A stretch of DNA of 64,000 nucleotides from contig CP053450.1 in NCBI GenBank assembly GCA_013285505.1, positions 1,968,796 to 2,032,795 of the forward strand, given 5' to 3'. Positions 1 through 64,000 of this stretch are shown here, in pieces. The position numbers and the translations under genes are program-made. The DNA comes from Planctomycetota bacterium. Its GTDB lineage: Bacteria > Planctomycetota > Phycisphaerae > Phycisphaerales > UBA1924. The stretch's first letter is position 1; each line of letters begins with the position of its first letter. Below the pieces are notes generated by a model. The model did not search any database. It saw only the letters and a program-made list of their open reading frames with translations, and was not told the origin of the DNA.

Positions 1-2
1 AG

Positions 3-260
3 CCCAACCGTGAGGAGGGGTACCTGCTCCGGTCGATCTGGCACCGCCGCCGGGGCGAGAGCAACGACGCCCTGCGGTGGCTCGAGATCGCGGCCGAGCG
101 TGCGGGCGAATCGCAGGCGATCTACACGATGGCCGGGCTCGTGCTGGCCGACCTCGGGCGCGACGACGACGCGCGGAAGGTCTTCTCCTCGGTGTTCCCC
201 GCCGGCGAGAGCGACGAGTTCGCGGGCGTCTCCGAGAGCGATCTGATCACAGAAAACTGA
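3..260 (+). CDS. C-terminal end of a tetratricopeptide-like protein (5' truncated by the window)
   Basis: This is the last 85 codons of a gene whose start lies before the window; it stops at TGA 258-260. The visible peptide is helical and alanine-rich, with the spacing of TPR repeats: a segment around WHRRRGESNDALRWLEIA followed by AIYTMAGLVLADLGRDDDA. It then ends in a short acidic tail. TPR modules bind partner proteins, and nothing here identifies the partner. It converges with recJ, with about 65 bases between the stops. The family is inferred from helix spacing only. Confidence 0.55.
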   Translation, partial: PNREEGYLLRSIWHRRRGESNDALRWLEIAAERAGESQAIYTMAGLVLADLGRDDDARKVFSSVFPAGESDEFAGVSESDLITEN

Positions 261-316
261 CCGGCGCGGAAACGCCGGTAGCCCCGCTGGGTCTGAGAGA
301 GACGATATGTGTGTCG

Positions 317-342
317 GCAGCCCACCCTACGCGGTGGGCTGC
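317..342. terminator. Hairpin between convergent genes
   Basis: A perfect 10-bp stem (GCAGCCCACC / GGTGGGCTGC) with a 6-base loop sits between the two convergent stops and overlaps the last codons of recJ. There is no clear T-run on either side, so its role as a bidirectional terminator is an inference from position. Confidence 0.4.
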
Positions 343-2077
343 TGCACGCGCAGGTCCTGCAGTTCGAGTTCGACCGTGGTCGAGCCGCCCCAATGGGAGA
401 GCGTGGGTTTGGCGAGTACATCGACGGGCATGCCCGCGGCGAGGTTGGCCGAGTGCTCGCCCCAACGCCAGGCGATGCTCTTGATGTACCGTCCGTGCCC
501 GCGGAACCGGAGCTGAAGGTGCTTGCCCTCGCGCCCGACCTGGCGGGGGGTCTCGGCGATGGTAAGGCCGTCCAGGCGCAAGCGGATCGAGGGGTTGCCG
601 GCGCCGAAGGGCCCCATCGCGGCGAGTTCCTCGACCGCCCCGACGGTCAGTTCATCGAGTGTCGCGACGCAGTCGTAGCGCAGCGTGCGGACGAGGTCCG
701 CCGCGGGATGGACGGCGTTGATCTCCTCGGTGAGCGCCCGGGTGAACTCGTCGAGGGCGTCGCGGTGCAGGGTCAGCCCCGCAGCCATGTCGTGCCCGCC
801 CCAGCGGTCGAGGTGGTGGGCACAGCGCTGCATCGCCGCGTGCAGACTGACCCCGACGACCGAACGTCCCGAGCCGTGGCAGTGGGCGCCCGTCGTCGTC
901 GAGCAGGATCGTCGGGCGGCAGAACCTCTCGGCCAGCCGCGAACAGGCGATGCCCACGACGCCGGGGTGCCAGCCGGGGTTAGCCAGAACGATGACACGA
1001 CGGTCGTCGCCCGTCATCCCCGCGGCCTCGGCCATCTCGATCGCCTCTTTGACGATGGCGTCCTCGATCTTGCGGCGGGCGGTGTTCTGGCTGTTGAGCT
1101 CGTCGGCGATCGCGTACGCCTCCTCGTAGGAGGCCTCGGTGAACATGCGCACCGCGTCGCTGGCGTGGCCGAGCCGGCCGCAGGCGTTGAGGCGGGGGGC
1201 GAGGGTAAACGCGACGCGGCTCGGCGTCGATGTCGTCGCCGCCGAGGCCGGAGGCATCGACGAGGGCTCGCAGCCCGGCGAACGGCGAGCGTTTGATCCG
1301 GGCGAGGCCGAACCGCGCGATGACGCGGTTCTCATCCTCCAGCGGGACGACATCGGCGATAGAGCCGAGTGCCGCGAACGCGAGCATGTGCAGGAGCATC
1401 TCGCGGAGCCTCGGCGAGACCCGGTCGGACCCCTCCGAGAGCGTGACGACGCGCCCAGGCGAGCTTGTACGCCACGCCGGCCCCGCACAGCTCGCCGAAC
1501 GGGTAGCGGCTGCCGGGGGCGCGGGGGTGGACCGCGGCATACGCGTCGGGCATGTCGGCGTCGGTGGCGGGCGGGTTGTGGTGGTCGGTGATGACGAGAT
1601 CGACACCGAGGTCTTTGGCGACTCGGGCGGGCTCGCAGGCGGTGATGCCGCAGTCCACGCTGACGATGACGGCCGCCCCTGCGCGCGCAAGCGTGGCGAT
1701 GGCGTCCGCGTTCAGCCCGTATCCCTCGTCGAGGCGGTGGGGGACATAGGTCCGGATATCACCGTCGGGCGCCAGAGCCTTGCAGGTGTGCCAGAGGATC
1801 GCGGTCGCGGTGATGCCGTCCACGTCGTAGTCGCCGTAGATGACGATCTGTTCGCCGGCCCGCAGGGCGGGAGACGATGCGGCTCGGCGGCGTGGTCGGC
1901 GTCCGGCAGGAGAGAGGGGTCGTGGAGCTCGCGGAGCGTCGGGTGCAGGAACGCCTCGGCCTGTGACTGGTTTTCCAGCCCTCTCGACGCAAGGATGCGG
2001 GCGGTGAGGCGCTGGACCTTGGAGCCTTCAAAGGGGCGGGCGGGTTCGGGGGCACGCCGGGTCCATCTCGCGGTCAT
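327..2077 (-). CDS. recJ: Single-stranded-DNA-specific exonuclease RecJ (frame broken by indels)
   Basis: RecJ is a 5'-3' single-strand DNA exonuclease of recombination and mismatch repair. Read across four frame breaks, the minus strand encodes about 583 residues, the normal RecJ length. Landmarks in order are the DYDVDG metal motif (near 1830), VITDHHNPP (the DHH motif, near 1585), the LAPRLNACGRL segment (near 1190), SGRSVVGV and GGHDMAAGL of the DHHA1 domain (near 810-870), and an OB-fold C-terminus. Breaks lie near 1862-1886, 1451-1457, 1214-1222 and 884-892. Restoring GCGC at each repairs the protein; for example the third becomes DIDAERVAFTLAP. I chose the ATG at 2077; an in-frame start at 2167 is possible. 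I regard the gene as intact in the organism and the breaks as sequence errors. Confidence 0.88.
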
Positions 2078-2175
2078 GCCGCGGACGGCTACAGGGCCTG
2101 AGTCGTCGGGTACACTCGTGATTGCCGGCTCCGGCTGCAATTTCGACCGCCTCTGTGCCAAGGACAAGGACCACG

Positions 2176-2778
2176 ATGGTCAAGCTCAACAAGATATACA
2201 CCAAGTCGGGCGACGACGGCTCAACCGGCCTGGTCTCCGGGAGCCGCGTCTCAAAGGCGTCGGTGAGGGTCGAGGCCTACGGCACCACAGACGAGGCGAA
2301 CGCGGCGATCGGCGTCACGGTGGCGGTCGCCGAGCGGGAAGGGCCCGGCGGCACCAAGCGGCTGGTGGCCGTCCTGCGCTCGCTGCAGCACGACCTCTTC
2401 GACGCCGGGGCCGATCTGGCCACGCCCATGGCGGCCGAGGAGGCCCCGGGGGCGGCCCTGCGGATCACCCCCGCCCAGACCGAGAGGCTCGAGGGGCTGA
2501 TCGACGAGTGGAACGAGCCGCTCGAGCCGCTGACGAGCTTCGTCCTGCCGGGCGGGAGCGAGACCGCCGCGACACTCCACGTGGCCCGCACCGTGACACG
2601 CCGGGCCGAGCGGCTGGCGGTGTCCCTGCGAGACGAGGAGCCCGGAACAACCAGCGCGGAGGTCGTGCGGTACCTGAACCGCCTGAGCGACCTGCTCTTC
2701 GTGCTCGGGCGTGCGGTGAACCACGCGGGGCCGGGGGACGTTTTGTGGGTCCCCGGAGCAAACCGGGATCCGGCCTGA
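2176..2778 (+). CDS. pduO: ATP:cob(I)alamin adenosyltransferase, PduO type
   Basis: The enzyme transfers the adenosyl group of ATP to cob(I)alamin to make coenzyme B12. The 200-residue protein begins MVKLNKIYTKSGDDGSTGL, the PduO-family N-terminus carrying the ATP-binding segment. It also has YGTTDEANAAIG and, further on, FVLPGGSETAATLHVARTV and RRAERL, the usual active-site helix signatures. The ATG at 2176 follows an AAGGA ribosome site, which decides it over an upstream in-frame GTG. It is divergent from recJ with about 100 bases between. Its presence implies that the cell uses adenosylcobalamin, but no B12-dependent enzyme lies nearby. Confidence 0.9.
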   Translation: MVKLNKIYTKSGDDGSTGLVSGSRVSKASVRVEAYGTTDEANAAIGVTVAVAEREGPGGTKRLVAVLRSLQHDLFDAGADLATPMAAEEAPGAALRITPAQTERLEGLIDEWNEPLEPLTSFVLPGGSETAATLHVARTVTRRAERLAVSLRDEEPGTTSAEVVRYLNRLSDLLFVLGRAVNHAGPGDVLWVPGANRDPA

Positions 2779-2852
2779 GCCTCTGTGGTACGCTCCTGAA
2801 CACGCCCGACCGGAGGCGTGGATGAACGCCCGGACTGTCTGAGAGACCAACG

Positions 2853-4340
2853 TTGGCCAAGCGGAGCACCACAAACGCGGCGTACACGACGGAGTTTCAC
2901 CACGAATTCCGCGCCGAGACCGGCAAGCTGCTGGTCAGGCGGTTTCTGTGGTTCACCGGGGTTGTGGTCGCGTTCGGCATGCTGTCGATGCTCGGCGGCA
3001 TCGTCCTAGCGATGAGTTCCTCGATCCAGGTTCGTGATGGTTCGGACGATCCGGCCGAGTTGCTCAGCAATCCACTGACCTGGGTCTTCTCGGCGATCTG
3101 GCTCGCGGCGTTCTCGTCGGCCCTGCTCTACGTCTGGCGGAAGAAGCCCCCCGAATCGGTCGTGCTGCGCATCTCGTTCTGGGTGGTAACATTCGACGGC
3201 CTTCTCAATATCCTGATGCAGGTGACGGGGGTGCCCGGGTCAATGGGGGCATTCAGTTTCTTCGTCACCCACTTGCTGGCATGCCTCTTCATGCCGTGGA
3301 GCGCTTGGCAGGCCCTTCGCCCGATGATCGTCGTCCTCGGCGTCAACGCGTTGGCGACGCTGCTGATCAGGAACCCGGTCTGGACCGGCGCCATGGGTAT
3401 CGAGGAGTGGGCGAGGCTCATCGCCTCGCCCCTGCTCGCGGTCCCCGGGACGCTCTGGTGCTGGACGCGGCATTCCAAGCGGGTGAAGGACTTCCGCTAC
3501 AAATTCGTCAACTCCAAGTACTCCGAGATGCGGCGGGAACTGGTCGATGCCCGGCGGATCCACGAATCGCTGTTTCCCGAGACCATCGAGAACGGCCCGG
3601 TCCGATTCGCCTTCGAGTACGAGCCGATGCGGCAGATCGGTGGCGACTTCCTGTTCTCGCACTGCTGCCGGGGTCGCGACGGCGAGCCCGACGGCCCGCT
3701 CAACGTCGTCCTGCTGGATGTGACCGGCCACGGCATCCCGGCGGCGCTCACGGTCAACCGGCTCCATGGCGAGCTCGAGCGGATCTTCGCCGAGATGCCC
3801 GACGTCGGGCCGGGCGAGGTGCTGCGGCTGCTCAATCGGTACGTCCATCTCACCCTGTCAACGCACTCGATCTACGTGACGGGGATGTGTCTGCGGGTGG
3901 ACTGCGCGCGCAAGGAGATCGAGTACGCGTCGGGTGGCCACCCGCCGGCGTTCCTGCGGGCGGTGGACGGGACGATCGAGGAGCTGCAGAGCACGTCGTT
4001 CGTGCTCGGGGCGTGCCCGGACGAGGCGTTCGATCCGGCACCGCGGACGCTCGAGTTCGGCCCGGGCGACACGATCCTTGCCTACACCGACGGCGCGATC
4101 GAGGCCCGGAACGACGCCGGGAAGATGTTCCGGATCGACGGCATCCGCCGCATGGTCGCCTCGGCCGACGGCCGGAGCCCGACGCTCTGGCCCCGGATCT
4201 TCAAGGACGAGGTGATCGAGTTCCGGGGCGGGCCGCCCGAGGACGACACTCTCCTGCTGGTCCTGCACCACTCGGTGGCCGGGGTGTCCAGGCGGCGGGA
4301 TGCGGGCAGGCCTGACGCCGGGGTCGGCGCTACGACTTGA
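2853..4340 (+). CDS. Membrane-anchored SpoIIE/RsbU-type PP2C serine phosphatase
   Basis: This is a 495-residue protein with about six hydrophobic segments in residues 25-210 and a C-terminal PP2C-like SpoIIE domain in residues 225-480. Visible metal and catalytic motifs include [46 protein letters not shown] and [11 protein letters not shown]. Enzymes of this group dephosphorylate anti-sigma-factor antagonists in partner-switching stress pathways; the membrane part presumably senses an input, but no known sensor domain is recognisable. No antagonist or anti-sigma gene is adjacent. The start is a TTG at 2853, preceded by GAGAGA; an alternative start slightly upstream cannot be excluded. The 3' end overlaps the convergent mazG-like gene by 11 bases. 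Confidence 0.85.
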
Positions 4341-4653
4341 CGCCCTCGACACGCCCCTTGTCGGTGTACTTGGTGAGCGATTCGCTCAGATCAACGCCGG
4401 AAATGTTGGCCAGGGTCGTCACCCAGGCGATCACATCGGCGAATTCCTCCACCAGATTGGCCCGCTGGGCGGGCGTAGGGTTCCGTTCGGGTGCGTTCTC
4501 CTGGAGGGCGGTCGCCAGCTCGCCGACCTCCTCGATGAGCCACATGAACGTGCCCGGGACGCCCCTGGCGGCGTCGGTCTTGAGGTAGCGGTCGCGGATG
4601 AGCTGCTGGAACTCGGCGAGGGTGATCGGCGGGGAGTTGGGGCGGTCTGGCAT
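4330..4653 (-). CDS. MazG-like nucleotide pyrophosphohydrolase
   Basis: A 107-residue all-alpha protein of the MazG/NTP-PPase superfamily. These enzymes hydrolyse nucleoside triphosphates to monophosphate and pyrophosphate and clean the nucleotide pool. The metal-binding acidic helices are visible as [10 protein letters not shown] (residues about 46-55) and [10 protein letters not shown] (about 76-85). It has a single domain, shorter than E. coli MazG, which has two. It is divergent from rpsL. The real substrate cannot be read from the sequence. Confidence 0.8.
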
Positions 4654-4671
4654 GTCGGGAGGGTAGCGGGC

Positions 4672-4699
4672 TTGCCGGGGCGAGCTTCGTGCCTAATAT
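4672..4699 (+). promoter_or_regulatory. Sigma-70-type promoter of rpsL-rpsG
   Basis: TTGCCG (-35) and TAATAT (-10) are separated by 16 bases and lie about 35 bases upstream of the rpsL start. The surroundings are strongly GC-rich, so the AT-rich -10 box stands out. Confidence 0.5.
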
Positions 4700-4734
4700 T
4701 CGGGCCCGGAAGCCCAGACAGGAATCGCACAGGT

Positions 4735-5124
4735 ATGCCCACGATCAACCAACTCGTTCGCAATCCCCGCCGCTCACCCAAGGCCAAGTCGAAGGTGCGC
4801 GACCTCAACGCGTGCCCGCAGCGTCGTGGCGTGTGTCTGACGGTCAAGACCCAGACCCCCAAGAAGCCCAACTCGGCGCTGCGAAAGGTCGCCCGAGTGC
4901 GGCTCAGCAACGGCAACGAGATCACCGCCTACATCGGCGGCGAGGGCCACAACCTGCAGGAGCACTCGATCGTGCTCGTGCGTGGCGGTCGTGTGCGTGA
5001 CCTTCCCGGTGTCCGCTACCACGTCGTCCGCGGCGCGCTCGACACGCTCGGCGTGGACGGCCGCAAGCAGGGCCGGTCCAAGTACGGCGCCAAGAGCGGC
5101 ACCAAGAAGGGCAAGAAGAAGTAA
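4735..5124 (+). CDS. rpsL: 30S ribosomal protein S12
   Basis: A 129-residue S12, a component of the decoding centre. It aligns without gaps to E. coli S12 through the body of the protein, including [33 protein letters not shown] and [15 protein letters not shown]. Lysine 43 is the wild-type residue, but the position equivalent to E. coli Lys88 is arginine (codon 4996-4998), the same change known to cause streptomycin resistance. The C-terminus is lysine-rich. The ATG at 4735 fits the universal MPTINQLVR start. It forms an operon with rpsG 114 bases downstream. No fusA or tuf follows, unlike the classic str operon. Confidence 0.97.
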
Positions 5125-5238
5125 TTCGTTGCCGCGGACGCGCGTCCGCGGCTTGGCAAGTAATCGTGCCGCCTGACCCGCGGCCCGGTGAACACGGCCG
5201 CGCATCGTCGCGGCGGATGAGCCTGAGGAGGTCCACCC

Positions 5239-5730
5239 ATGGCCGGTCGCATCACACACGCAGAAGAGCAGCTCCGTCCCGACCCCCGGTTCGGCGACAA
5301 GGTGCTTTCCCGATTCATCAACTGCATCATGCAGGATGGCAAGAAGAGCGTCGCCCAGCGCGTCGTCTACGACGCGATGGACATCATCCAGGGCAAGCTC
5401 GACAAGATCGACATCCCCGAGGCCCCGAAGACCTCGATCGAGTGCTTCAACCGCGCGATCGAGAACGTCAAGCCGCACGTCGAGGTGCGGTCGAAGCGTG
5501 TCGGCGGTGCCAACTACCAGGTCCCGATGCAGGTCAGCCGCCGCCGGCAGCAGTCGCTGGCGTTCCGGTGGATCATCACCGAGGCCCGCAAGGACAAGGG
5601 CCGCCCGATGGCCCAGCGTCTCGCCGATGAGCTTCTCGCGGCCGCGCGTGGCGAGGGCCGCGCGATGAACACCCGCGAGCAGATCCACCGCATGGCCGAG
5701 GCCAACCGCGCATTCTCGCACTTCGCCTGA
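5239..5730 (+). CDS. rpsG: 30S ribosomal protein S7
   Basis: A 163-residue S7, which nucleates assembly of the head of the small subunit by binding the 3' domain of 16S rRNA. Typical sequence includes DPRFGDKVLSRFINCIMQDG, GKKSVAQRVVYDAM, VKPHVEVRSKRVGGANYQVP and NTREQIHRMAEANRAFSHF. A strong AGGAGG lies seven bases before the ATG. It follows rpsL in one transcript and ends shortly before a good terminator. Confidence 0.97.
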   Translation: MAGRITHAEEQLRPDPRFGDKVLSRFINCIMQDGKKSVAQRVVYDAMDIIQGKLDKIDIPEAPKTSIECFNRAIENVKPHVEVRSKRVGGANYQVPMQVSRRRQQSLAFRWIITEARKDKGRPMAQRLADELLAAARGEGRAMNTREQIHRMAEANRAFSHFA

Positions 5731-5737
5731 TCGCCGG

Positions 5738-5767
5738 ATCCGTATTCCCAGCATCCGTATTTCCAGC
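5738..5767. repeat. Tandem 15-bp duplication after rpsG
   Basis: ATCCGTATTCCCAGC is followed at once by ATCCGTATTTCCAGC, two copies with one mismatch, between the rpsG stop and its terminator. It looks like a small slip duplication; no function is evident. Confidence 0.6.
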
Positions 5768-5776
5768 ATCATGGAG

Positions 5777-5802
5777 CCCCTCGCGCAAGCGAGGGGTTTT
5801 TC
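5777..5802 (+). terminator. Rho-independent terminator of rpsL-rpsG
   Basis: A perfect 8-bp stem CCCCTCGC / GCGAGGGG with loop GCAA is followed directly by TTTTT. It ends the ribosomal operon before the convergent glycosyltransferase gene. Confidence 0.9.
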
Positions 5803-5841
5803 TTGCGCGCGCAGTTCGGCGGGCAAGGTGCACGCCGCGGC

Positions 5842-6871
5842 TCAACCGCCGAGGCGGTCGAGACAGGCTTCCACAACGGACGCGGTGGTGATCCGCTCCA
5901 TCATCTCGAGGCCTCGGGCATCGTCCTTGTGGTCAAAGCGATCGCCCGGACCTGCGACCTGCAGCACGTCGGCCTCGCGGCGGTAGGGGCCCACGAGGTC
6001 GGTCTGCGTCGGACCGAATAGCGCAACGAGAGGGCGGTCGAACCCGACCGCCATATGGAGGGCGGCCGAGTCGTTGGCGACCACCAGCGCCGCCCGCTCG
6101 ATGACGGCCATCAGCCGGCCGATCGAAGTGGTCCCAACGAGGTCGACGACCCGGTCGTCGCGTGAGGCCCGATCGAGCAGCGGCACGCACTGCCCGCGTT
6201 CGCCGGGGCCACCGACGACGACGATCCGCTCGGCCGCGCCCCCGCCGAGCAGTTGCTCGGCCACCGCGTCGTAGCGATCTGCGGGCCACTGCTTGCCGGG
6301 CCAGCGGCTGGTCGGGGCGAGCACGACGTACCTGCCGGCGAGCCGCGAATCGGCCGCGGCCGCCCGCCGGTCTTCCGGCGGAGCGACCAACCGCATGTCG
6401 TGCTCTGGCTCAACCCCGATCGCCGGGAGCAGCGCGAGCATCCGATCGACGGTGTGCCGGCCCTCGGAGCCCCGCTCGCGGTCGGTGTAAAACAGCCAGG
6501 CCAGCTCGCGGGCGGCGCGGTGGCCGACCCGTCGGGGTGCCCCCGAGGCCCGAGCGAGGAACCCGGACCGGAAGAGGCCCTGGGCATCAAGAACGAGGTC
6601 GTAGTGCTCGTTCCGCAGGTCTCTCAGCCATGCCAGCGGTCCGCGGAGCCTGCCCCGCCGGAGGGCACGGCCGAGTTCGCGACGCGGAAAGGGTATCGCT
6701 CGCCGCAACGCCGGCTGGGCCCGGATCGCGTCCACGAAGTCGTCCTGGACGAGCCAGTCGATCTCCGCGTCGGGCCAGGCCCGCCTCAGGCTGGCCAGCA
6801 CGGGGACCGTGCGGCAGACATCGCCGAGGGGCGCTGGGGCGGATCAGTAGGATTTTGGCGGGGGGCTCCAC
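5842..6871 (-). CDS. Glycosyltransferase family 9 (heptosyltransferase-like; one indel)
   Basis: Family 9 enzymes transfer heptose or related sugars from nucleotide donors to the inner core of LPS on the cytoplasmic face of the inner membrane. The N-terminal signature KILLIRPSALGDVCRTVPVL appears only if one extra C is removed near 6828-6834 (a GCGCCC site); the frame then runs to the end. Further motifs are VLAPTSRWPGKQWPADRY and the donor-binding NDSAALHMAVGFDRPLVALF followed by GPTQTDLVGPY. I placed the start at the GTG at 6871, just before PPAKILL; an ATG at 6928 is in frame. It supports a conventional LPS-bearing outer membrane. The exact sugar is unknown. Confidence 0.85.
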
Positions 6872-7031
6872 GGGGCCAAGATGGTACGTCGCGGGACCCG
6901 ATATGAAAGCGGGACCTCCCGGGTCCAAATAGACTCACGCGAGGAATGCGATCGCTCCCCGACCCTTTGCCTGCCAGACCGGCCCGGTCACTCGGGCCTC
7001 AGATCCGTCACGGGACACCGAAGGAGACACC

Positions 7032-8994
7032 ATGCAACGCCTTCTGACCGCCAGCGCCGGGTGCGCCATGATGCTTTCCGGCGCGATTACCGCGCCGGCG
7101 ACCGCGCAGACCACCGCCCAGCCCTTTCTCGTGTTCGAGCACCGCGGGCTCGACCGCATGCTCGTAGACAGCCGCGACCGGGGCTTGGCCGACGCGATCG
7201 CGATGCTGCCGGACCGGGTGGGCGAACTGCCGGGGGAGATCGACGACATGCCGCCGGAGGCCGCGGGGCTGTTGCAGTTGTTCCTGCGCACCATCGCCAA
7301 GCCGGCCCGGGTGGCATTGCTCTACGACGGTGACAACCCGTCGGGCGGGTTCTTCGGCTACGGATTTGTCGCGAGCGTGGAATGCGCCAACGAGGCGGAG
7401 GTCGAGCAGCTCCGCGACTCGGTGCTCGGCATCGTCGGGATGATCGCCGAAGAAAACCGCATGGAGATCCCGCTGGAGGCGAGCACTCGGTTCGACCACA
7501 TGCAGGAGATGATGCTGCCGTTCGGCCTCCTGAGCTTCGGCCCGCGCGAGGCGGCCAACGGCTGGCGGTACGAGATCGTGATCGGGACGGTCAACGACCC
7601 GGACGAGGTGTTCACCCAACCCTTGGATCTGGTCGAGGCCCGTGACTTTGAGACCACGATGACCATGCAGATGGACTTCGCGGCACTCACCCCGCTGAGC
7701 CGCATTGTCACCAACATGGCCGGGGGCGGGGCCGCGCAGGTGCGCGACGTCACCGCCAGGATCGAACAGATGGGATTCCTCGGCGAGGCCGCGATGCGGA
7801 TCGGGTTCCAGGCGGGCTCGACGGACACGGTGTCGATGAGCCGGATGGTCATGCACGACGCGGCGGCACGGGCCGAGGCGCTGTCGCTCCCCACCACACC
7901 GCTCACAACGGCCGAGCTGAACGCGGTGCCCGCGGACGCCTTCGGCGTGACGATCGGGCGCGCGAATTTCGATTCCCTCGAGAACGCGCTCGAGGAGATG
8001 GCCGGCTACGGATTGCCCGTCTACGACGCCCTCGACGAGTTCGAGGAGATCACCGGCGTGGATTTCGTCGAGGACATCCTGCACTCACTCGGCGGCACGT
8101 TCGCGTTCTACAACGCCGAAGCCACCGGCGGCGGTTCGCTCCTCTCGGCGGTCGCGATGATGACGATCGAGGACCAGGACGCCTTCAGCGGCGCGATCCA
8201 CAAGCTGACGACGATGGCCAACCGGGTCATCATGGAAGAGGCCGACATGCCGGCGCAGTACGTGCGGTTCGACACGTGGTCGGACAGCTCGGGCGCCGAG
8301 TTGATCACGCTCCGCTTCCCCGGTCTCCCGGTGCCGCTGGAGCTGAGCATGGCGTTCACCGACGACTGGTTCATCGCGGCCCCGACGCCGCAGGCGGCGG
8401 TGGCGGCGGCCCGGCAGACCATGGGCAAGGGCGACCGAGGCCTCACCTCGAACCCGCGGTTCGCGTCGATCTTCAAGGGGCACGGCGAGGGCGCGACCAG
8501 CGTCAAGTTTGTGGACACGCCCCGGACGATCCGGTCGGGCTACCCGATGCTGACGCTGCTGGGCTCGGGGATCTCGAACATGGTCCGCTCACCCCACGAC
8601 GCCGGTGCGCGGGAGCCGGGGATGATCGTGCCGCTCTACCACGATCTGGCCAGGGACGCGATCCCCACGATGCACATCACCCGGTGGGCGGGTGACGACC
8701 TGCTGACGACCACGATCGGCGACCGCAGCCTGTGGGTGCAGACCGGCGGGTCGGCGGGGGTCGCCTCGGCCGCGCTGCCGCTGATGGTGGTGGGCCTGGG
8801 CGTGGCCGGAGCCGCGAGCAACGAGATGAACCTCGGGCTCGCCGACTGGCAGACCCAGCCGATGGGCGCTGGTCGAGGCCGCACGGCGTTCGCTCTTTGT
8901 TGACCCCGTCGCGGAGATGACGGCGACGCTGACGGCGATCCCCCGCATGGGGCTGCTGACCCCGGCCGCCGTCGAGCTTCTTCCCGAGCGGTGA
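7032..8994 (+). CDS. Large exported protein of unknown function (one indel near its end)
   Basis: The protein has about 653 residues after repair. It starts with a clear Sec signal peptide (MQRLLTASAGCAMMLSGAIT, with cleavage near ATA-QT). The rest is alpha/beta, with no motif I recognise, and a hydrophobic segment LPLMVVGLGVAGAA lies near residue 585. The start ATG has AAGGAG seven bases upstream. At 8863-8869 GGCGC is read as GGGCGC and causes a premature stop; removing one G continues the protein through AALVEAARRSLF-like sequence to TGA at 8994. The next gene begins 20 bases later and is also exported, so the two may be co-transcribed. It could be a T2SS substrate or a periplasmic protein; function unknown. 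Confidence 0.7.
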
Positions 8995-9013
8995 TCCTGC
9001 TACGCTCGCGGGT

Positions 9014-10157
9014 ATGCAGCGAGCACTCGAAACGAGCGATTTCAACCGGGCGAGCGCGACGCGGGTCGCGCTCGCCCTTTTTCTGTGCGGTCCTGACCGG
9101 CGGTCCGGCGCACGCCCAGGAGGCGGCGCCCCGCCGCCCCCGAGGGCATGCTCTCGCTCGGGGGGGACGCCAGCGCGCGCGCAGTCCCAACTGCGTCGCG
9201 TCGCGGCGGGGGTGCTGGTCTGGCTCGGGTGGGGCCAGAACGACCAGTGGTCGGGGGTGGTCGAGGCCCTCGGGGGCGATCAGGCCGCGACATGGGGCGT
9301 GGGGCTGGCAGACATGTTGGGCCCGACGCTCAGGCCGCTCGAGGCCGGCGGCGGCGCGGCGGCGGTGTTCCCGTTCGACCTGTCGTTTGATTGCAACCTG
9401 TTCCGTGACCGGTCGCCGCACCCCTTCAGCCGGACGACCCGCGGCCGCGTGCTCGACGCCCTGCAGATCGACAACGCCCGCACGGCACGGCTCTCGATCG
9501 TGCCCTCGCAGGACGAGGAGCACCCCGGCCGGCTGTCGCTGGTGCTGTTCTCGCAGTCGCGGGGTGAGGTGCCGGGCACCTGGCACGCGCTGCCCCTGGC
9601 GACGATCGACGACGCCCCGACCCGCGACGCCGCGGCGGCACCGGGGCACCCCGTCGAACTCGACCTCGGCGAGGAGCCGCGTCGGGGTGGCGATGGCCCT
9701 CGCGGATCTGGTGCTCGCGACCGACCCGGAGACCGGGTCCATCTCGGCGCGGGAGCGGTTTGAGGCGTGGGGGCTGCCCAGAACGGCGGCGGTCGAACGG
9801 CTCGCCCGCGCCTTCGACGGGCGGGTCTGGCTCTGGTCGGGCGGTCCGGGAGACTCGGCGGGCGGCCCGACGGTCGTCGCGGCGCTCCCGCTTGTGAGAT
9901 CGTCGGCCGACCGCGATATTGCGCGCGCGCTGGGCTCGCTGTTCGGGCGGCGGCTCGTGTGGACGCGGGACTCGACCGGGAGGGCGACGGCGACGCTCGC
10001 GTTCAAGGCAGACAACTCGCCGCCGGCGGAGGGCGACCGCACCGTGTCGATGCGGTTCGTGACGATCGTTGACCGGACGACGCTCGTGGTCTCGACGGAG
10101 GCCTCGGCGCTCGACGACGCGGCGACGCGGCTGGCGGAGATTCCGCCGGTGCGATGA
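9014..10157 (+). CDS. Exported protein of unknown function (four indels)
   Basis: After repair this is about 380 residues: a signal peptide (VALALFLCAVLTGGPAHAQ), a short proline-rich linker, and a soluble alpha/beta domain with segments such as LSIVPSQDEEHPGRLSLVLF and FEAWGLPRTAAVERLARAF. Breaks near 9084-9091, 9127-9132, 9173-9182 and 9674-9682 all sit at GCGC; for example the last is repaired to LGEERVGVAMALAD. I do not recognise a family. It lies directly after another exported protein and is convergent with gspE (12 bases between stops). Confidence 0.6.
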
Positions 10158-10168
10158 GCGGGCGGGGC

Positions 10169-11858
10169 TCAGACAGCGAGCGCGCGCATGACCTCGGTGA
10201 TCGAGGTCAGGCCCGCGCGGGTCTTGGCGTAGCCGTCCTGCTTGAGGGTGTGGAGGTGGTCGTTCTTGATCGCCGCGGCGGTGATGCGGGGGGCGTTGAC
10301 CCGCTCCATCACCATCTCGCGGAGTTCATCGTCCATCGAGAGCATCTCGTAGATGCCAAGGCGGCCCCGGAACCCGGTCTCGCGGCAGGCGCGGCACCCG
10401 GTTCCACGGGTCAGCGTGCCGCCCTTGGCGAGTTCGAAATCGGGCGGCACATCCGCGGCCTCCGGCTCGTAGGACTGGAGCGCAGCTCTCGCAGACGCGG
10501 CGGACGAGCCGCTGGGCCAGCACGCCCTCGACCGACGAGGCGACGAGGAAGGGCTCGACGCCCATGTCGAGGAGCCGCGTGATCGAGCCGGAGGCGTCGT
10601 TGGTGTGAAGTGTGGAGAAGACGAGGTGGCCGGTGAGCGAGGCCTGGACCGCGATCTCGGCGGTCTCGCGGTCGCGGATTTCGCCGATCATGACCACGTC
10701 GGGGTCGTGACGCAGGATCGAACGCAGGCCGGCGGAAAAGGTGAGCCCGACCCGGGTATGGACCTGGATCTGGTTGACGCCGGGGACGTGGTACTCGACC
10801 GGGTCTTCGACGGTGATGACCTTGATCTCGTCGCTGACGATGCGGTTGAGCGAGCCGTAGAGCGTGGTCGACTTACCCGAGCCGGTCGGGCCGGTGACGA
10901 GCAAAATGCCGTGCGGGCGCTGGATGAGCTTGTCCCAGCGGCCGAGCACCGTGTCGGGCATGCCCAGCTCGTTGAGGCTCATGAGCACGGCGGTCTTGCT
11001 GAGGATACGGAGCACCACGCCCTCGCCGAAGAGCATGGGGATGACGCTGACACGCAGGTCGAACTCCTGCATGCCGCCACGTTCGCCGCGGTAGCGGAAG
11101 GTGATGCGCCCGTCCTGCGGCAGCCGCTTCTCGGCGATGTTGAGGTTGGCCATGATCTTGAGGCGGCTGACGATCGCGGCCCCGAAGCGGTGAATGGTGG
11201 GGGGGACGTTGGCCCGCTGCATGACGCCGTCGATGCGGTAGCGGACGTTGAGCTCGTGCTCGTAGGGCTCGATGTGGACGTCGGTTGCGCGCTCGTTGAC
11301 CGCCTCGATGAGCAGGTCGTTGACGAGCTTGATGACCGAGGCTTCCTGGGCCTGCTCGATCTCGCCGGCGGTGGAGGAGTCGGTGGCCTCCGGGGCGGTG
11401 GCGTCGGCGTCGGCCGACATCTGGTCGAGCGTGTCGCTGCCCACGCCGTAGTGGGTGCGGATGAACTTGCGCAGCTCGTCCTCGTCGGCGAGCACCAGGT
11501 CGATCGCGCAGCCGGTCACCAGCCGCAACTCGTCGAGAGCGTCGAGGTTGAAGGGGTCGCTGGTGGCGATCGTGAGGCGGTCGGCGGCCTGGGCGATGGG
11601 CACGCAGCTCTGCCGGTAGACCAGCTTGGCGGGCAGGGTCTCGAGCACCTTGGCCTCGACCTCGACGGTCGCGAGATCGACCACCGCCATGTGAAAGTGC
11701 TCGCCGAGGGATTCGAGGACCTGATCGCGCGAGAGGAACCCGCGTCGGACGAGGACGCGGTCGAGCCGCTCGCCGGTCGAGCGGTGCTCGGCCTCCGCGG
11801 TCTCGAGTTGATCGCTGGAGATCAGGCCAAGGTCAACGAGTGTGGTGCCGATGGTCAT
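10169..11858 (-). CDS. gspE: Type II secretion / type IV pilus assembly ATPase GspE (one indel)
   Basis: GspE is the cytoplasmic hexameric ATPase that drives pseudopilus growth. The protein has about 563 residues after repair. It has an N-terminal GspE-N (MshEN) domain (residues 1-150). The ATPase core has Walker A GPTGSGKSTTLYG, the Asp box VITVEDPVEY, Walker B VVMIGEIRDRETAEIA and the His box LVFSTLHTND. A C-terminal zinc element contains CESCA and CRACRETG. A two-base loss at a GCGC site (10478-10484) breaks the frame; repair gives CESCALQSYEPEAAD. The ATG at 11858 starts MTIGTTLVDLGLI, and a TACAAT box lies only about 10 bases upstream. It is transcribed away from the rest of the T2SS genes. 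Confidence 0.92.
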
Positions 11859-12030
11859 GCGTGCTGTATTGTACCGGCCGGAGCCGCCGCGGCCGCACAG
11901 TGTTTGCGCGCGCGCCGGCTCGTCCAATAAGAACACGGGTGCGGTGCCGCTGGCGAGCGGCGGGGGCGTCCGCCGCGCGGCGCGCGCAGCCGAACGGGCC
12001 GCACCCGGGCGAATCACCACCACGAGAAAG

Positions 12031-12051
12031 GCCCGGACGCGGGGCCCGGGC
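12031..12051 (-). terminator. Hairpin with U-rich tail, minus strand
   Basis: Read on the minus strand, GCCCGG...CCGGGC forms a 6-bp stem followed by CCTTTCTC. It lies about 38 bases beyond the stop of the possible small ORF 12089-12202 and about 275 bases beyond queD. A transcript therefore seems to end here rather than at queD. Confidence 0.4.
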
Positions 12052-12088
12052 TGGTGGTGTGGATAGAGCCGTGCCGTGGCGGCGGCTC

Positions 12089-12202
12089 TCAGGCGGTGGA
12101 GCCGAGCCCGACCCGCCTTGGGGACTTGCCGGCGGCCAGCTGCGAGAGCACGTGCGAGACTGCACGTGCGGCACGCACGGAGCGGCGATGACATCGTGAC
12201 AT
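12089..12202 (-). CDS. Possible small protein (37 residues)
   Basis: A short ORF starts at an ATG and ends SHVLSQLAAGKSPRRVGLG-STA. Its last 20 codons are almost all G or C at the third base (19 of 20), the local coding signature, and a terminator-like hairpin follows the stop. The first 17 codons lack this bias, so either only the 3' part is real and the frame is broken upstream, or the ORF is chance. I do not recognise a family. Confidence 0.22.
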   Translation of the reverse strand: MSRCHRRSVRAARAVSHVLSQLAAGKSPRRVGLGSTA

Positions 12203-12277
12203 GGAGCATGGACAATCCGCGGCAGTGTGTCGGCAACGGGCGCGGCAGGACGGGCGTGTACGCGCGCCATGACGCGG

Positions 12278-12299
12278 GCCCCTCGCTCGCGCGAGGGGC
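12278..12299. terminator. GC-rich hairpin after queD
   Basis: A perfect 9-bp stem GCCCCTCGC / GCGAGGGGC with loop TCGC lies 28 bases past the queD stop. It is nearly the same stem as the rpsG terminator but has no T-run in the queD direction. Confidence 0.45.
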
Positions 12300-12326
12300 T
12301 CTATCGGTCACCGTGTATGGGGCGGG

Positions 12327-13128
12327 TCAGGCCGGGTATTCGCTGCTGGTGCGGTCGGTCTCCCAGACGCGGACCGAGCGGAGGGAGACGCCCTCGCCCA
12401 GGGTGGCGACCGGACCGGTCAGCAGGTCGTGGCAGATGCGGGCGATGTTCTCGACGGTGGGGATCACCCCCGTGCCGTCGGCGAACTCTTCGGTGTCGAG
12501 GTTGAGGTGCTTGTGGTCGAAGCGGTCGATGACCGTCTCGTCCACCGCCCGCTCGAGGGCGTCGGTCGAGAAGGCCGCGAGCCCGCCCGTGGGCACCGCG
12601 ACGCGCACCTCGAGCCGGTAGTTGTGCCCGTGGCCGTTGGGGTTGGTGCACTTGCCGAAGTAGTCGCGGTTGGTCTGCTCGTCCCACGAGGCCACGTGCA
12701 GCCGGTGGGCCGCGGCGAAGTCGAAGCGGAGCAGAACGGTCGCGAGATGGGGCGAGTCGGTGGCCATGGCCAGGGCATGGTACGGCGAGAGGGCCAGCGT
12801 GAGGCCGGTGACCGCGACGGGGAGAGTCCCGGCCAGGTCCCGCAGCGACGAGGCGAGGAGGGTGCCGAGATCGGCGGGGGTCGGGTCTGCCGCCGCCCGG
12901 TCGAGCCGCGGCCGGACGGTCTGGTGGACCGCGTCGTCGATGGTCTTGATATTGATGAGGTAGCCGCTGGTGGGGTCGGGGGCGCCGCGGCACTCCACGG
13001 TGCACTCGATGAAGGGCGAGAGGCCGGTCATGGGGGGGGCGGCCGGCGTAGCCGTTGACGCCGCGGGGCCGCGAAGTGCCGCCCGGCCGGACCGCGAACC
13101 GGGTTGTGCGTCGGAGGAGTGTGGTCAC
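12327..13128 (-). CDS. queD: 6-pyruvoyl-tetrahydropterin synthase / QueD-like protein with extra N-terminal T-fold half (one indel)
   Basis: QueD-type enzymes convert dihydroneopterin triphosphate to 6-carboxy-tetrahydropterin on the queuosine pathway. The C-terminal 130 residues have all the landmarks: zinc ligands in FDFAAAHRLH and NGHGHNY, catalytic Cys in FGKCTNPNGHG, FDHKHLN, and the PTVENIA glutamate that binds the pterin. About 110 residues precede it, with FIECTVECRGAPDPTSGYLI resembling a second, degenerate T-fold half. The first codons (TTLLRRTTRFAVRPGG) are in another frame, joined across a run of eight Gs (13032-13039) where one base is probably extra. This is the one break that is a plain homopolymer, not GCGC. 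The start is a GTG at 13128; a shorter product could begin at 13031. Confidence 0.82.
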
Positions 13129-13235
13129 GGGGACACGATAGCTCGGGTGCTGGGGTCAGTGTCCCCACGCCCCCCCGACCCCCGCCCACGTCCCCCGCGC
13201 CGCCGCCCGCGGCGCGTGGCCGATAGGATGGAGGC

Positions 13236-13948
13236 ATGAAGCACACCGCCCCCGCCTGCGCGGCCCGTACAGCGTCCTGCGTCCTTGCCTGCCTGCTCGG
13301 TCTTGTCTCGGGCGCGGCGCGCGCAGCAGACGCCCCCGGCCGCACCGGCAGCCCCGGCCGCGCCCCGCGCCGGCTCCGCAACCGGAGAAGACCCCCGTGG
13401 ACACGCTCGCGAAGGATCCCGCCGCCGTTCTGGGCTTTACGATGCTCGACATCACCGGCGAGCCGGTGGCGTTGGAGGAATTTGCGGGCAAGGTGGTGCT
13501 GTTTGTGAATGTCGCGACCAAATGCGGGCTGACGCCGCAGTACGAGGGCCTGCAGAGCCTCTACGAGACGTACGAGGACGAGGGGCTGGTGATCCTGGGC
13601 TTCCCGGCCAACAACTTCGGCGGGCAGGAGCCGGGCACCGAGGCGGAGATCCTTGAGTTCTGCACGGGCACCTACGACGTGACGTTCCCGATGTTCAGCA
13701 AGATCAGCGTGGTGGGGGAGGACCGGCACCCGCTGTACGCCAAGCTGGCGGCGGCGATGGCCGAGCAGGGCGGGGAGCCGACGTGGAACTTCACCAAGTA
13801 TGCGGTGGACCGCACGGGGCACGTGGTCAAGCGGTTCGACCCGCGGACCGCGCCCAACGACGCGAAGTTCGTCGCGGAGATCGAGCGGCTGCTGGCTGAG
13901 CCGGCGCCCGCGGGCGCGGCGGATGAGGGCGGAGAGACGCCGGCCTGA
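13236..13948 (+). CDS. Exported glutathione-peroxidase-family protein (two indels)
   Basis: The core (from 13397) is a cysteine-type glutathione peroxidase fold. It has the peroxidatic Cys in NVATKCGLTPQYEGLQ, the conserved Gln in FPANNFGGQEPGT, and the Trp-Asn pair in TWNFTKYAVDRTGHVV. Bacterial members usually draw electrons from thioredoxin. Unusually, it starts with a signal peptide (CVLACLLGLVSGAA, then a cleavage site) and a proline/alanine linker, so it should act in the periplasm or be secreted. The linker frames are broken at 13311-13325 and 13359-13370, both GCGC runs; repair gives APAPAPQPEKTPVDTL. It ends 23 bases before gspF and may share its transcript. Confidence 0.85.
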
Positions 13949-13971
13949 GAGACTCTGGAGAGAGACCCGCG

Positions 13972-15161
13972 ATGCCGCGATTTCAGTACACAGCTCTGGA
14001 CATGTCGGGCAAGCGCCTGGCGGGGGTGCTCAACGGGCAGAACGAGCAGGCGGTGCTCGCCGAGCTCGAGGGCCGGTCGCTGGTGCCGGTGCAGATCCAG
14101 GAGAAGCCGGAGCGTGCCTCGCTGGGCCGCAAGGGCCTGAGCGCCCGGCGGCTGGCGGAGGTCTACATCCAGCTGGCCGACATGCTGCAGGCCGGTGTGC
14201 CGGTGCTGCGGGCGCTGCACGTGCTGGCCGGGCAGAAGGACCAGCGGGTGGCGACGGTCTTCCGGGAGGTCGCGACGGCGGTCTCCGAGGGCGACGAGCT
14301 GGGCGAGGCGATGAGCCGGCGGCCGGACATCTTCAAGCCGACGCACGTGGCGATCATCCGCGCGGGCGAGAAGGGCGGCTTTCTCGAGGACGCGATGGCC
14401 CGGCTCGGGCAGTTTGTCGAGACCCAGGCCGAGCTGCGCAGCAAGCTGACCGGCAGCATGGTCTATCCGCTCGTGCTGGTCGGCATGGGCGGGGTCATCC
14501 TGGTGGTGATCTTCGCGGTGATGATCCCCAAGGTGCGGCCGATGTTTGACCGCATCGAGCAGCTGCCGGCGGTGACGGAGATGGTCTTTGCGGTCGCCAA
14601 CGTCGCGTCGAACTATGCGCCGGTGGTCTTCGGCGTCGCGGCGGCGTGCGTGGTGGGGTTTGTGCTGGCCAAGCGCAAGCCGGCGGTGCAGCGGGCGGCT
14701 GGACCGGGTGACGCTGCGGTGCCCCGGCGTGGGCCCGCTGGTGCGGTCGATCGCGGTGGCGCGGTTTGCGCGCATGCTGGGGACGATGATCAGCAACGGC
14801 GTGCCGATGCTGGGGGCGCTGGCGACGGGCGCGGACCGCGGCGGGCAACATCATCCTGGAGGAGGCGATCGAGCAGGCGGGCGAGGAAGTGGGGGCCGGC
14901 GAGCCGCTGGCGGCCTCGCTGGGCAAGTCCGGGCTGTTCTCGGCCGACGTGATCGAGATGCTGACCGTGGGTGAGGAGGCCGGCAACCTCGACAAGGTGC
15001 TGATCCGGATCGCCGACACCGTGGAGGTGAGGGTGGAGCGGCTGCTGACCAACTTGATCAGGCTGGTCGAGCCGCTGCTGATCGCCGCGATCGCCGCGAT
15101 CGTGTTCGTGATCGCGGTCTCGCTGATTCTTCCGCTGACGCAGTTGAGTGATATCAAGTAG
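13972..15161 (+). CDS. gspF: Type II secretion inner-membrane platform protein GspF (two indels)
   Basis: GspF is the polytopic platform protein that couples GspE to the pseudopilus. After repair it is 397 residues, the usual size. It has an N-terminal PRFQYTALDMSGKRLAG start and two GspF domains, the first containing LADMLQAGVPVLRALHVLAG and GEKGGFLEDAM, the second VARFARMLGTMISNGVPMLG and GEEAGNLDKVL. There are hydrophobic segments near residues 170, 220 and 370, and the ending is LILPLTQLSDIK. Breaks at 14692-14699 and 14828-14834 each lose two bases from a GCGC run; repair gives QRARLDRVTL and ATGARTAAGNIILEEA. It is the first plus-strand gene of the T2SS locus. Confidence 0.93.
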
Positions 15162-15266
15162 TCTCGGTCCGCGGCGGTTGGCCGCACGCTCGAGGCATTC
15201 GCCGAGCAACCCGCAGGGATTCTGGAGTCTCGCGGGGCAGTGGCCCCGGACGGGGCACGGGGCAGC

Positions 15267-16954
15267 ATGAAGTTCAGCACGACCCAGATTCTCCTGTTCA
15301 TCGGCGAACGCCGCACGCAGCGGAACATCCGGTCGCTGGTGAAGTTCATCGGGATCCTGCTGGGCCTGATCGTGCTCTACAGCGTGCTGTTCCACTTCAT
15401 CATGATGCACGAGGGGCAGCGGCACAGCTGGGTGACCGGCTTCTACTGGGTGCTCACGGTGATGTCCACGCTCGGGTTTGGGGACATCACGTTCGAGAGC
15501 GATCTCGGCCGCGTGTTCTCGATCGTGGTGCTGGTGACCGGCGTCGTGTTTCTGCTCATTCTGCTGCCGTTTACGATCATCCAGTTCTTCTACGCCCCGT
15601 GGGTGGAAGCGCAGGCGGCGGCACGGACGCCCCGGGAGGTCGTGGCGGACGCGCGGGGCCACGTCATCCTGACCGACTACAACCCGGTGACGACGGCGCT
15701 GATCCGGCGGCTGGACAAGGCGGGGGTGCCGTACGTGCTGATTGTGCCCGACTTCGAGGAGGCCTCGAAGCACCACGACATGGGGCTGCGGGTCATGTTC
15801 GGTCCGCTGGACAGCCCGGAGACCTACCGCCTCGCGCGGGCGGAAACAGCGGGGCTGGTCGCGGCAACGAACGACGACGTCGTCAACACGAACGTGTCGT
15901 TTCTCGTGCGGCGTGTGTCGCCGAACGTGCCGATCGTGGCGACGGCCTCGGGGCCGACGGCCGCGACGATTCTGTCGCACGCCGGCGCGACACGCGTGCT
16001 GCAACTGGGCAGCATGATGGGCAGGTCGCTGGCCCGCTGCATGGTGGGCGGCGACGCGATGACGCATGTGGTCGGGAGGTGGGACGAGCTGCTGATCGCG
16101 GAGGCGAACACGCACCGCACGCCGCTGGTTGGGAAGTCGCTGCGCGAGAACCGGATGAGTGAGCTGGGTGTGAGTGTGATCGGTCTCTGGCAGCGTGGCG
16201 AGTACAAGCACGCCACGCCCGACTCGGTGGTGGAGGAGCACACGATTCTCGTGCTCGCCGGCTCGGCCGAGCAGTTCACCAACTACGACGAGGGGTTTGC
16301 GATCTACAACGTCTCGACCAAGCCCGTGCTCATTCTGGGCGGCGGGCGGGTCGGGTCATCGGCCGCTCGGGCGCTCTCTGAACGTGGCGTCGACTGGCGG
16401 ATCGTCGATCTCGACCCCGACTGCGTGCCGCCGGGAGAGCAGGGCATTCTCGGTGATGTGCGGGACCCCGAGATTCTCGATCGGGCGGGGCTGCGGGATG
16501 CGCCGGCCGTCTTGGTCACGACGCACGACGACAGTTTGAATATCTACCTGACGATCTACTGCCGGTCGGTGCGGGAGGACATCCAGATCATCAGCCGCGC
16601 GACGCTCGAGCAGAACACCGACACGCTGCACAGCGCCGGCGCGGATTTTGTGCACTCGTACGCCTCGATGGGATCGAACAGCATCCTGAACCAGATTCAC
16701 GGCGACCGCATCGCGACCGTTACCGAGGGGTTCGACATTTTCCGTATGACCGTCCCGAAGACGCTGGGCGGCAAGACGCTCGCCGAGTGCGGCGTCCGCG
16801 AACGCACCGGGTGCACGATCGTGGCAGTGCGGGACCACGGGGGCTCGATCCTGATCAACCCCCCGCGGCGACGACGCTCGAGGCCGGGCGTGAGATCGTG
16901 CTCGCGGGCACGGACGAGTCGGAGGCCAAGTTCAAGGCCGAGTTCGGAGACTGA
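15267..16954 (+). CDS. Two-TM potassium channel with tandem TrkA/RCK domains (one indel)
   Basis: The N-terminus has two membrane helices (about residues 27-50 and 78-110) around a pore loop with filter TVMSTLGFGDI, typical of prokaryotic K+ channels. Two cytoplasmic RCK modules follow. The first begins GHVILTDYNPVTTAL and lacks the usual glycine-rich nucleotide motif. The second begins VLILGGGRVGSSAARAL with an intact GxGxxG and a downstream aspartate pair. A TrkA-C like domain ends the protein. A break at 16858-16868 (a C-run followed by GCGG) displaces the last 30 residues; repaired, they read AATTLEAGREIVLAGT and stop at TGA 16954. It sits inside the T2SS locus without an obvious functional link. 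The ATG at 15267 is chosen over an upstream GTG. Confidence 0.85.
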
Positions 16955-17045
16955 GCGGTGTGCGTGGTGAGTCGCGGCGGGCGCGCGGACCGCTCGGTCG
17001 GCGGGGATTGAACCACTTCCGGCCTTGGCGGGTATCAAACGGGGG

Positions 17046-17074
17046 TTGCGGTCGCGTGATCGCTATGCTAGTAT
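17046..17074 (+). promoter_or_regulatory. Promoter of the gspG-M run
   Basis: TTGCGG and TAGTAT are separated by 17 bases (a second -10 candidate, TATGCT, overlaps at 17064). They lie about 110 bases before gspG, in a spacer that otherwise has no coding potential. Confidence 0.55.
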
Positions 17075-17086
17075 CGACTAATGTCA

Positions 17087-17108
17087 GGCCGGAGAAGGGT
17101 CTCCGGCC
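17087..17108 (+). promoter_or_regulatory. Leader hairpin upstream of gspG
   Basis: GGCCGGAGA / TCTCCGGCC form a perfect 9-bp stem with loop AGGG just after the expected transcription start, followed by GAAAACG. It could stabilise the 5' end of the mRNA or act as an attenuator. There is no long T-run, so full termination is unlikely. Confidence 0.4.
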
Positions 17109-17183
17109 GAAAACGACAGCTGACAGGAACGGAGTCTGCGGGCCGGGGTTTAGCCTGGTTCGCATCAGAAAGGAAGCTCACCG

Positions 17184-17687
17184 ATGCAGCGCAAGACCCG
17201 CGCGAGGGGTTTCACCCTCATCGAAGTCATGATCGTCATCGCCATCGTTCTGGCCCTCGCGGCCATCGTCGGCGTAGCGGTGCTTGGCCGTCGCGACCAG
17301 GCGGACATCTCGATCACCCAGATCAAGCTCAACAACCTCAAGTCGGGCCTCAAGCAGTTCAACTTCGACTTCGGCCGCTGGCCGACGGAGGAAGAGGGCA
17401 TCGCCGTCTTGTGGGACAAGGAGGCGCTTGATCCGGAGGCCGACGTGAACAAGTACCTCGGGAAGGGCTACATGGACGAGCCCACGCCGCAGGATCAGTG
17501 GGGTAACGAGTGGGGGTACGCGTTTCCGAGCATCCGCGGCGACGAGACCGAGTACGACCTGTGGTCGTTCGGTCCCAACGGCGAGGACGAGCAGGGCGAG
17601 GGCGACGACATCGTCTCCTGGCGCAGGGATTCCGAGGACGGTGACTTCGGTGGCGACATGATGCCGCCGCCTCCTTCGGGCGGTTGA
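17184..17687 (+). CDS. gspG: Major pseudopilin GspG
   Basis: A 167-residue major pseudopilin that polymerises into the T2SS piston. The prepilin signal is KTRARG|FTLIEVMIVIAIV with Gly at -1, Phe at +1 and Glu at +5, followed by the hydrophobic assembly helix. The GspG signatures LNNLKSGLKQFNFDFGRWPT and PTPQDQWGNEWGY are present, as is the calcium loop YDLWSFGPNGEDEQGEGDDI before SW, with its acidic residues kept. An acidic, glycine/proline-rich tail follows. AAAGGAAG lies before the ATG. It is the first gene of a run of overlapping T2SS genes. Confidence 0.95.
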   Translation: MQRKTRARGFTLIEVMIVIAIVLALAAIVGVAVLGRRDQADISITQIKLNNLKSGLKQFNFDFGRWPTEEEGIAVLWDKEALDPEADVNKYLGKGYMDEPTPQDQWGNEWGYAFPSIRGDETEYDLWSFGPNGEDEQGEGDDIVSWRRDSEDGDFGGDMMPPPPSGG

Positions 17688-17740
17688 GTCGATTGGTCGG
17701 ACCCGGCACGAGCGGGGCGGAGCCCCGGCGGACACACATC

Positions 17741-18490
17741 ATGCGCGGTCGCGCGTTCACGATTATCGAGATCATGGTTGTTGTGCTGCTCGCCAGCGCG
17801 ATCAGCGCGATTCTGATCCCGACGCTGGTCGGGCGCGTGACGGGCACCAAGCTCGATGGCGCGTCGAGCGCGCTGCGGTTCGGCGCGGCGATCGCCGGGG
17901 CCGAGGCGAAGCGCAACGGCGAGATGACGGTGTTCGTCGCGGAGAAGGACGGCGACGAGTGGGTCTTGTACGCCGAGCCGATCGAGCCGGGGCAGATCGA
18001 GTCGGTCCTGGGGCGCGACTCGCTCGACGCGCCGCCGGAGGAGATGCCGGAGGAAGACCTGCCGCAACGCAAGCGTGTCGAGGTGGGGTCGTTCGACGGT
18101 GTGGAGATCCGGGATGCGCGGCTCGTGGCGTTGTTGCCCGAGGAAGAGGCCGACGGTGTTTCTGCAGAGGAGCTGTTCGGGGAAATGCCCGAGTCTGAGC
18201 AGGACATCGACTTCGGGCTCGGCCTGGGGCCGGACGCGGGCGGGTCGCCGCAGCGGTGGGTGTTCGGCGTGTTCTTTGCCGACGGCTCGGCGCGGCCCGC
18301 GCGGAGGCTGTATCTGATCGCCGATGAGGGTCGGCGTCAGCGTTCGGTGCGGTTGCGGCCGCTGACCGGGACGATGCAGATCGAGCCGGTCGATTCGTTC
18401 GCCGAGGCACCGATCGAAGAGGGTGATGACGAGGCCGTCGTGCCCCCGGTCCCGGTGCCGGGGGGCGAGGCGGCGGGAGGCGGGCCATGA
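17741..18490 (+). CDS. gspH: Minor pseudopilin GspH-like
   Basis: A 249-residue protein with a prepilin-type N-terminus, MRGRA|FTIIEIMVVVLLAS. Glu +5 is present but alanine replaces glycine at -1, a tolerated but uncommon substrate for the prepilin peptidase. The rest is acidic and poorly conserved, longer than typical GspH, with a C-terminal EEGDDEAVVPPVPVPGGEAA tail. The ATG at 17741 is preferred over upstream in-frame starts because it places the signal correctly. It shares an ATGA overlap with the next gene, which suggests translational coupling. Assignment as GspH rests on gene order and the N-terminus. Confidence 0.78.
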   Translation: MRGRAFTIIEIMVVVLLASAISAILIPTLVGRVTGTKLDGASSALRFGAAIAGAEAKRNGEMTVFVAEKDGDEWVLYAEPIEPGQIESVLGRDSLDAPPEEMPEEDLPQRKRVEVGSFDGVEIRDARLVALLPEEEADGVSAEELFGEMPESEQDIDFGLGLGPDAGGSPQRWVFGVFFADGSARPARRLYLIADEGRRQRSVRLRPLTGTMQIEPVDSFAEAPIEEGDDEAVVPPVPVPGGEAAGGGP

Positions 18491-19005
18491 CTCGGAACAC
18501 GGCGCGCGGCTGGGTGTTGCTCGAGATGATGGTCTCGCTGGCGATCTTCGTGATGACGGCGACCGCGGTGCTCAGTGCGCTGGACAGAGGGCTCTCGTCG
18601 GCCGAACGCACGCGCGACCGGGCCAAGGCGGTTGATCTGGCACTCTCGACGATGGTGAAGCTCGAAGCGGGGCTGGGAACGGTGCAGAGCCTCGTGGGCC
18701 CGGTCCCGGCGTGGGAGCCGCCACTCGTGAGTGAGGGGCCGTTTGATGAATCGGCTCCGGGCGGGTTCTCCGAGACTGTCCCTCAGGACTCGATGTGGGA
18801 GATCGAGATCGACACGATGCGGTCGGAGTTCCCGGGTCTCACGCTCGTGACGGTGACCGTGGTGAAGCGGGCGGGGCCGGACAGCGATTCGCTGGTCGCG
18901 TCGTACACGCTGCACCAACTCGTGCGGCTCGGCGACGAGGGCGCGGACACCGTCGGTGAACTGGACGACATGGCGGTGGAGGCATCGCAGGGAGAAGGGC
19001 TGTAG
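18487..19005 (+). CDS. gspI: Minor pseudopilin GspI-like
   Basis: A 172-residue prepilin-like protein, MTRNTARG|WVLLEMMVSLAIFV: Gly -1, Trp at +1 (normally Phe or Met) and Glu at +5, then the hydrophobic helix. Its short size, position between GspH and GspJ, and the LLEMMVSLAIF helix fit GspI, which nucleates the tip complex with GspJ and GspK. The start overlaps the gspH stop (ATGA). Confidence 0.78.
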   Translation: MTRNTARGWVLLEMMVSLAIFVMTATAVLSALDRGLSSAERTRDRAKAVDLALSTMVKLEAGLGTVQSLVGPVPAWEPPLVSEGPFDESAPGGFSETVPQDSMWEIEIDTMRSEFPGLTLVTVTVVKRAGPDSDSLVASYTLHQLVRLGDEGADTVGELDDMAVEASQGEGL

Positions 19006-19008
19006 GCG

Positions 19009-19779
19009 GTGGATGTCCGGCGACCATCACGAACGCGGGGTGTTCCGGCGCAGCGCCGGGGCATGTCGCTCATTGAGGTGATGCTGGCGCTGGCGATTCT
19101 GGCGGTCCTCGCGGTGGGCGTGACGGCGTTCTTCTTTCAGGTGAGTTCCCGCCAGGGCCGGCTGCTGGATATCGCCTCGAGGCAACGTGACGCGTCGGTC
19201 GTGCTCGGGCGGCTCGAGTCGGCCATTATGCACGCGGTGGCGGTCGGCCCGGACGGGGCGTCGGGTATCCAGGGCGACGAGACATCGCTCACGGTGATCA
19301 CCCGCGGCGTGTGGCCGATGCTCGCCGGCGACGCGGCGGTCGGCGACGCGTGTGCCCTGACCTTCATGTTCGACGAGCCCGGGCGGGCCTGCACGCTGGT
19401 CGCGCAGTCGGTGGGGAGGATGAGCGGCTCTTCGCCGCAGCCGGAGCCGGTGTTGGGGCGAGTCGAGCGGGTGCGGCTCCGCTACTCCGACGGCAGGCGT
19501 TGGACAGGCTCGTACGACAGCGTCTCGGCGGGCGGGCTGCCGGTGGCGGTTGAGGTCTCAATCTGGTTCGCGGCGGCTGGTCGCCGCGGCGCGGAGGAGC
19601 GGCCGCCGGAGATGCTCGCGCCGGAGTCGGAGGAGTTCGAGCCGTTCGGCCCTGAGGGGTTCTTCGAGCCGGAGTTTGCGATGGAGCAGGATGAGTCGGG
19701 GTGGGTGCCCCGCGAGCCGGATCACGTGCGCATCATCGGCGTGCCCGATGCTCCGGAGTGGAAGGGGCGTTCGTCGTGA
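19009..19779 (+). CDS. gspJ: Minor pseudopilin GspJ-like
   Basis: A 256-residue protein with a prepilin signal, PAQRRG|MSLIEVMLALAILAVLA, with Gly -1 and Glu +5. The central part includes SRQRDASVVLGRLESAI and VERVRLRYSDGRRWTGSYDS, resembling the GspJ fold region, and a long acidic insertion (ESEEFEPFGPEGFFEPEF) follows. I start it at GTG 19009, after GGAGAAGGG; this gives an 18-residue leader before the cleavage site. GspJ sits in the GspI-J-K tip complex. Its stop overlaps the GTG of gspK. Confidence 0.8.
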   Translation: MDVRRPSRTRGVPAQRRGMSLIEVMLALAILAVLAVGVTAFFFQVSSRQGRLLDIASRQRDASVVLGRLESAIMHAVAVGPDGASGIQGDETSLTVITRGVWPMLAGDAAVGDACALTFMFDEPGRACTLVAQSVGRMSGSSPQPEPVLGRVERVRLRYSDGRRWTGSYDSVSAGGLPVAVEVSIWFAAAGRRGAEERPPEMLAPESEEFEPFGPEGFFEPEFAMEQDESGWVPREPDHVRIIGVPDAPEWKGRSS

Positions 19780-21446
19780 GCGTTCGCAGCGATCGTCATC
19801 CGGTGCTTGGGGCTTGCCGCGGGGGCAGCGCGATCTTCGCGGTCTTGCTGCTGCTGGTGATCGGGGTGATCATCGTGGCGACGGTGCTGGTATCGGCCGA
19901 TGCGGCGGGGGCGTCAACCGAGTCGGAACGGCAGCGGACCCAGTCGCGGGCTCTGGCGTGGTCGGGTGTGCAGGCGGTGATGGCCGAGCTTGCTGAGCAG
20001 CGGGACGGATTGCTGGACGGGCTCGAACCCGAGCTCACCGAAGAGTGGTCTTTGTTCACGCTTGACGACGGGTCCCGCGGGATCGTCCGGTTGCTCGATC
20101 TGGACCCGGAGAGCGCGTCGCTGGTGGTTTCGGAGAACGCTAAGCTCGACCTCAACACGGCGACGGCCGAGATGCTCGCGTTGGTGCCGGGGATCGATGA
20201 AGCGCAGGCGCGTCGGATCGTTGAGGCCCGGGGGGCGCAGCCTTTCGCGAGTATCGAAGAGCTGCTGGGTGTCGAGGGCATCACGCCCGACATGGTCTAC
20301 GGGACGAGGGTCAGTGAGGACGCGGGCATCTTCGCGGGCGAGGTGCCGGCGGCGGCGGCGTTTGCTGGGGGGGGGGATGCGGACGGTGGCCTCGGCGACT
20401 ATCTGACGGTCTTCAGCTTTGATCCCAACGTACAGGTCGGTGTGCAGGGGGAGCGCGAGCATCGCGGGAAGCTGCGTGTGAATCTGGATCAGGCGTGGTC
20501 CGACGCGCTGGAGGACGCGATCGTCGAGCGGTTCGATGCGAACGTCGCGCAGCTGGTGAAGCAGTTGATCGACGGCGGCCAGACGTTTACGACCGATAGC
20601 GAGCTCGCGCGTGTTCTGCTCGACCGCGGGGTGGATCCGGAGGGGTGGAGCACGGTCTTTGATGTCTTCTCCACAACCGATGATGAGTTTCTCGCCGGGC
20701 GGGTGGATGTCAACCGTGCGGGTCCCGACGTGCTGGCGTGTGTGCCGGGGATCACGCCGGAGAAGGCGGCGGCGATCGTGGACATGCGCAGCATGATCGA
20801 CGCCGAATCAAGGACGCTGCCAACGTGGCTTCTGCAGGAGGGCCTGATCGAGCCCGAGGCGTACGCGGAGGCATCGGACTGGGTGACTGGGCGGTCGATG
20901 CAGTGGCGTGTGCGGCTTGAGGTTGGCCTCATGCCGGGCGAGGGGGAAGGGTTCGGTGAGGGGTTCGGCGGATTCGACGAGAGTCTCCCGATGACGATGG
21001 ACGACCTTGCGGCTTCGTGGGACGAGCCGCCGGAGCTTGACAGGCTGCTGCACCGGATGGTGGTAGAGGCGGTCATCGATGTGGCGTCCTCGCGGCCGCG
21101 TGTGGCGTACATGCGAGAGGTCACGCTGCTGGAGCCTGTGCTGGCGATGCTGCGGGCGGGCGCCGAGGAGGCAGACGGTCTGGAGGAGGATGAGGCGCTG
21201 CTTGACGATCTTGCGTCGGGGATCACGGCCGGTGATGATGCGTCGCTGGATGCCGGATTGGACTTTGGGGAAGAGATGGGATTCGCGACGCCTGACGCCG
21301 GAGAGACCGAGTTGCTCGATCCCGATGCTTCGGGCGCCGGGGATGGGGATTTGGCGGTTGAGTCGGAGAGTGGGGCGGGTAGCGGGACGAGCGCGGTGGA
21401 TCGACGGATCGGGCGTTGGACGACACGGAAGGCGGGTGGATCATGA
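19776..21446 (+). CDS. gspK: Pseudopilus tip protein GspK with two helix-hairpin-helix segments
   Basis: A 556-residue GspK, larger than the usual 320 or so. The N-terminus CRGG|SAIFAVLLLLVIGVI is a prepilin signal that lacks Glu +5, as is typical of GspK, the tip subunit. Two GspK/ComEA-like helix-hairpin-helix segments are visible: KLDLNTATAEMLALVPGIDE with ARRIVEARG, and GRVDVNRAGPDVLACVPGIT with AAAIVDMRS. Between them GKLRVNLDQAWSDALEDAIV is GspK-like. The C-terminal 150 residues are acidic and disordered. It starts at a GTG that overlaps the gspJ stop and ends in an ATGA overlap with gspL. Confidence 0.85.
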   Translation: MSVRSDRHPVLGACRGGSAIFAVLLLLVIGVIIVATVLVSADAAGASTESERQRTQSRALAWSGVQAVMAELAEQRDGLLDGLEPELTEEWSLFTLDDGSRGIVRLLDLDPESASLVVSENAKLDLNTATAEMLALVPGIDEAQARRIVEARGAQPFASIEELLGVEGITPDMVYGTRVSEDAGIFAGEVPAAAAFAGGGDADGGLGDYLTVFSFDPNVQVGVQGEREHRGKLRVNLDQAWSDALEDAIVERFDANVAQLVKQLIDGGQTFTTDSELARVLLDRGVDPEGWSTVFDVFSTTDDEFLAGRVDVNRAGPDVLACVPGITPEKAAAIVDMRSMIDAESRTLPTWLLQEGLIEPEAYAEASDWVTGRSMQWRVRLEVGLMPGEGEGFGEGFGGFDESLPMTMDDLAASWDEPPELDRLLHRMVVEAVIDVASSRPRVAYMREVTLLEPVLAMLRAGAEEADGLEEDEALLDDLASGITAGDDASLDAGLDFGEEMGFATPDAGETELLDPDASGAGDGDLAVESESGAGSGTSAVDRRIGRWTTRKAGGS

Positions 21447-23032
21447 AACTCCGAGGGAACCTGGTGGTGCTCTGCCACGAGGGCGAGCGGCTGAGCGCGG
21501 TGTGGGGCACGGTGCAGAAGGACCGGGTCCGAGTCCGCGGCTGGCTTGCCGCCGAGCAGCCGAAGGGCATCGATGGATCGGACACCGAGGGGGTGGGCGA
21601 CTGGGTCGCGTCCTCGCTCAAGGAGGCGGGCTGCAAGGCCAGGGCCTGCGTGATCGCGGTGCCGCGAGCAAGTGTGGTGCTCAAGCGGCTCACGCTGCCC
21701 GCGGCCGCGAGCGGTCGTGAGGGGGATCTGGCGGGGATGGTGCAGTTGCAGATGGCGCGTCAGCTGACGATGCCCCTGCAGGGGGCGGCGATCGACTATG
21801 TGCGGCTCAACTCGCCGCAGACCGAGAGCGGTGAGGGCGACCCCACGGAGCTTCTCGCGGCGGCGCTGCCCGGTGACTTTGTCGCCCACGCCCGGGGCGT
21901 GGCCAAGAAGGCGAAGCTCCGTCTTCGCTCTGTGGCGCTGCGGGGCGAAGGGTCGGCGACGCTGTTTGCGCAGCTCTCGTACACGCAGGACGGCCCGGTG
22001 CTGGGAGTGTCTGTGACGGCGCAGGGGGTGGAGCTGGGCATCGTTGCAGAGGGTCGCGTGGTGTTCTCCCGCGCGGTGGAGATCAAGCCCCCGGCGGAGC
22101 TTGCGGGCTGGGCAGCATTCACACAGCGGGTCGCGGTCGAGGCCAAGCGGACCCGGGTCGGGTACCGCGGCACGGGTGAGTCCGGGGACATCGTGTGCAT
22201 CGCGGTGCTGGGCGACGACGCGATGGCCGAGTCGGTCGGCAAGTCGCTCGGCGACGAGCTGGGGTTGCCCTGGCAGACCGTGCGGTTCCCCAACGCGGTG
22301 GAATTGCCCTCGGAGATGGAGAGCCAGTCTCGCGCGGTGCTCGCGCCGCTGATCGGTTTGATGGTTGGCGCGGCGATCGATCGCCCGACGTACGACTTCT
22401 CGAACCCGCGGAAGGCTCCGGACACCTCGGCGCAGCTCCGGCAGGCGGTGCTCGCGGCGGCGTTCGGGTTCATCATCTTCGGTGGCGGCGGCTGGGTGAT
22501 CGCTGATCAGCAATTGCGGTCGCTCAACGGCAGGATCAACAGCACGAAGGAACAGAGCAACACGCTTGCGATGCAGTACATCCGGCAGCTCCGGGCCGAG
22601 GCGAGGGTGAATCACATCGAGAAGCTCCGCGAGCCGAGTGTGGACTGGCTCGATCACGTGTACTACCTGTCGCAGGCGCTGCCACCGGCGGAGTTGGCGA
22701 GGCTCGAATCCCTCAGCGGAGTGGGGCGGTCGGGGGTCGGCTTCTTCACGCTCGGTGAGGGAGGGGCGATGTCCGAGGCCAAGACGCTGCAGGGCGGGCA
22801 GTGGGTCGCGAGCGGGGGCGCGAGCTTCACCCTGGCGGGGGCGGCGACGCGAGAAGTGGCAGACGAACTGCGGGCCGATGTGGTGGCCGACAACGTCTAC
22901 GAGCTGAGCACGCGCGGTGCCGACGTCGCGGGCAAGTTCGAGTACGTGCTCAAGACCTCGGGGAAGAAGCCGATGGCGGTGAGCGGCGAGTCGGACACGG
23001 CTGAGTCTGGGCAGTCGGGGGGTGCGTCATGA
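21443..23032 (+). CDS. gspL: GspL/PilM-like actin-fold protein with membrane anchor
   Basis: A 529-residue protein. Residues 1-320 look like the cytoplasmic actin-like domain of GspL/PilM (VVLCHEGERLSAVWGTVQK, AVPRASVVLKRLTLPA, and a later FPNAVELPSE segment). A single membrane helix follows (AAFGFIIFGGGGWVI, about residue 345), then a periplasmic coiled coil (LRSLNGRINSTKEQSNTLAM) and a ferredoxin-like end, the GspL/PilN layout. It links GspE to the inner-membrane platform. The start overlaps gspK and the stop overlaps gspM (ATGA at both ends). Sequence similarity to classical GspL is low; context and topology carry the call. Confidence 0.82.
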   Translation: MKLRGNLVVLCHEGERLSAVWGTVQKDRVRVRGWLAAEQPKGIDGSDTEGVGDWVASSLKEAGCKARACVIAVPRASVVLKRLTLPAAASGREGDLAGMVQLQMARQLTMPLQGAAIDYVRLNSPQTESGEGDPTELLAAALPGDFVAHARGVAKKAKLRLRSVALRGEGSATLFAQLSYTQDGPVLGVSVTAQGVELGIVAEGRVVFSRAVEIKPPAELAGWAAFTQRVAVEAKRTRVGYRGTGESGDIVCIAVLGDDAMAESVGKSLGDELGLPWQTVRFPNAVELPSEMESQSRAVLAPLIGLMVGAAIDRPTYDFSNPRKAPDTSAQLRQAVLAAAFGFIIFGGGGWVIADQQLRSLNGRINSTKEQSNTLAMQYIRQLRAEARVNHIEKLREPSVDWLDHVYYLSQALPPAELARLESLSGVGRSGVGFFTLGEGGAMSEAKTLQGGQWVASGGASFTLAGAATREVADELRADVVADNVYELSTRGADVAGKFEYVLKTSGKKPMAVSGESDTAESGQSGGAS

Positions 23033-24078
23033 AGCGCGCGCAAGCGGTCATCCTCGGGATGGTCATGATCGTCGGCATGATCGCTGCCGGTGCCGGGGCG
23101 TACTACCTGCACTTTCTTCGGCAGAAGGGCGATTTGCAGACACAGTTGGCGACCTATCAGGAACGTATCGGCGGATACCAGGAATGGTTGGACGGACGCC
23201 CGCCCGTGAGCGAAAAGCTCAACGCGTTCGCGACCGCCACGCTGGGATACGACGCGGAGGTCGTCGAGTCGCGGTTCCGTTCGGGGCTGAATCGCATGGC
23301 GGCTAGTGCGGGGCTGATCAAGGACGACACGATCGTGAGCCCTCGGGGTACGCTCACCGCGGTCCGCAATCCTGCGGTGCTGCAGAGGGTCGCCGAGTTT
23401 CGTGCGTTCCAGAACGACGAACGCATCGTCGCCCCCGATCTCTACGTCATGGAGGCGGAGATCCGCGGCAGCGGGACGCTGGAGGCCGCGATCCGGCTGC
23501 TGGCGCTCGCGCAGACCCAGCCGTGGATCTGGCGCGTGCGCGGGTTCTCGATCACACCTCAGGGCAATCAGGGCACGATGTTTGATATCAACGTCGGGGT
23601 GACAACCGCGGTGCTCCCCGATCTTGCACCGGCCGACGCACGCGAGACCGGCGAAGGCCGCGCGGAGGTCGAGCCGCCCGCGATTCTCGACCCGGACGCC
23701 CAGCATCTCGCGGCGACCGCGGCGATCGTGAAGCGGAACGTCTTTGCGATCCCCAAGCCACCGCCCGCTGCGCCGGAGACAGTTGTGGTCAAGGCCAACC
23801 CCGAGCAACCTCCACCCAAGCAGCCGCGCCCCAAGCCGAAGCCGCCGCCCTATCACGAGTGGCGACTGACCGGCGTGAGCGGGAGTCCTGCGCAGGGCAT
23901 GCTGGCGTGGATGCAGAATGTGACAACGGGCACAGCGGTGCTCCTGCGCCCCGGTGAGGGCGTCCTGGACGCGACCTTGGAGGAAGCAAACACCGAACAG
24001 GTTGTGTTCCGGATCGGTGACGCTCGGTACCGACTGAGCCTGAACGAAACCCTTGCAGACCGTCACTTGCTGGAGTAG
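23029..24078 (+). CDS. gspM: GspM/PilO-like protein with a C-terminal GspC/PilP-like domain
   Basis: A 349-residue bitopic protein. A membrane helix near the N-terminus (VILGMVMIVGMIAAGAGAYY) is followed by a coiled coil (LQTQLATYQERIGGYQEW) and a GspM/PilO-like domain to about residue 210. A proline-rich linker (PPPKQPRPKPKPPP) leads to about 65 residues, RLTGVSGSPAQGMLAWMQN and GEGVLDATLEEANTEQVVF. That last part resembles the small beta domain of GspC (HR) or PilP, which contacts the first secretin ring. No separate gspC is found, so this protein may supply both the GspM and GspC functions. The C-terminal assignment is an inference from pattern and gene order. Confidence 0.7.
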   Translation: MKRAQAVILGMVMIVGMIAAGAGAYYLHFLRQKGDLQTQLATYQERIGGYQEWLDGRPPVSEKLNAFATATLGYDAEVVESRFRSGLNRMAASAGLIKDDTIVSPRGTLTAVRNPAVLQRVAEFRAFQNDERIVAPDLYVMEAEIRGSGTLEAAIRLLALAQTQPWIWRVRGFSITPQGNQGTMFDINVGVTTAVLPDLAPADARETGEGRAEVEPPAILDPDAQHLAATAAIVKRNVFAIPKPPPAAPETVVVKANPEQPPPKQPRPKPKPPPYHEWRLTGVSGSPAQGMLAWMQNVTTGTAVLLRPGEGVLDATLEEANTEQVVFRIGDARYRLSLNETLADRHLLE

Positions 24079-24099
24079 CCACGCCGTGGCGGAATCTGG

Positions 24100-24113
24100 T
24101 ATAGTGCGCACTA
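24100..24113 (+). promoter_or_regulatory. Possible gspD promoter with palindrome
   Basis: TATAGT (24100-24105) resembles a -10 box, although no good -35 is visible. It overlaps a perfect 12-base palindrome TAGTGCGCACTA (24102-24113). The 98-base spacer here is the only gap in the gspG-D run, so gspD may have its own, regulated, promoter. Confidence 0.35.
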
Positions 24114-24176
24114 GCTCAGAGGCCGCGGAGTCGGCCGGGCGGGCACGGCGTGCCCGTCGTTCGAAAGGAGTCTCTC

Positions 24177-27100
24177 ATGCACGCACGAGTCCGCTCGCGG
24201 GCCGTTTTTATCGCCGCTCTGGTCGCTTCGGCAGGTTCTGCCGCGTCGGCGTTGGCGTTCCAGGAAGCAGTGACCGAGCCAAAGACCGAGGACGCGGTGC
24301 CGCAGGCGGCGCCCGCGGCCGAGGCGGTCCAGCCGGCGGCCGGGACCGATGCCGAAGCGCAGCCGGTTGCCGACCCGAAGATCCGCTTCCAGTTCAAGGA
24401 CACGCCTTTTGAATTGGTGCTCGACTTCTTTGCGCGGGAGACCGGGCTCCCGGTGATCCGCGAGGCCGAGCCGCCGAAGGGCACCATGACGTTTGTGGGC
24501 GGGTCGGCGTACTCGTTCGAGGAGGCGCTCTCGATCCTCAACATGAACCTCATGCTGCACGGCGTGTCGTTGCGCCGTGAAGAGAACTTCCTTTATCTCG
24601 CGACGATCAAGGACTCGGTGCGCCGACCCTCGCGGGTGGTCAGCGCCGAGGGGCTGCCCGAGGGCGTCACGCCGGACATGATCGTCACGATGACGATCCC
24701 GCTCGACAACACGCGGGCGACGCAGGTGGCCGAGCAGATCAAGCCGTTGCTCGCGGAGTTCGGCGCGGTGACGCCGATCGACGCGCAGAACATGCTGATC
24801 CTGGTCGAGACCGCGGCCCAGTGCGAGCGGATCGCGTCGCTGGTGCGGTCGATCGATTCGGTCCGTCCGGTGGATTCGGAGTTCCAGGTCTTCAAGCTGC
24901 AGCACGCCAAGGCCAAGGAGGTCGTCGAGGCGCTCAAGGGGCTCGTCGGCCAGCGGATGCAGCAGGTGTTCATCGACAAGGACGGCAACCGCACCGTCGC
25001 CGAGGAGATCGACGTTGCCGGGCTGAACATGCAGCCGGACCCCCGAACCAACTCGGTCATCGTCGTCGGTTCGACCAACCGCATCGAGACCGTCGAGCAG
25101 TTGATCCAGATCCTCGACGTGCCGGGTGGTGGGCTGACCGGTGAACAGCAGATGCTGACGTTCGTGCTCGAGACCATCACACCGGACGAGGCCGCGAAGA
25201 CGCTCAATGCGCTGTTTTCGTCGGTGCCGAAGGAGTCCAAGCCGACGGTGATCCCGCTCCCCGAGGTCAACAAGATCACGGTGATCGGTGCACAGGCGCT
25301 GGTGCTCCAGGCGACAGCGCTAGTCGGCGAGATCGACCCGGCCGCGGCGACCGGCGAGCCCCGCGATGCACAGCCGGAATCGGTGGTGCGGGCGATTGCG
25401 CTCGAGCACATCGAGCCCGGGCAGGCCGAGCAGATCGTGCGCCGCATGCTCACGGTGCGGCAGCAGCAGGTGGTCCGCTACGGCGTGCTGCCGGACGGTT
25501 CAGGGCTCCTGGTCTCCGGCCCGACGGCCGACGTGGCCACGTTTGAGCAGTTGCTCTCGGGGCTCGATCGGCCGGCGTCGGTCAAGACCGAGGTCCGGGT
25601 GGTTCAGATCGACTCGGCGGACCCGCAAACCGTGATCGACCGCGCCCTCGAACTGGACAAGCTGACCGACGAGGGTGTCGAGGAGCCGGTGACGGCGACG
25701 CTCGACGCCGAGTCGCGCACGGCGACGATCGTCGGCTCCGCGGCCGCGATCTCGCGGTTCGAGCGACGGCTCAACGAGGTCGAGCAGCGCGTGGTGGCAC
25801 GGAGTGTCTCACGGACGTATCAGCTCGCGATGGCCAAGCCGAGCGAGCTGGCGCCGCGGCTGACGCGGCTGGCCCGGCCGCTGCTGACGCCCGACGACGG
25901 CACGCCGTACGTCGCGCCGACCTTCGAGCCGCTGGACGAACTCGACACGCTCATCGTGCGGGCCGAGGCGGAGCAGTTCGCGGTGCTCGAAGAGCTCATT
26001 TCACAGTTTGACACCGAGGAGCTGGTGCGTCGGGATTTTCGCGTGATCCGCGTGCAGAACGGGCAGCCGGCCGACATCCGAGATCGGGCGATCGCGTTGC
26101 TGGAGCAGACGAACAAGGGGCTCGAGGAGGACGAGCGGGTTGAGGTCGAGGTGCAGGTAGACGCGGCGTCCGGCAACCTGCTGGTGTGGGCCGACAGCCG
26201 CAGCATGCAGCAGTTCACCAGCGTGCTGCAGCAGGTGCAGCAGCTCGTGCCGCCGGCGCGGACCACGCGGGTCGTCGATGTGCGAAACATCGAAGCGTCT
26301 TCCATCCTCGCGCCGCTCCAGCAGCTGCTGGCGTCGGCCGATTCGATCGACCCGGCCCGGGCGATCCCGGACCCGACCATCACGGTGCTGGATCGGACCA
26401 ACTCGTTCGTGGTGACCGCGGAGGCGGCGCAGCATCAGCTCGTCGCGGAGATGATCCAGCGGCTGGACCGCCCCGACCCCTCCGACCTGCCGCCGATGCG
26501 GCTGCTGCAGCTGCGGGCGGCGGACGCGACGAACGTCGCGCGGCTGCTACAACAGCGGTACGACAGCCGCCCCCTGACCGAGCGGACGGCCCGGCCGGTC
26601 AATATCCAGGCCGAGGCGCAGACCAACACGCTGATCGTGACTGCGCACGAGGAGTTGTTTGAGGATGTCAAGTCGCAGATCGACATCCTGAACCAGGAGG
26701 GCCAGGCCGAGCCGGAGCGGACGACTAAGCTCTTCCCGCTCAAGGTCGCCAAGGCGGCCGACGTGGCGTCGGCGATGGACAAGCTCTACCCGCTGCCGCC
26801 GATGCCGGCCGACCGGTTCGGCCGTCCGATGCCCTGGCTGCAGGAAAAGAAGGAGGTCAACGTCTCGGCCGACCCTTCGAGCAACTCGCTGATCTTCGAT
26901 GCGCCGACTGACCGCATCCCCGACCTGGAGGAGCTCGCGGCCCAACTGGACCGGGTCGAGGTTCCGCCCCAGGCCGAGTTGCGCACGTTCCGGGTCGTCA
27001 AGGGCGACCTGAACACGATCACGTCCACCCTTTCGGGTCTGGCCCGGCAGGGAGCGCTCTCGATGCCGGCCCAGCCGGGCAAGCAGGCGGTGAAGGTGAT

Positions 27101-30100
27101 GGTCGAGGCCGAGCCCCGCTCGAGCACGCTGATCGTCGCGGGGGACGACTTCACGTTCACCAAGGTCGAGGAGATCCTCGAGAGTCTTTCGGCGGTGCCG
27201 GTCGAGCGGTCGCTCCGGATCGTGCCGATCTCGAACGTGCCTGCATTGACGGTGCGCGACAGGGCGATGACGATCTACAACGCGCAGATCGCGGGTCTCC
27301 CCGAGGCCCAGCCGGTGGAGGTCACGGTTGACGACGACTCGAACTCGCTGGAGATCGTGGGTTCGCTCGACGGGCTCGAGCGATTCTCGGCGATCATCGA
27401 TCAGCTGCAGCGCCAGACCGGGTCGGCCCGCGAGGTGCGGCTGATAGAGCTCAAACTGGCCAAGGTCACCGACATCATCTCCTTCCTCGAGGAGATGGTC
27501 GCGGCCAACCAGTCGATCACCATGCAGGGCGGGCCGACGCCGGTCTTCGAGCCGATCGAGGCGACCAACTCGCTGCTGGTCGCAGCCCAGCCGAACCAGT
27601 TGACCATCATCGATCAGCTGGTGCGATCCGTGGACGCCCAGCAGGCCGGCGAGCGGCCGCCGCTCCGGATCCTGCGCCTGCGGACAACAGACGCGAGCGG
27701 GCTCGCGGTCGTGCTGCAGCAGTCGTACGCCGGCCGCCCCGTCGAGGAGCGGACGAAGAAGCCGGTGGATATCCAGGCCGACGCGGCGACGAACACGCTC
27801 ATCGTTTCGGCGCACCCCGACGTCCTGCCGGAGATCGAGCAGATCGTCAGCCAGCTCAACGAGACGCAGGCGATGGACGCCGAGGGGCGGGAGATCCGCA
27901 TCTTCCCGCTGTCGTGGGCGCGGGCGGAGGAGCTGGCGAGCACGATCGACGAGATGTTCCCTGAGCCGCCGATGCCGTACGACTCGCGCGGCAGGCCGAT
28001 GCCGCACCTCAAGCAGCCCAAGGAGGTCTTCGTCCGCGCAGACCGCGCGACCAACTCGCTGATTGTCGACGCACCGGCGCAGCGGCTCGCCGGATTCGAG
28101 CAGATCGTGACGAGCCTCGACCAGCAGAACATGGGCGAGGATCTCGAGATCAGGACCTACCGCATCGAGCGGGCGGATCTGGCGATGGTTGCGCGCACGC
28201 TGGAAGACCTGTCCTCGAGCGGGGCGCTGCGGGCGAGCAGCCGCACGCCGGTCACGATCAACACCGAGGCCACCACACGGACGCTCGTGGTGAGCGGGCC
28301 GACCGAGGTGTTCAAGCACGTCGAGGACGTACTGGACTCGCTGGGGCAGACGCCCGAACGGCCGGACACGTCGATGAAGATGTACCCGCTCAAGTTCGCG
28401 CGGGCCGAGCAGTTGCAGGCGTTGCTGACCGATCTGCTCGCGACGCGCCTCCGTGACGAGCAGGAGCGGCAGGGGCGTTCGGTCGACGCGGTCGAATCGC
28501 TGCTCGACGTGGCCTCGCACGGCCCGTCGAACACGCTGATCATCACCGCGCCGGCCTCGATCCAGCAGATCGCCGAGGAACTGATTCGGTCTCTCGACAC
28601 CGAGGCCGCGGCGGCGGGTCGGCGGACGATCCGCGTGATGCCGCTTACCTTCGCCGACGCAACGGAGGTGTCGCGGACGCTGACTCAGGCGGTCCCGAGC
28701 ATGGAGCTGCCCGGCGGCGGCGACGTGACGATCATCGCCGCGGCGGGGTCGAACGCGATTATTCTGGCCGGCGCGAGCGCCGACCTCAAGCGGGTTGAAG
28801 AACTCGTCGCCCCGCTCGATGTGCGTCCGGACGATCCCGAGGAGATGGGCGTTGAGACGTTCAAGCTCGAGCACGCCGACGCGACGCGCATCGCGACGAC
28901 GGTGCAGAGCCTGCTGGTCGAGCAACAGGAGACCGATCCGAGGATCCTCGCGTATCAGCTGAGATACTCGCGGAATCCGAACATGTTTCAGAAGCCGACG
29001 ATCCGCGTCGAGGCCGAGCCCCGGACCAACGGGCTGATCGTGTCGGCGCCCTCGGCGACGCTTGATCTGGCCAAGACAATCATCGAGCGGCTCGACGAGC
29101 CCGCCGAGGTGACCGACCGCAAGGTCGCGACCTTCACGCCGACGAAGGCCGATCCGGCCAAACTCGTTGCGTTGGTCTCCAGAGTCGTAGAGGAGACGCT
29201 GCCGCAGGAGCGTCGCGGGCTCGAGCTGACCGCCGAGCCGGGCACGCGCTCTGTCGTGGCAATCGGTAGCGAGGCGCAGATCGCCGAGGCGATGCGTCTG
29301 CTCGCGGACTTCGACGACCGTGCGTTCTCGCTGCCGGATGTTGAACTGACGGTGGTTGACCTGGAATACGCCGACGCGAACGCGGTGGCGCGGACAGTCG
29401 AGGCGTTGGCGTCGGACCGATCGCGCTGGCCGCAGCCGTTGCGTGACGCCGAGCAGGCCGGCATCGCGGTCGCCGCCCCGCGCATCACCGCCGAGGCCGA
29501 GGCCAACCGGCTGGTGATCAGCGCGCCCGGCCCGCTGGCCCCGGTGATCCGAGAGCTGGTCGCCACGCTTGATCGGCCCTCCGGCCGCGAGGTGCAGGTG
29601 CGGCTGTTCGCACTCAGGCAAGGCTCTGCCGACTCCGTCGCGGCCGCGCTGCAGGCGGCGTTCTCGGCCGGGATCAAGCCCGGCGAGCCCCGAGCGGTTG
29701 CGACGGCCGAACCCACGAGCAACACCGTCGTCGTCTCGGGCTCTGCCGAGCGTGTGGCGCAGGCCGAGTCGTTGGTCCGGGCGATGGACGACACGGTTGA
29801 GCCGAACGGCATGGCGGTGCGGACGATCTCGCTCAAGCACGCGCGGGCCACCTCGCTGGCGCCGATCCTCGAGCAGATCCTGACCGAGGAATCAGCGCTC
29901 GACATGGTGCCGGAGTGGAACCGGTGGCTGGCCATCTCGCGCGAGCCGTCGTTGGCCGAGGGCGATGTGGTCCGCGTCGCGGCGGAGCCGCGGCTCAACG
30001 CGCTCGTGATCGCCGCCCCGCTCGATGTGCTCGCGCTGGCCGAAGAGATCATCGGCGAACTCGATGTCGCGCCCGATGGTCCGGACGGCGGGGAGCGGCT

Positions 30101-33100
30101 GGTCCGGGTGATCCCGCTCCTGAACGCCGACGCGACGGCGCTGGCGGCCAACATCGACGCGGTCTTCGAGGAGGACGCCTCGGTCGCGATCCCACCGGTG
30201 GTCCGCGTGGATGCCGAGGGTAACGCGTTGATCGTCAGGGCGACGACGTCGCAGATGAGGATCATCGAGCAGTTGGCCAACGACCTTGACCGGGCCACGG
30301 TCAGCAGCGCACGGCAGATGCGGATGATCCCGGTGGACCGATCCCGCGCCGACGCGGCCCTGATGGCCTCGACGCTGCAGCGTCTGCTGGAGCAGCAGGG
30401 TGGTGTCAAGGTCGAGATCATCTCGACCGAGGAACTGCTCGGCCAGCCGGCCCCGACGCCCGCACAGGAGACACCGGCGGGTGGGCAGCGTGGGAGCGAC
30501 GCCGGTAGCGATGGCGGAGGAGACGGGGCGGCCGGCGGTGGGGGAGGTGATGGATCGCAGCAGCATGCGGCCGGCGGGTTTCTGACGCTCCGAGCGCTGC
30601 TGGTGTCGATGGCGGTTGCCCAGCCGGAAGAGGCCACCGACTCGCAGGACGAGCCGGTGGTACGCATCGCGGTCGACCCTGTGAGCAACTCGCTGGTCGT
30701 CATCGGCTCGCCTCGGCTCACCGACCGGATCGCGGCCCTTGTCACGCAGCTGCAGGACCAGATGCCGACCGATCCGTCGTCGGTGCGGATCGTGACGCTG
30801 CCCGACAGCGCCGATGCGCAGGCGATTTCGCAGATCGTGACCCCAGACCGTGCGGCAGGTCGGGCGGGCCAGCCCGAACAACGCCGGCGGCTTCACGGGC
30901 TCTGTGGCGGTGCGGCCCGACCCGTCGGGCAGCGCAGTCATCGTGTGGGCCAATTCCATGGACTTCGAAGTTGTCGGGCCGCTGATCGCCTCAATCGCCA
31001 GCCTCGACGCGGACCTCTCGGTCACGGTCAAGAACTACCAACTGGAGAACATCCCCGCCGATCGTGCCCAGCGGGCCATCGCGGACCTCTTCACAACCAG
31101 CCCCCGCGGCAGGCAGGCACAACGCGTGCGCGGGTTCGATGTGACAATCGAGAACGCCCCGGGCCGCGCTGTCACAGCCTCGGTCGATCCGGACTCGGTC
31201 CGCGTGACCGCATCGCCGGGCGGCACGAGCATCCTGGTCTCCGCCCCGGCAGAGGCCCTCGACCTGATCGATTCGCTGATCGGCCTGCTCGATCAGAGCC
31301 CCGTCGCGGACCGTCTGGCGATCCGCCGCTATGCGCTCAAGAACGCGGAGGCGACGGACCTGAGCCGCACACTGCAGACAGCCTTCGATGCCCAGCGCCG
31401 GGGTGCGGCGGGAAACGACGGGGTTCAGGCGAGGTTCGTAGCGGATGATCGTACGAACTCGATGCTGGTCACCGCCTCGGCGCGGCAGCACGAGGAGATC
31501 GAGAGGCTGCTGACTAGCGCAGATGCGCCGCAAGCCGACGACGGCTTTGAGATGGCCATTATCCGGCTCGAGCAGGCCGATCCGCAGGCGACGCAGCGGA
31601 TCCTTGAGCAGGTCATTATCGGCAGAGACGAGGGCAAACGCGACCGCGTGCAGATCTCCGCCGAGCGAAACTCGAGTGTGCTCGTGGTCCGGGCCGAACC
31701 GGAGGACCTCGCCGAGATCCGCGGCATCGTTGCCGAACTCGACACGGTCGAGACCGCTGGCCTTCCGGTGCGGTCAATCAAGCTGGAGCGTGCAGACGCG
31801 GCCGAGGTCGCTCGCTCGCTGACCACCTTCTTCCGCGACCGCCAGCAGGCGATGCAGCGGGCGGGGCTCCGGACCAATCAGCAGGGCGTGGCGATCACCG
31901 GCGACCGACGCAGCGGCACGCTCATCGTCGCGGCCGGCGACACGGACTTCGAGCAGATCACCGAGCTCGCCAACCAGTATGACACCGACTCGGCCGCGAT
32001 CGCGGAGTTGAAGTTCGAGATTGTGCGGCTTGAGAACGCGCGGGTGGGGGACCTGGAGGACACGCTCCGCAACCTCGCGGGAGAGCTGCAGTACGAGAGG
32101 ATCTACGGCGGGCGGTTCCGCAACGAGCCCTCGCCTCAGGAGGACAAGCTGCTGCTGGAGTTCAACGAACGGCTCAACTCGGTCGTCGTGATGGGACAGG
32201 GCGAGACGATGGAGGTGATGAAGAACATCATCGCCAAGCTCGATGTGCCCTTCTCGGAGATGACGGCCCGCGTGGTCAAGGTGATGCCGATCAGCCAGGG
32301 CGACCCGCAGACCATCGCGACGGTGGTCGAGAACGCGATGGATTCCGGCGGCAACGACGATTATTGGTACTGGCCACCCCGCAGCGATCCGGACAAGGTG
32401 ACCATCGAGGTTGACGCCCGCAGCCGCGCGATCATCCTGGTTGGCCCCGGGGCCAAGGTCGAGCAGGCCGCGGCGTATGTCGAGCAGCTCGACACCGTCT
32501 CCGGCCGCCCCAACGCGGTGGTCAGTTCGATCCAGCTCCAGCACGCCGACGCCCAGCGGGCCGCCCAGAGCCTCGGCGCGTTCTTCCGACAGCGGGCCCG
32601 CGCCGAGGGCTCGCCGCCGGAGGCCGTGTCCGTGGTGGGTTCGCGCGACGGCAACCTGCTGTTCGTGACCGCCGACGAGGACAGCATGGAGCTGATCCGC
32701 ACGCTGGTGGCCGATCTCGACACGCCCGAGATCGGCGACGACCGCCAGATCGAGATTGTCTTCTTGCGCAACGGGACCGCGGCCAAGGTCTCGCAGGCGG
32801 TCCTCTCAATGTTCCCGCAGACCGGCCGCTCCGACGAGCGGGTGCTCGTCACGCCGCAGCCGGAGAACGAGTCGCTCGTGATCTCCGCGCCGCCGTCCCG
32901 GATGGAGAAGGTCCTCTCTCTGGTGGCCGAGCTCGATGCCGCGCCGCGCCCCGAGGACGTCAACATCGCGTCGATCCCGCTGAAGAACGCCCGGGCACTC
33001 GATGTCGCCGAATCACTGCGGCAGGCGCTCCCGTCGTCGATCAAGATCACCATCACCCCGGTGACCCGGTCCAACACGCTCCTGCTTACCGGATCGGACG

Positions 33101-36100
33101 AGACCATCGCCCTGGTGACCGAGCAGATTGAGGGCCTCGACATCGAGCCCAACACCGAGCTGCAGACCTTCAAGCGGATCAAGCTCGAGCACGTGCTGGC
33201 CAGCGATGTCCGGCTCACGCTGAGCACCCTGCTGCGCGATCTGCCGACCGGCGCGGGCGAACCGCAGCCCAAGGTGGACTATTCGCCCAACGAGAACACG
33301 ATCAGCGTGCTGGCGACGCCCGACCAGATGGCCCGGGTGCAGGAGATCATCCGCGAGCTGGACGTGCCCAGCGGCGAGAGCCGCCGGACGGAGTTTGTCC
33401 GGATGGAGTTCGCTGATGCCGTGCAGACCGCCGACGCCCTGAAGGTGTTCTACGGCCGCTTCGCCCAAGAGGCCAAGACCTTCGCCGCCCGCAACGTCTC
33501 CATCGTCGCCGACGAGGCAAGCAACTCGCTGGTCATCAGCGCTGAGGAGAGCGAGTGGGAGAGCATCCGGGCACTGCTCGAGAAGCTCGACACGCCTGAC
33601 TACGACACCTCGCGTCAACTTGTGGTGATCCCGCTCAAGCACGCGGACGCCGCGAGCGTTGCGCGCGCGCTCAACGAGGGTTTCCGGCAGTCGCTTCAGG
33701 ACGAACTGAACCGGGAGCGGGCCCGCCAGCAGCAGAACCAGCCCCGGAACAGCAACAACGACCCGCGGTCGGGCGATTTCTACGCCCCCCCCGTGCTGAT
33801 CGACGCCGCCGGCGTTCCCTCGGTGTCGGCCGAGGCGCAGACCAACTCGCTGATCGTCTCCGCCGGCCGCAAAGAGCTGGAGCGGATCGAGCGGATCGTC
33901 GAGCAACTCGACCTGCCCGAGTTCGTGAAGCTTCCGCAGCCGGTGGTGATCCCGATCGAGCGTGGCCGCGCCAGCGCCATCGCCGCGTCGATCTCGCAGA
34001 TGTTCGCGAGCATCTCCGGCAGCAACGGCCCGCGGTCGGCAAGGATCTTCGGCGACGACATCTCCAATACACTGGTTGTCCGCGCCGACGAGGACGACCT
34101 CGTCCAGATCTGGTCGCTGGTGCGGGAGCTGCAATCACAGAGCGAGGTGGCCATCGCCCCGCGGCTGATCCGTCTGGAGACCATCCCCGCGACGCGCCTC
34201 CGCCAACTCGTGCAGACCGCGTTCGCTCCGGTCGCCCAGCGGATGGGTGAGCCCTTCTCGGTCGACGTGGAGCGGAGCAGCAACGCCCTGGTGGTCTCGG
34301 CGTCGCCGAGCGTGTTTGAACAGGTTCGGGCGTTCGTCGCCGAGTTTGACACCCCGCCCGAGGACGACGGGGCGGATGGCCAGCCCGAGCGGGACGGTGC
34401 TGGCAATGGTGCTGCCGCGACGCCGGGGATGCAGATCGTGCCCGTGACCAACAACGCCCCCGAGGCGATCCGGGCGATGCTCGAGCAGATGGGTGTGACC
34501 CGCCCGGTCCCCGACGACCGGTTTGGCATCGTGTCGGAACCGGTGACGCTGGTGGAGATCGCCAATCAGGCGGCGATCGGTATCGTCGCCAACCCGAGGG
34601 ATGCGGAGGTCGTCGCGGGGCTCATCCGGGCGCTCGACGCCCAGCCCGGCGAGGTGTCGCAGGAGATGGCGGTGGTGCCTCTGAAGCTCGCGGCCGCGTC
34701 CAGCATCGTCGCGACGCTCCGGGAGATGCTCGATCCGGCGACGCAGGACGCCAAGACCGGCCCGGCCCAGGCGGTGCGCGAGCACGTTCGCCGGCTGCGG
34801 CTCAACCGCGGCTTCGGGCGGGGCGAGCTCTCGCTCGACCTGACCGAGCCGATCCGGCTCATTCCCGCGGCGGAAACCAACGCGGTGGTCGTCGGCTCGA
34901 CGCCGGCCAACGTCGCGGCGGCTCGTCGACCTGATCGGCACGCTCGACACGCTGCCGGTGGGCGACGCGGTGGTGGTCCGGATCTTCCCGCTCGAGAACG
35001 CGGCGGCGAACCGCATCAAGTCCATCATCGATCAGCTCTTTAGCGAGGGCGAGGGCGGCTCCGCCGCTTGCCGGGCACCACCCGCCGGGGCCTGCCCCCG
35101 ACGGCGACGGGTCAGGCGCTGGCCGGCGAGATCGCCGTGTCGGTCGACGACCGCACCAACGCCCTGCTCGTCGCGGGGCGTGAGGAGGCCGTCGCGCTGG
35201 TCGAGGTGCTCATCAGAGACCTCGACGCCGACACGGTCGGCAACTGGGTCGAGCCGGCGTTGCTGCCGCTCGAGCACGCCGATGCGCGCACGATTGCGGA
35301 CATCATCAACCGAGTCGTCATCCAGGGAACACGGACGACGCCCGAGGCCGACGGTCTGCAGCGGCAGGTTGCCAGGCTGCGGGTGCTCGCCTCCGGCGGC
35401 GACCCGACGGACCCAGCGGCACGGATCGAGTCGGACCTCTTCGTGCCGCTGGCGAGCCTCGTGGTGGAGGCCGAGCCCGAGACCAACACGCTGATCGTGG
35501 TCGGTACGCCGGCGAACATCGAGGTCGTCCGCGAGCTGGTCTCCTCGCTCGACGTGGAACTCGCCTCGGCCGGCAACGTCGTGCGGTTCTTTCCGCTCCG
35601 CTTTGCGGCGGCCGATCGGGTCGGCTCGGTGCTCAACGACGTGTTCAGCCAGCGTGAGGCGGCCGGTGTGCTGCGGCCGGAGGACCGGCTGATCGCCGCC
35701 CCGGACGCGCGGACCAACACGCTGATCGTCTCGACGAGCGCCCGCTCGTTCGAGATCATCGAGTCGCTGCTCACCTCGCTCGACGCGGAAAACAGCAACT
35801 TCACCGTCGGTCTGCACGTCCTGCCGGTGCCCGGGGCGGACGTCTCGGCGTTGGCTCGGAACCTGCAGCAGCTCATGACCGAGCGCATCGAATCGACCCG
35901 CCGCACCGGCGGGATCGATTCGCCGATGGACACCTTCAGCGTGCTGGCCGATCCGGCCAACAGCCTGCTCATTCTCGCGTGCAGCGAGGAGAACCTGCAG
36001 CTGGTCAAGGATCTTGTGAGCACCATCCAGGACGACGCCGGACTGATCTCGAGCGGCGGGCGGATGGAACTGATCGAGCTGCAGCACGCCCGCGCCGAAG

Positions 36101-38187
36101 AGATCGCCGGGTCGATCCGCGAGGTGTACGTCAACCGGGAGAACGAGCGTCGCGGGCAGAACACCGTCAGCGTGACCGCCGAGACCAGGCTCAACGCACT
36201 GATCGTGCGCGGCGGCGACGCCGACATCGATGCAATCAGGGAACTTGTGGCCCGGTTCGACAAGGGCGAGGTCCTCAGCGTGCAGGACGTCCGCCGGTTC
36301 GAGCTGACCTCGGCCAACGCGCTCGAGGTGGTCCGGCTGCTCGAAGGCGTGCTCGCGGGGCGTGGTCTCGCGGGTTCGACCGGCCAGGGCCGGGCCACCC
36401 GGCTCCGCTACCTGCGGCAGGAGGTGACCGACGCGCTGGGCAACCGGGTGCCCGGGGGTCTGACCGAGGCTGAGGTCGATGACTTCATCCGCGAACAGGT
36501 CCGCCTGACCGCCGACCTGCGCACCAACTCGGTGCTGGTCTCAGCACCGACGTCGATCGTGGACCTGATCGAGTCGATCCTGCTCGACCTTGACGGGTCG
36601 ACAGCCGGCTCCCGGGAGATCGAGACCTTCCGCCTGGTCAACGCCGACGCGCGGGCGATGGCCGAGGTGCTCCGGGATCTGTTCAACCTGCGTCTGCAGG
36701 GCGACACCCTGGTACTGATCCCGACCGGTCAGCGCGAGGACCCGGAGGATCCACAGTCGCCGCGGAGTTCTTCCAGCGTGACCGCGGTGCCCGATGAGCG
36801 GCAGGAGCTCTCGATCACGATTGATGCGCGCACAAACACCCTGCTCGTCTCGGGCACCGAGGAGTATCTAGAGCTGGTGCGCAAGGTCGTGATGGACCTC
36901 GACGTCATCGAGGCAAACGAGCGGGAGCAGTTTGTGTTCCATCTCAAGAACGCAAAGGCCAAGGAGCTCGAGACCACGCTGCAGAGCTACTTCGACACCG
37001 AGGCCACGACGATCCAGGCGGCGCTGGGTGGTGCAGGCGGTGTCGCCGGCTCGGTGTCACGGCAGCTCGAGCAGGAGGTCACGGTCGTCGGCGACGAGAA
37101 GAGCAACAAGCTGCTGATCTCGGCCTCGCCGCGGTACCTCAGCCAGGTCGAGCAGATCGTCACCGAGTTGGACGCGGCCCCGCCGCAGGTGGAGATCCAG
37201 GTGCTGCTGGCCGAGGTGACACTCGACGATGAGGACACCTGGGGCGCGGACATCACGGTCGGGGGCATGTCGGGTCTCGGCCCGGACGCCTACCAGCTCG
37301 GCTCGTTTGCCGCGGGCGGTGCGCTCTCGAGCGCGCTGGGCGCCGCCAACCTCTCGGTGTCGAGCGTGGACTTTGAGCTGATGGTCCGAGCGTTGGAGGT
37401 ACAGGGCAAGCTGGAGGTGCTGAGCCGCCCGTCGGTCACTGTCAAGAACAACGAAGCGGCCCGGATGCAGGTCGGTGAGAACATCGGTGTGCCGGGCGAC
37501 ACGACGTCGACCAACTCCGGCGTCACGACCGGTGTGACCTATCAGGACGTCGGCATCATCCTCGAGGTCACGCCAACGATCAACAAGGACGGCTTCGTGC
37601 AGTTGGATATCAAGCCGGAGATCTCCGCGCTCACCAGCCGCACGACGCAGGTCAGCGAGAACGTCCAGGCGCCGATCATCACGAGGCGTTCGGTGGACAC
37701 CACCGTGAGCGTGATGAACGGGCAGACCGTGGTGATCGGCGGCCTGATCCAGACGACGAAGGAGTCGCGGGAGTGGAAGGTGCCATTCGTCGGTGATATC
37801 CCAATTCTTGGGCTGCCGTTCCGTTCCTCCAAGGAGTCAAACGTCAAAACGGAGCTGCTCGTCATCCTGACGCCGCACATCATCCCCGGCGGACAGCCCG
37901 CGGTCGAACGCTACCGCACCCTCACCGACAAGGCGATCAACGGCCTCTCGGATCCGCAGCGGGTCATCGACGAGGTCGGGCCCGTGGACGGCAACCGGCA
38001 GGAGGCCCCTCCTCCGCTGGACGAGCAGTCGGACGCCTCTGTCGATTTCCTCAGCGCTCCGCGCATCAGGGCCACACCGGCTACCGTGGAGGGGAACACC
38101 AGGATCGAGGCGAGCGAGATCGATTGGACGGCCGTGACCCGGATCCAGGCCAAGCAAGCCGACAAGGCCGAGGAAGGCCGGAAATAG
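24177..38187 (+). CDS. gspD: Giant type II secretion secretin GspD with about 50 N-domain modules (three indels)
   Basis: Secretins form the multimeric outer-membrane gate of T2SS. After repair this gene encodes about 4,670 residues, roughly seven times a normal GspD. The order is: signal peptide (RAVFIAALVASAGSAASALA), acidic linker, N0 domain (IRFQFKDTPFELVLDFFARE, near 24380-24600), about 50 N1-type modules (24691-37180), then one secretin barrel (37186-37890). The barrel has EIQVLLAEVTLDDEDTWG, LSRPSVTVKNNEAARMQVGE, the conserved VPFVGDIPILGLPFR and ELLVILTPHII. A short C-terminal tail follows that might bind a pilotin. ATG 24177 follows AAAGGAG. Breaks lie at 30838-30845, 34918-34923 and 35060-35067; the reading of modules continues in register across each, and the first two are repaired by GCGC. 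Barrel and N0 are ordinary, so it should still gate secretion, at the end of a very long periplasmic stack. Confidence 0.93.
24691..37180 (+). repeat. Array of about 50 tandem secretin N1-type modules inside gspD
   Basis: Each module averages about 83 residues (250 bases). It begins with a strand such as VRxIPLKHADA, then a helix (SVARALNEGF-like), a variable loop, and then the strand-turn-strand hallmark xxADxxTNSLIVSA followed by a helix ending LVxxLDxP. Examples of the hallmark are ADRATNSLIVDA (about 28050), AEPRTNGLIVSA (about 29030), ADEASNSLVISA (about 33520) and ADLRTNSVLVSA (about 36520). I counted 50 by this hallmark, including the ones that cross the indels. The modules are strongly diverged from one another, so the array is old and is not an assembly collapse. 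Confidence 0.9.
26031..28370 (+). repeat. Five-module block duplicated within the gspD array
   Basis: Modules 8-12 (26031-27207) and 13-17 (27208-28370) match in order. Both blocks start with a module holding a DRA helix (DIRDRAIALLEQTN; TVRDRAMTIYNAQ). Two modules later come ERTARPVNIQAEAQTNTLIV and ERTKKPVDIQADAATNTLIV. Next are PPMPADRFGRPMPWL and PPMPYDSRGRPMPHL, then modules with SGALR-like loops. The period is about 390 residues. It shows that the array grew by copying groups of modules. Confidence 0.8.
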
Positions 38188-38196
38188 GACGAGTTC

Positions 38197-38703
38197 ATGC
38201 GAAGCCTCGGGTTGACAAACTGTCGCAACTGCGTGCTGGTGCCGGTGCTTCTGGCGGCGGTCATCGCCGTCGGCTGTGTCGCCGAGGGGCAGAACCGCAA
38301 GCCGATCGCGGTCCCCAACGACCTGCAGCCAAACCTCGTGACGATCGCGACCTATCCCTTGCTGGACAACGACAACAACGCCTACCCGGACACCATCCCC
38401 ATCGTGTTCTATCTGTGGGATAACCCCTACCCCCTCCCCATGTGGGCGGACGGCGACATGCGGTTCGAACTAAGGGACTCCGAGCAGCGGCTGATCGCCG
38501 AGTGGGACGTGTCCGCGAGCGTGCTGGATTCGAGCCGGAGGCGGGACCAGGTTGGCGCGTCGCACGTGCTGACGCTGGATATCCGGGACGCGACCACCGA
38601 CGTCCTGCCGGTGACCAAGGCCCGACTCTCGGCATTCTTCCTTGGCAAGGACGGTGCCGTCGCAAAGACGACCCGGCCGCTGGATATCCAGATCGGGGCC
38701 TAG
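38197..38703 (+). CDS. Small putative lipoprotein after gspD
   Basis: A 168-residue protein starting nine bases after the gspD stop, with AGGACGAG ahead of its ATG. The signal peptide VLVPVLLAAVIAVGC ends in a plausible lipobox (AVGC), so it should be lipidated and anchored in a membrane. The mature part is mainly beta (FELRDSEQRLIAEWDVSAS, SHVLTLDIRDATTDVLPVTK). The position suggests a service role for the secretin, such as a pilotin that carries it to the outer membrane, but I recognise no pilotin family. It also resembles no known enzyme. Confidence 0.7.
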   Translation: MRSLGLTNCRNCVLVPVLLAAVIAVGCVAEGQNRKPIAVPNDLQPNLVTIATYPLLDNDNNAYPDTIPIVFYLWDNPYPLPMWADGDMRFELRDSEQRLIAEWDVSASVLDSSRRRDQVGASHVLTLDIRDATTDVLPVTKARLSAFFLGKDGAVAKTTRPLDIQIGA

Positions 38704-38750
38704 CCGGCAGAAACAGGGCCCAGGCACCGTCCGGCGGCCCCTTTGCGCAA

Positions 38751-38790
38751 GTCTAACACACTTTTGACGCGCCGTTGAGCCCGGTTTGTT
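38751..38790 (+). promoter_or_regulatory. Putative Pho box upstream of pstS
   Basis: Four heptamers, GTCTAAC, TTTTGAC, CGTTGAG and GTTTGTT, start at 38751, 38762, 38773 and 38784, exactly 11 bases apart. This is the layout of PhoB/PhoP binding sites. A TACCCT box follows at 38811. Together with the pst genes downstream it suggests phosphate-starvation control. No phoB or phoR gene lies in the window. Confidence 0.5.
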
Positions 38791-38900
38791 AAGGCGTGCG
38801 GATCGCGAGATACCCTTCGGTACCGTCGCCGCGGTGCTCGGAAAGCACCCCGGTTGTCACGGATTTCTCGCCTCTCTGAACTCTGCAGGAGATCCCGCCG

Positions 38901-39863
38901 ATGCGCAGATTTCTCGCCACAGTGACCGGTCTTGTTGTTGCCGCGTCCGCCACCCTGTCGCACGCCCAGATCGACCCGGCGCTGCCGGAATACCGCCCGA
39001 CGCAGGGCGTGTTCGGCTCGCTCAAGAGCGTCGGTTCCGACACGCTCAACAACCTCATGACGCTCTGGACGCAGGAGTTCGTCACACACTACCCGAGCGT
39101 GAAGCCCGAGATCGAGGGCAAGGGCTCGTCCACCGCGCCGCCCGCGCTGATCGAGGGCCAGTCGCAGTTCGGCCCCATGAGCCGCGAGATGAAGTCGTCG
39201 GAGCTCGACAAGTTCGAGGACAAGTTCGGCTACAAGCCGACCGAGATCCGCACCGCGATCGACTGCCTCGCGGTGTACGTGCACCGCGACTGCCCGCTGG
39301 ACGAGCTCTCGATCCCCCAGCTCACTCGCGTGTTCTCCGTCGCCGGGCCGGACATGACCTGGGGTGACCTCGGCGTGAAGGACCCCGCCTACGCCAACAA
39401 GCCGGTCAACCTCTACGGGCGGAACTCCGCCTCGGGCACCTACGGCTACTTCAAGGACGTCGCGCTCGGCAAGAACGATTACAAGGCGACGGTCAAGGAA
39501 CAGCCCGGATCGTCCTCGGTGGTCCAGGGCGTCGCGACCGACCGTTTCGGCATGGGCTACTCCGGCATCGGCTACAAGACGGCCGACGTCAAGGTCCTGA
39601 GCGTCTCCTTCGAAGACGGCGACGAGGCCTTCCCGCCGGAGAGCGACTACGCCTACTCGGGTGACTATCCCCTCGCCCGCTTCCTCTACATCTACCTCAA
39701 CTACGACGAGCGAGAGGGCCTCGACCCCCTGCGGGCCGAGTTCCTCAAGCTGGTGTTCTCGCAGCAGGGGCAGGAAGTCGTCGTCAAGGACGGATATATC
39801 CCCGTCCCCGCAGCCATCGCCAAAGAGGACCTCGAGCTCGTCGGACTCGAACTCGGCAAGTGA
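38901..39863 (+). CDS. pstS: Phosphate ABC transporter substrate-binding protein PstS
   Basis: A 320-residue periplasmic phosphate-binding protein. It has a signal peptide (RRFLATVTGLVVAASATLSHA) and PBP-like folds with the phosphate-contact segments KSVGSDTLNNLM, IEGKGSSTAPPALIEGQSQF and GRNSASGTYGYFK. The C-terminus contains RFLYIYLNYDE and FLKLVFSQQGQEVVVKDGYI. AGGAG precedes the ATG. It is the first gene of pstSCAB. Confidence 0.95.
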   Translation: MRRFLATVTGLVVAASATLSHAQIDPALPEYRPTQGVFGSLKSVGSDTLNNLMTLWTQEFVTHYPSVKPEIEGKGSSTAPPALIEGQSQFGPMSREMKSSELDKFEDKFGYKPTEIRTAIDCLAVYVHRDCPLDELSIPQLTRVFSVAGPDMTWGDLGVKDPAYANKPVNLYGRNSASGTYGYFKDVALGKNDYKATVKEQPGSSSVVQGVATDRFGMGYSGIGYKTADVKVLSVSFEDGDEAFPPESDYAYSGDYPLARFLYIYLNYDEREGLDPLRAEFLKLVFSQQGQEVVVKDGYIPVPAAIAKEDLELVGLELGK

Positions 39864-39996
39864 GCCCGGTTGAATCCCTGGATTTGTTCCGGTCGGGCCG
39901 GGCAACGATGTCGTCCCAAGGGTCTACACTGCGGCCGTCGTCACGGCAGCCTCGTACATCGTCTCTTGAGCACCTCGTTGCCCGGTCCGCTCCCCG

Positions 39997-42853
39997 ATGA
40001 CCACTCCGTCCTCCCAGTCCAATCCGACCGGCGAGCCGTCCCGGATCGTGCGGCGAACGCCGCCGGGCGTCTATCGGCGCGACCGAGTCGCCGAATCGGT
40101 GATCCGAATAGGTGGCGGGGCGGTGCTGCTCACCGTGCTCGGCATCTGCGTCTACCTCGCGGCCGTCGTGATGCCGCTCTTTCAGGGGGGCAAGGCCGAG
40201 CCGGCCGCCACGGTCCCCATCGCCTCGACGGAGTCGTCCGACCCCGTCCACGGGCTGCAGATCGATGAATACAACCAAGGCGCGGTGGTGCTGTCCGCCG
40301 ACGGCGTCCTCACCGCCTATCACCTGGAGACCGGCGAGGTGCTGGGCAGGCGGCAGATCTCCAGCGACGGGATGGTGCCTACCGCTATCTCGCGATGGGG
40401 CCGCGACGGGCTGCTTGCCCTGGGCTTCGCGGACGGCTCCGTGCAGACCGGCACCGTCCAGTTCGTCTCCGATGTACGCGAGGTCGCCGAAGCCGAACTG
40501 CAGATCCCGGTCGGCAAGAGCCGGCCGGGTGAAGCACCGGGTGATGGCGGATTCCGACCGCTGATCGAGCGAGTCGATGTCGGGCAGGTCAGGGTCACCA
40601 CGCCAGAGATCGACCTGACTGCCCGCACAGCGCTTGAGGTGGGCGAGGGCGCGGTCACGAATCTCGATGTCTTCAGCGATGGACGGCGACAGACCGTTGT
40701 GGCGACACGCGAGCGCGGTCCGGCCTCATACGCCTCGATCCGGACGATCACCTCACTCGGGGGCGGCCCGTCCCGGACCCGGCTGACGAGCTACTCCTTC
40801 GACCTCGAGCCGCGCGAGAGCGAACCCGGCTGGATGTTCGTGTCGGGCGACGGCTCGCACGTCTATGTGGTCTGGCGCGACGGGACCTGCCAGCGGTACG
40901 CCGCGGCGGACCCGCGCAACACGCCGATTGTGCTGGCCGAGACCGTCCTGCTGACCGATTCGCCGGTCACCGTAGCGACCAAACTCATCGGATCCATCAC
41001 ACTGCTCGTTGGCGATGAGGCCGGGAACGTCTCGGCCTGGTTTGCCGCACCCGATCCGAATGCCCCGACGCCGGACCAGTCCGGGCTGGTCAGAGCCCAC
41101 AAGATCCGCGGCCCCGGCGGCTCGGTCGTGTCGATCGGCACCAGTTGGCGGGACCGTTCGGTCGTGGTCACCGACGACCAGGGCCATGCGTTGGTCTGCC
41201 ACCTGGCCAGCGAGAAACGGATCGTGAGCCTCGCGTCGGACTCCGGGTTGCCCGCTGTCGCGGGCGCGATCGCGCCCAAGAACGACGCCGTCGCGGTGCT
41301 CCTCGCCGACGGCACGCTCAGCCACGCCGCCTACGACCCGGGGTATCCGGAGATCACGTTCAAGTCGCTCTTCGCCCCGATGCACTACGAGGGGCAATCC
41401 GAGCCGGTGTTCTCGTACCAGAGCTCGGCCGGAGACGACGCGGCCGAGCCCAAGCTCAGCCTCACGCCGCTGATCTTCGGCACACTCAAGGCGACGCTGG
41501 TGGCGATGCTCTTTGCGTGCCCTCTGGCGGTCCTCGCGGCGATCTACACCAGCGAATTCCTCTCCCCGGGCGTCCGGCGATCCGTGAAGCCGGCGATCGA
41601 GCTCATGGCGTCCCTGCCATCGGTCGTGCTGGGGTTTGTCGCAGCGATGGTGGTTGCCCCGATCTTCCGCGACCTGCTTCCAGGCATCATGACCTCGATG
41701 ATCACCGTGCCGGTGACGATCATCTTCGGGGCCGGCCTCTGGACACTCGTGCCCAACCGGATCAGGGCGGGCTTCGGCCGGCGGACGCAGTTCGTGCTGG
41801 TGACGCTCGCGCTGGCGGTGGGCTTCGGCTCGGCGTGGTTCGTCGGCCCGATGCTGGAGCGGGCCCTGTTCCGCCCGACCACCAGTGATCTGCTCGTGAT
41901 GGGCGGCTCGTACGAGCCGGCGGACGCCGGCGATGTGCCCGGGTGGGTCGGCGTGCGCAGCTCGATGAGCCCCGACGAGGAACGGCGGTTGAGGCAGGAA
42001 GGTCTGTACTTCCGCGACGGCGGCGTCGTGCAACCGGTCGAGGTGTCCGACGAGGCGATGGCCGCGATCCGGGCCGAGATGCTCGAGCAGGGACTCGACA
42101 CCCCAAGCATCCGGCGTTGGCTCAACGGGGAGATCGGGGGGGCCCTGGCCGGGCTGGCTGGTGGCGATGCTCCCGGTCGGCGCGATCATCGGCATGGTGC
42201 TCACAGCAAGGGGGGCGGCGTTGATCAGGAAACGCTCCGCGGCCGAGCAGTCCCACGTCGCGGAAGTGGTCATCGCGATCGGTCAACCGATCGCGATGCT
42301 CGCGTTCACCGTGGTGTTCGCCGCGGTGCTGGCGTCCGTGCTGACCTCGGTCGGCCTGGATGCCCGCGACTCGATCTTCGGCCGGTTCACACCCCGCAAC
42401 AGCCTGATCGTCGGCGTCATCATGGGCTTTGCGATCATCCCGATCATCTACAGCATCAGCGAGGACGCGCTGGCCAGCGTGCCCAACAACCTGCGCGCCG
42501 CCTCGCTGGGTTCGGGGGCCTCGCCCTGGCAGACCGCGATCAAGGTGGTGCTGCCCGTCGCGGCCTCGGGAATCTTCTCGGCCTCGATGATCGGGCTCGG
42601 CCGGGCGGTGGGGGAGACCATGATCGTCCTTATGGCCACCGGAAACACGCCCACGATGGACCTCAACATCTTCGAGGGCTTCCGGACGCTCTCGGCCAAT
42701 ATCGCGGTGGAGCTGCCCGAAGCGCCCAAGGGAGAAGCGCTCTACCGCGTGCTCTTCCTCTGCGGCCTCGTGCTGTTCATCATGACCTTCTTCATCAACA
42801 CCACCGCCGAGATCGTGCGCCAGCACTACCGGAAGAAGAACGCTCTGCTCTAA
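39997..42853 (+). CDS. pstC: Phosphate ABC transporter permease PstC with large N-terminal extracytoplasmic domain (one indel)
   Basis: After repair this is about 953 residues, against about 320 for E. coli PstC. A first membrane helix (GGAVLLTVLGICVYLAAVVM) is followed by about 430 residues of beta-rich, propeller-like sequence (GAVVLSADGVLTAYHLETGE, SYVSGDGSHVYVVW-like blades, HALVCHLASEKRIVSLASD). Then comes the permease: TLKATLVAMLFACPLAVLAA, ELMASLPSVVLGFVAAMVV, an inserted soluble segment (about 41890-42120), and GLGRAVGETMIVLMATGNTP. The frame breaks at 42150-42154; restoring GGGCGCTGG repairs it. The extra domain may sense phosphate or contact PstS, but that is inference. Confidence 0.9.
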
Positions 42854-42867
42854 GCGTGTCGCCATCC

Positions 42868-45244
42868 ATGCCCAACCCCACCGCCGCAATTTCAACCGAC
42901 ACACAGCGCCACGTCCGCCGCACCGGACGCTACGGGCGCGGTGAGTCGATGGTCTGGCTGCTCGGGGCGGCGCTCGTGTTCAACATCATCATGATCGCGG
43001 CGTTGTTCGGTCTGGTCGCCGTTGAGGGTCTCAAGGCGTTCTGGCCACTGCCCGTCGAGCGTGTGACCCTCCGTTCCGGCGATGAGTTTCTCGGCGTCCC
43101 GATCCGCGAAGAGGCGTTCGAGGTGTCGGCGCAGCGCAGGCGTGAGCTGCTCGCAAGGGTGGAGGCCGGTGAGATCGCGCCCGAGGCGATCGCCCACGAC
43201 GGCAGCCCGATGCGGCGGCTCTACAGAGTCGGCAACCGCGACCTCGGCCAAGAGCCCTTCCGATGGGTCGAGATCGAAAACCTCGAGTCCGCCGAGCGGC
43301 CGGACGAACCGGTCTTCGTGGAACGTGTTGAATGGGGCGTTTTCGTAGGCGTCCCGGAAGCCGTGGTCGTGCAGACCATGTCTCCGGCCCCGCTCGACGA
43401 CTCCGGAGCGCCCGTGCTCGGTGCCCCGGCCGAGGAGGTCGTGGACGAGGACGGAACGCCGATACGCCGCACGCGCGAACTCCGGCAGATCGAGGTGGAG
43501 CCACAAGTCGTCGAGCCGTTCGTGGTGACGCGACGGTTCGTGGCCGAGGGGCGGCAGGACACGTGGGAGATGCTGCAGGAACTCATGCCCGCCGCGACCG
43601 AACGGCGTGAAGAGATACGGCGGATGCGCCGCGAGGAGATCGGCCCGAACAGTGCCGCGATGACCCGGCTGCACCAGCAGACGGTGCAGGCCGAGATCGA
43701 GCTCCGCCGGGCTCAGGCCGGCGACGGGCGCTCGGGCAGTGAACCCCGCCGCGTGGTGGGCCGCGGCACTCAGCGCCGCTGGACTGGTCGCGGCGATCGT
43801 GCTGACCTCCCGCGGTACCCGGAAGTCGGGCCTGAAACCGACAGCGAGCCGTCGGGTAGTGCGGAGAGCCGCGGTCGTTCTGGCAGCCGGCCTCCTGCTC
43901 TTTGTCTGGCTGGAGCGTCCCGGCGGCGGCACGATGACGCCGGCGCGTCTCGCGGAGATCAAGGCCGACGCCGCGGTGGTCCAGAGCCAGCTCGAGAGCG
44001 AGTACGCCGAGGTCGCCGCCAAGATCGCAGCCGTCCGGGCAGTAGACGACGAGTACCGCGTGATCATCCGTGACCCCGCGGCCGATCGATTCGCGCCCGA
44101 GCGGCAGTCCCTGCCCGACGAGCCCATGCGAGTTTCGCAGATCACCCGCGTCTTCGCGCCCAACACGCTCTCGCCGGGCGAGCGATTCGGGCTCTACCTC
44201 GCGCGCTGGTGGGAGTTCCTCTCCGAAGATCCGCGTGAGGCCAACACCGAGGGCGGCGTGTTCCCGGTGATCTTCGGCACGGTGCTCCTGACCATCCTGC
44301 TGACCATTGTCGTCGTGCCACTCGGCGTGCTCGCGGCACTCTATCTGCGCGAGTACGCCAAGCAGGGCGTGGTGACGAGCCTCATCCGTATCGCGGTCAA
44401 CAACCTGGCGGGCGTGCCGAGCATCGTCTACGGCGTCTTCGGCCTGGGGTTCTTCTGCTACACCGTGGGGGGATATGTTGACGCCGGGCCCGGCGAATCG
44501 ACACAGCTCCCGACTTTCCAGTGGTGGTTTCTCGTCGCGGCCGGGCTCGCGGTGGTCCTGGCGGCCAGCTCCTTCGGGATTCTGAGTCTGCGGCGACCCG
44601 GCGAGCCCGACACGCCCAGACACACCGCCCTCCGGATCACGTCAACGGTGGCGTGGATCGCCGCCTTCGGGCTCGTGGCCGCGATGTTCGTCACGACGCC
44701 CTATTTCCACGGATTCTTCGAGGCGAGGCTGCCCGACCCGACCTTCGGCAAGAGAGGCCTGCTCTGGGCCTCGCTCACGCTCGCGTTGCTCACCCTTCCA
44801 GTGGTCATCGTCTCGACCGAGGAGGCCATCGCCGCGGTGCAGCCCTCCCTGCGCGAGGGGTCGTACGGCTGCGGCGCGTCCAAGTGGCAGACGATCAAGC
44901 GGGTCGTCCTGCCGGGTGCCATGCCCGGCATCCTGACCGGCATGATCCTCGCGATGGCTCGCGGCGCCGGCGAGGTCGCGCCGCTCATGCTGGTCGGCGC
45001 GCTCAAATGGGCCCCGGAGCTCCCAATCTCGCTCGACGCCCCGTTCCTCCACCTGGACCGGAGCTTCATGCACCTGGGGTTCCATATCTACGACCTCGGA
45101 TTCCAGAGCCCCGACTCCGAGGCCGCCCGGCCGCTGGTCTGGGCGAGCACGTTGCTCCTGATCGCCGTGATCCTGATGCTCAACCTCGCCGCGATCATGC
45201 TGCGAGCCCGCGTCCGCCGCAAAATGGGGTCGGGCCATTTCTAG
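42868..45244 (+). CDS. pstA: Phosphate ABC transporter permease PstA with large extracytoplasmic region (one indel)
   Basis: After repair this is about 790 residues, over twice the usual PstA. The N-terminal helix VWLLGAALVFNIIMIAALFG is followed by about 250 soluble residues ending in a charged coil (EIRRMRREEIGPNSAAMTRL). Two more helices (AAWWAAALSAAGLVAAIVL and AAVVLAAGLLLFVWL) and a second coil lead to the permease domain with VFPVIFGTVLLTILLTIVVV, NNLAGVPSIVYGVFGLGFF and ILAMARGAGEVAPLMLVGA. A GGCGC read as GGGCGC at 43724-43731 breaks the frame; repair gives GDGARAVNPAAWWAAAL. It follows pstC by 14 bases. Confidence 0.9.
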
Positions 45245-45280
45245 CTCGCGTTGTCAGAGTTGATCTTCCCGGAGTTGCCA

Positions 45281-46162
45281 ATGATGAACAGCATGACCGC
45301 GACACCCGTGACCCCCGAAGCGCGAGCGGAGCAGGACTCCTCGATCATCCAACGGATCCAGCAGGGGCTGGAGACGACGCCCGAGGTCCACGCCTCGCTC
45401 GCCGGGGAGACCCCGATCCTCGAGATCGAGCAGTTCTCGCTCTGGTACACCAAGGCCCAGGCGATCTTCGACATCTCCATGGCGGTGCCCCGCGGCAAGG
45501 TCACGGCGCTCATCGGGCCCTCTGGGTGCGGCAAGTCCACGCTCCTGCGTTCGGTCAACCGACTCAACGACCTGATCGACGGCGTGCGCATCGGCGGCCG
45601 GATGCTCCTGAACGGCGAATCGATCTACGACCCGTCCGTGGACGTCATCGACCTGCGCAAGCGCATGGGGATGGTCTTTCAGAGGCCTAATCCCTTCCCG
45701 ATGTCCATCTTCGAGAACGTGGTCTACCCGCTGCGGATCGATGGCGAAAGCCGGCGTTCCGTGCTCGCGGAGGCCTGCGAGCGTGCGCTCCGCGGCGCGG
45801 CGATCTGGGAGGAGGTCAAGGACCGGCTCAGCGACTCGGCGCTCGGACTCTCTGGCGGTCAGCAGCAGCGCCTCTGCATTGCGCGCGCAATTGTGGCGGA
45901 GCCGGACGTGCTGCTGCTCGACGAGCCCTGCTCCGCCCTCGACCCCATCGCCACCCTCCGGATCGAGGAGCTCATCCACGAGATCTCGGAGCGGTACACC
46001 GTCCTGATCGTGACCCACAACATGCAGCAGGCCTCGCGGGTGTCCGATTTCACGGCGTTCATGTATCTGGGCCGGCTGGTGGAGTACGGGATGACCCGAG
46101 ATATCTTCCAGACGCCCCGGCTGCAGGAGACCGAGGACTACGTGACCGGCCGATTCGGCTGA
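45281..46162 (+). CDS. pstB: Phosphate ABC transporter ATP-binding protein PstB
   Basis: A 293-residue ABC ATPase. Motifs in order are Walker [20 protein letters not shown], the Q-loop [16 protein letters not shown], signature [16 protein letters not shown], Walker [14 protein letters not shown] and the H-loop [21 protein letters not shown] and [10 protein letters not shown] are PstB hallmarks. About 40 extra residues precede the domain. The ATG at 45281 has GGAG six bases before it and is preferred over an upstream TTG. No phoU follows. Confidence 0.95.
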
Positions 46163-46247
46163 CACTCTCGCCGACCCGAGGGGTCCGAACCGGCCCGCGC
46201 AGGCCCCTGTTGGCGAGGGTTCCGTCAGGATTCCGGGATTGGGGACG

Positions 46248-46275
46248 TTGAGCAGCCGATAGTTCTGCCTAGGAT
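46248..46275 (+). promoter_or_regulatory. Possible promoter of sucAB
   Basis: TTGAGC and TAGGAT are separated by 16 bases and lie about 70 bases before sucA, in the 180-base gap after pstB. Confidence 0.4.
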
Positions 46276-46343
46276 CGTCATTGGTGGCTCCGGATCGCTG
46301 TTCGGAGCCTCGGACATCGGGTATTTTCGGGCTGAGGGAAGCA

Positions 46344-49183
46344 ATGAACACCCCGCCGGGAGCTGTGCCGCCCGCCGTCAACGCATGGAACGCCGAGTAT
46401 CTCGACGACGCGTACGAGCGGTTTCTCAAGGACCCTGACGCCGTCTCACCAGAGATGCGGGCGTTCTTCCAGGGATTCGAACTCGCCCGGAGCGCGGGCA
46501 GCCCGCCGGGCGGGGGCGGGGAGGGCTCGGGCTCCCCGATCCAGGCGGCGGCCGATCGTTTGATCGCCGCCTACCGCGGCCGAGGCCACATCAAGGCCAA
46601 GCTCGACCCGTTCGGACGCGAACGGGAACGCCCGGCGTTCCTCACCCCCGCCTTCTACGGCCTGTCCGACGCCGACCTCGCCCGGACCGTTCGCGTGGAC
46701 GATGTCAGAGGGCTGGGTGCCACCGCGACCATCGGCGAACTGGTAGAACACCTCAAGAGCACCTACGCCGGGACGATCGCGCTCGAATTCAACCACATCG
46801 AGTCCGATGACGAGCGGGTCTGGTGGCTCGACCGCTTCGAGGGCAGCCGCGGGCGGGTCGACCTGAGCCGCGGCGACCAGGTCCACATCACCCACCAGCT
46901 CCTCATGGCCGAGATCTTCGAGAAGTTCCTCGGCAAACGCTACCCGGGTGACAAGCGGTTCAGCCTCGAAGGCTCCGAGTCGCTGATCCCCCTGCTGGAT
47001 CGGATCATCGAGGGGTCCTCCGATCTCGGGGTCGAGGAGGTCGTGCTCGGCATGGCCCACCGAGGCCGCCTCAACGTGCTCAACAACATCATCGGGAAGA
47101 CCTACGCGCAGATCTTCACGGAGTTCGAGGAGAACTGGGACGCCGATTTCGTGGACGGTGGCGGTGACGTCAAGTACCACCGCGGCTACTCGGGCACGCG
47201 CCAGTTCCGCAACGGGAAAATGGTCCACCTCGCTCTGGCGAGCAACCCCAGCCACCTCGAAGCGGTCGCCCCCGTCGTCGCCGGGCGCTGCCGCGCCCAA
47301 GCAGCGCCTCCGCGGCGATCGCGAGCGTCGGGCGCGTGATCCCCCTGATCATCCACGGCGATTCGGCCATCTCCGGCCAGGGCATCGTTTACGAGATGGT
47401 GAACCTCTCGCAGCTCGAGGGCTACACCACCGGCGGCACCGTCCACGTCGTGGTCAACAACCTCATCGGATTCACCACCATCCCCGAGGACGCACGCTCG
47501 AGCCGGTACTGCACCGACGTGGCCAAGGTCGCCGGAGCGCCCGTGCTGCACGTCAACGGGGAAGACCCCGAGGCGGTTGTCGCAGCGGCCCAGATGGCGA
47601 TCGAGTACCGGCAGCGGTTCCGCAAGGACGTCTTCATCGACATGTGGTGCTACCGACGCTACGGGCACAACGAGCAGGACGAGGCGTCCTTCACCCAGCC
47701 CATCATGGCGGGCCTGATCAAGCGCAAGCCCAGCACGATGAAGGTCTACGCCGAGCGGCTCCTCGCCGAGGGCGTCCTCACCGACAGCGACATGAAGACC
47801 ATTCGCACCCGGCTCGACGAGTCGCTCGAGCAGGCCCAGGACGCGGCCAAGAGCTCCCCCTACGACCCGACGATCGATCCGGGCAGCGCCCGGTGGTCGG
47901 GCGTGCAGCGGACCTTCAGCTTCGATTCGCCCAAAACGGCAATCAGCGAGGCCATGCTCAAGGAGATCTGCGACGGTCTGGGTCGCGTGCCGGAAGGGTT
48001 CAAGGTCAACCCCAAGCTCGAGCGGGTGCTCGAGGGCCGCCGGTCGCTCCCCCAGACCAAGGACATTTCCTACGCCGACGCCGAGAGCCTCGCGTTCGGC
48101 TCGCTGCTGCTCGAGGGCACCCCGATCAGGCTGAGCGGGCAGGATTCCCGACGCGGCACCTTTAGCCACCGCCACGCGGTGCTGCGCGACTTCAAGACCG
48201 GTGCGCCGTTTATCCCCCTCAACGGCATGCGGCCGGAGTGGGAGCCCGGCGAGGGGCAGTTCGACCCGGCGACCCAGCAGGCGCACATGTGCGTCTACGA
48301 CAGCCCGCTGTCGGAGGCCTCGGTCGTGGGCATCGACTACGGCTACTCGCTCGCCGATCCCAGCATGCTGGTCATGTGGGAGGCGCAGTTCGGCGACTTC
48401 GTCAACGGTGCGCAGGTGATCATCGACCAGTTCATCGCCTCCGCCGAGGCCAAATGGGAACGCTGGTCCGGCCTGGTCATGCTCCTTCCCCACGGCTACG
48501 AGGGCGCGGGCCCCGAGCATTCGTCGGCCCGCATGGAGCGGTTCCTCAAGCTCTGCGCCGGCGACAACATGCAGATCGTCCACCCATCCACCGGGCCGCA
48601 GATCTTCCACCTGCTCCGCCGTCAGGCCAAGCAGAGCTTCCGCAAGCCCCTGATCGTCTTCACGCCCAAGAGCATGCTCCGCATCCCGACCGGCACCACC
48701 GACGAGCTCACCAGCGGACACTTCCTCGAGCTGATCGACGACCCCAGATTCGTCGCCGGTAGCAACCGCAAGGCCGTGACCCGAGTGGTGCTGTGCGCCG
48801 GCAAGTTCTACCACGAGCTCGCCGCACGGCGCGACGAGATCGGCCGCGACGACATCGCGATCGTCCGCGTGGAACAGCTCTACCCGTTCCACGCCCAGCT
48901 GTGCAAGGAGATCCTCGCCCGCTACCCCAAGAGCGCCGAGCTGGTCTTCGCCCAGGAGGAGCCCCGAAACGCAGGTGGCGCACTCTTCATCCTCGACCGG
49001 CTCCGCGAGACGCTGGGGCTGGAGGGCAAGTACATGGGTCGCTCGGCGAGCCCGACGCCCGCCGTCGGATCCAAGCGGGTGCACAAGCAGGAGCAGCACG
49101 AGCTCATCGACGACATCATCGGGCCGGTGCCGACCGAGGCGCCGGAGACCACCCAAGGCAAGGTCGCCCAGGCGACGAAGTGA
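46344..49183 (+). CDS. sucA: 2-oxoglutarate dehydrogenase E1 component SucA (two indels)
   Basis: E1 decarboxylates 2-oxoglutarate with thiamine diphosphate and passes the succinyl group to the lipoyl E2 in the citric acid cycle. The protein is about 946 residues after repair. Landmarks: the E2-binding N-terminus NAWNAEYLDDAYERFLKDPD, GMAHRGRLNVLNNIIGK, the ThDP region GDSAISGQGIVYEMVNLSQL, NNLIGFTTIPEDARSSRYCT, YRRYGHNEQDEASFTQP, and in the C-terminal half LLPHGYEGAGPEHSSAR. Breaks at 47292-47298 and 47328-47335 are single extra bases next to GCGC; repair gives RAKQRLRGDRERRRVIPLII. The ATG at 46344 has GAGGGAA upstream. sucB follows after 54 bases. Confidence 0.96.
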
Positions 49184-49237
49184 TCGAACGGAACGGGCCG
49201 CCGGACGCGACGCCCCCGCAGCAGGAACGAACCGAAC

Positions 49238-50566
49238 ATGGCAACCGACATCGTCATCCCCACCGTCGGCGAGAGTGTGACCAGCGGCGTGATCTCGACC
49301 TGGCTCAAGGCCGACGGCGACTACGTCGAGCGCGACGAAACAGTCCTCGAACTCGAGACCGACAAGGTCACGATGGAGATCACCGCCCCGGCCGCCGGCA
49401 GCCTCAAGCGGATCGCCGCTGAGGGAGACGAGGTCGAGGTCGGCGCGGTCGTCGGTGCCGTAGACGAATCGGCGACTAAGCCCGCCGAGGCCGCGTCAGA
49501 GACCAGCGAGCCCGCAAACGCCGCCTCTCCCGCCGAGGCCAAGTCTGAGGACAAAGCAGATCCCAAGCCAGAAGCCAAGCCCGCGGCCGCAGCCCAGAGC
49601 GAATCGCCCGCACCCCAACCGGCACACTCCAACGGCGACTACCGCACAACTCCCCTGGCCGAACGCATCGCCCGCGAGAACAACGTCGACCTCTCCCGCG
49701 TCGTCGGCACCGGCGCCGGCGGCAAGATCCGCGAGCAGGACGTGCTCGCCTTCGTCCAGTCCGCGCAGGCCTCTGTGGGCGCGCTCATCGGGGCAACGGG
49801 CGGGGGCCAGCCCGCGTCCTCCGGCGGCCAGTCCGGCCCGTCCCGCGCCACCAGCCGCAAGAAGATGACGCCGCTCCGCCAGCGGGTCGCCTCACGCCTC
49901 GTCGAAGCCCAGCGCACCGCGGCGATGCTGACCACCTTCAACGAGTGTGACATGACCGCCGTCATGGACCTCCGCAAACGCTACAAGGAATCTTTCGCCG
50001 AGAAGCACGGCGTCGGCCTCGGCTTCATGTCCTTCTTCATCAAGGCGGTCGTCAACGGCCTTCAGGCCTCGCCCATGGTCAACGCCTCGATCGTCGAAGG
50101 CGAGGACGGCAGCCCGACCATCGAGACCCGTGACTACTGCGACATCGCCATCGCCGTCGCCAGCCCCAAGGGCCTGGTCGTCCCGGTGATCCGCAACGCC
50201 GAGACGCTCTCCTTCGCCGGTATCGAGTCCAAGGTCAAGGAACTCGCCCTCCGCGCCCGCGACGGCAAACTCGAACTCTCCGAGATGATGAACGGCACGT
50301 TCACCATCACCAACGGCGGCATCTTCGGCAGCCTCATGTCCACACCCATCCTCAACCCGCCCCAGTCGGCGATCCTCGGCATGCACACGATCAAGAAGCG
50401 TGCCGTCGAGCACCCCGACAAGCCCGGCGAGATCGCCCTCCGCCCGATGATGTACCTCGCGGTCAGCTACGACCACCGCATCATCGACGGGGCCGAAGCG
50501 GTGACGTTCCTCGTCGCGATCAAGGACGCGATCGAGAACCCCGAGCGGCTCATGCTCGATCTGTAA
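49238..50566 (+). CDS. sucB: Dihydrolipoyl succinyltransferase (E2) SucB
   Basis: A 442-residue E2. The lipoyl domain (residues 1-80) has the lysine in [11 protein letters not shown]. An alanine/proline/glutamate-rich linker follows, then the peripheral-subunit-binding domain ([20 protein letters not shown]). The acyltransferase core has [38 protein letters not shown], and the catalytic [16 protein letters not shown]. It works with SucA; the E3 gene (lpd) is not adjacent. Confidence 0.96.
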
Positions 50567-50589
50567 CCGCCGGGCATCGCAAATTGTGC

Positions 50590-50612
50590 CATGGGTGGCT
50601 CGTCCACCCATG
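50590..50612. repeat. Palindromic element after sucB
   Basis: CATGGGTGG / CCACCCATG form a 9-bp stem with loop CTCGT, 23 bases after the sucB stop. No T-run follows. The flanking GTGCCATGGGTGG pattern resembles a REP-type palindrome more than a classical terminator. Confidence 0.45.
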
Positions 50613-50669
50613 CTTCCGCACCGGCGCAATCCGCGCGATAACAGATGTTTTTCGGTGTTCGCGGCCTCG

Positions 50670-50692
50670 GGGTTGGCTCATCCAGCCAACCC
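50670..50692. terminator. Hairpin between convergent sucB and the phosphatase gene
   Basis: GGGTTGGCT / AGCCAACCC with loop CATCC overlaps the last codons of the phosphatase gene. It has a perfect 9-bp stem but no T-run on either side, so it is a plausible but weak bidirectional terminator. Confidence 0.4.
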
Positions 50693-51154
50693 GTCCAAGA
50701 GCCCCCCGCACGCCCGCTCCAACATCGCAAACACTCGGTCAAACCCGTCCGGCCCACCGTAATACGGATCCGGTACCTCGAGTTCGTGCTCTTCTGCCGC
50801 CGCCAAAGTCGGGTCATAGCTCCGCATGAGCTTCACCCGATCCTCCGGCGCACCGAGCCGCAGCAACGCGTGCCGATTCGAGGCGTCCATCGCCAGCAAC
50901 AGGTCAAACCGCTCGAAGTCCGTAGTGGGATCGACCTGCCTCCCGATGCTCGGCAGATGCACCCCGTTCCGTTTCGCCGTCGCCACCGCGCGCCCGTCCG
51001 GCGGCGCACCGACATGCCAATGCCCGATACCGCACGAATCGACATCAAAGCGGTCGAGCACGCCGCGGGCCTTGGCCTGATGCAGAAACACACCCTCGGC
51101 CAGAGGCGACCGGCAGATGTTCCCAAGACAAACAAACAACAGACCGGTGGTCAT
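50678..51154 (-). CDS. Low-molecular-weight protein-tyrosine phosphatase
   Basis: A 158-residue LMW-PTPase. The P-loop is FVCLGNICRSPLAEGVF with the nucleophilic Cys and the CX5R arginine, and the general acid is in VPDPYYGGPDGFD near the C-terminus. Homologues dephosphorylate tyrosine kinases of capsule export, or act in stress responses. The start at 51154 (MTTGLLFVCLG) puts the P-loop at the usual distance; an upstream start at 51193 would add 13 atypical residues. It follows the acetyltransferase gene on the same strand. Confidence 0.9.
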   Translation of the reverse strand: MTTGLLFVCLGNICRSPLAEGVFLHQAKARGVLDRFDVDSCGIGHWHVGAPPDGRAVATAKRNGVHLPSIGRQVDPTTDFERFDLLLAMDASNRHALLRLGAPEDRVKLMRSYDPTLAAAEEHELEVPDPYYGGPDGFDRVFAMLERACGGLLDGLAG

Positions 51155-51193
51155 GGACTCTCTCCGAGCGCCGGGGCGACCCGGCGCTATCAC

Positions 51194-51859
51194 TCAGGGC
51201 TCTCGCAATCGGTGGTGCGTGCAGTCCCATTCCTCCGCCATTACGCCCCAGCCGAGCCGGTCGGTGCACCCGATCCCCTGCACGAAGTAGTCCTGCCGCT
51301 GCATGACCTCGGCGCGGAGCCCGAGCTTCTCCGGCACCCGGCTCGACGCCGCGTTGGCCGCGGAGCAGTAGATCAGGATGCGCCGCAGGCCCAGCCCGCC
51401 CGACTCTTGCCCGCCGAGCGCCCACGACAGAACATGCGCCGTGGACTCGGTGCACACCCCCCGATTCACCGCATCGGCCCTGATCCAGTACCCGACCTCG
51501 GCCGAGGCGGTGTCACGGTGCACACCGTGGACGCCCGTGCCACCGAGCAGCCTGCCATCGGCCTTGTCGAAGATCCCGATCCCCACATTGTTGAAGGTCT
51601 TCCGCGCGCGGAGCGCCACGATCTGCGAAGCGATGTAGTGGGTGCTCTCCACGATGTCCGTGTGGCCCGCTCTGGCCCACGCCATCCACGGCAGCAGGTG
51701 CTCGCGGCTGGACGACACCGCCTCGAGCAACGCCGCGGCGTCGGTCAATTCGTACGCCCGAACCACCAGCCGCGGCGTCTCGAACCGGATCACGAATGGA
51801 TCCGGCGGCGTCCACCCCAGCCCCAGACCGGTATCAACCTCATTGGCACATCTGGGCAT
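51194..51859 (-). CDS. GNAT-family N-acetyltransferase (RimJ/RimL-like)
   Basis: A 221-residue acetyltransferase. IRFETPRLVVRAYELTDAAA is the typical RimJ/L beginning, then VGIGIFDKADGRLLGGTGVH, SAEVGYWIRADAVNRGVCTE (where the acetyl-CoA loop Q/RxxGxG/A is altered to NRGVCT) and NAASSRVPEKLGLRAEVMQR. The substrate, protein or small molecule, is not known. It is in one transcript with the downstream phosphatase and divergent from the E1-like gene, with about 37 bases between starts. Confidence 0.85.
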   Translation of the reverse strand: MPRCANEVDTGLGLGWTPPDPFVIRFETPRLVVRAYELTDAAALLEAVSSSREHLLPWMAWARAGHTDIVESTHYIASQIVALRARKTFNNVGIGIFDKADGRLLGGTGVHGVHRDTASAEVGYWIRADAVNRGVCTESTAHVLSWALGGQESGGLGLRRILIYCSAANAASSRVPEKLGLRAEVMQRQDYFVQGIGCTDRLGWGVMAEEWDCTHHRLREP

Positions 51860-51896
51860 GCTCGGAGTCTACCGGTCGCCCGTCTACGATGCCATC

Positions 51897-52965
51897 ATGG
51901 GCAGCGCCGGACGGTACCACAGACAGCAGATCCTCCCCGGAATCGGCGATGCGGGACAGGACCGCCTCGCCCGCTCCCACGCCGCGGTCGTCGGGCTCGG
52001 CACTCGGCAGCGCCATCGCCGACCACCTCGCCCGCGCCGGTGTCGGCCGCCTCACCCTCATCGACCGCGACCTCGTGGACGCCACCAACCTCCAGCGCCA
52101 GTCGCTCTACACCGAGCGCGACGCCGCCGAGCAGTCCCCCAAGGCCGAGGCCGCCCGCCGACGGCTCACCGAGGTCAACAGCGAAATCACCCTCGACGCC
52201 CACATCGCCGATCTCACCCCCCGCAACATCGCGCAGTTGCTCGCCGGCCCCGCCGGTCGGCCCGATGTCATCCTCGACGGCACCGACAACTTCGAGACCC
52301 GCTATCTGCTCAACGACCTGGCCGTGCGCGACGGCGTCCCCTTCGTCTACGGCGGCGTCGTCGGCACCCGCGGCATGCAGACCACGATCCGGCCCGGCAC
52401 CACGCCCTGCCTGCGCTGCCTGTTCGAAGACCCGCCCGCCCCGGGCACGCAGCCCACCTGCGACACCGCGGGCGTCCTCGGCCCGGTCGTCGCCATCGTC
52501 GCCGGATGCCAGGCCTCGGACGCGATCCGGCTCATGCTCGGCCAGGGCGACCGGATACCCGCCTCCCTGCTCGAGTTCGACCTCTGGGCCGGCCACCGCC
52601 GACGGCTCGACCTCACCGACGCCCGGCGAGAGAACTGCCCCTGCTGCGGCCTCCGGCGGTTCGAGTTTCTTGCCGGCGGCAACGCCTCCGCCGCCGCCAC
52701 GCTCTGCGGCCAGAACGCCGTCCAGATCTCGCCCCCCGACCGCCCCGGCCGCCCGCTCGATCTGGGCTCTCTCGCCGAACGCCTCGGCGGGGTGGGCGAG
52801 GTGCGGCTCACGTCCTTCATGGTCCGCGCCACGCTGCCCGCCGGCCCGGACGGATCTCAGGAACGCTGCACGCTGACAGTCTTCCGGGACGGCCGCGCGA
52901 TCGTCTCAGGCACCGCCCTGCCGGACCGCGCCCGGGCGCTCTACGCTCGATACGTCGGGAGCTGA
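51897..52965 (+). CDS. ThiF/MoeB/HesA-family E1-like adenylyltransferase (one indel)
   Basis: After repair this is about 356 residues. RYHRQQILPGIGDAGQDRL is the usual family N-terminus. The nucleotide loop VVGLGALGSAIADHLARAG is restored by GCGC at 51998-52004. TLIDRDLVDATNLQRQSLY and DGTDNFETRYLLNDLAV follow, and zinc ligands CLRC and CPCC are present. These enzymes adenylate the C-terminal Gly-Gly of a sulfur-carrier protein for thiamine, molybdopterin or cysteine synthesis. Instead of a rhodanese domain, the C-terminal 85 residues are a small unrecognised alpha/beta part. No carrier gene is adjacent, so the pathway is open. An earlier ATG at 51858 is possible. Confidence 0.85.
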
Positions 52966-53019
52966 ATCCAGGACGCCCCCGACCCACACCGGATGGATAC
53001 CACGAAAGGGCCACACGCC

Positions 53020-53547
53020 ATGGAAAGTCTCGCCACCGCCATTCTCGACCAGAGCGCCACCGCATTCGGCTACGCCGAGGGGCTGGTCAAGGACGTCACG
53101 CCGCAGATGTTCGCCCGCAAGCCCGAGGGCAAGAGCGGCATCATCGACACCAACCACCCGGCCTTCTGCTTCGGCCATCTCGCGATCTACCCGGCCCGAA
53201 TCTGCCAGCTCGCGGGGATCGAGGATCACGGCATCGCGGCCCCCGAGGGATACGAAGAGCTCTTCGCCGCCGGCAAGGAGTGCCGCGACGACCCCGACGG
53301 CTCGATCTACCCGGCCAAAGACGAGATCATGTCGGCGTTCTTCGATGGATACAAGGCCGCGTTCGCCAAGATCGGCGGATTGAGCGACGCGCACCTCGCC
53401 GCGCACCACGGGCTCGACAGCGACTTCGGCAAGCGCTTCCACAGCCGGGCCGCGGTCGTCAACTTCATGGTCGGCCCGCACAACTTCATGCACATCGGGC
53501 AGATCAGCGCCTGGCGCCGTTGCATGGGCCTCGGCCCGGTCTTCTGA
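53020..53547 (+). CDS. DinB-like four-helix protein
   Basis: A 175-residue protein (an ATG at 52993 would add nine). It has the pattern of the DinB/YfiT fold: His in HPAFCFGHLAIYP after helix 1-2 and a second metal pair near the end in VGPHNFMHIGQISAWRR. The fold binds a divalent metal, and members include thiol-dependent transferases as well as many proteins of unknown role. GAAAGGG lies before the chosen ATG. No neighbour suggests a substrate. Confidence 0.75.
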   Translation: MESLATAILDQSATAFGYAEGLVKDVTPQMFARKPEGKSGIIDTNHPAFCFGHLAIYPARICQLAGIEDHGIAAPEGYEELFAAGKECRDDPDGSIYPAKDEIMSAFFDGYKAAFAKIGGLSDAHLAAHHGLDSDFGKRFHSRAAVVNFMVGPHNFMHIGQISAWRRCMGLGPVF

Positions 53548-53595
53548 TCGCCACGCTTCGGCTCCGCCGGTGGACAGAAACGCTGCGCGCGCGCT

Positions 53596-54291
53596 TCAGT
53601 CAGCCCGCACGAACGGGTTGTGACGCTTTTCCTGACCGACCGTCGTCTGTGGCCCGTGCCCGGGCAGGACGACGGTCGCGTCGGGCAGCGTGTACAGGTG
53701 GTCGCGGATCGACGCCAGCAGCGTCTCGTGGCTCGAGCCGACAAAGTCGGTCCGCCCGATCGACCCGGCAAAGAGCGAATCACCCACCAGCGCCACGCCC
53801 GCCTCCGCGCAGGAGAGCGTGATCCCGCCGGGTGAGTGCCCCGGCGTGTGGAAGACCCGCCACCGGGTGCCCTCCAGTTCCAACTCCTGCCCGTGCCCGA
53901 GCGTCGCGTCCGGCGGCGGGGCGGTCACCGCCAGGCCGATGTTGGCCGAGAGGTTGAGCTGCGGGTCCTTCATCCACTCGCGTTCGGCCTCGTGCATCCA
54001 GACAGGCGTCCCGGGGAAGGCCTCCCGCACCTCCCGCACCCCCGCGATGTGGTCGGCGTGGGCGTGGGTCAGGATCAAGGCCGCGGGCGTGAGGCCCGCC
54101 TCACGGACCGCCCCGATCAGCTCCCCCGGCTCGTACCCCGCGTCCACGATCCAGCAGGCTGTGCTGCCCTCCACGCCCACGACGTAGCAGTTGGTCTCGA
54201 ACGGGCCGAGGGCGAAGCCCCGGCAGGTGACCACCGGGGCGGGGCCGCCCCCGTCCGTGTTTGCGGGCTGTCGGGTCTGATCTGCGTGCAT
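53596..54291 (-). CDS. Metallo-beta-lactamase-fold hydrolase, glyoxalase II-like
   Basis: A 231-residue single-domain hydrolase with the complete binuclear zinc set: THAHADHIAGV, HTPGHSPGGI, GDSLFAGSIGRTDF and VVLPGHGPQTTVG. The ending EKRHNPFVRAD is typical of YcbL-like type II glyoxalases, which hydrolyse S-lactoylglutathione or other thioesters. No signal peptide is present. It is divergent from the cupin gene. Confidence 0.88.
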   Translation of the reverse strand: MHADQTRQPANTDGGGPAPVVTCRGFALGPFETNCYVVGVEGSTACWIVDAGYEPGELIGAVREAGLTPAALILTHAHADHIAGVREVREAFPGTPVWMHEAEREWMKDPQLNLSANIGLAVTAPPPDATLGHGQELELEGTRWRVFHTPGHSPGGITLSCAEAGVALVGDSLFAGSIGRTDFVGSSHETLLASIRDHLYTLPDATVVLPGHGPQTTVGQEKRHNPFVRAD

Positions 54292-54334
54292 GGCATCCTC
54301 CGTGGCCTGTTACAATACCCCCAGGAGGTTGCTC

Positions 54335-54700
54335 ATGGTGATCCGCAACATAGACAGCACGCCCCTTAAGCCCATCCAGATGGACGGGGCGGAGGGCGTC
54401 ACGATGGCGATGATGGTCGGCCGCGACGACGGGGCCCCCAACTTCTCGCTCCGCCAGTTCCGCGTCGAGGCCGGGGGCCACTCGCCCCGCCACAGCCACG
54501 ACTACGAGCACGAGGTCGTCGTCCTCGAGGGCCGCGGCACGGTCCTGCTCGAGGGGGCCGAGCGGCCCATCGGCCCGGGAGACGTCCTCATGGTCCCCCC
54601 CAACGAGGAGCACCAGTTCAAGGCCGCCGCCGAAGGGCTCCGGTTCCTCTGCCTCGTGCCCGTCTCTCGCAACTGCGGCGATCCCACCCCCGGCAGCTGA
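54335..54700 (+). CDS. Small single-domain cupin
   Basis: A 121-residue cupin with both motifs: HSPRHSHDYEHEVVVLEGRG (metal His and Glu) and PGDVLMVPPNEEHQFKA (third His). Such proteins bind a metal and range from dioxygenases to sugar-binding regulators; the specific role is unknown. AGGAGG lies six bases before the ATG, and TACAAT at 54311 may be its -10 box. Confidence 0.85.
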   Translation: MVIRNIDSTPLKPIQMDGAEGVTMAMMVGRDDGAPNFSLRQFRVEAGGHSPRHSHDYEHEVVVLEGRGTVLLEGAERPIGPGDVLMVPPNEEHQFKAAAEGLRFLCLVPVSRNCGDPTPGS

Positions 54701-54807
54701 CCCCCGGACTGACCGTCCCGGCACCGCCCCCCGACCGGCAGCCAGAGCAACCCATGGCAATCCCCCGGCCCCGGCCGACGTTCCGCCAGCAGGCGAGGAG
54801 CCACACC

Positions 54808-55846
54808 GTGAACGACACCACCCACGCCGATCCCCGTGCCGCCGCCCAGCAGGCCAACGCCCCCGCCCGCCAGCCCGCCGGCCATGGCGAGATGATCACC
54901 CGGCTGGCGGCTCATCTACGGCGTCGCGGCGGTGGGGGCGGTCTCGCTGGCCATCTTCGGCTTCCGCACCGAGAGCGACGGCATCCTCGCCATGGGAGCC
55001 CTGGCGATCGTCCTTGTGCTCGCCGTCGCCCCGATCAGCTTCGCGAGCGTCTCGCTCGGGGGTGGCGGTGGTGGGGGTGCCGGCGGGGCGGACGCGGCCG
55101 CGATGGTGTCCGAGCTGACCAAGCTCCGCTCGGCCGTCAACCGGCTCCAGGAATACCAGTCCCTCTCCGATGACGCCCGACGGGTGCTCAACCGCGCGCG
55201 CGAGCGTGACCTGCTGGTGCGGGCGATCGAGGAGGACATCGCCAGCGAGGACTGGGACGCCGCCGTCGTGCTGTGCAACGAGCTGGCCAACCGCTTCGGC
55301 TACCGCGAGGACGCCGAGCAATTCCGTCAGCGGGTCGAGCAGGCCCGGTCGGAGACCCGCGACCGCAACGTCGCGGCCGCGATCGCCGCCCTCGACGGCC
55401 TGATCGTCCAGCGCCGCCGGTGGGAGCACGGCATCGCCCACGCCGAGAGCATCCAGCGGCTCTACCCCGACTCGTCCCGGGCCGCGGGCCTGCGGCAGCG
55501 GGTCGAGAACGCCCGCGACCGCTACAAGACCGACCTCGAACGCCGCTTCCTCCACGCCGCCCAGAGCGAGACCGCCGACGAGGCGATGAGCCTGCTCAAA
55601 GAGCTCGACGCCTACCTCACCGAGGGCGAGGCCGAGCCCTTCCGCGAGCTGGCCCGCGGCGTGATCGGCAAAGCGCGGGAGAACCTCGGCGCGGCCTTCA
55701 AGCTGGCCGTCCGCGACCACCGCTGGAAGGACGCGGCCGGGCTGGGCGAGCGGATCATCGCCGATTTCCCCAATTCGCGGATGGCCGAGGAGGTCCGCTC
55801 GATGATCGGCGGCGTGCGCGAGCGTGCGGCGCAGGGGGCGGGGTAA
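54808..55846 (+). CDS. Membrane protein with soluble helical repeat domain (one indel)
   Basis: After repair this is about 346 residues. Following a short polar N-terminus there are two hydrophobic segments (ALIYGVAAVGAVSLAIFGF and GALAIVLVLAVAPISFAS) and a glycine run. About 240 residues of charged alpha-helix then follow, with TPR- or coiled-coil-like repeats (SEDWDAAVVLCNELANRFGY, RRRWEHGIAHAESIQRLYPD, RDHRWKDAAGLGERIIADFP). The repeats place Trp and Asp residues at regular 80-90 spacing. A two-base loss at 54906-54912 (GGCGCTC read as GGCTC) breaks the frame in the first membrane segment. The start is a GTG at 54808 after AGGCGAGGAG; an ATG at 54754 is in frame. Function unknown. Confidence 0.68.
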
Positions 55847-55864
55847 GTATGGGTGTAGGTGGTG

Positions 55865-57202
55865 TTAGCCGCACCCCGCAACCCACTCGTTGAGATAGGC
55901 GAGGAAGTCCTGGGTGTTGATGGTGCCGTCGGTGTTCCAGTCGGCGACAGGGTCTCTGGCGACCCAGAGGTTGAGGTAGGTGAGAAAGTCCTGGGTGGTG
56001 AGTATGCCGTTGCCGTCGAGGTCGGCCCGGCAGTAACAGCCACGGTACTCGGCGATGAAGTTCGTGGCTTGTCCACCGGCCTGACTAAACGAGCCGCCGA
56101 CGAACATGCTCGGGCCAAAGGGGGAATCGGGAGGCAGGCCGAGCATGGCGAAGGCGCCCTGGTTCCCTGTGCAGTCGAGACCTCCCGCCGGGTTGTGCCA
56201 TTCGGTGCCGTCCCACCTGGCGATGTTGCACATGGGTTTGCCGCTGGCCTCGGAGATCCCTCCGCTGATGTAGAGGGCGGGTCCGCTGCCGTCGTCGAAG
56301 ACGGCGCAGGCGTTGACCCCGGAACTCTGCCGCTGGGTGCCGCGATCGAGGTCGGACCATTCAATTCCATCCCACCGGGCCACGTGGTTCATCTCCATGC
56401 CCGCGACGCCGCTGAAGTCGCCGACGATGTAGAGGGCCGTCCCGCTGCCGTCGTCGTGGACGCACATGTCGGTGACGGAGAGATTGGGCTGGCCGTTGCC
56501 GACGTCCGACCACTCGCTGCCGTCCCAGCGTGCGAGGTAGAAGAACGGCATACCGTCGACACGCTGGAAGGTGCCGCCGAGGTAGAGCTGTTCTCCCGAG
56601 CCGTCGTCGAAGACTTCGAGCGCGAGGCCGATGTTGGGGAAGTTGACCGAGGTCATGCCACCGTTGAGGGGGTGCCATTGGGTGCCGTCCCACCTGGCGA
56701 TGCCGTTGTGGGTGGTGACGCCGTCGAGCGTGTCGAAGTCGCCGGTGACGTAGAGCCCCGGGCCGGTACCGTCGTCCCAGACAGCCATGCGGTTGACCGA
56801 GTTGGTAATGTCCCCATGATCGAGGAACGTCCACGTGCCGTCATCGAGGCGGGCCACATGCCAGAGGTCATCGCCTCCGACGTAGAGGTTCCCGACAATA
56901 TAGAGCTTCTCGCCATTGCCGTCGTCGAACCGCAAGAAGTCGAATACGTCACCTTCGAGCGGGCTCCCGATCTGTGACCAATCCTGTCCGTCCCACGCGG
57001 CCATCCCATAATGTGGTTCCCAGAACAGGCCGCCCGCCAGCAACTGATCACCCACGCCGAGATCGTGGAGGTACAACGCAGCCACGGTGGAGGCGACACC
57101 CGGGTTGCCTATCCCGACAGCCCACTCGGGGGCGCAGGGCTGAGCTGTGACGATAGTCGCCGCGAAGCAGCCCAGACCGATGGCAAGTCGCACGGGGTGC
57201 AT
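55865..57202 (-). CDS. Secreted propeller-like protein with C-terminal dockerin-like repeats
   Basis: A 445-residue exported protein. A signal peptide (VRLAIGLGCFAATIVTA) is followed by about seven repeats of about 50 residues built on xxARWDGTEWxxLG...VFDDGSGxxLYxGG. Examples are IARWDGTQWHPLNGGM, LARWDGSEWSDVGNG and VARWDGIEWSDLDRG. These likely form a beta-propeller. The C-terminus has two EF-hand-like dockerin motifs, ADLDGNGILTTQDFLTYLN and ADWNTDGTINTQDFLAYLN, before WVAGCG. Dockerin-like ends of this kind are common on secreted proteins of Phycisphaerae. It starts two bases after the stop of the beta-helix gene, so the two are co-translated. A plausible T2SS cargo. Confidence 0.82.
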   Translation of the reverse strand: MHPVRLAIGLGCFAATIVTAQPCAPEWAVGIGNPGVASTVAALYLHDLGVGDQLLAGGLFWEPHYGMAAWDGQDWSQIGSPLEGDVFDFLRFDDGNGEKLYIVGNLYVGGDDLWHVARLDDGTWTFLDHGDITNSVNRMAVWDDGTGPGLYVTGDFDTLDGVTTHNGIARWDGTQWHPLNGGMTSVNFPNIGLALEVFDDGSGEQLYLGGTFQRVDGMPFFYLARWDGSEWSDVGNGQPNLSVTDMCVHDDGSGTALYIVGDFSGVAGMEMNHVARWDGIEWSDLDRGTQRQSSGVNACAVFDDGSGPALYISGGISEASGKPMCNIARWDGTEWHNPAGGLDCTGNQGAFAMLGLPPDSPFGPSMFVGGSFSQAGGQATNFIAEYRGCYCRADLDGNGILTTQDFLTYLNLWVARDPVADWNTDGTINTQDFLAYLNEWVAGCG

Positions 57203-57204
57203 GG

Positions 57205-59229
57205 TTACTCGCTCGCCAGGTAGGTGAACTCGATCGAATCGTTGTTGGCGGGGCTGAGCCCGGAGATATCGACCGTGCCCCGCTCCACACTCGGCGTGGG
57301 CGTCGTCGCCTGGATCGAGTATGACGTCCCCGCTGAGGCTTTCTGCCCGATCTGCTGGAGATCATCGGCCGTTGAGATCGGCGCGTGCAGGCCGAGGATC
57401 TCGGCGGTGCCGACCGACACGGTTCGTCCGGGGTTAGAATCGGCGGGCAGGATGATCTTGGTGACCTTGCGGAACGCCTTGACGCCGTTGACGGTGCTGG
57501 TGCCGTCGAGTTCGATCGCGTCGGCGATGGGGCGCAGTCCCCAGTCCAGGCCGATGATGATGACGGTCTGGTCCATGCCGGCGGTGTTGCCGGTAATCGA
57601 GAGTACGCGGAAGACACTTGGATCAGTGATACCGGTCGTAACTGTGCGTTCGGTCCCCAGAAGTCCCGTCGTGGCGAGCACAGTCGCGGCCCCGGCGCTC
57701 GGCACGTTGACCACTCGCTGCACTGCTGCGCGTTCGCCGACGGCCGCGCCGACCGCTCCCTTCCAACGCGAGAACTTCGTGCCGGAGGTGCGGACACGGA
57801 CGGCGGTGTTCGAGGCGTTGTAGATGTCGTAGACATCGGTCTCGCGCTCGTCGCCGTCGGTCGCGTCGGCCGACCCGCCGATCATCGCGATCCCGTCGGT
57901 AGCCTTGCTCTGCACGGCGTGTGCGACACCGGTCGCGGCGCTGGTGACACTCGCCGAGACCACCCAGTCGAGCACCTGCAAGGGACGGTCGGTCGGGGCG
58001 ACCTCAACCAGCACGCCCATCGCGTCCTTGGATGTTGTCGAACGAGCCGAGATCACCGAGGAAGCAACCGACAGCCCGGAAGTCGTGCCCAGCACCCGCA
58101 CGCCGTAGTGCTGCTTGGGAGGAAGGGTCGAGTCGAACCCAAGGTCTGAATCCCCCGCGATGCGGCAGTTGGAGAGCGAGATGTCCGACGCCCCGTTGAT
58201 ACCCACGCCCGCCACCCCGCCTCGGATATCGGAGGCCACGACAGCCACGTCCTGGGCATCGGTGCCGATGCTCAAGCCAGCAAACCTCCCTTCGAGATAG
58301 CAATCGTCGATCACCACCCCCGCGACGTCGCCGATCGTGATACCGGGCTTGTCGTCGGCCGAACTGCCGCACCCGTCGTCTGAGCCGTAGTCCTTGCGCA
58401 CCACGATCGAGGAATCACGCACGATCGTGTTGGGACCAACGATCAACCCGTCGCCATCGTGGGCGAGGATGTCGCAGTTCTCGACGGTGAGGTTGGTGGC
58501 GAACTCAGCCTCGATCCCGCGCCCGCCAAAGGAGGGCTTGCGGACAAAGAGCCCGGTGATGGTGACGTTCTCTGCCTCGTCCTCAAAGGTGACGCCCTTG
58601 GCGCTGCACCCATCGAGCAGCATGACCACATTCGAGATCGTGATGTCGAGCGACGGGTCCGCCGACGTGCCGCCGGTCACACAGACGCCCTTGATCGTGT
58701 CCTCGGCCGCACCAAGCACAGCCACGTTGCTGATCTCGATGCTGTGGGCGCGGTCATCCAGCAGGATCGCGTCGCTATTGGCTCCGCCGATGCGGAACGT
58801 CACGCCGTCGATGGTGATATCGGTCGGGTCGGCCCCGCCGTTGTTCTCGATGACGATGCCCCGGCCCTCGCCCGCGGTGTCGTCGTCGGTCCAGATGGTG
58901 AGGTTGCGGATGGTGTTGAGGCGTTCGCCGTTGCCTGTGATGGTGACCGCGTCGGTGTTGACCGGCGGCTTGATGACCACGCCCTTGCGGTCGATACCGA
59001 CAATATCTATTTCCGGATCACTGAGCGTCACGGCTTCCGTGTAGGTCCCGGCGTACACAAGGATGGTGGCGGGCCTGCTGAGGGCGGGGATCGCGTTGAT
59101 CGCCCCCTGGATGGTCGTGTAGTCGGCGTTGCCCGACGGATCGACAGTAAAGGTGTGTGAGAAGCCGTGCTGAGCCTGGGCGACGGTGGCGAGGCTGGCG
59201 ATCGTGGCGATGCGCAAAAGTCTGTGCAT
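57205..59229 (-). CDS. Secreted right-handed beta-helix protein
   Basis: A 674-residue protein with a signal peptide (RIATIASLATVAQAQ) and a pectin-lyase-like parallel beta-helix. VDPSGNADYTTIQGAINAIP is the classic start of this fold, and then come many turns such as NVAVLGAAEDTIKGV, NITITGLFVRKPSF-like strands and VVIDDCYLEGRFAGLSIG. From about residue 530 the sequence changes to a beta-rich region (GMDQTVIIIGLDWGLRPIAD, TVSVGTAEILGL) that recalls phage structural proteins. I see no catalytic residues that fix an activity, so it could be a polysaccharide lyase or only a binding scaffold. The ATG at 59229 is chosen; one six codons upstream is also possible. Confidence 0.8.
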   Translation of the reverse strand: MHRLLRIATIASLATVAQAQHGFSHTFTVDPSGNADYTTIQGAINAIPALSRPATILVYAGTYTEAVTLSDPEIDIVGIDRKGVVIKPPVNTDAVTITGNGERLNTIRNLTIWTDDDTAGEGRGIVIENNGGADPTDITIDGVTFRIGGANSDAILLDDRAHSIEISNVAVLGAAEDTIKGVCVTGGTSADPSLDITISNVVMLLDGCSAKGVTFEDEAENVTITGLFVRKPSFGGRGIEAEFATNLTVENCDILAHDGDGLIVGPNTIVRDSSIVVRKDYGSDDGCGSSADDKPGITIGDVAGVVIDDCYLEGRFAGLSIGTDAQDVAVVASDIRGGVAGVGINGASDISLSNCRIAGDSDLGFDSTLPPKQHYGVRVLGTTSGLSVASSVISARSTTSKDAMGVLVEVAPTDRPLQVLDWVVSASVTSAATGVAHAVQSKATDGIAMIGGSADATDGDERETDVYDIYNASNTAVRVRTSGTKFSRWKGAVGAAVGERAAVQRVVNVPSAGAATVLATTGLLGTERTVTTGITDPSVFRVLSITGNTAGMDQTVIIIGLDWGLRPIADAIELDGTSTVNGVKAFRKVTKIILPADSNPGRTVSVGTAEILGLHAPISTADDLQQIGQKASAGTSYSIQATTPTPSVERGTVDISGLSPANNDSIEFTYLASE

Positions 59230-59550
59230 GGCTGTCCCATTCCGCATGCGAACCCGGGAGTGGATCCGTCTCCCCTCCAGTATCGACAGATCGTTCGCGG
59301 GTTGCAAGAGAATACCTGGACCATTCACCCCGCGCACACCCCGGCAGGGGCGGTACAGCATATTGACCCGGCGGGTGGCCTGCTCGCCGGAGTGCCGCCA
59401 ACGATTGACAGACCAACCCCTAGGACCTCTATGTGTGGCATGCCCACGCTTCGTGGGCATGTGCCCACGAAGCGTGGGCATGCCACACGAGCCCGTTCGT
59501 TGATCGGCATCGACCCTGACCGCGTCACCCTGCGCCACCCACCGCAGCAC
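59230..59550. other. 321-base spacer with a palindromic repeat
   Basis: This gap between two minus-strand exported-protein genes holds the 56-base nested palindrome at 59433-59488. The rest shows no ORF with local codon bias and no clear promoter. Confidence 0.5.
59433..59488. repeat. REPIN-like nested palindrome
   Basis: Two 27-base arms, perfectly inverted, are separated by two bases. Each arm contains its own hairpin TGCCCACG-CTT/AAG-CGTGGGCA. Two REP-type hairpins in opposite orientation form a REPIN, normally mobilised by a RAYT-type Tyr transposase encoded elsewhere in the genome. No such gene is in the window, and this is the only copy I see here. Confidence 0.7.
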
Positions 59551-61002
59551 CTAGCGTGCGGTGCTGAATCGCACCGTCAAGAGCTGATCGGGCGCGACGT
59601 CGGGCAGGAGTTGGGTCACGCGGTTCGGCCAGCGGATCTCGACGTGGACCGGTCCGCCGAACCCGCCCAGCCCGAAGTGCAGCGTGAGGTCGTTGGCGTT
59701 GCCCTCGCCGGTGCCCGCCTCGACCTGCCGCGTCAGCGTTCGCCCGTCGGGCAGCGTGATGCGCACCTGCGTGCCGATGGCCGAGGTGTTGACCTGTTCC
59801 CCGTCGCCGACGAGGCGGACCTGCAGCCAGTGGTTGGCCGGGGCGGACTCGTTGACAAAGAGCTTGCCCGCGGTGACCAGATCGAGGTCGCCGTCCCGGT
59901 CGAAGTCGGCCCACGCGGCCTGGTAGGTCGGCGGCAGTGCTTCGAGGCCGGAGCCGTCGGTTGCGTCTGTGAACACCCACGCGTCCTGATCGGTCGCAAA
60001 AGACGTGTCGTTGCGGAAGAGCACGGGGTGGTTCTTCTTGTTGAAGGATGCGGTGGCGTAGACGGTGGTGAAGTAGAGATCGAGGTCGCCATCGTTGTCA
60101 AAGTCCGCGGCCGCGGGGCTGGCGTACGACTCCTGATACCACACGCCGCACTCGCCGAGGTCGTCGAAGCCGAAGGGCTCGGCGCCGGCGGGCCCGCGGT
60201 TGCGGAGGAAGCGGCTCTTGGGCTGGTCGCCCCGGCTGTCCACGTGGGCGAAGTTGCCGGCGAAGAGGTCGAAGTGGCCGTCGTTGTCGAAATCGCCCCA
60301 GCACGCGCCGATCGAGTGCCCGCCGCCGAAGCCCTCGCTGGTCGCGACGGCGTTGAGCTCCGGCGCGGCGTCTTCGAAGGCGCCGCTGCCGTCGTTGCGC
60401 TGCAGCACGTTGGGCATGAGGCGGTAGTTGGAGATGTAGATGTCGAGGTCGGAGTCCTCGTCGAAATCGCAGGCGGTGACGCCGCGGGCGCGGTATCTGG
60501 GGAACCGCTCGGCGAGCGCAAAGCCGCGGCCCGCCTCGCTCAGCAGCAGCAGGTCTGGGTAGGTCGTCGGCTCCCAGACCTCGTACCCGCCGAAGTAGAG
60601 GTCAACGAACCCGTCGTTGTTGTAGTCGCCGACGGCCACACCCCGTGAGATCGTCTCCGGGAGCTCGGGCAGTTCGATCGCCTCGAAACGTTCGCCGTCG
60701 ATGTTGCGGAGGACGGCGATCGGAGCGAAGCTGACAAGATCGGGCAGGCCGTCGTTGTCGATGTCGGCGATGACGCCGGTGCCCGCGGCTTTGACGCTGG
60801 TGAACGACTCGCCGCCCTGGTTGAGCCAGACCTTGCCCCCGCAGTAGAGATCAGGCCAGCCGTCCTGGTTGATGTCGCCCCACGCGGCCGCTGTGCCGCC
60901 GAGGGCGAGACCGAGTGCTTCCGAGTGGTCGGTGAAGGGCTGTGCGATGACGGCGGGAGCCGACGCGAGCAGCACACAGAGCAGCGAGTTGTGGGGATTC
61001 AT
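59551..61002 (-). CDS. Secreted VCBS/FG-GAP repeat protein with ASPIC/UnbV domain
   Basis: A 483-residue exported protein with signal peptide SLLCVLLASAPAVIA. Calcium-binding FG-GAP/VCBS blades follow, each with the DxDxDGxxD loop: DINQDGWPDLYCGG, DIDNDGLPDLVS, DYNNDGFVDLYFGG, DFDEDSDLDIYIS, DFDNDGHFDLFAGN, DFDNDGDLDLYFTT and DFDRDGDLDLVTAG, enough for a seven-blade propeller. The C-terminal ASPIC/UnbV domain reads GTGEGNANDLTLHFGLGGFG then VHVEIRWPNR. Such proteins are abundant in planctomycetes and are thought to act outside the cell in binding; the ligand is unknown. Confidence 0.88.
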   Translation of the reverse strand: MNPHNSLLCVLLASAPAVIAQPFTDHSEALGLALGGTAAAWGDINQDGWPDLYCGGKVWLNQGGESFTSVKAAGTGVIADIDNDGLPDLVSFAPIAVLRNIDGERFEAIELPELPETISRGVAVGDYNNDGFVDLYFGGYEVWEPTTYPDLLLLSEAGRGFALAERFPRYRARGVTACDFDEDSDLDIYISNYRLMPNVLQRNDGSGAFEDAAPELNAVATSEGFGGGHSIGACWGDFDNDGHFDLFAGNFAHVDSRGDQPKSRFLRNRGPAGAEPFGFDDLGECGVWYQESYASPAAADFDNDGDLDLYFTTVYATASFNKKNHPVLFRNDTSFATDQDAWVFTDATDGSGLEALPPTYQAAWADFDRDGDLDLVTAGKLFVNESAPANHWLQVRLVGDGEQVNTSAIGTQVRITLPDGRTLTRQVEAGTGEGNANDLTLHFGLGGFGGPVHVEIRWPNRVTQLLPDVAPDQLLTVRFSTAR

Positions 61003-61174
61003 CCGGCCAGTTTACGCAAAGACCACGGAGGCCGCGGCTGGCTTGGCGTGTGAGGCAGGTAATCGGCCCGGGTGGGGTCCCCGTCGGCCGAAGCTCCCCA
61101 GGTCTGCCCGCGCCCGCACGCGGCACCGCCGACGCCCCGCATGACCCGGCGTGTCGGTCACATACCATCATCCC

Positions 61175-61667
61175 GTGACCGATCGAGCAGAACACCCCGC
61201 GGCTTCGAGCATCCGGCTGCGCCCGGTCTGCGCCGGCGATCTCCCGGCACTCTTCCGCATGCAGGCAGACCCGCAGGCAAGCCGCATGGCGGTGGTCAAC
61301 CCGCGGCTCGCTCGCCGAGTTTGACGAGCACTGGGCCGGGATACTGGCCGACCGCAACGTCATCGCCCGGGCGATCCTCGCGGGCGACGACCTCGTCGGC
61401 AGCATCAACTGCTTCAAGATGGACAGGGTGGACTCGGTCGGCTACTGGATCGCCCGCGAGCACTGGGGCCGCGGCATCGCCACCCGCGCGCTCGCGTTGC
61501 TGCTCGGCGAGGTCGCCGCCCGCCCCCTCCACGCCCGGGTCGCCCGCACCAACATCGGGTCCATCCTCGTGCTCGAGCGCAACGGCTTCCGGGTCACGCA
61601 CTACCAGCACGTGCCAGCAGACGACCGATTCCCCGCATGCGAAGAGGCGGTCCTGCGGCTCGACTGA
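61175..61667 (+). CDS. GNAT-family acetyltransferase (one indel)
   Basis: After repair this is about 164 residues. IRLRPVCAGDLPALFRMQAD opens a GNAT domain; VDSVGYWIAREHWGRGIATR carries the acetyl-CoA loop (REHWGRGIA), and ARTNIGSILVLERNGFRVTH is the usual C-terminal helix and strand. An extra base at 61301-61308 (GCGC read as GCGGC) causes an early stop; repair gives VVNPRSLAEFDEHWAG. The start is the GTG at 61175. Substrate unknown. Confidence 0.82.
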
Positions 61668-61761
61668 TCGGTTGCGCGTTGCTACGCCGGATGTTCGCGC
61701 GCGCGCATCCCGACCGGAGCGGATGGCGCGGACCGATCGCCGTGGGAAACTCAATGCGAAG

Positions 61762-61789
61762 AAAACGGCCCGGGCGTGTGCCCGGGCCG
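61762..61789 (-). terminator. Terminator of the PEP-CTERM-like gene
   Basis: Read on the minus strand, CGGCCCGGGC / GCCCGGGCCG with a 4-base loop forms a 10-bp stem followed by TTTTCTTC. It lies about 35 bases beyond the stop at 61824 and is well placed to end that transcript. Confidence 0.8.
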
Positions 61790-61823
61790 CTGGTTGCAGG
61801 AGCGTGAGATGTCGGTGGCCGGA

Positions 61824-62589
61824 TCAGCCGCGGCGGCGGCGCAGGCCCAGCAGCCCGCCGAGCGCGAGAGCCGCCGACCGTGCCGGGAGCCGGGACGATG
61901 TTGAACTTCATCCCGAACGACCGGTTGAGGCCCGTGACCGTCGCGCTGCCGAGGAAGTTGCCGGCCTGGTCGTACTGGTTGACGATGTTGTTGGAGAAGT
62001 CACCGACCCAGAGCGTCTGGTCGGCCGGGTCCATCGCCAGGCCGTAGGCGTAGGTGCCCTGGCTGGCGGTGAAGGTGGACAGCACATTGCCGGCCATGTC
62101 CAGTTGGCGGATCACCCGGGTCAGCCCGTCGCTCACCCACAGCGTGCCGTTCTGCATGTCGTAGGTGATGCCGGAGGTCGCAAAGCCGACCTGGAACATC
62201 ACCTGCGGGTTGCTCCAGTCGCGATCGAACGAGTACAGGTTGTAGTCGCCGTTGTGCTGGACCGCGTAGTTGTGATCAACGCCGTTGGTGGTGCCGTCGT
62301 ACCAGTTGCCGACCGCGGGCATGGCGTAGCTCGAGCCGAGCGGATTGCCGAACAGGTCGTACTCGGCACCGCCGAAGCTGCTGACACCGCTGCCGCCGGT
62401 CCGGATGGTGCCGGACACCGCCAGCGCGTTCTCGCCGACGTTGCCGTTGTTCCACGAGCGAACGACCGAGCCGCCCTGGACGACAGCCATCGCCGCCGAA
62501 TCATAGTCGGTCACGAACAGCTCGCTGGTCTGTGCTGTCGCGGACGTTGCGAGCAAGCCAACAAGCCCGACCACGGGTGCGTATCTCAT
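61824..62589 (-). CDS. Exported beta-propeller-like protein with PEP-CTERM-like sorting tail (one indel)
   Basis: After repair this is about 255 residues. A signal peptide (APVVGLVGLLATSATA) is followed by NHL- or YncE-like strands (GITYDMQNGTLWVSDGLTRV, YGLAMDPADQTLWVGDFSNN). The C-terminus, once GGCGCGG is restored at 61868-61876, reads VPAPGTVGAALALGGLLGL followed by four arginines and glycine. That is the proline motif, hydrophobic helix and basic end of PEP-CTERM proteins, which are processed by an exosortase. No exosortase gene is in the window. GAGGAGA lies before the ATG. Confidence 0.82.
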
Positions 62590-62655
62590 GTCTTCTCCTC
62601 ATCGTCGAGTACCGAATGCCGTGAAGTCTGCCGTTCATGCTCCGCGACAATACTC

Positions 62656-62684
62656 AGCATACCAGCCGTACAAAGCCGACACAA
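62656..62684 (-). promoter_or_regulatory. Promoter of the PEP-CTERM-like gene
   Basis: On the minus strand TTGTGT and TATGCT are separated by exactly 17 bases and lie 67 bases before the ATG, a good sigma-70-type match in a GC-rich genome. Confidence 0.55.
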
Positions 62685-62732
62685 GAGCCTCCGCGGCACA
62701 ATCAGCCGGACGTATTGCCCGGATTGCCTACC

Positions 62733-63470
62733 TTACGGCTGCGCGGCCGGTTTCGGCATCCGCCACATCGCCACCATCAGTCCGATCACGCCCAGGATCA
62801 GGAACAGGTCGGCGATATTGGACACCCACGGCCACACCTGCCCAGAGGGGTCGTTCGGCCAGGTCCACCCGAACGGCAGCACCACTCCGGGCAGCGGGTG
62901 CAAGAAGTCGCGGACGCACGCGAACACGAGACGGTCGTAGACATTGCCCAGACCGCCGCCGAGCACCAGGCCGATCGAGATGTGGGCGAGCCGATCGCGG
63001 GCGTCGGTCCAGTGGGCAAAGGCCCAGAGGCCCAGCCCGACGGCGATCATCGTGAAGACCACGAAGATCCAGCGCTTGCCTGCGCCTAGCCCGAACACCG
63101 CCCCTTGATTGAGCACGAGTTGAAACTCCAGCACGCTCGGGATCACCGTCCGCGGGTTGTGCGGCGGGATGAGCCCCTGGATCGAATTCCCCGCCGAGGT
63201 GAGCGTGACCACCGCCTCGCGATCGATCAGCACGGGCGTGTCCGCGACCCGGGCAAAGGCGATCGATTTGCTGATCAAGTCGATACCAAGGCTGAGCACC
63301 ACCACCACGAGCAACAGCGCCCACGCTTTGTGCGAGCGATACGCGGGCACAAGCTGACGGTGCGGTGCGGTCTCTGTCGGGGCGGCAGCCGCGGCGTCTG
63401 GTGGTGGGGGAGTCGGCTCTGCGCCGGTGTCGCCGGGCGGCGTCGGTTGATCGCGGTCGGCCTCGGTCAT
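62733..63470 (-). CDS. lspA: Lipoprotein signal peptidase LspA with proline-rich N-terminal extension
   Basis: LspA (signal peptidase II) removes signal peptides from diacylglyceryl-modified prolipoproteins in the inner membrane. The 245-residue protein has four membrane helices (for example WALLLVVVVLSLGIDLISKS and WIFVVFTMIAVGLGLWAF). The catalytic aspartates are in GGGLGNVYDRLVFACVRDFL and VSNIADLFLILG. About 45 extra residues rich in Pro, Ala and Asp precede the first helix. The ATG overlaps the stop of the upstream DksA-like gene (ATGA), so translation is coupled. The small lipoprotein after gspD would be among its substrates. Confidence 0.92.
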   Translation of the reverse strand: MTEADRDQPTPPGDTGAEPTPPPPDAAAAAPTETAPHRQLVPAYRSHKAWALLLVVVVLSLGIDLISKSIAFARVADTPVLIDREAVVTLTSAGNSIQGLIPPHNPRTVIPSVLEFQLVLNQGAVFGLGAGKRWIFVVFTMIAVGLGLWAFAHWTDARDRLAHISIGLVLGGGLGNVYDRLVFACVRDFLHPLPGVVLPFGWTWPNDPSGQVWPWVSNIADLFLILGVIGLMVAMWRMPKPAAQP

Positions 63471-64000
63471 CGGCCGTGGCGTTCCATCGCCCGGGCCGCC
63501 TCGATCGAGAACCGCGCCCACGGAAGCTCGTCGAGCCGTTCCTTGCTGATCGGCTTGCCGGTCTGGGCGCAGATGCCGTAGGTCTTGTCCGCGATGCGGT
63601 CGAGGGCCGCGTCGATCTCCTTGAGCAGCGTGCGATCGGCCGCGGCCAAGTCAAGCGAGAGCGTCTGGTCATACGAATCGCTGCCCTGGTCGGCCATGTG
63701 CTGCGGCAGGCTCGAACTCGCCCCGCCGTCGCTCTTGAGCGCCTCGTTCTCCATCGAGTCGATGTCGCCGAGCAACTCGCGGCGCTTGCGGTGCAGCACC
63801 TCGGCGTACTTCTCGAGCTGCCGTTTGGTAAAGGGCGACTTCACCTTCTTGCCATCCGAGCCGTCGCCGTCCCCGGAAGCGGTCGGCGCGTTGCTCGACG
63901 GGATCAGCGGCCGTCCGCTGCTCAGGCCCATGCCCATGATCGAGCCGGTCGGTGCAGGGACAGAAGGCCGACCCTTCGGCGGCTGCTCGCGGCGGATGAT
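63467..64000 (-). CDS. DksA/TraR-family protein, zinc-finger cysteines mostly lost (probably 5' truncated)
   Basis: The visible frame runs to the window edge. An ATG at 63937 is possible, but it has no ribosome site and the upstream codons keep the local third-base G/C bias, so the start is probably outside. The protein has a coiled-coil region (FTKRQLEKYAEVLHRKRREL, LAAADRTLLKEIDAALDRIA) and a TraR/DksA finger, YGICAQTGKPISKERLDELP. Only one of the four canonical zinc cysteines remains. The family binds RNA polymerase in the secondary channel and modulates transcription initiation. The stop overlaps lspA. Confidence 0.85.
   Translation of the reverse strand: MIRREQPPKGRPSVPAPTGSIMGMGLSSGRPLIPSSNAPTASGDGDGSDGKKVKSPFTKRQLEKYAEVLHRKRRELLGDIDSMENEALKSDGGASSSLPQHMADQGSDSYDQTLSLDLAAADRTLLKEIDAALDRIADKTYGICAQTGKPISKERLDELPWARFSIEAARAMERHGR

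What the first reader, a model, noticed from the sequence alone, without database searches (positions are those of the whole stretch)
24177..38187. A secretin of about 4,670 residues with roughly 50 stacked N-domains
Seen: one signal peptide, one N0, about 50 N1-type modules each with the xxADxxTNSLIVSA hallmark, and one complete secretin barrel, all in one reading path once three indels are allowed. Known: canonical GspD has N0 plus three such modules, and each module forms one ring of the periplasmic channel. Inferred: about 50 rings would build a periplasmic tube well over ten times the usual length. Planctomycetes have a deeply invaginated inner membrane and wide periplasm, so such a tube could bridge distances that a normal secretin cannot, or underlie their pit-like surface structures. 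I know of no described secretin of this design.
Basis: partly seen in the sequence, partly recalled or inferred. Interest (0 to 1): 0.95.

Follow-up and report, generated by a model that had tools for sequence, protein, structure and literature searches.

The report
Giant secretin with fifty N-domains
A group of environmental planctomycete bacteria encodes a type II secretion outer-membrane channel protein with about fifty ring-type domains instead of three, which likely stack into a periplasmic tube many times longer than any secretin known from structures.

Summary
These look like assembly indels: a 94-96% identical database orthologue (P0004, 4673 aa) and two same-genus orthologues (open frames of 4685 and 4682 codons) are unbroken. 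It is a GspD by curated model and lies in a type II secretion cluster. Long arrays are common in this class (23-62 modules in 267 barrel-bearing database proteins, 265 with at least 30); none of 137 sampled genomes of other classes of the phylum has more than 23 Secretin_N matches in all. In the window's clade the modules are near-strictly colinear: about 50% identity by position, 19% between modules of one protein. Two results go beyond the finding: (1) in eight genomes of other families the array is divided over two or three adjacent genes, N0 found only in the first, barrel only in the last; (2) other members of the class keep ordinary N0+3 GspDs in a like gene cluster, so the giant is an expansion. 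Best reading: stacked homo-oligomeric rings forming a conduit of roughly 100-200 nm across a wide periplasm. Rings, length and function are inferred, not shown.

The parts
10184..11357 (-). GspE/PilB-type ATPase (T2SSE + MshEN), matches split over two frames
   Evidence: PF00437 at G000:C1:1979271-1980152 and 1978979-1979212; PF00437 and MshEN on the frame 10326-12308
14170..15134 (+). GspF-type platform protein, matches split over two frames
   Evidence: PF00482 at G000:C1:1982965-1983324 and 1983630-1983929
17184..17687 (+). GspG major pseudopilin
   Evidence: PF08334 73.4 bits and N_methyl, both over cut-off
17684..18490 (+). GspH-like minor pseudopilin (name by position and pilin-like N-terminus, by eye)
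   Evidence: no Pfam or NCBIfam match; HMM built from it hits in 20 of 24 array loci, window included, but cross-hits other pseudopilins
18487..19005 (+). GspI-like minor pseudopilin
   Evidence: TIGR01707 E 1.6e-5, below its cut-off
19009..19779 (+). GspJ-like minor pseudopilin
   Evidence: N_methyl over cut-off, T2SSJ E 1.3e-5 just below cut-off
19701..21446 (+). GspK
   Evidence: T2SSK and HHH_3 over cut-off
21416..23032 (+). GspL/PilM-like inner-membrane protein
   Evidence: PilM_2 35.1 bits over cut-off; TIGR01175 below cut-off
23029..24078 (+). GspM/GspC-like protein with C-terminal HR-type domain (expected N0 partner; inferred)
   Evidence: NF041515 GspC_delta E 6e-8 over residues 191-340, below cut-off; found in exactly the 24 of 41 genomes that have a long array
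24177..30842 (+). Giant GspD, first frame: signal peptide (by eye), N0, first half of the modules
   Evidence: open frame 24150-31448; Secretin_N 616.6 bits; 84% aa identity to G001
24366..24608 (+). N0 domain
24693..37176 (+). Array of about 50 Secretin_N (beta-alpha-beta-beta-alpha) modules
30844..34917 (+). Giant GspD, second frame
   Evidence: open frame 30850-35043; Secretin_N 421.0 bits; 81% identity to G001
34918..35070 (+). stretch of about 50 codons in another frame between two compensating frame changes; stop at 35041 in the main frame
35071..38187 (+). Giant GspD, third frame: last eight modules and barrel
   Evidence: TIGR02517 GspD 408.9 bits, over its cut-off 351.35; 85% identity to G001
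37390..37884 (+). Secretin barrel domain
   Evidence: PF00263 residues 775-939 of window:35068-38184, 166.5 bits
38197..38703 (+). 168-aa putative lipoprotein, pilotin candidate by position (inferred)
   Evidence: no family match; HMM hit in 20 of 24 array loci, window included, some loci being cut short; lipobox pattern in 14 of these 20, 12 plausible by eye

Best explanation
This is a type II secretion secretin (GspD) whose N1-type domain has been multiplied to about fifty copies, predicted to form a stack of homo-oligomeric rings that would carry the pseudopilus and secreted proteins through an unusually wide periplasm. Shown: sequence anatomy (one N0, about 50 modules, one barrel), GspD family match, gene cluster, orthologues, purifying selection, positional conservation. 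Inferred: N0 docks on the HR-type domain of the neighbouring GspC/M protein at the inner membrane, the barrel sits in the outer membrane, and each module makes one ring; at 2-4 nm per ring the tube would be about 100-200 nm, and a 15-mer of the 505-kDa chain about 7.6 MDa. Growth probably went by duplication of blocks of modules (a five-module block, 7-11 and 12-16, is still visible), after which each position diverged and was kept. In other families the same kind of stack is encoded as two or three proteins, which fits rings that dock end to end.
Against: No structure, localisation or oligomer state is known. The AlphaFold monomers are of modest confidence (pLDDT 63.7 and 74.3, pTM 0.30 and 0.34), so the arrangement of modules is unknown. 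N-module symmetry is disputed even in ordinary GspD (PMC10550240). A tube this long would need an equally long pseudopilus or another way of loading. Colinearity with the sister clade's arrays is strong only near the C-terminus, so the clades would share length rather than detailed sequence. The pairing behind the common cut point is only moderately firm (15-24 of 33-47 modules have their best match on the path). In G386 no array gene was found in about 13.6 kb upstream of its 14-module barrel gene.
Confidence: 0.66

Rival explanations
1. The modules form a flexible, non-ring tether (beads on a string) that lets an ordinary outer-membrane secretin with a few rings reach an inner membrane that lies far away.
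For: Domain arrays often act as tethers (general knowledge). P0004 has two long gaps between recognised modules, 79 and 105 residues (the first may hide a weak module). The segment around G001 residues 1872-2340 has the highest dN/dS of ten, 0.23.
Against: In eight genomes the array is cut into two or three proteins with N0 on one and the barrel on another, which a covalent tether could not bridge without further assembly. Linkers are otherwise about 10 residues. Each position is conserved on its own, more than a spacer needs.
Confidence: 0.17
2. The array is an in-envelope scaffold or selective conduit in which individual rings bind cargo, peptidoglycan or partner proteins; length is a by-product of many distinct binding rings.
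For: Modules of P0001 have diverged to 19% mean identity, yet each is about 50% identical to its positional counterpart in distant orthologues.
Against: Does not by itself explain why divided arrays (29-45 modules in 8 loci) and undivided ones of their sister families f8 and f22 (32-41 in 8 loci) have like totals.
Confidence: 0.12
3. Assembly artefact or pseudogene: a collapsed or duplicated repeat, or separate proteins joined by eye.
For: Three frame changes in the window; GspE and GspF matches in the window are also split over frames; single-contig genome with only 86% completeness.
Against: Open frames of 3109-5018 codons in 21 other genomes, 20 of them with the barrel in the same frame, and 120 listed database proteins of 4198-4897 aa; modules are not copies of one another (19% mean identity); dN/dS 0.126.
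Confidence: 0.02

Closest known systems
GspD / T2SS secretin (TIGR02517; solved e.g. 6hcg PulD, 5wq7, 5wln)
   Same: N0, Secretin_N modules, barrel, GspC-type partner, pseudopilin-K-L gene cluster
   Different: about 50 modules instead of three (N1-N3); about 4,670 residues, against chains of 387-657 residues among the solved GspDs
Thermus thermophilus PilQ (PMC5745081, passages)
   Same: extra beta-alpha-beta-beta-alpha rings that reach across a wide periplasm; six stacked rings, 350 A long
   Different: type IV pilus secretin of 757 residues; about eight times fewer rings
Ordinary GspDs of the same class (G172, G032, G378, G058, G287; L113, L114, L115, L118, L126)
   Same: like gene cluster (GspL not recognised in G378), N0, same barrel family
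   Different: three modules, open frames of 704-1074 codons; barrels in a clade of their own with L116 and L119
Barrel-less array proteins of other Phycisphaerae families (e.g. G101, L110:4114-12339; P0241-P0300)
   Same: N0 (60 of 65) and 15-36 modules; next to GspC/M in the 8 loci examined
   Different: no barrel; in the 8 loci the barrel is on the last array gene, with 11-16 modules. Neighbours of the database copies were not examined.

Membership tests
T2SS secretin GspD | matches the GspD family model over its curated cut-off | tested here: met
   TIGR02517 408.9 bits on window:35068-38184 and 517.2 on window:24150-31445 (the latter by many repeated module matches), cut-off 351.35
T2SS secretin GspD | C-terminal secretin barrel | tested here: met
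   PF00263 166.5 bits; Foldseek best matches 5zdh, 6i1x, 5wq7
T2SS secretin GspD | N-terminal N0 domain | tested here: met
T2SS secretin GspD | three N1-type modules (N1, N2, N3) | tested here: not met
   about 50; this departure is why it is called a variant
T2SS secretin GspD | encoded with GspC-HR partner, pseudopilins, GspK, GspL, GspE, GspF | tested here: met
   GspH, GspI, GspJ and GspC by matches below cut-off or by position only
T2SS secretin GspD | homo-oligomeric rings in the outer membrane | not testable with these tools
   needs structure or localisation
Type IV pilus secretin PilQ | TIGR02515 over cut-off | tested here: not met
   232 bits against 284.35 on window:35068-38184
Type III secretin SctC | TIGR02516 over cut-off | tested here: not met
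   191.3 bits against 238.45 on window:35068-38184

The most novel reading that the evidence does not exclude
Phycisphaerae build a new kind of envelope machine: a type II secretion conduit of 30-60 stacked rings, about 100-200 nm long, with a ring number fixed within each lineage, made either from one giant polypeptide or from separately exported barrel-less ring-stack proteins that dock end to end between the inner-membrane platform and the outer-membrane barrel. It would be the longest periplasm-spanning channel known and would bridge the invaginated inner membrane of planctomycetes.
Probability: 0.58. Interest if true: 0.94.

Novelty: new variant of a known kind. Interest (0 to 1): 0.87.

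Why it matters
The secretins in the papers I read have three to six N-rings. An array of about 50, colinear across a clade and found in single frames of 3000 codons or more in at least 45 of 397 sampled genomes of the class (my count of the listed rows, a lower bound), gives a direct handle on how planctomycetes could move folded proteins and pseudopili across a periplasm that can be very wide. The divided arrays give a natural test of whether N-rings assemble independently. Among the 120 listed database orthologues the names given are 'hypothetical protein', 'secretin N-terminal domain-containing protein' or 'type II secretion system protein D', and most have none.

Tried and rejected
Rejected: artefact or pseudogene (intact orthologues, dN/dS); programmed frameshifting (most orthologues are unbroken, and in two other broken assemblies the frame changes map elsewhere: in P0004 numbering G039 at about 1840 and 3330 against about 2230 and 3575-3625 in the window, and L032 at about 1743 of G009); PilQ or SctC membership (below cut-offs); origin of crateriform pits (array not seen outside the class in the sample). 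Inconclusive: whether giants arose once (tree of 60 barrels: giants fall in three groups, seven ordinary T2SS GspDs form their own clade, an eighth, L117, is a long branch outside it, deep forks weak); colinearity between the window's clade and G166 (score 43.6 for P0001 against a shuffle maximum of 38.3, the firmest pairs among the last modules). Structure models were only monomers of about 1000 residues. Nine paper searches (open-licence PMC papers only; I saw listings and abstract starts) listed none that describes a secretin with such an array; subscription journals and bioRxiv were not covered. Rows dropped: G128 (cut by the contig end) and G386 (array gene not found) were counted neither as single nor as split; two barrel hits (L008 and a 220-codon piece of G128) were left out; GspC/M was not recognised in G111, G128 and G386.
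Full report

The breaks. The genome is a single contig of 4.12 Mb, estimated 86% complete. Orthologues place one frame change at about 30,842; between about 34,920 and 35,070 the orthologous residues lie in a different frame. P0004 is 94-96% identical to the window protein and unbroken at 4673 aa; G001 and G003 of the same genus have open frames of 4685 and 4682 codons. GspE and GspF matches in the same window are also split over frames. In two other broken assemblies, G039 and L032, the changes map elsewhere. I conclude assembly indels; I have no reads to prove it. dN/dS between window and G001 is 0.126 overall and 0.065-0.23 in ten segments.

Family and cluster. NCBIfam's GspD equivalog is passed (408.9 against 351.35); PilQ and SctC are not. 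Upstream lie GspG, H-, I- and J-like pseudopilins, GspK, a PilM/GspL-like protein and a GspM/GspC-like protein whose C-terminus matches GspC; GspF and, on the other strand, a GspE-type ATPase are also in the window. The names GspH, GspI, GspJ and GspC rest on sub-threshold matches or position. Downstream is a 168-aa putative lipoprotein found in 20 of 24 array loci, window included. The GspC/M gene is found in 24 of 41 genomes, exactly the 24 that have a long array, and in none of the 17 with 1-10 Secretin_N matches.

How widespread, how fixed. In 397 genomes of the class the listed rows show at least 45 with a match inside a single open frame of 3000 codons or more, up to 6169 (my count of the listed rows, a lower bound). 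Of 156 phylum genomes, 137 belong to other classes; none has more than 23 Secretin_N matches, and the longest frame among the listed rows is 2701 codons. A search of 5.8 billion proteins gave 363 hits; the 120 listed are 4198-4897 aa with 43-53 modules, median 49. The search takes only proteins of like length and lists the best, so this spread is a biased sample. Colinearity does not depend on that: in 11 proteins compared with P0001 the order of best-matching modules rises in 46-49 of 49 steps; mean identity to the best match is about 0.5 (0.74 for P0004), against 0.19 on average (0.56 at most) between modules within P0001. Two shorter arrays examined lack blocks: modules 7-11 and 12-16 of P0001 look like a five-module duplication that is single in P0119, and P0100 lacks a block near 20-23. 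Across the 267 barrel-bearing proteins listed by three searches the count is 23-62, median 47, and at least 30 in 265.

Divided arrays. Of 25 further loci of the class, chosen for contiguity and high scores and not at random, 15 have one array gene, 8 have the array divided over two genes (G062, G101, G235, G246, G255, G287, G364) or three (G070), and 2 are unresolved (G128, G386). N0 is detected in the first gene in 7 of 8 and in no later one; the barrel is only in the last. Totals are 29-45 modules in the divided arrays and 32-61 in 14 of the 15 undivided ones; the fifteenth, G057, has 22. Hydrophobic N-termini that look like signal peptides are visible by eye in several of the pieces; no predictor was run. 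In 8 of 8 divided loci, and 14 of 15 undivided ones (not G111), a GspC/M-type frame directly precedes the N0-bearing gene (G287's first gene counted although its N0 was not detected). Mapped onto the undivided G166 array the cut falls between modules 26-27 and 28-29 in 8 of 8; G070 has a further cut near modules 8-10; the pairing is moderately firm, 15-24 of 33-47 modules having their best match on the path. Barrel-less array proteins are common: 65 of 332 database proteins collected in three searches have no barrel, 60 of these 65 with a detectable N0; three are labelled partial. One chain in some lineages and two in others implies physical association of the parts (the 'Rosetta stone' argument, from general knowledge).

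Ordinary relatives. A like cluster with an N0+3 GspD, in open frames of 704-1074 codons, occurs in G172, G032, G378 (GspL not recognised), G058 and G287; G078 has five modules; G184 has four, with N0 and GspL not recognised near a contig end; G086 has a 978-codon N0+5 secretin whose neighbours were not recognised. G287 has both kinds. In a tree of 60 barrels seven ordinary GspDs (L113-L116, L118, L119, L126) form one clade (100/100), L117 is a long branch outside it, and giants fall into three groups (25, 19 and 2 rows); whether giants arose once is open. Between the window's clade and G166 the order carries signal (43.6 against a shuffle maximum of 38.3) but mostly near the C-terminus. Much of the expansion may therefore be parallel.

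How it likely works. [quoted passage not shown] Thermus PilQ has six and is 350 A long, spanning most of a wide periplasm (PMC5745081, passages); Klebsiella PulD with bound HR domains reaches about 20 nm into the periplasm (PMC6882859, passages). By extension about 50 rings at 2-4 nm would be 100-200 nm; the 2-nm end is recalled, the 4-nm end is a rough reading of PilQ's length. Planctomycete periplasm can be greatly enlarged (PMC5394234, passages). The divided arrays favour stacked rings over a flexible tether, since a cut tether would not connect. None of ring formation, tube, length or cargo is shown.

Verdict. It is a new variant of a known kind, GspD, with a ring-domain number far outside any described secretin that my searches found (searches named under Tried and rejected).

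Noticed in passing
window 10184-11357 (-) and 14170-15134 (+): GspE- and GspF-type matches are also split over two frames each, a sign of indel errors in this assembly.
   Followed up: partly
L126 and L105 (G287): One genome carries both an ordinary N0+3 GspD cluster and a divided giant array, so two type II systems may coexist.
   Followed up: partly
own genome, L120-L123, L125 and L068: Six further secretin-type frames of 494-899 codons; five have two to four modules by my HMM, most lie beside pilin-like frames, and four (L120, L121, L123, L125) are near-identical in the barrel region.
   Followed up: partly
window 39997-44073 (+): 1358-codon frame without any Pfam match, downstream of the PstS-like gene.
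   Followed up: no
window 38901-39863 (+): PstS-like periplasmic binding protein (PBP_like_2) soon after the secretin cluster.
   Followed up: no
L074 and L075 (G082): Largest array seen: a 6150-codon frame in the fetched DNA with 61-63 modules, depending on the threshold.
   Followed up: partly
L033:10001-10117: A Myxococcales-labelled contig end encodes 39 residues 82% identical to the window protein; perhaps a binning error.
   Followed up: no
L104 (G386): A 14-module barrel gene with no array gene within about 13.6 kb upstream.
   Followed up: no
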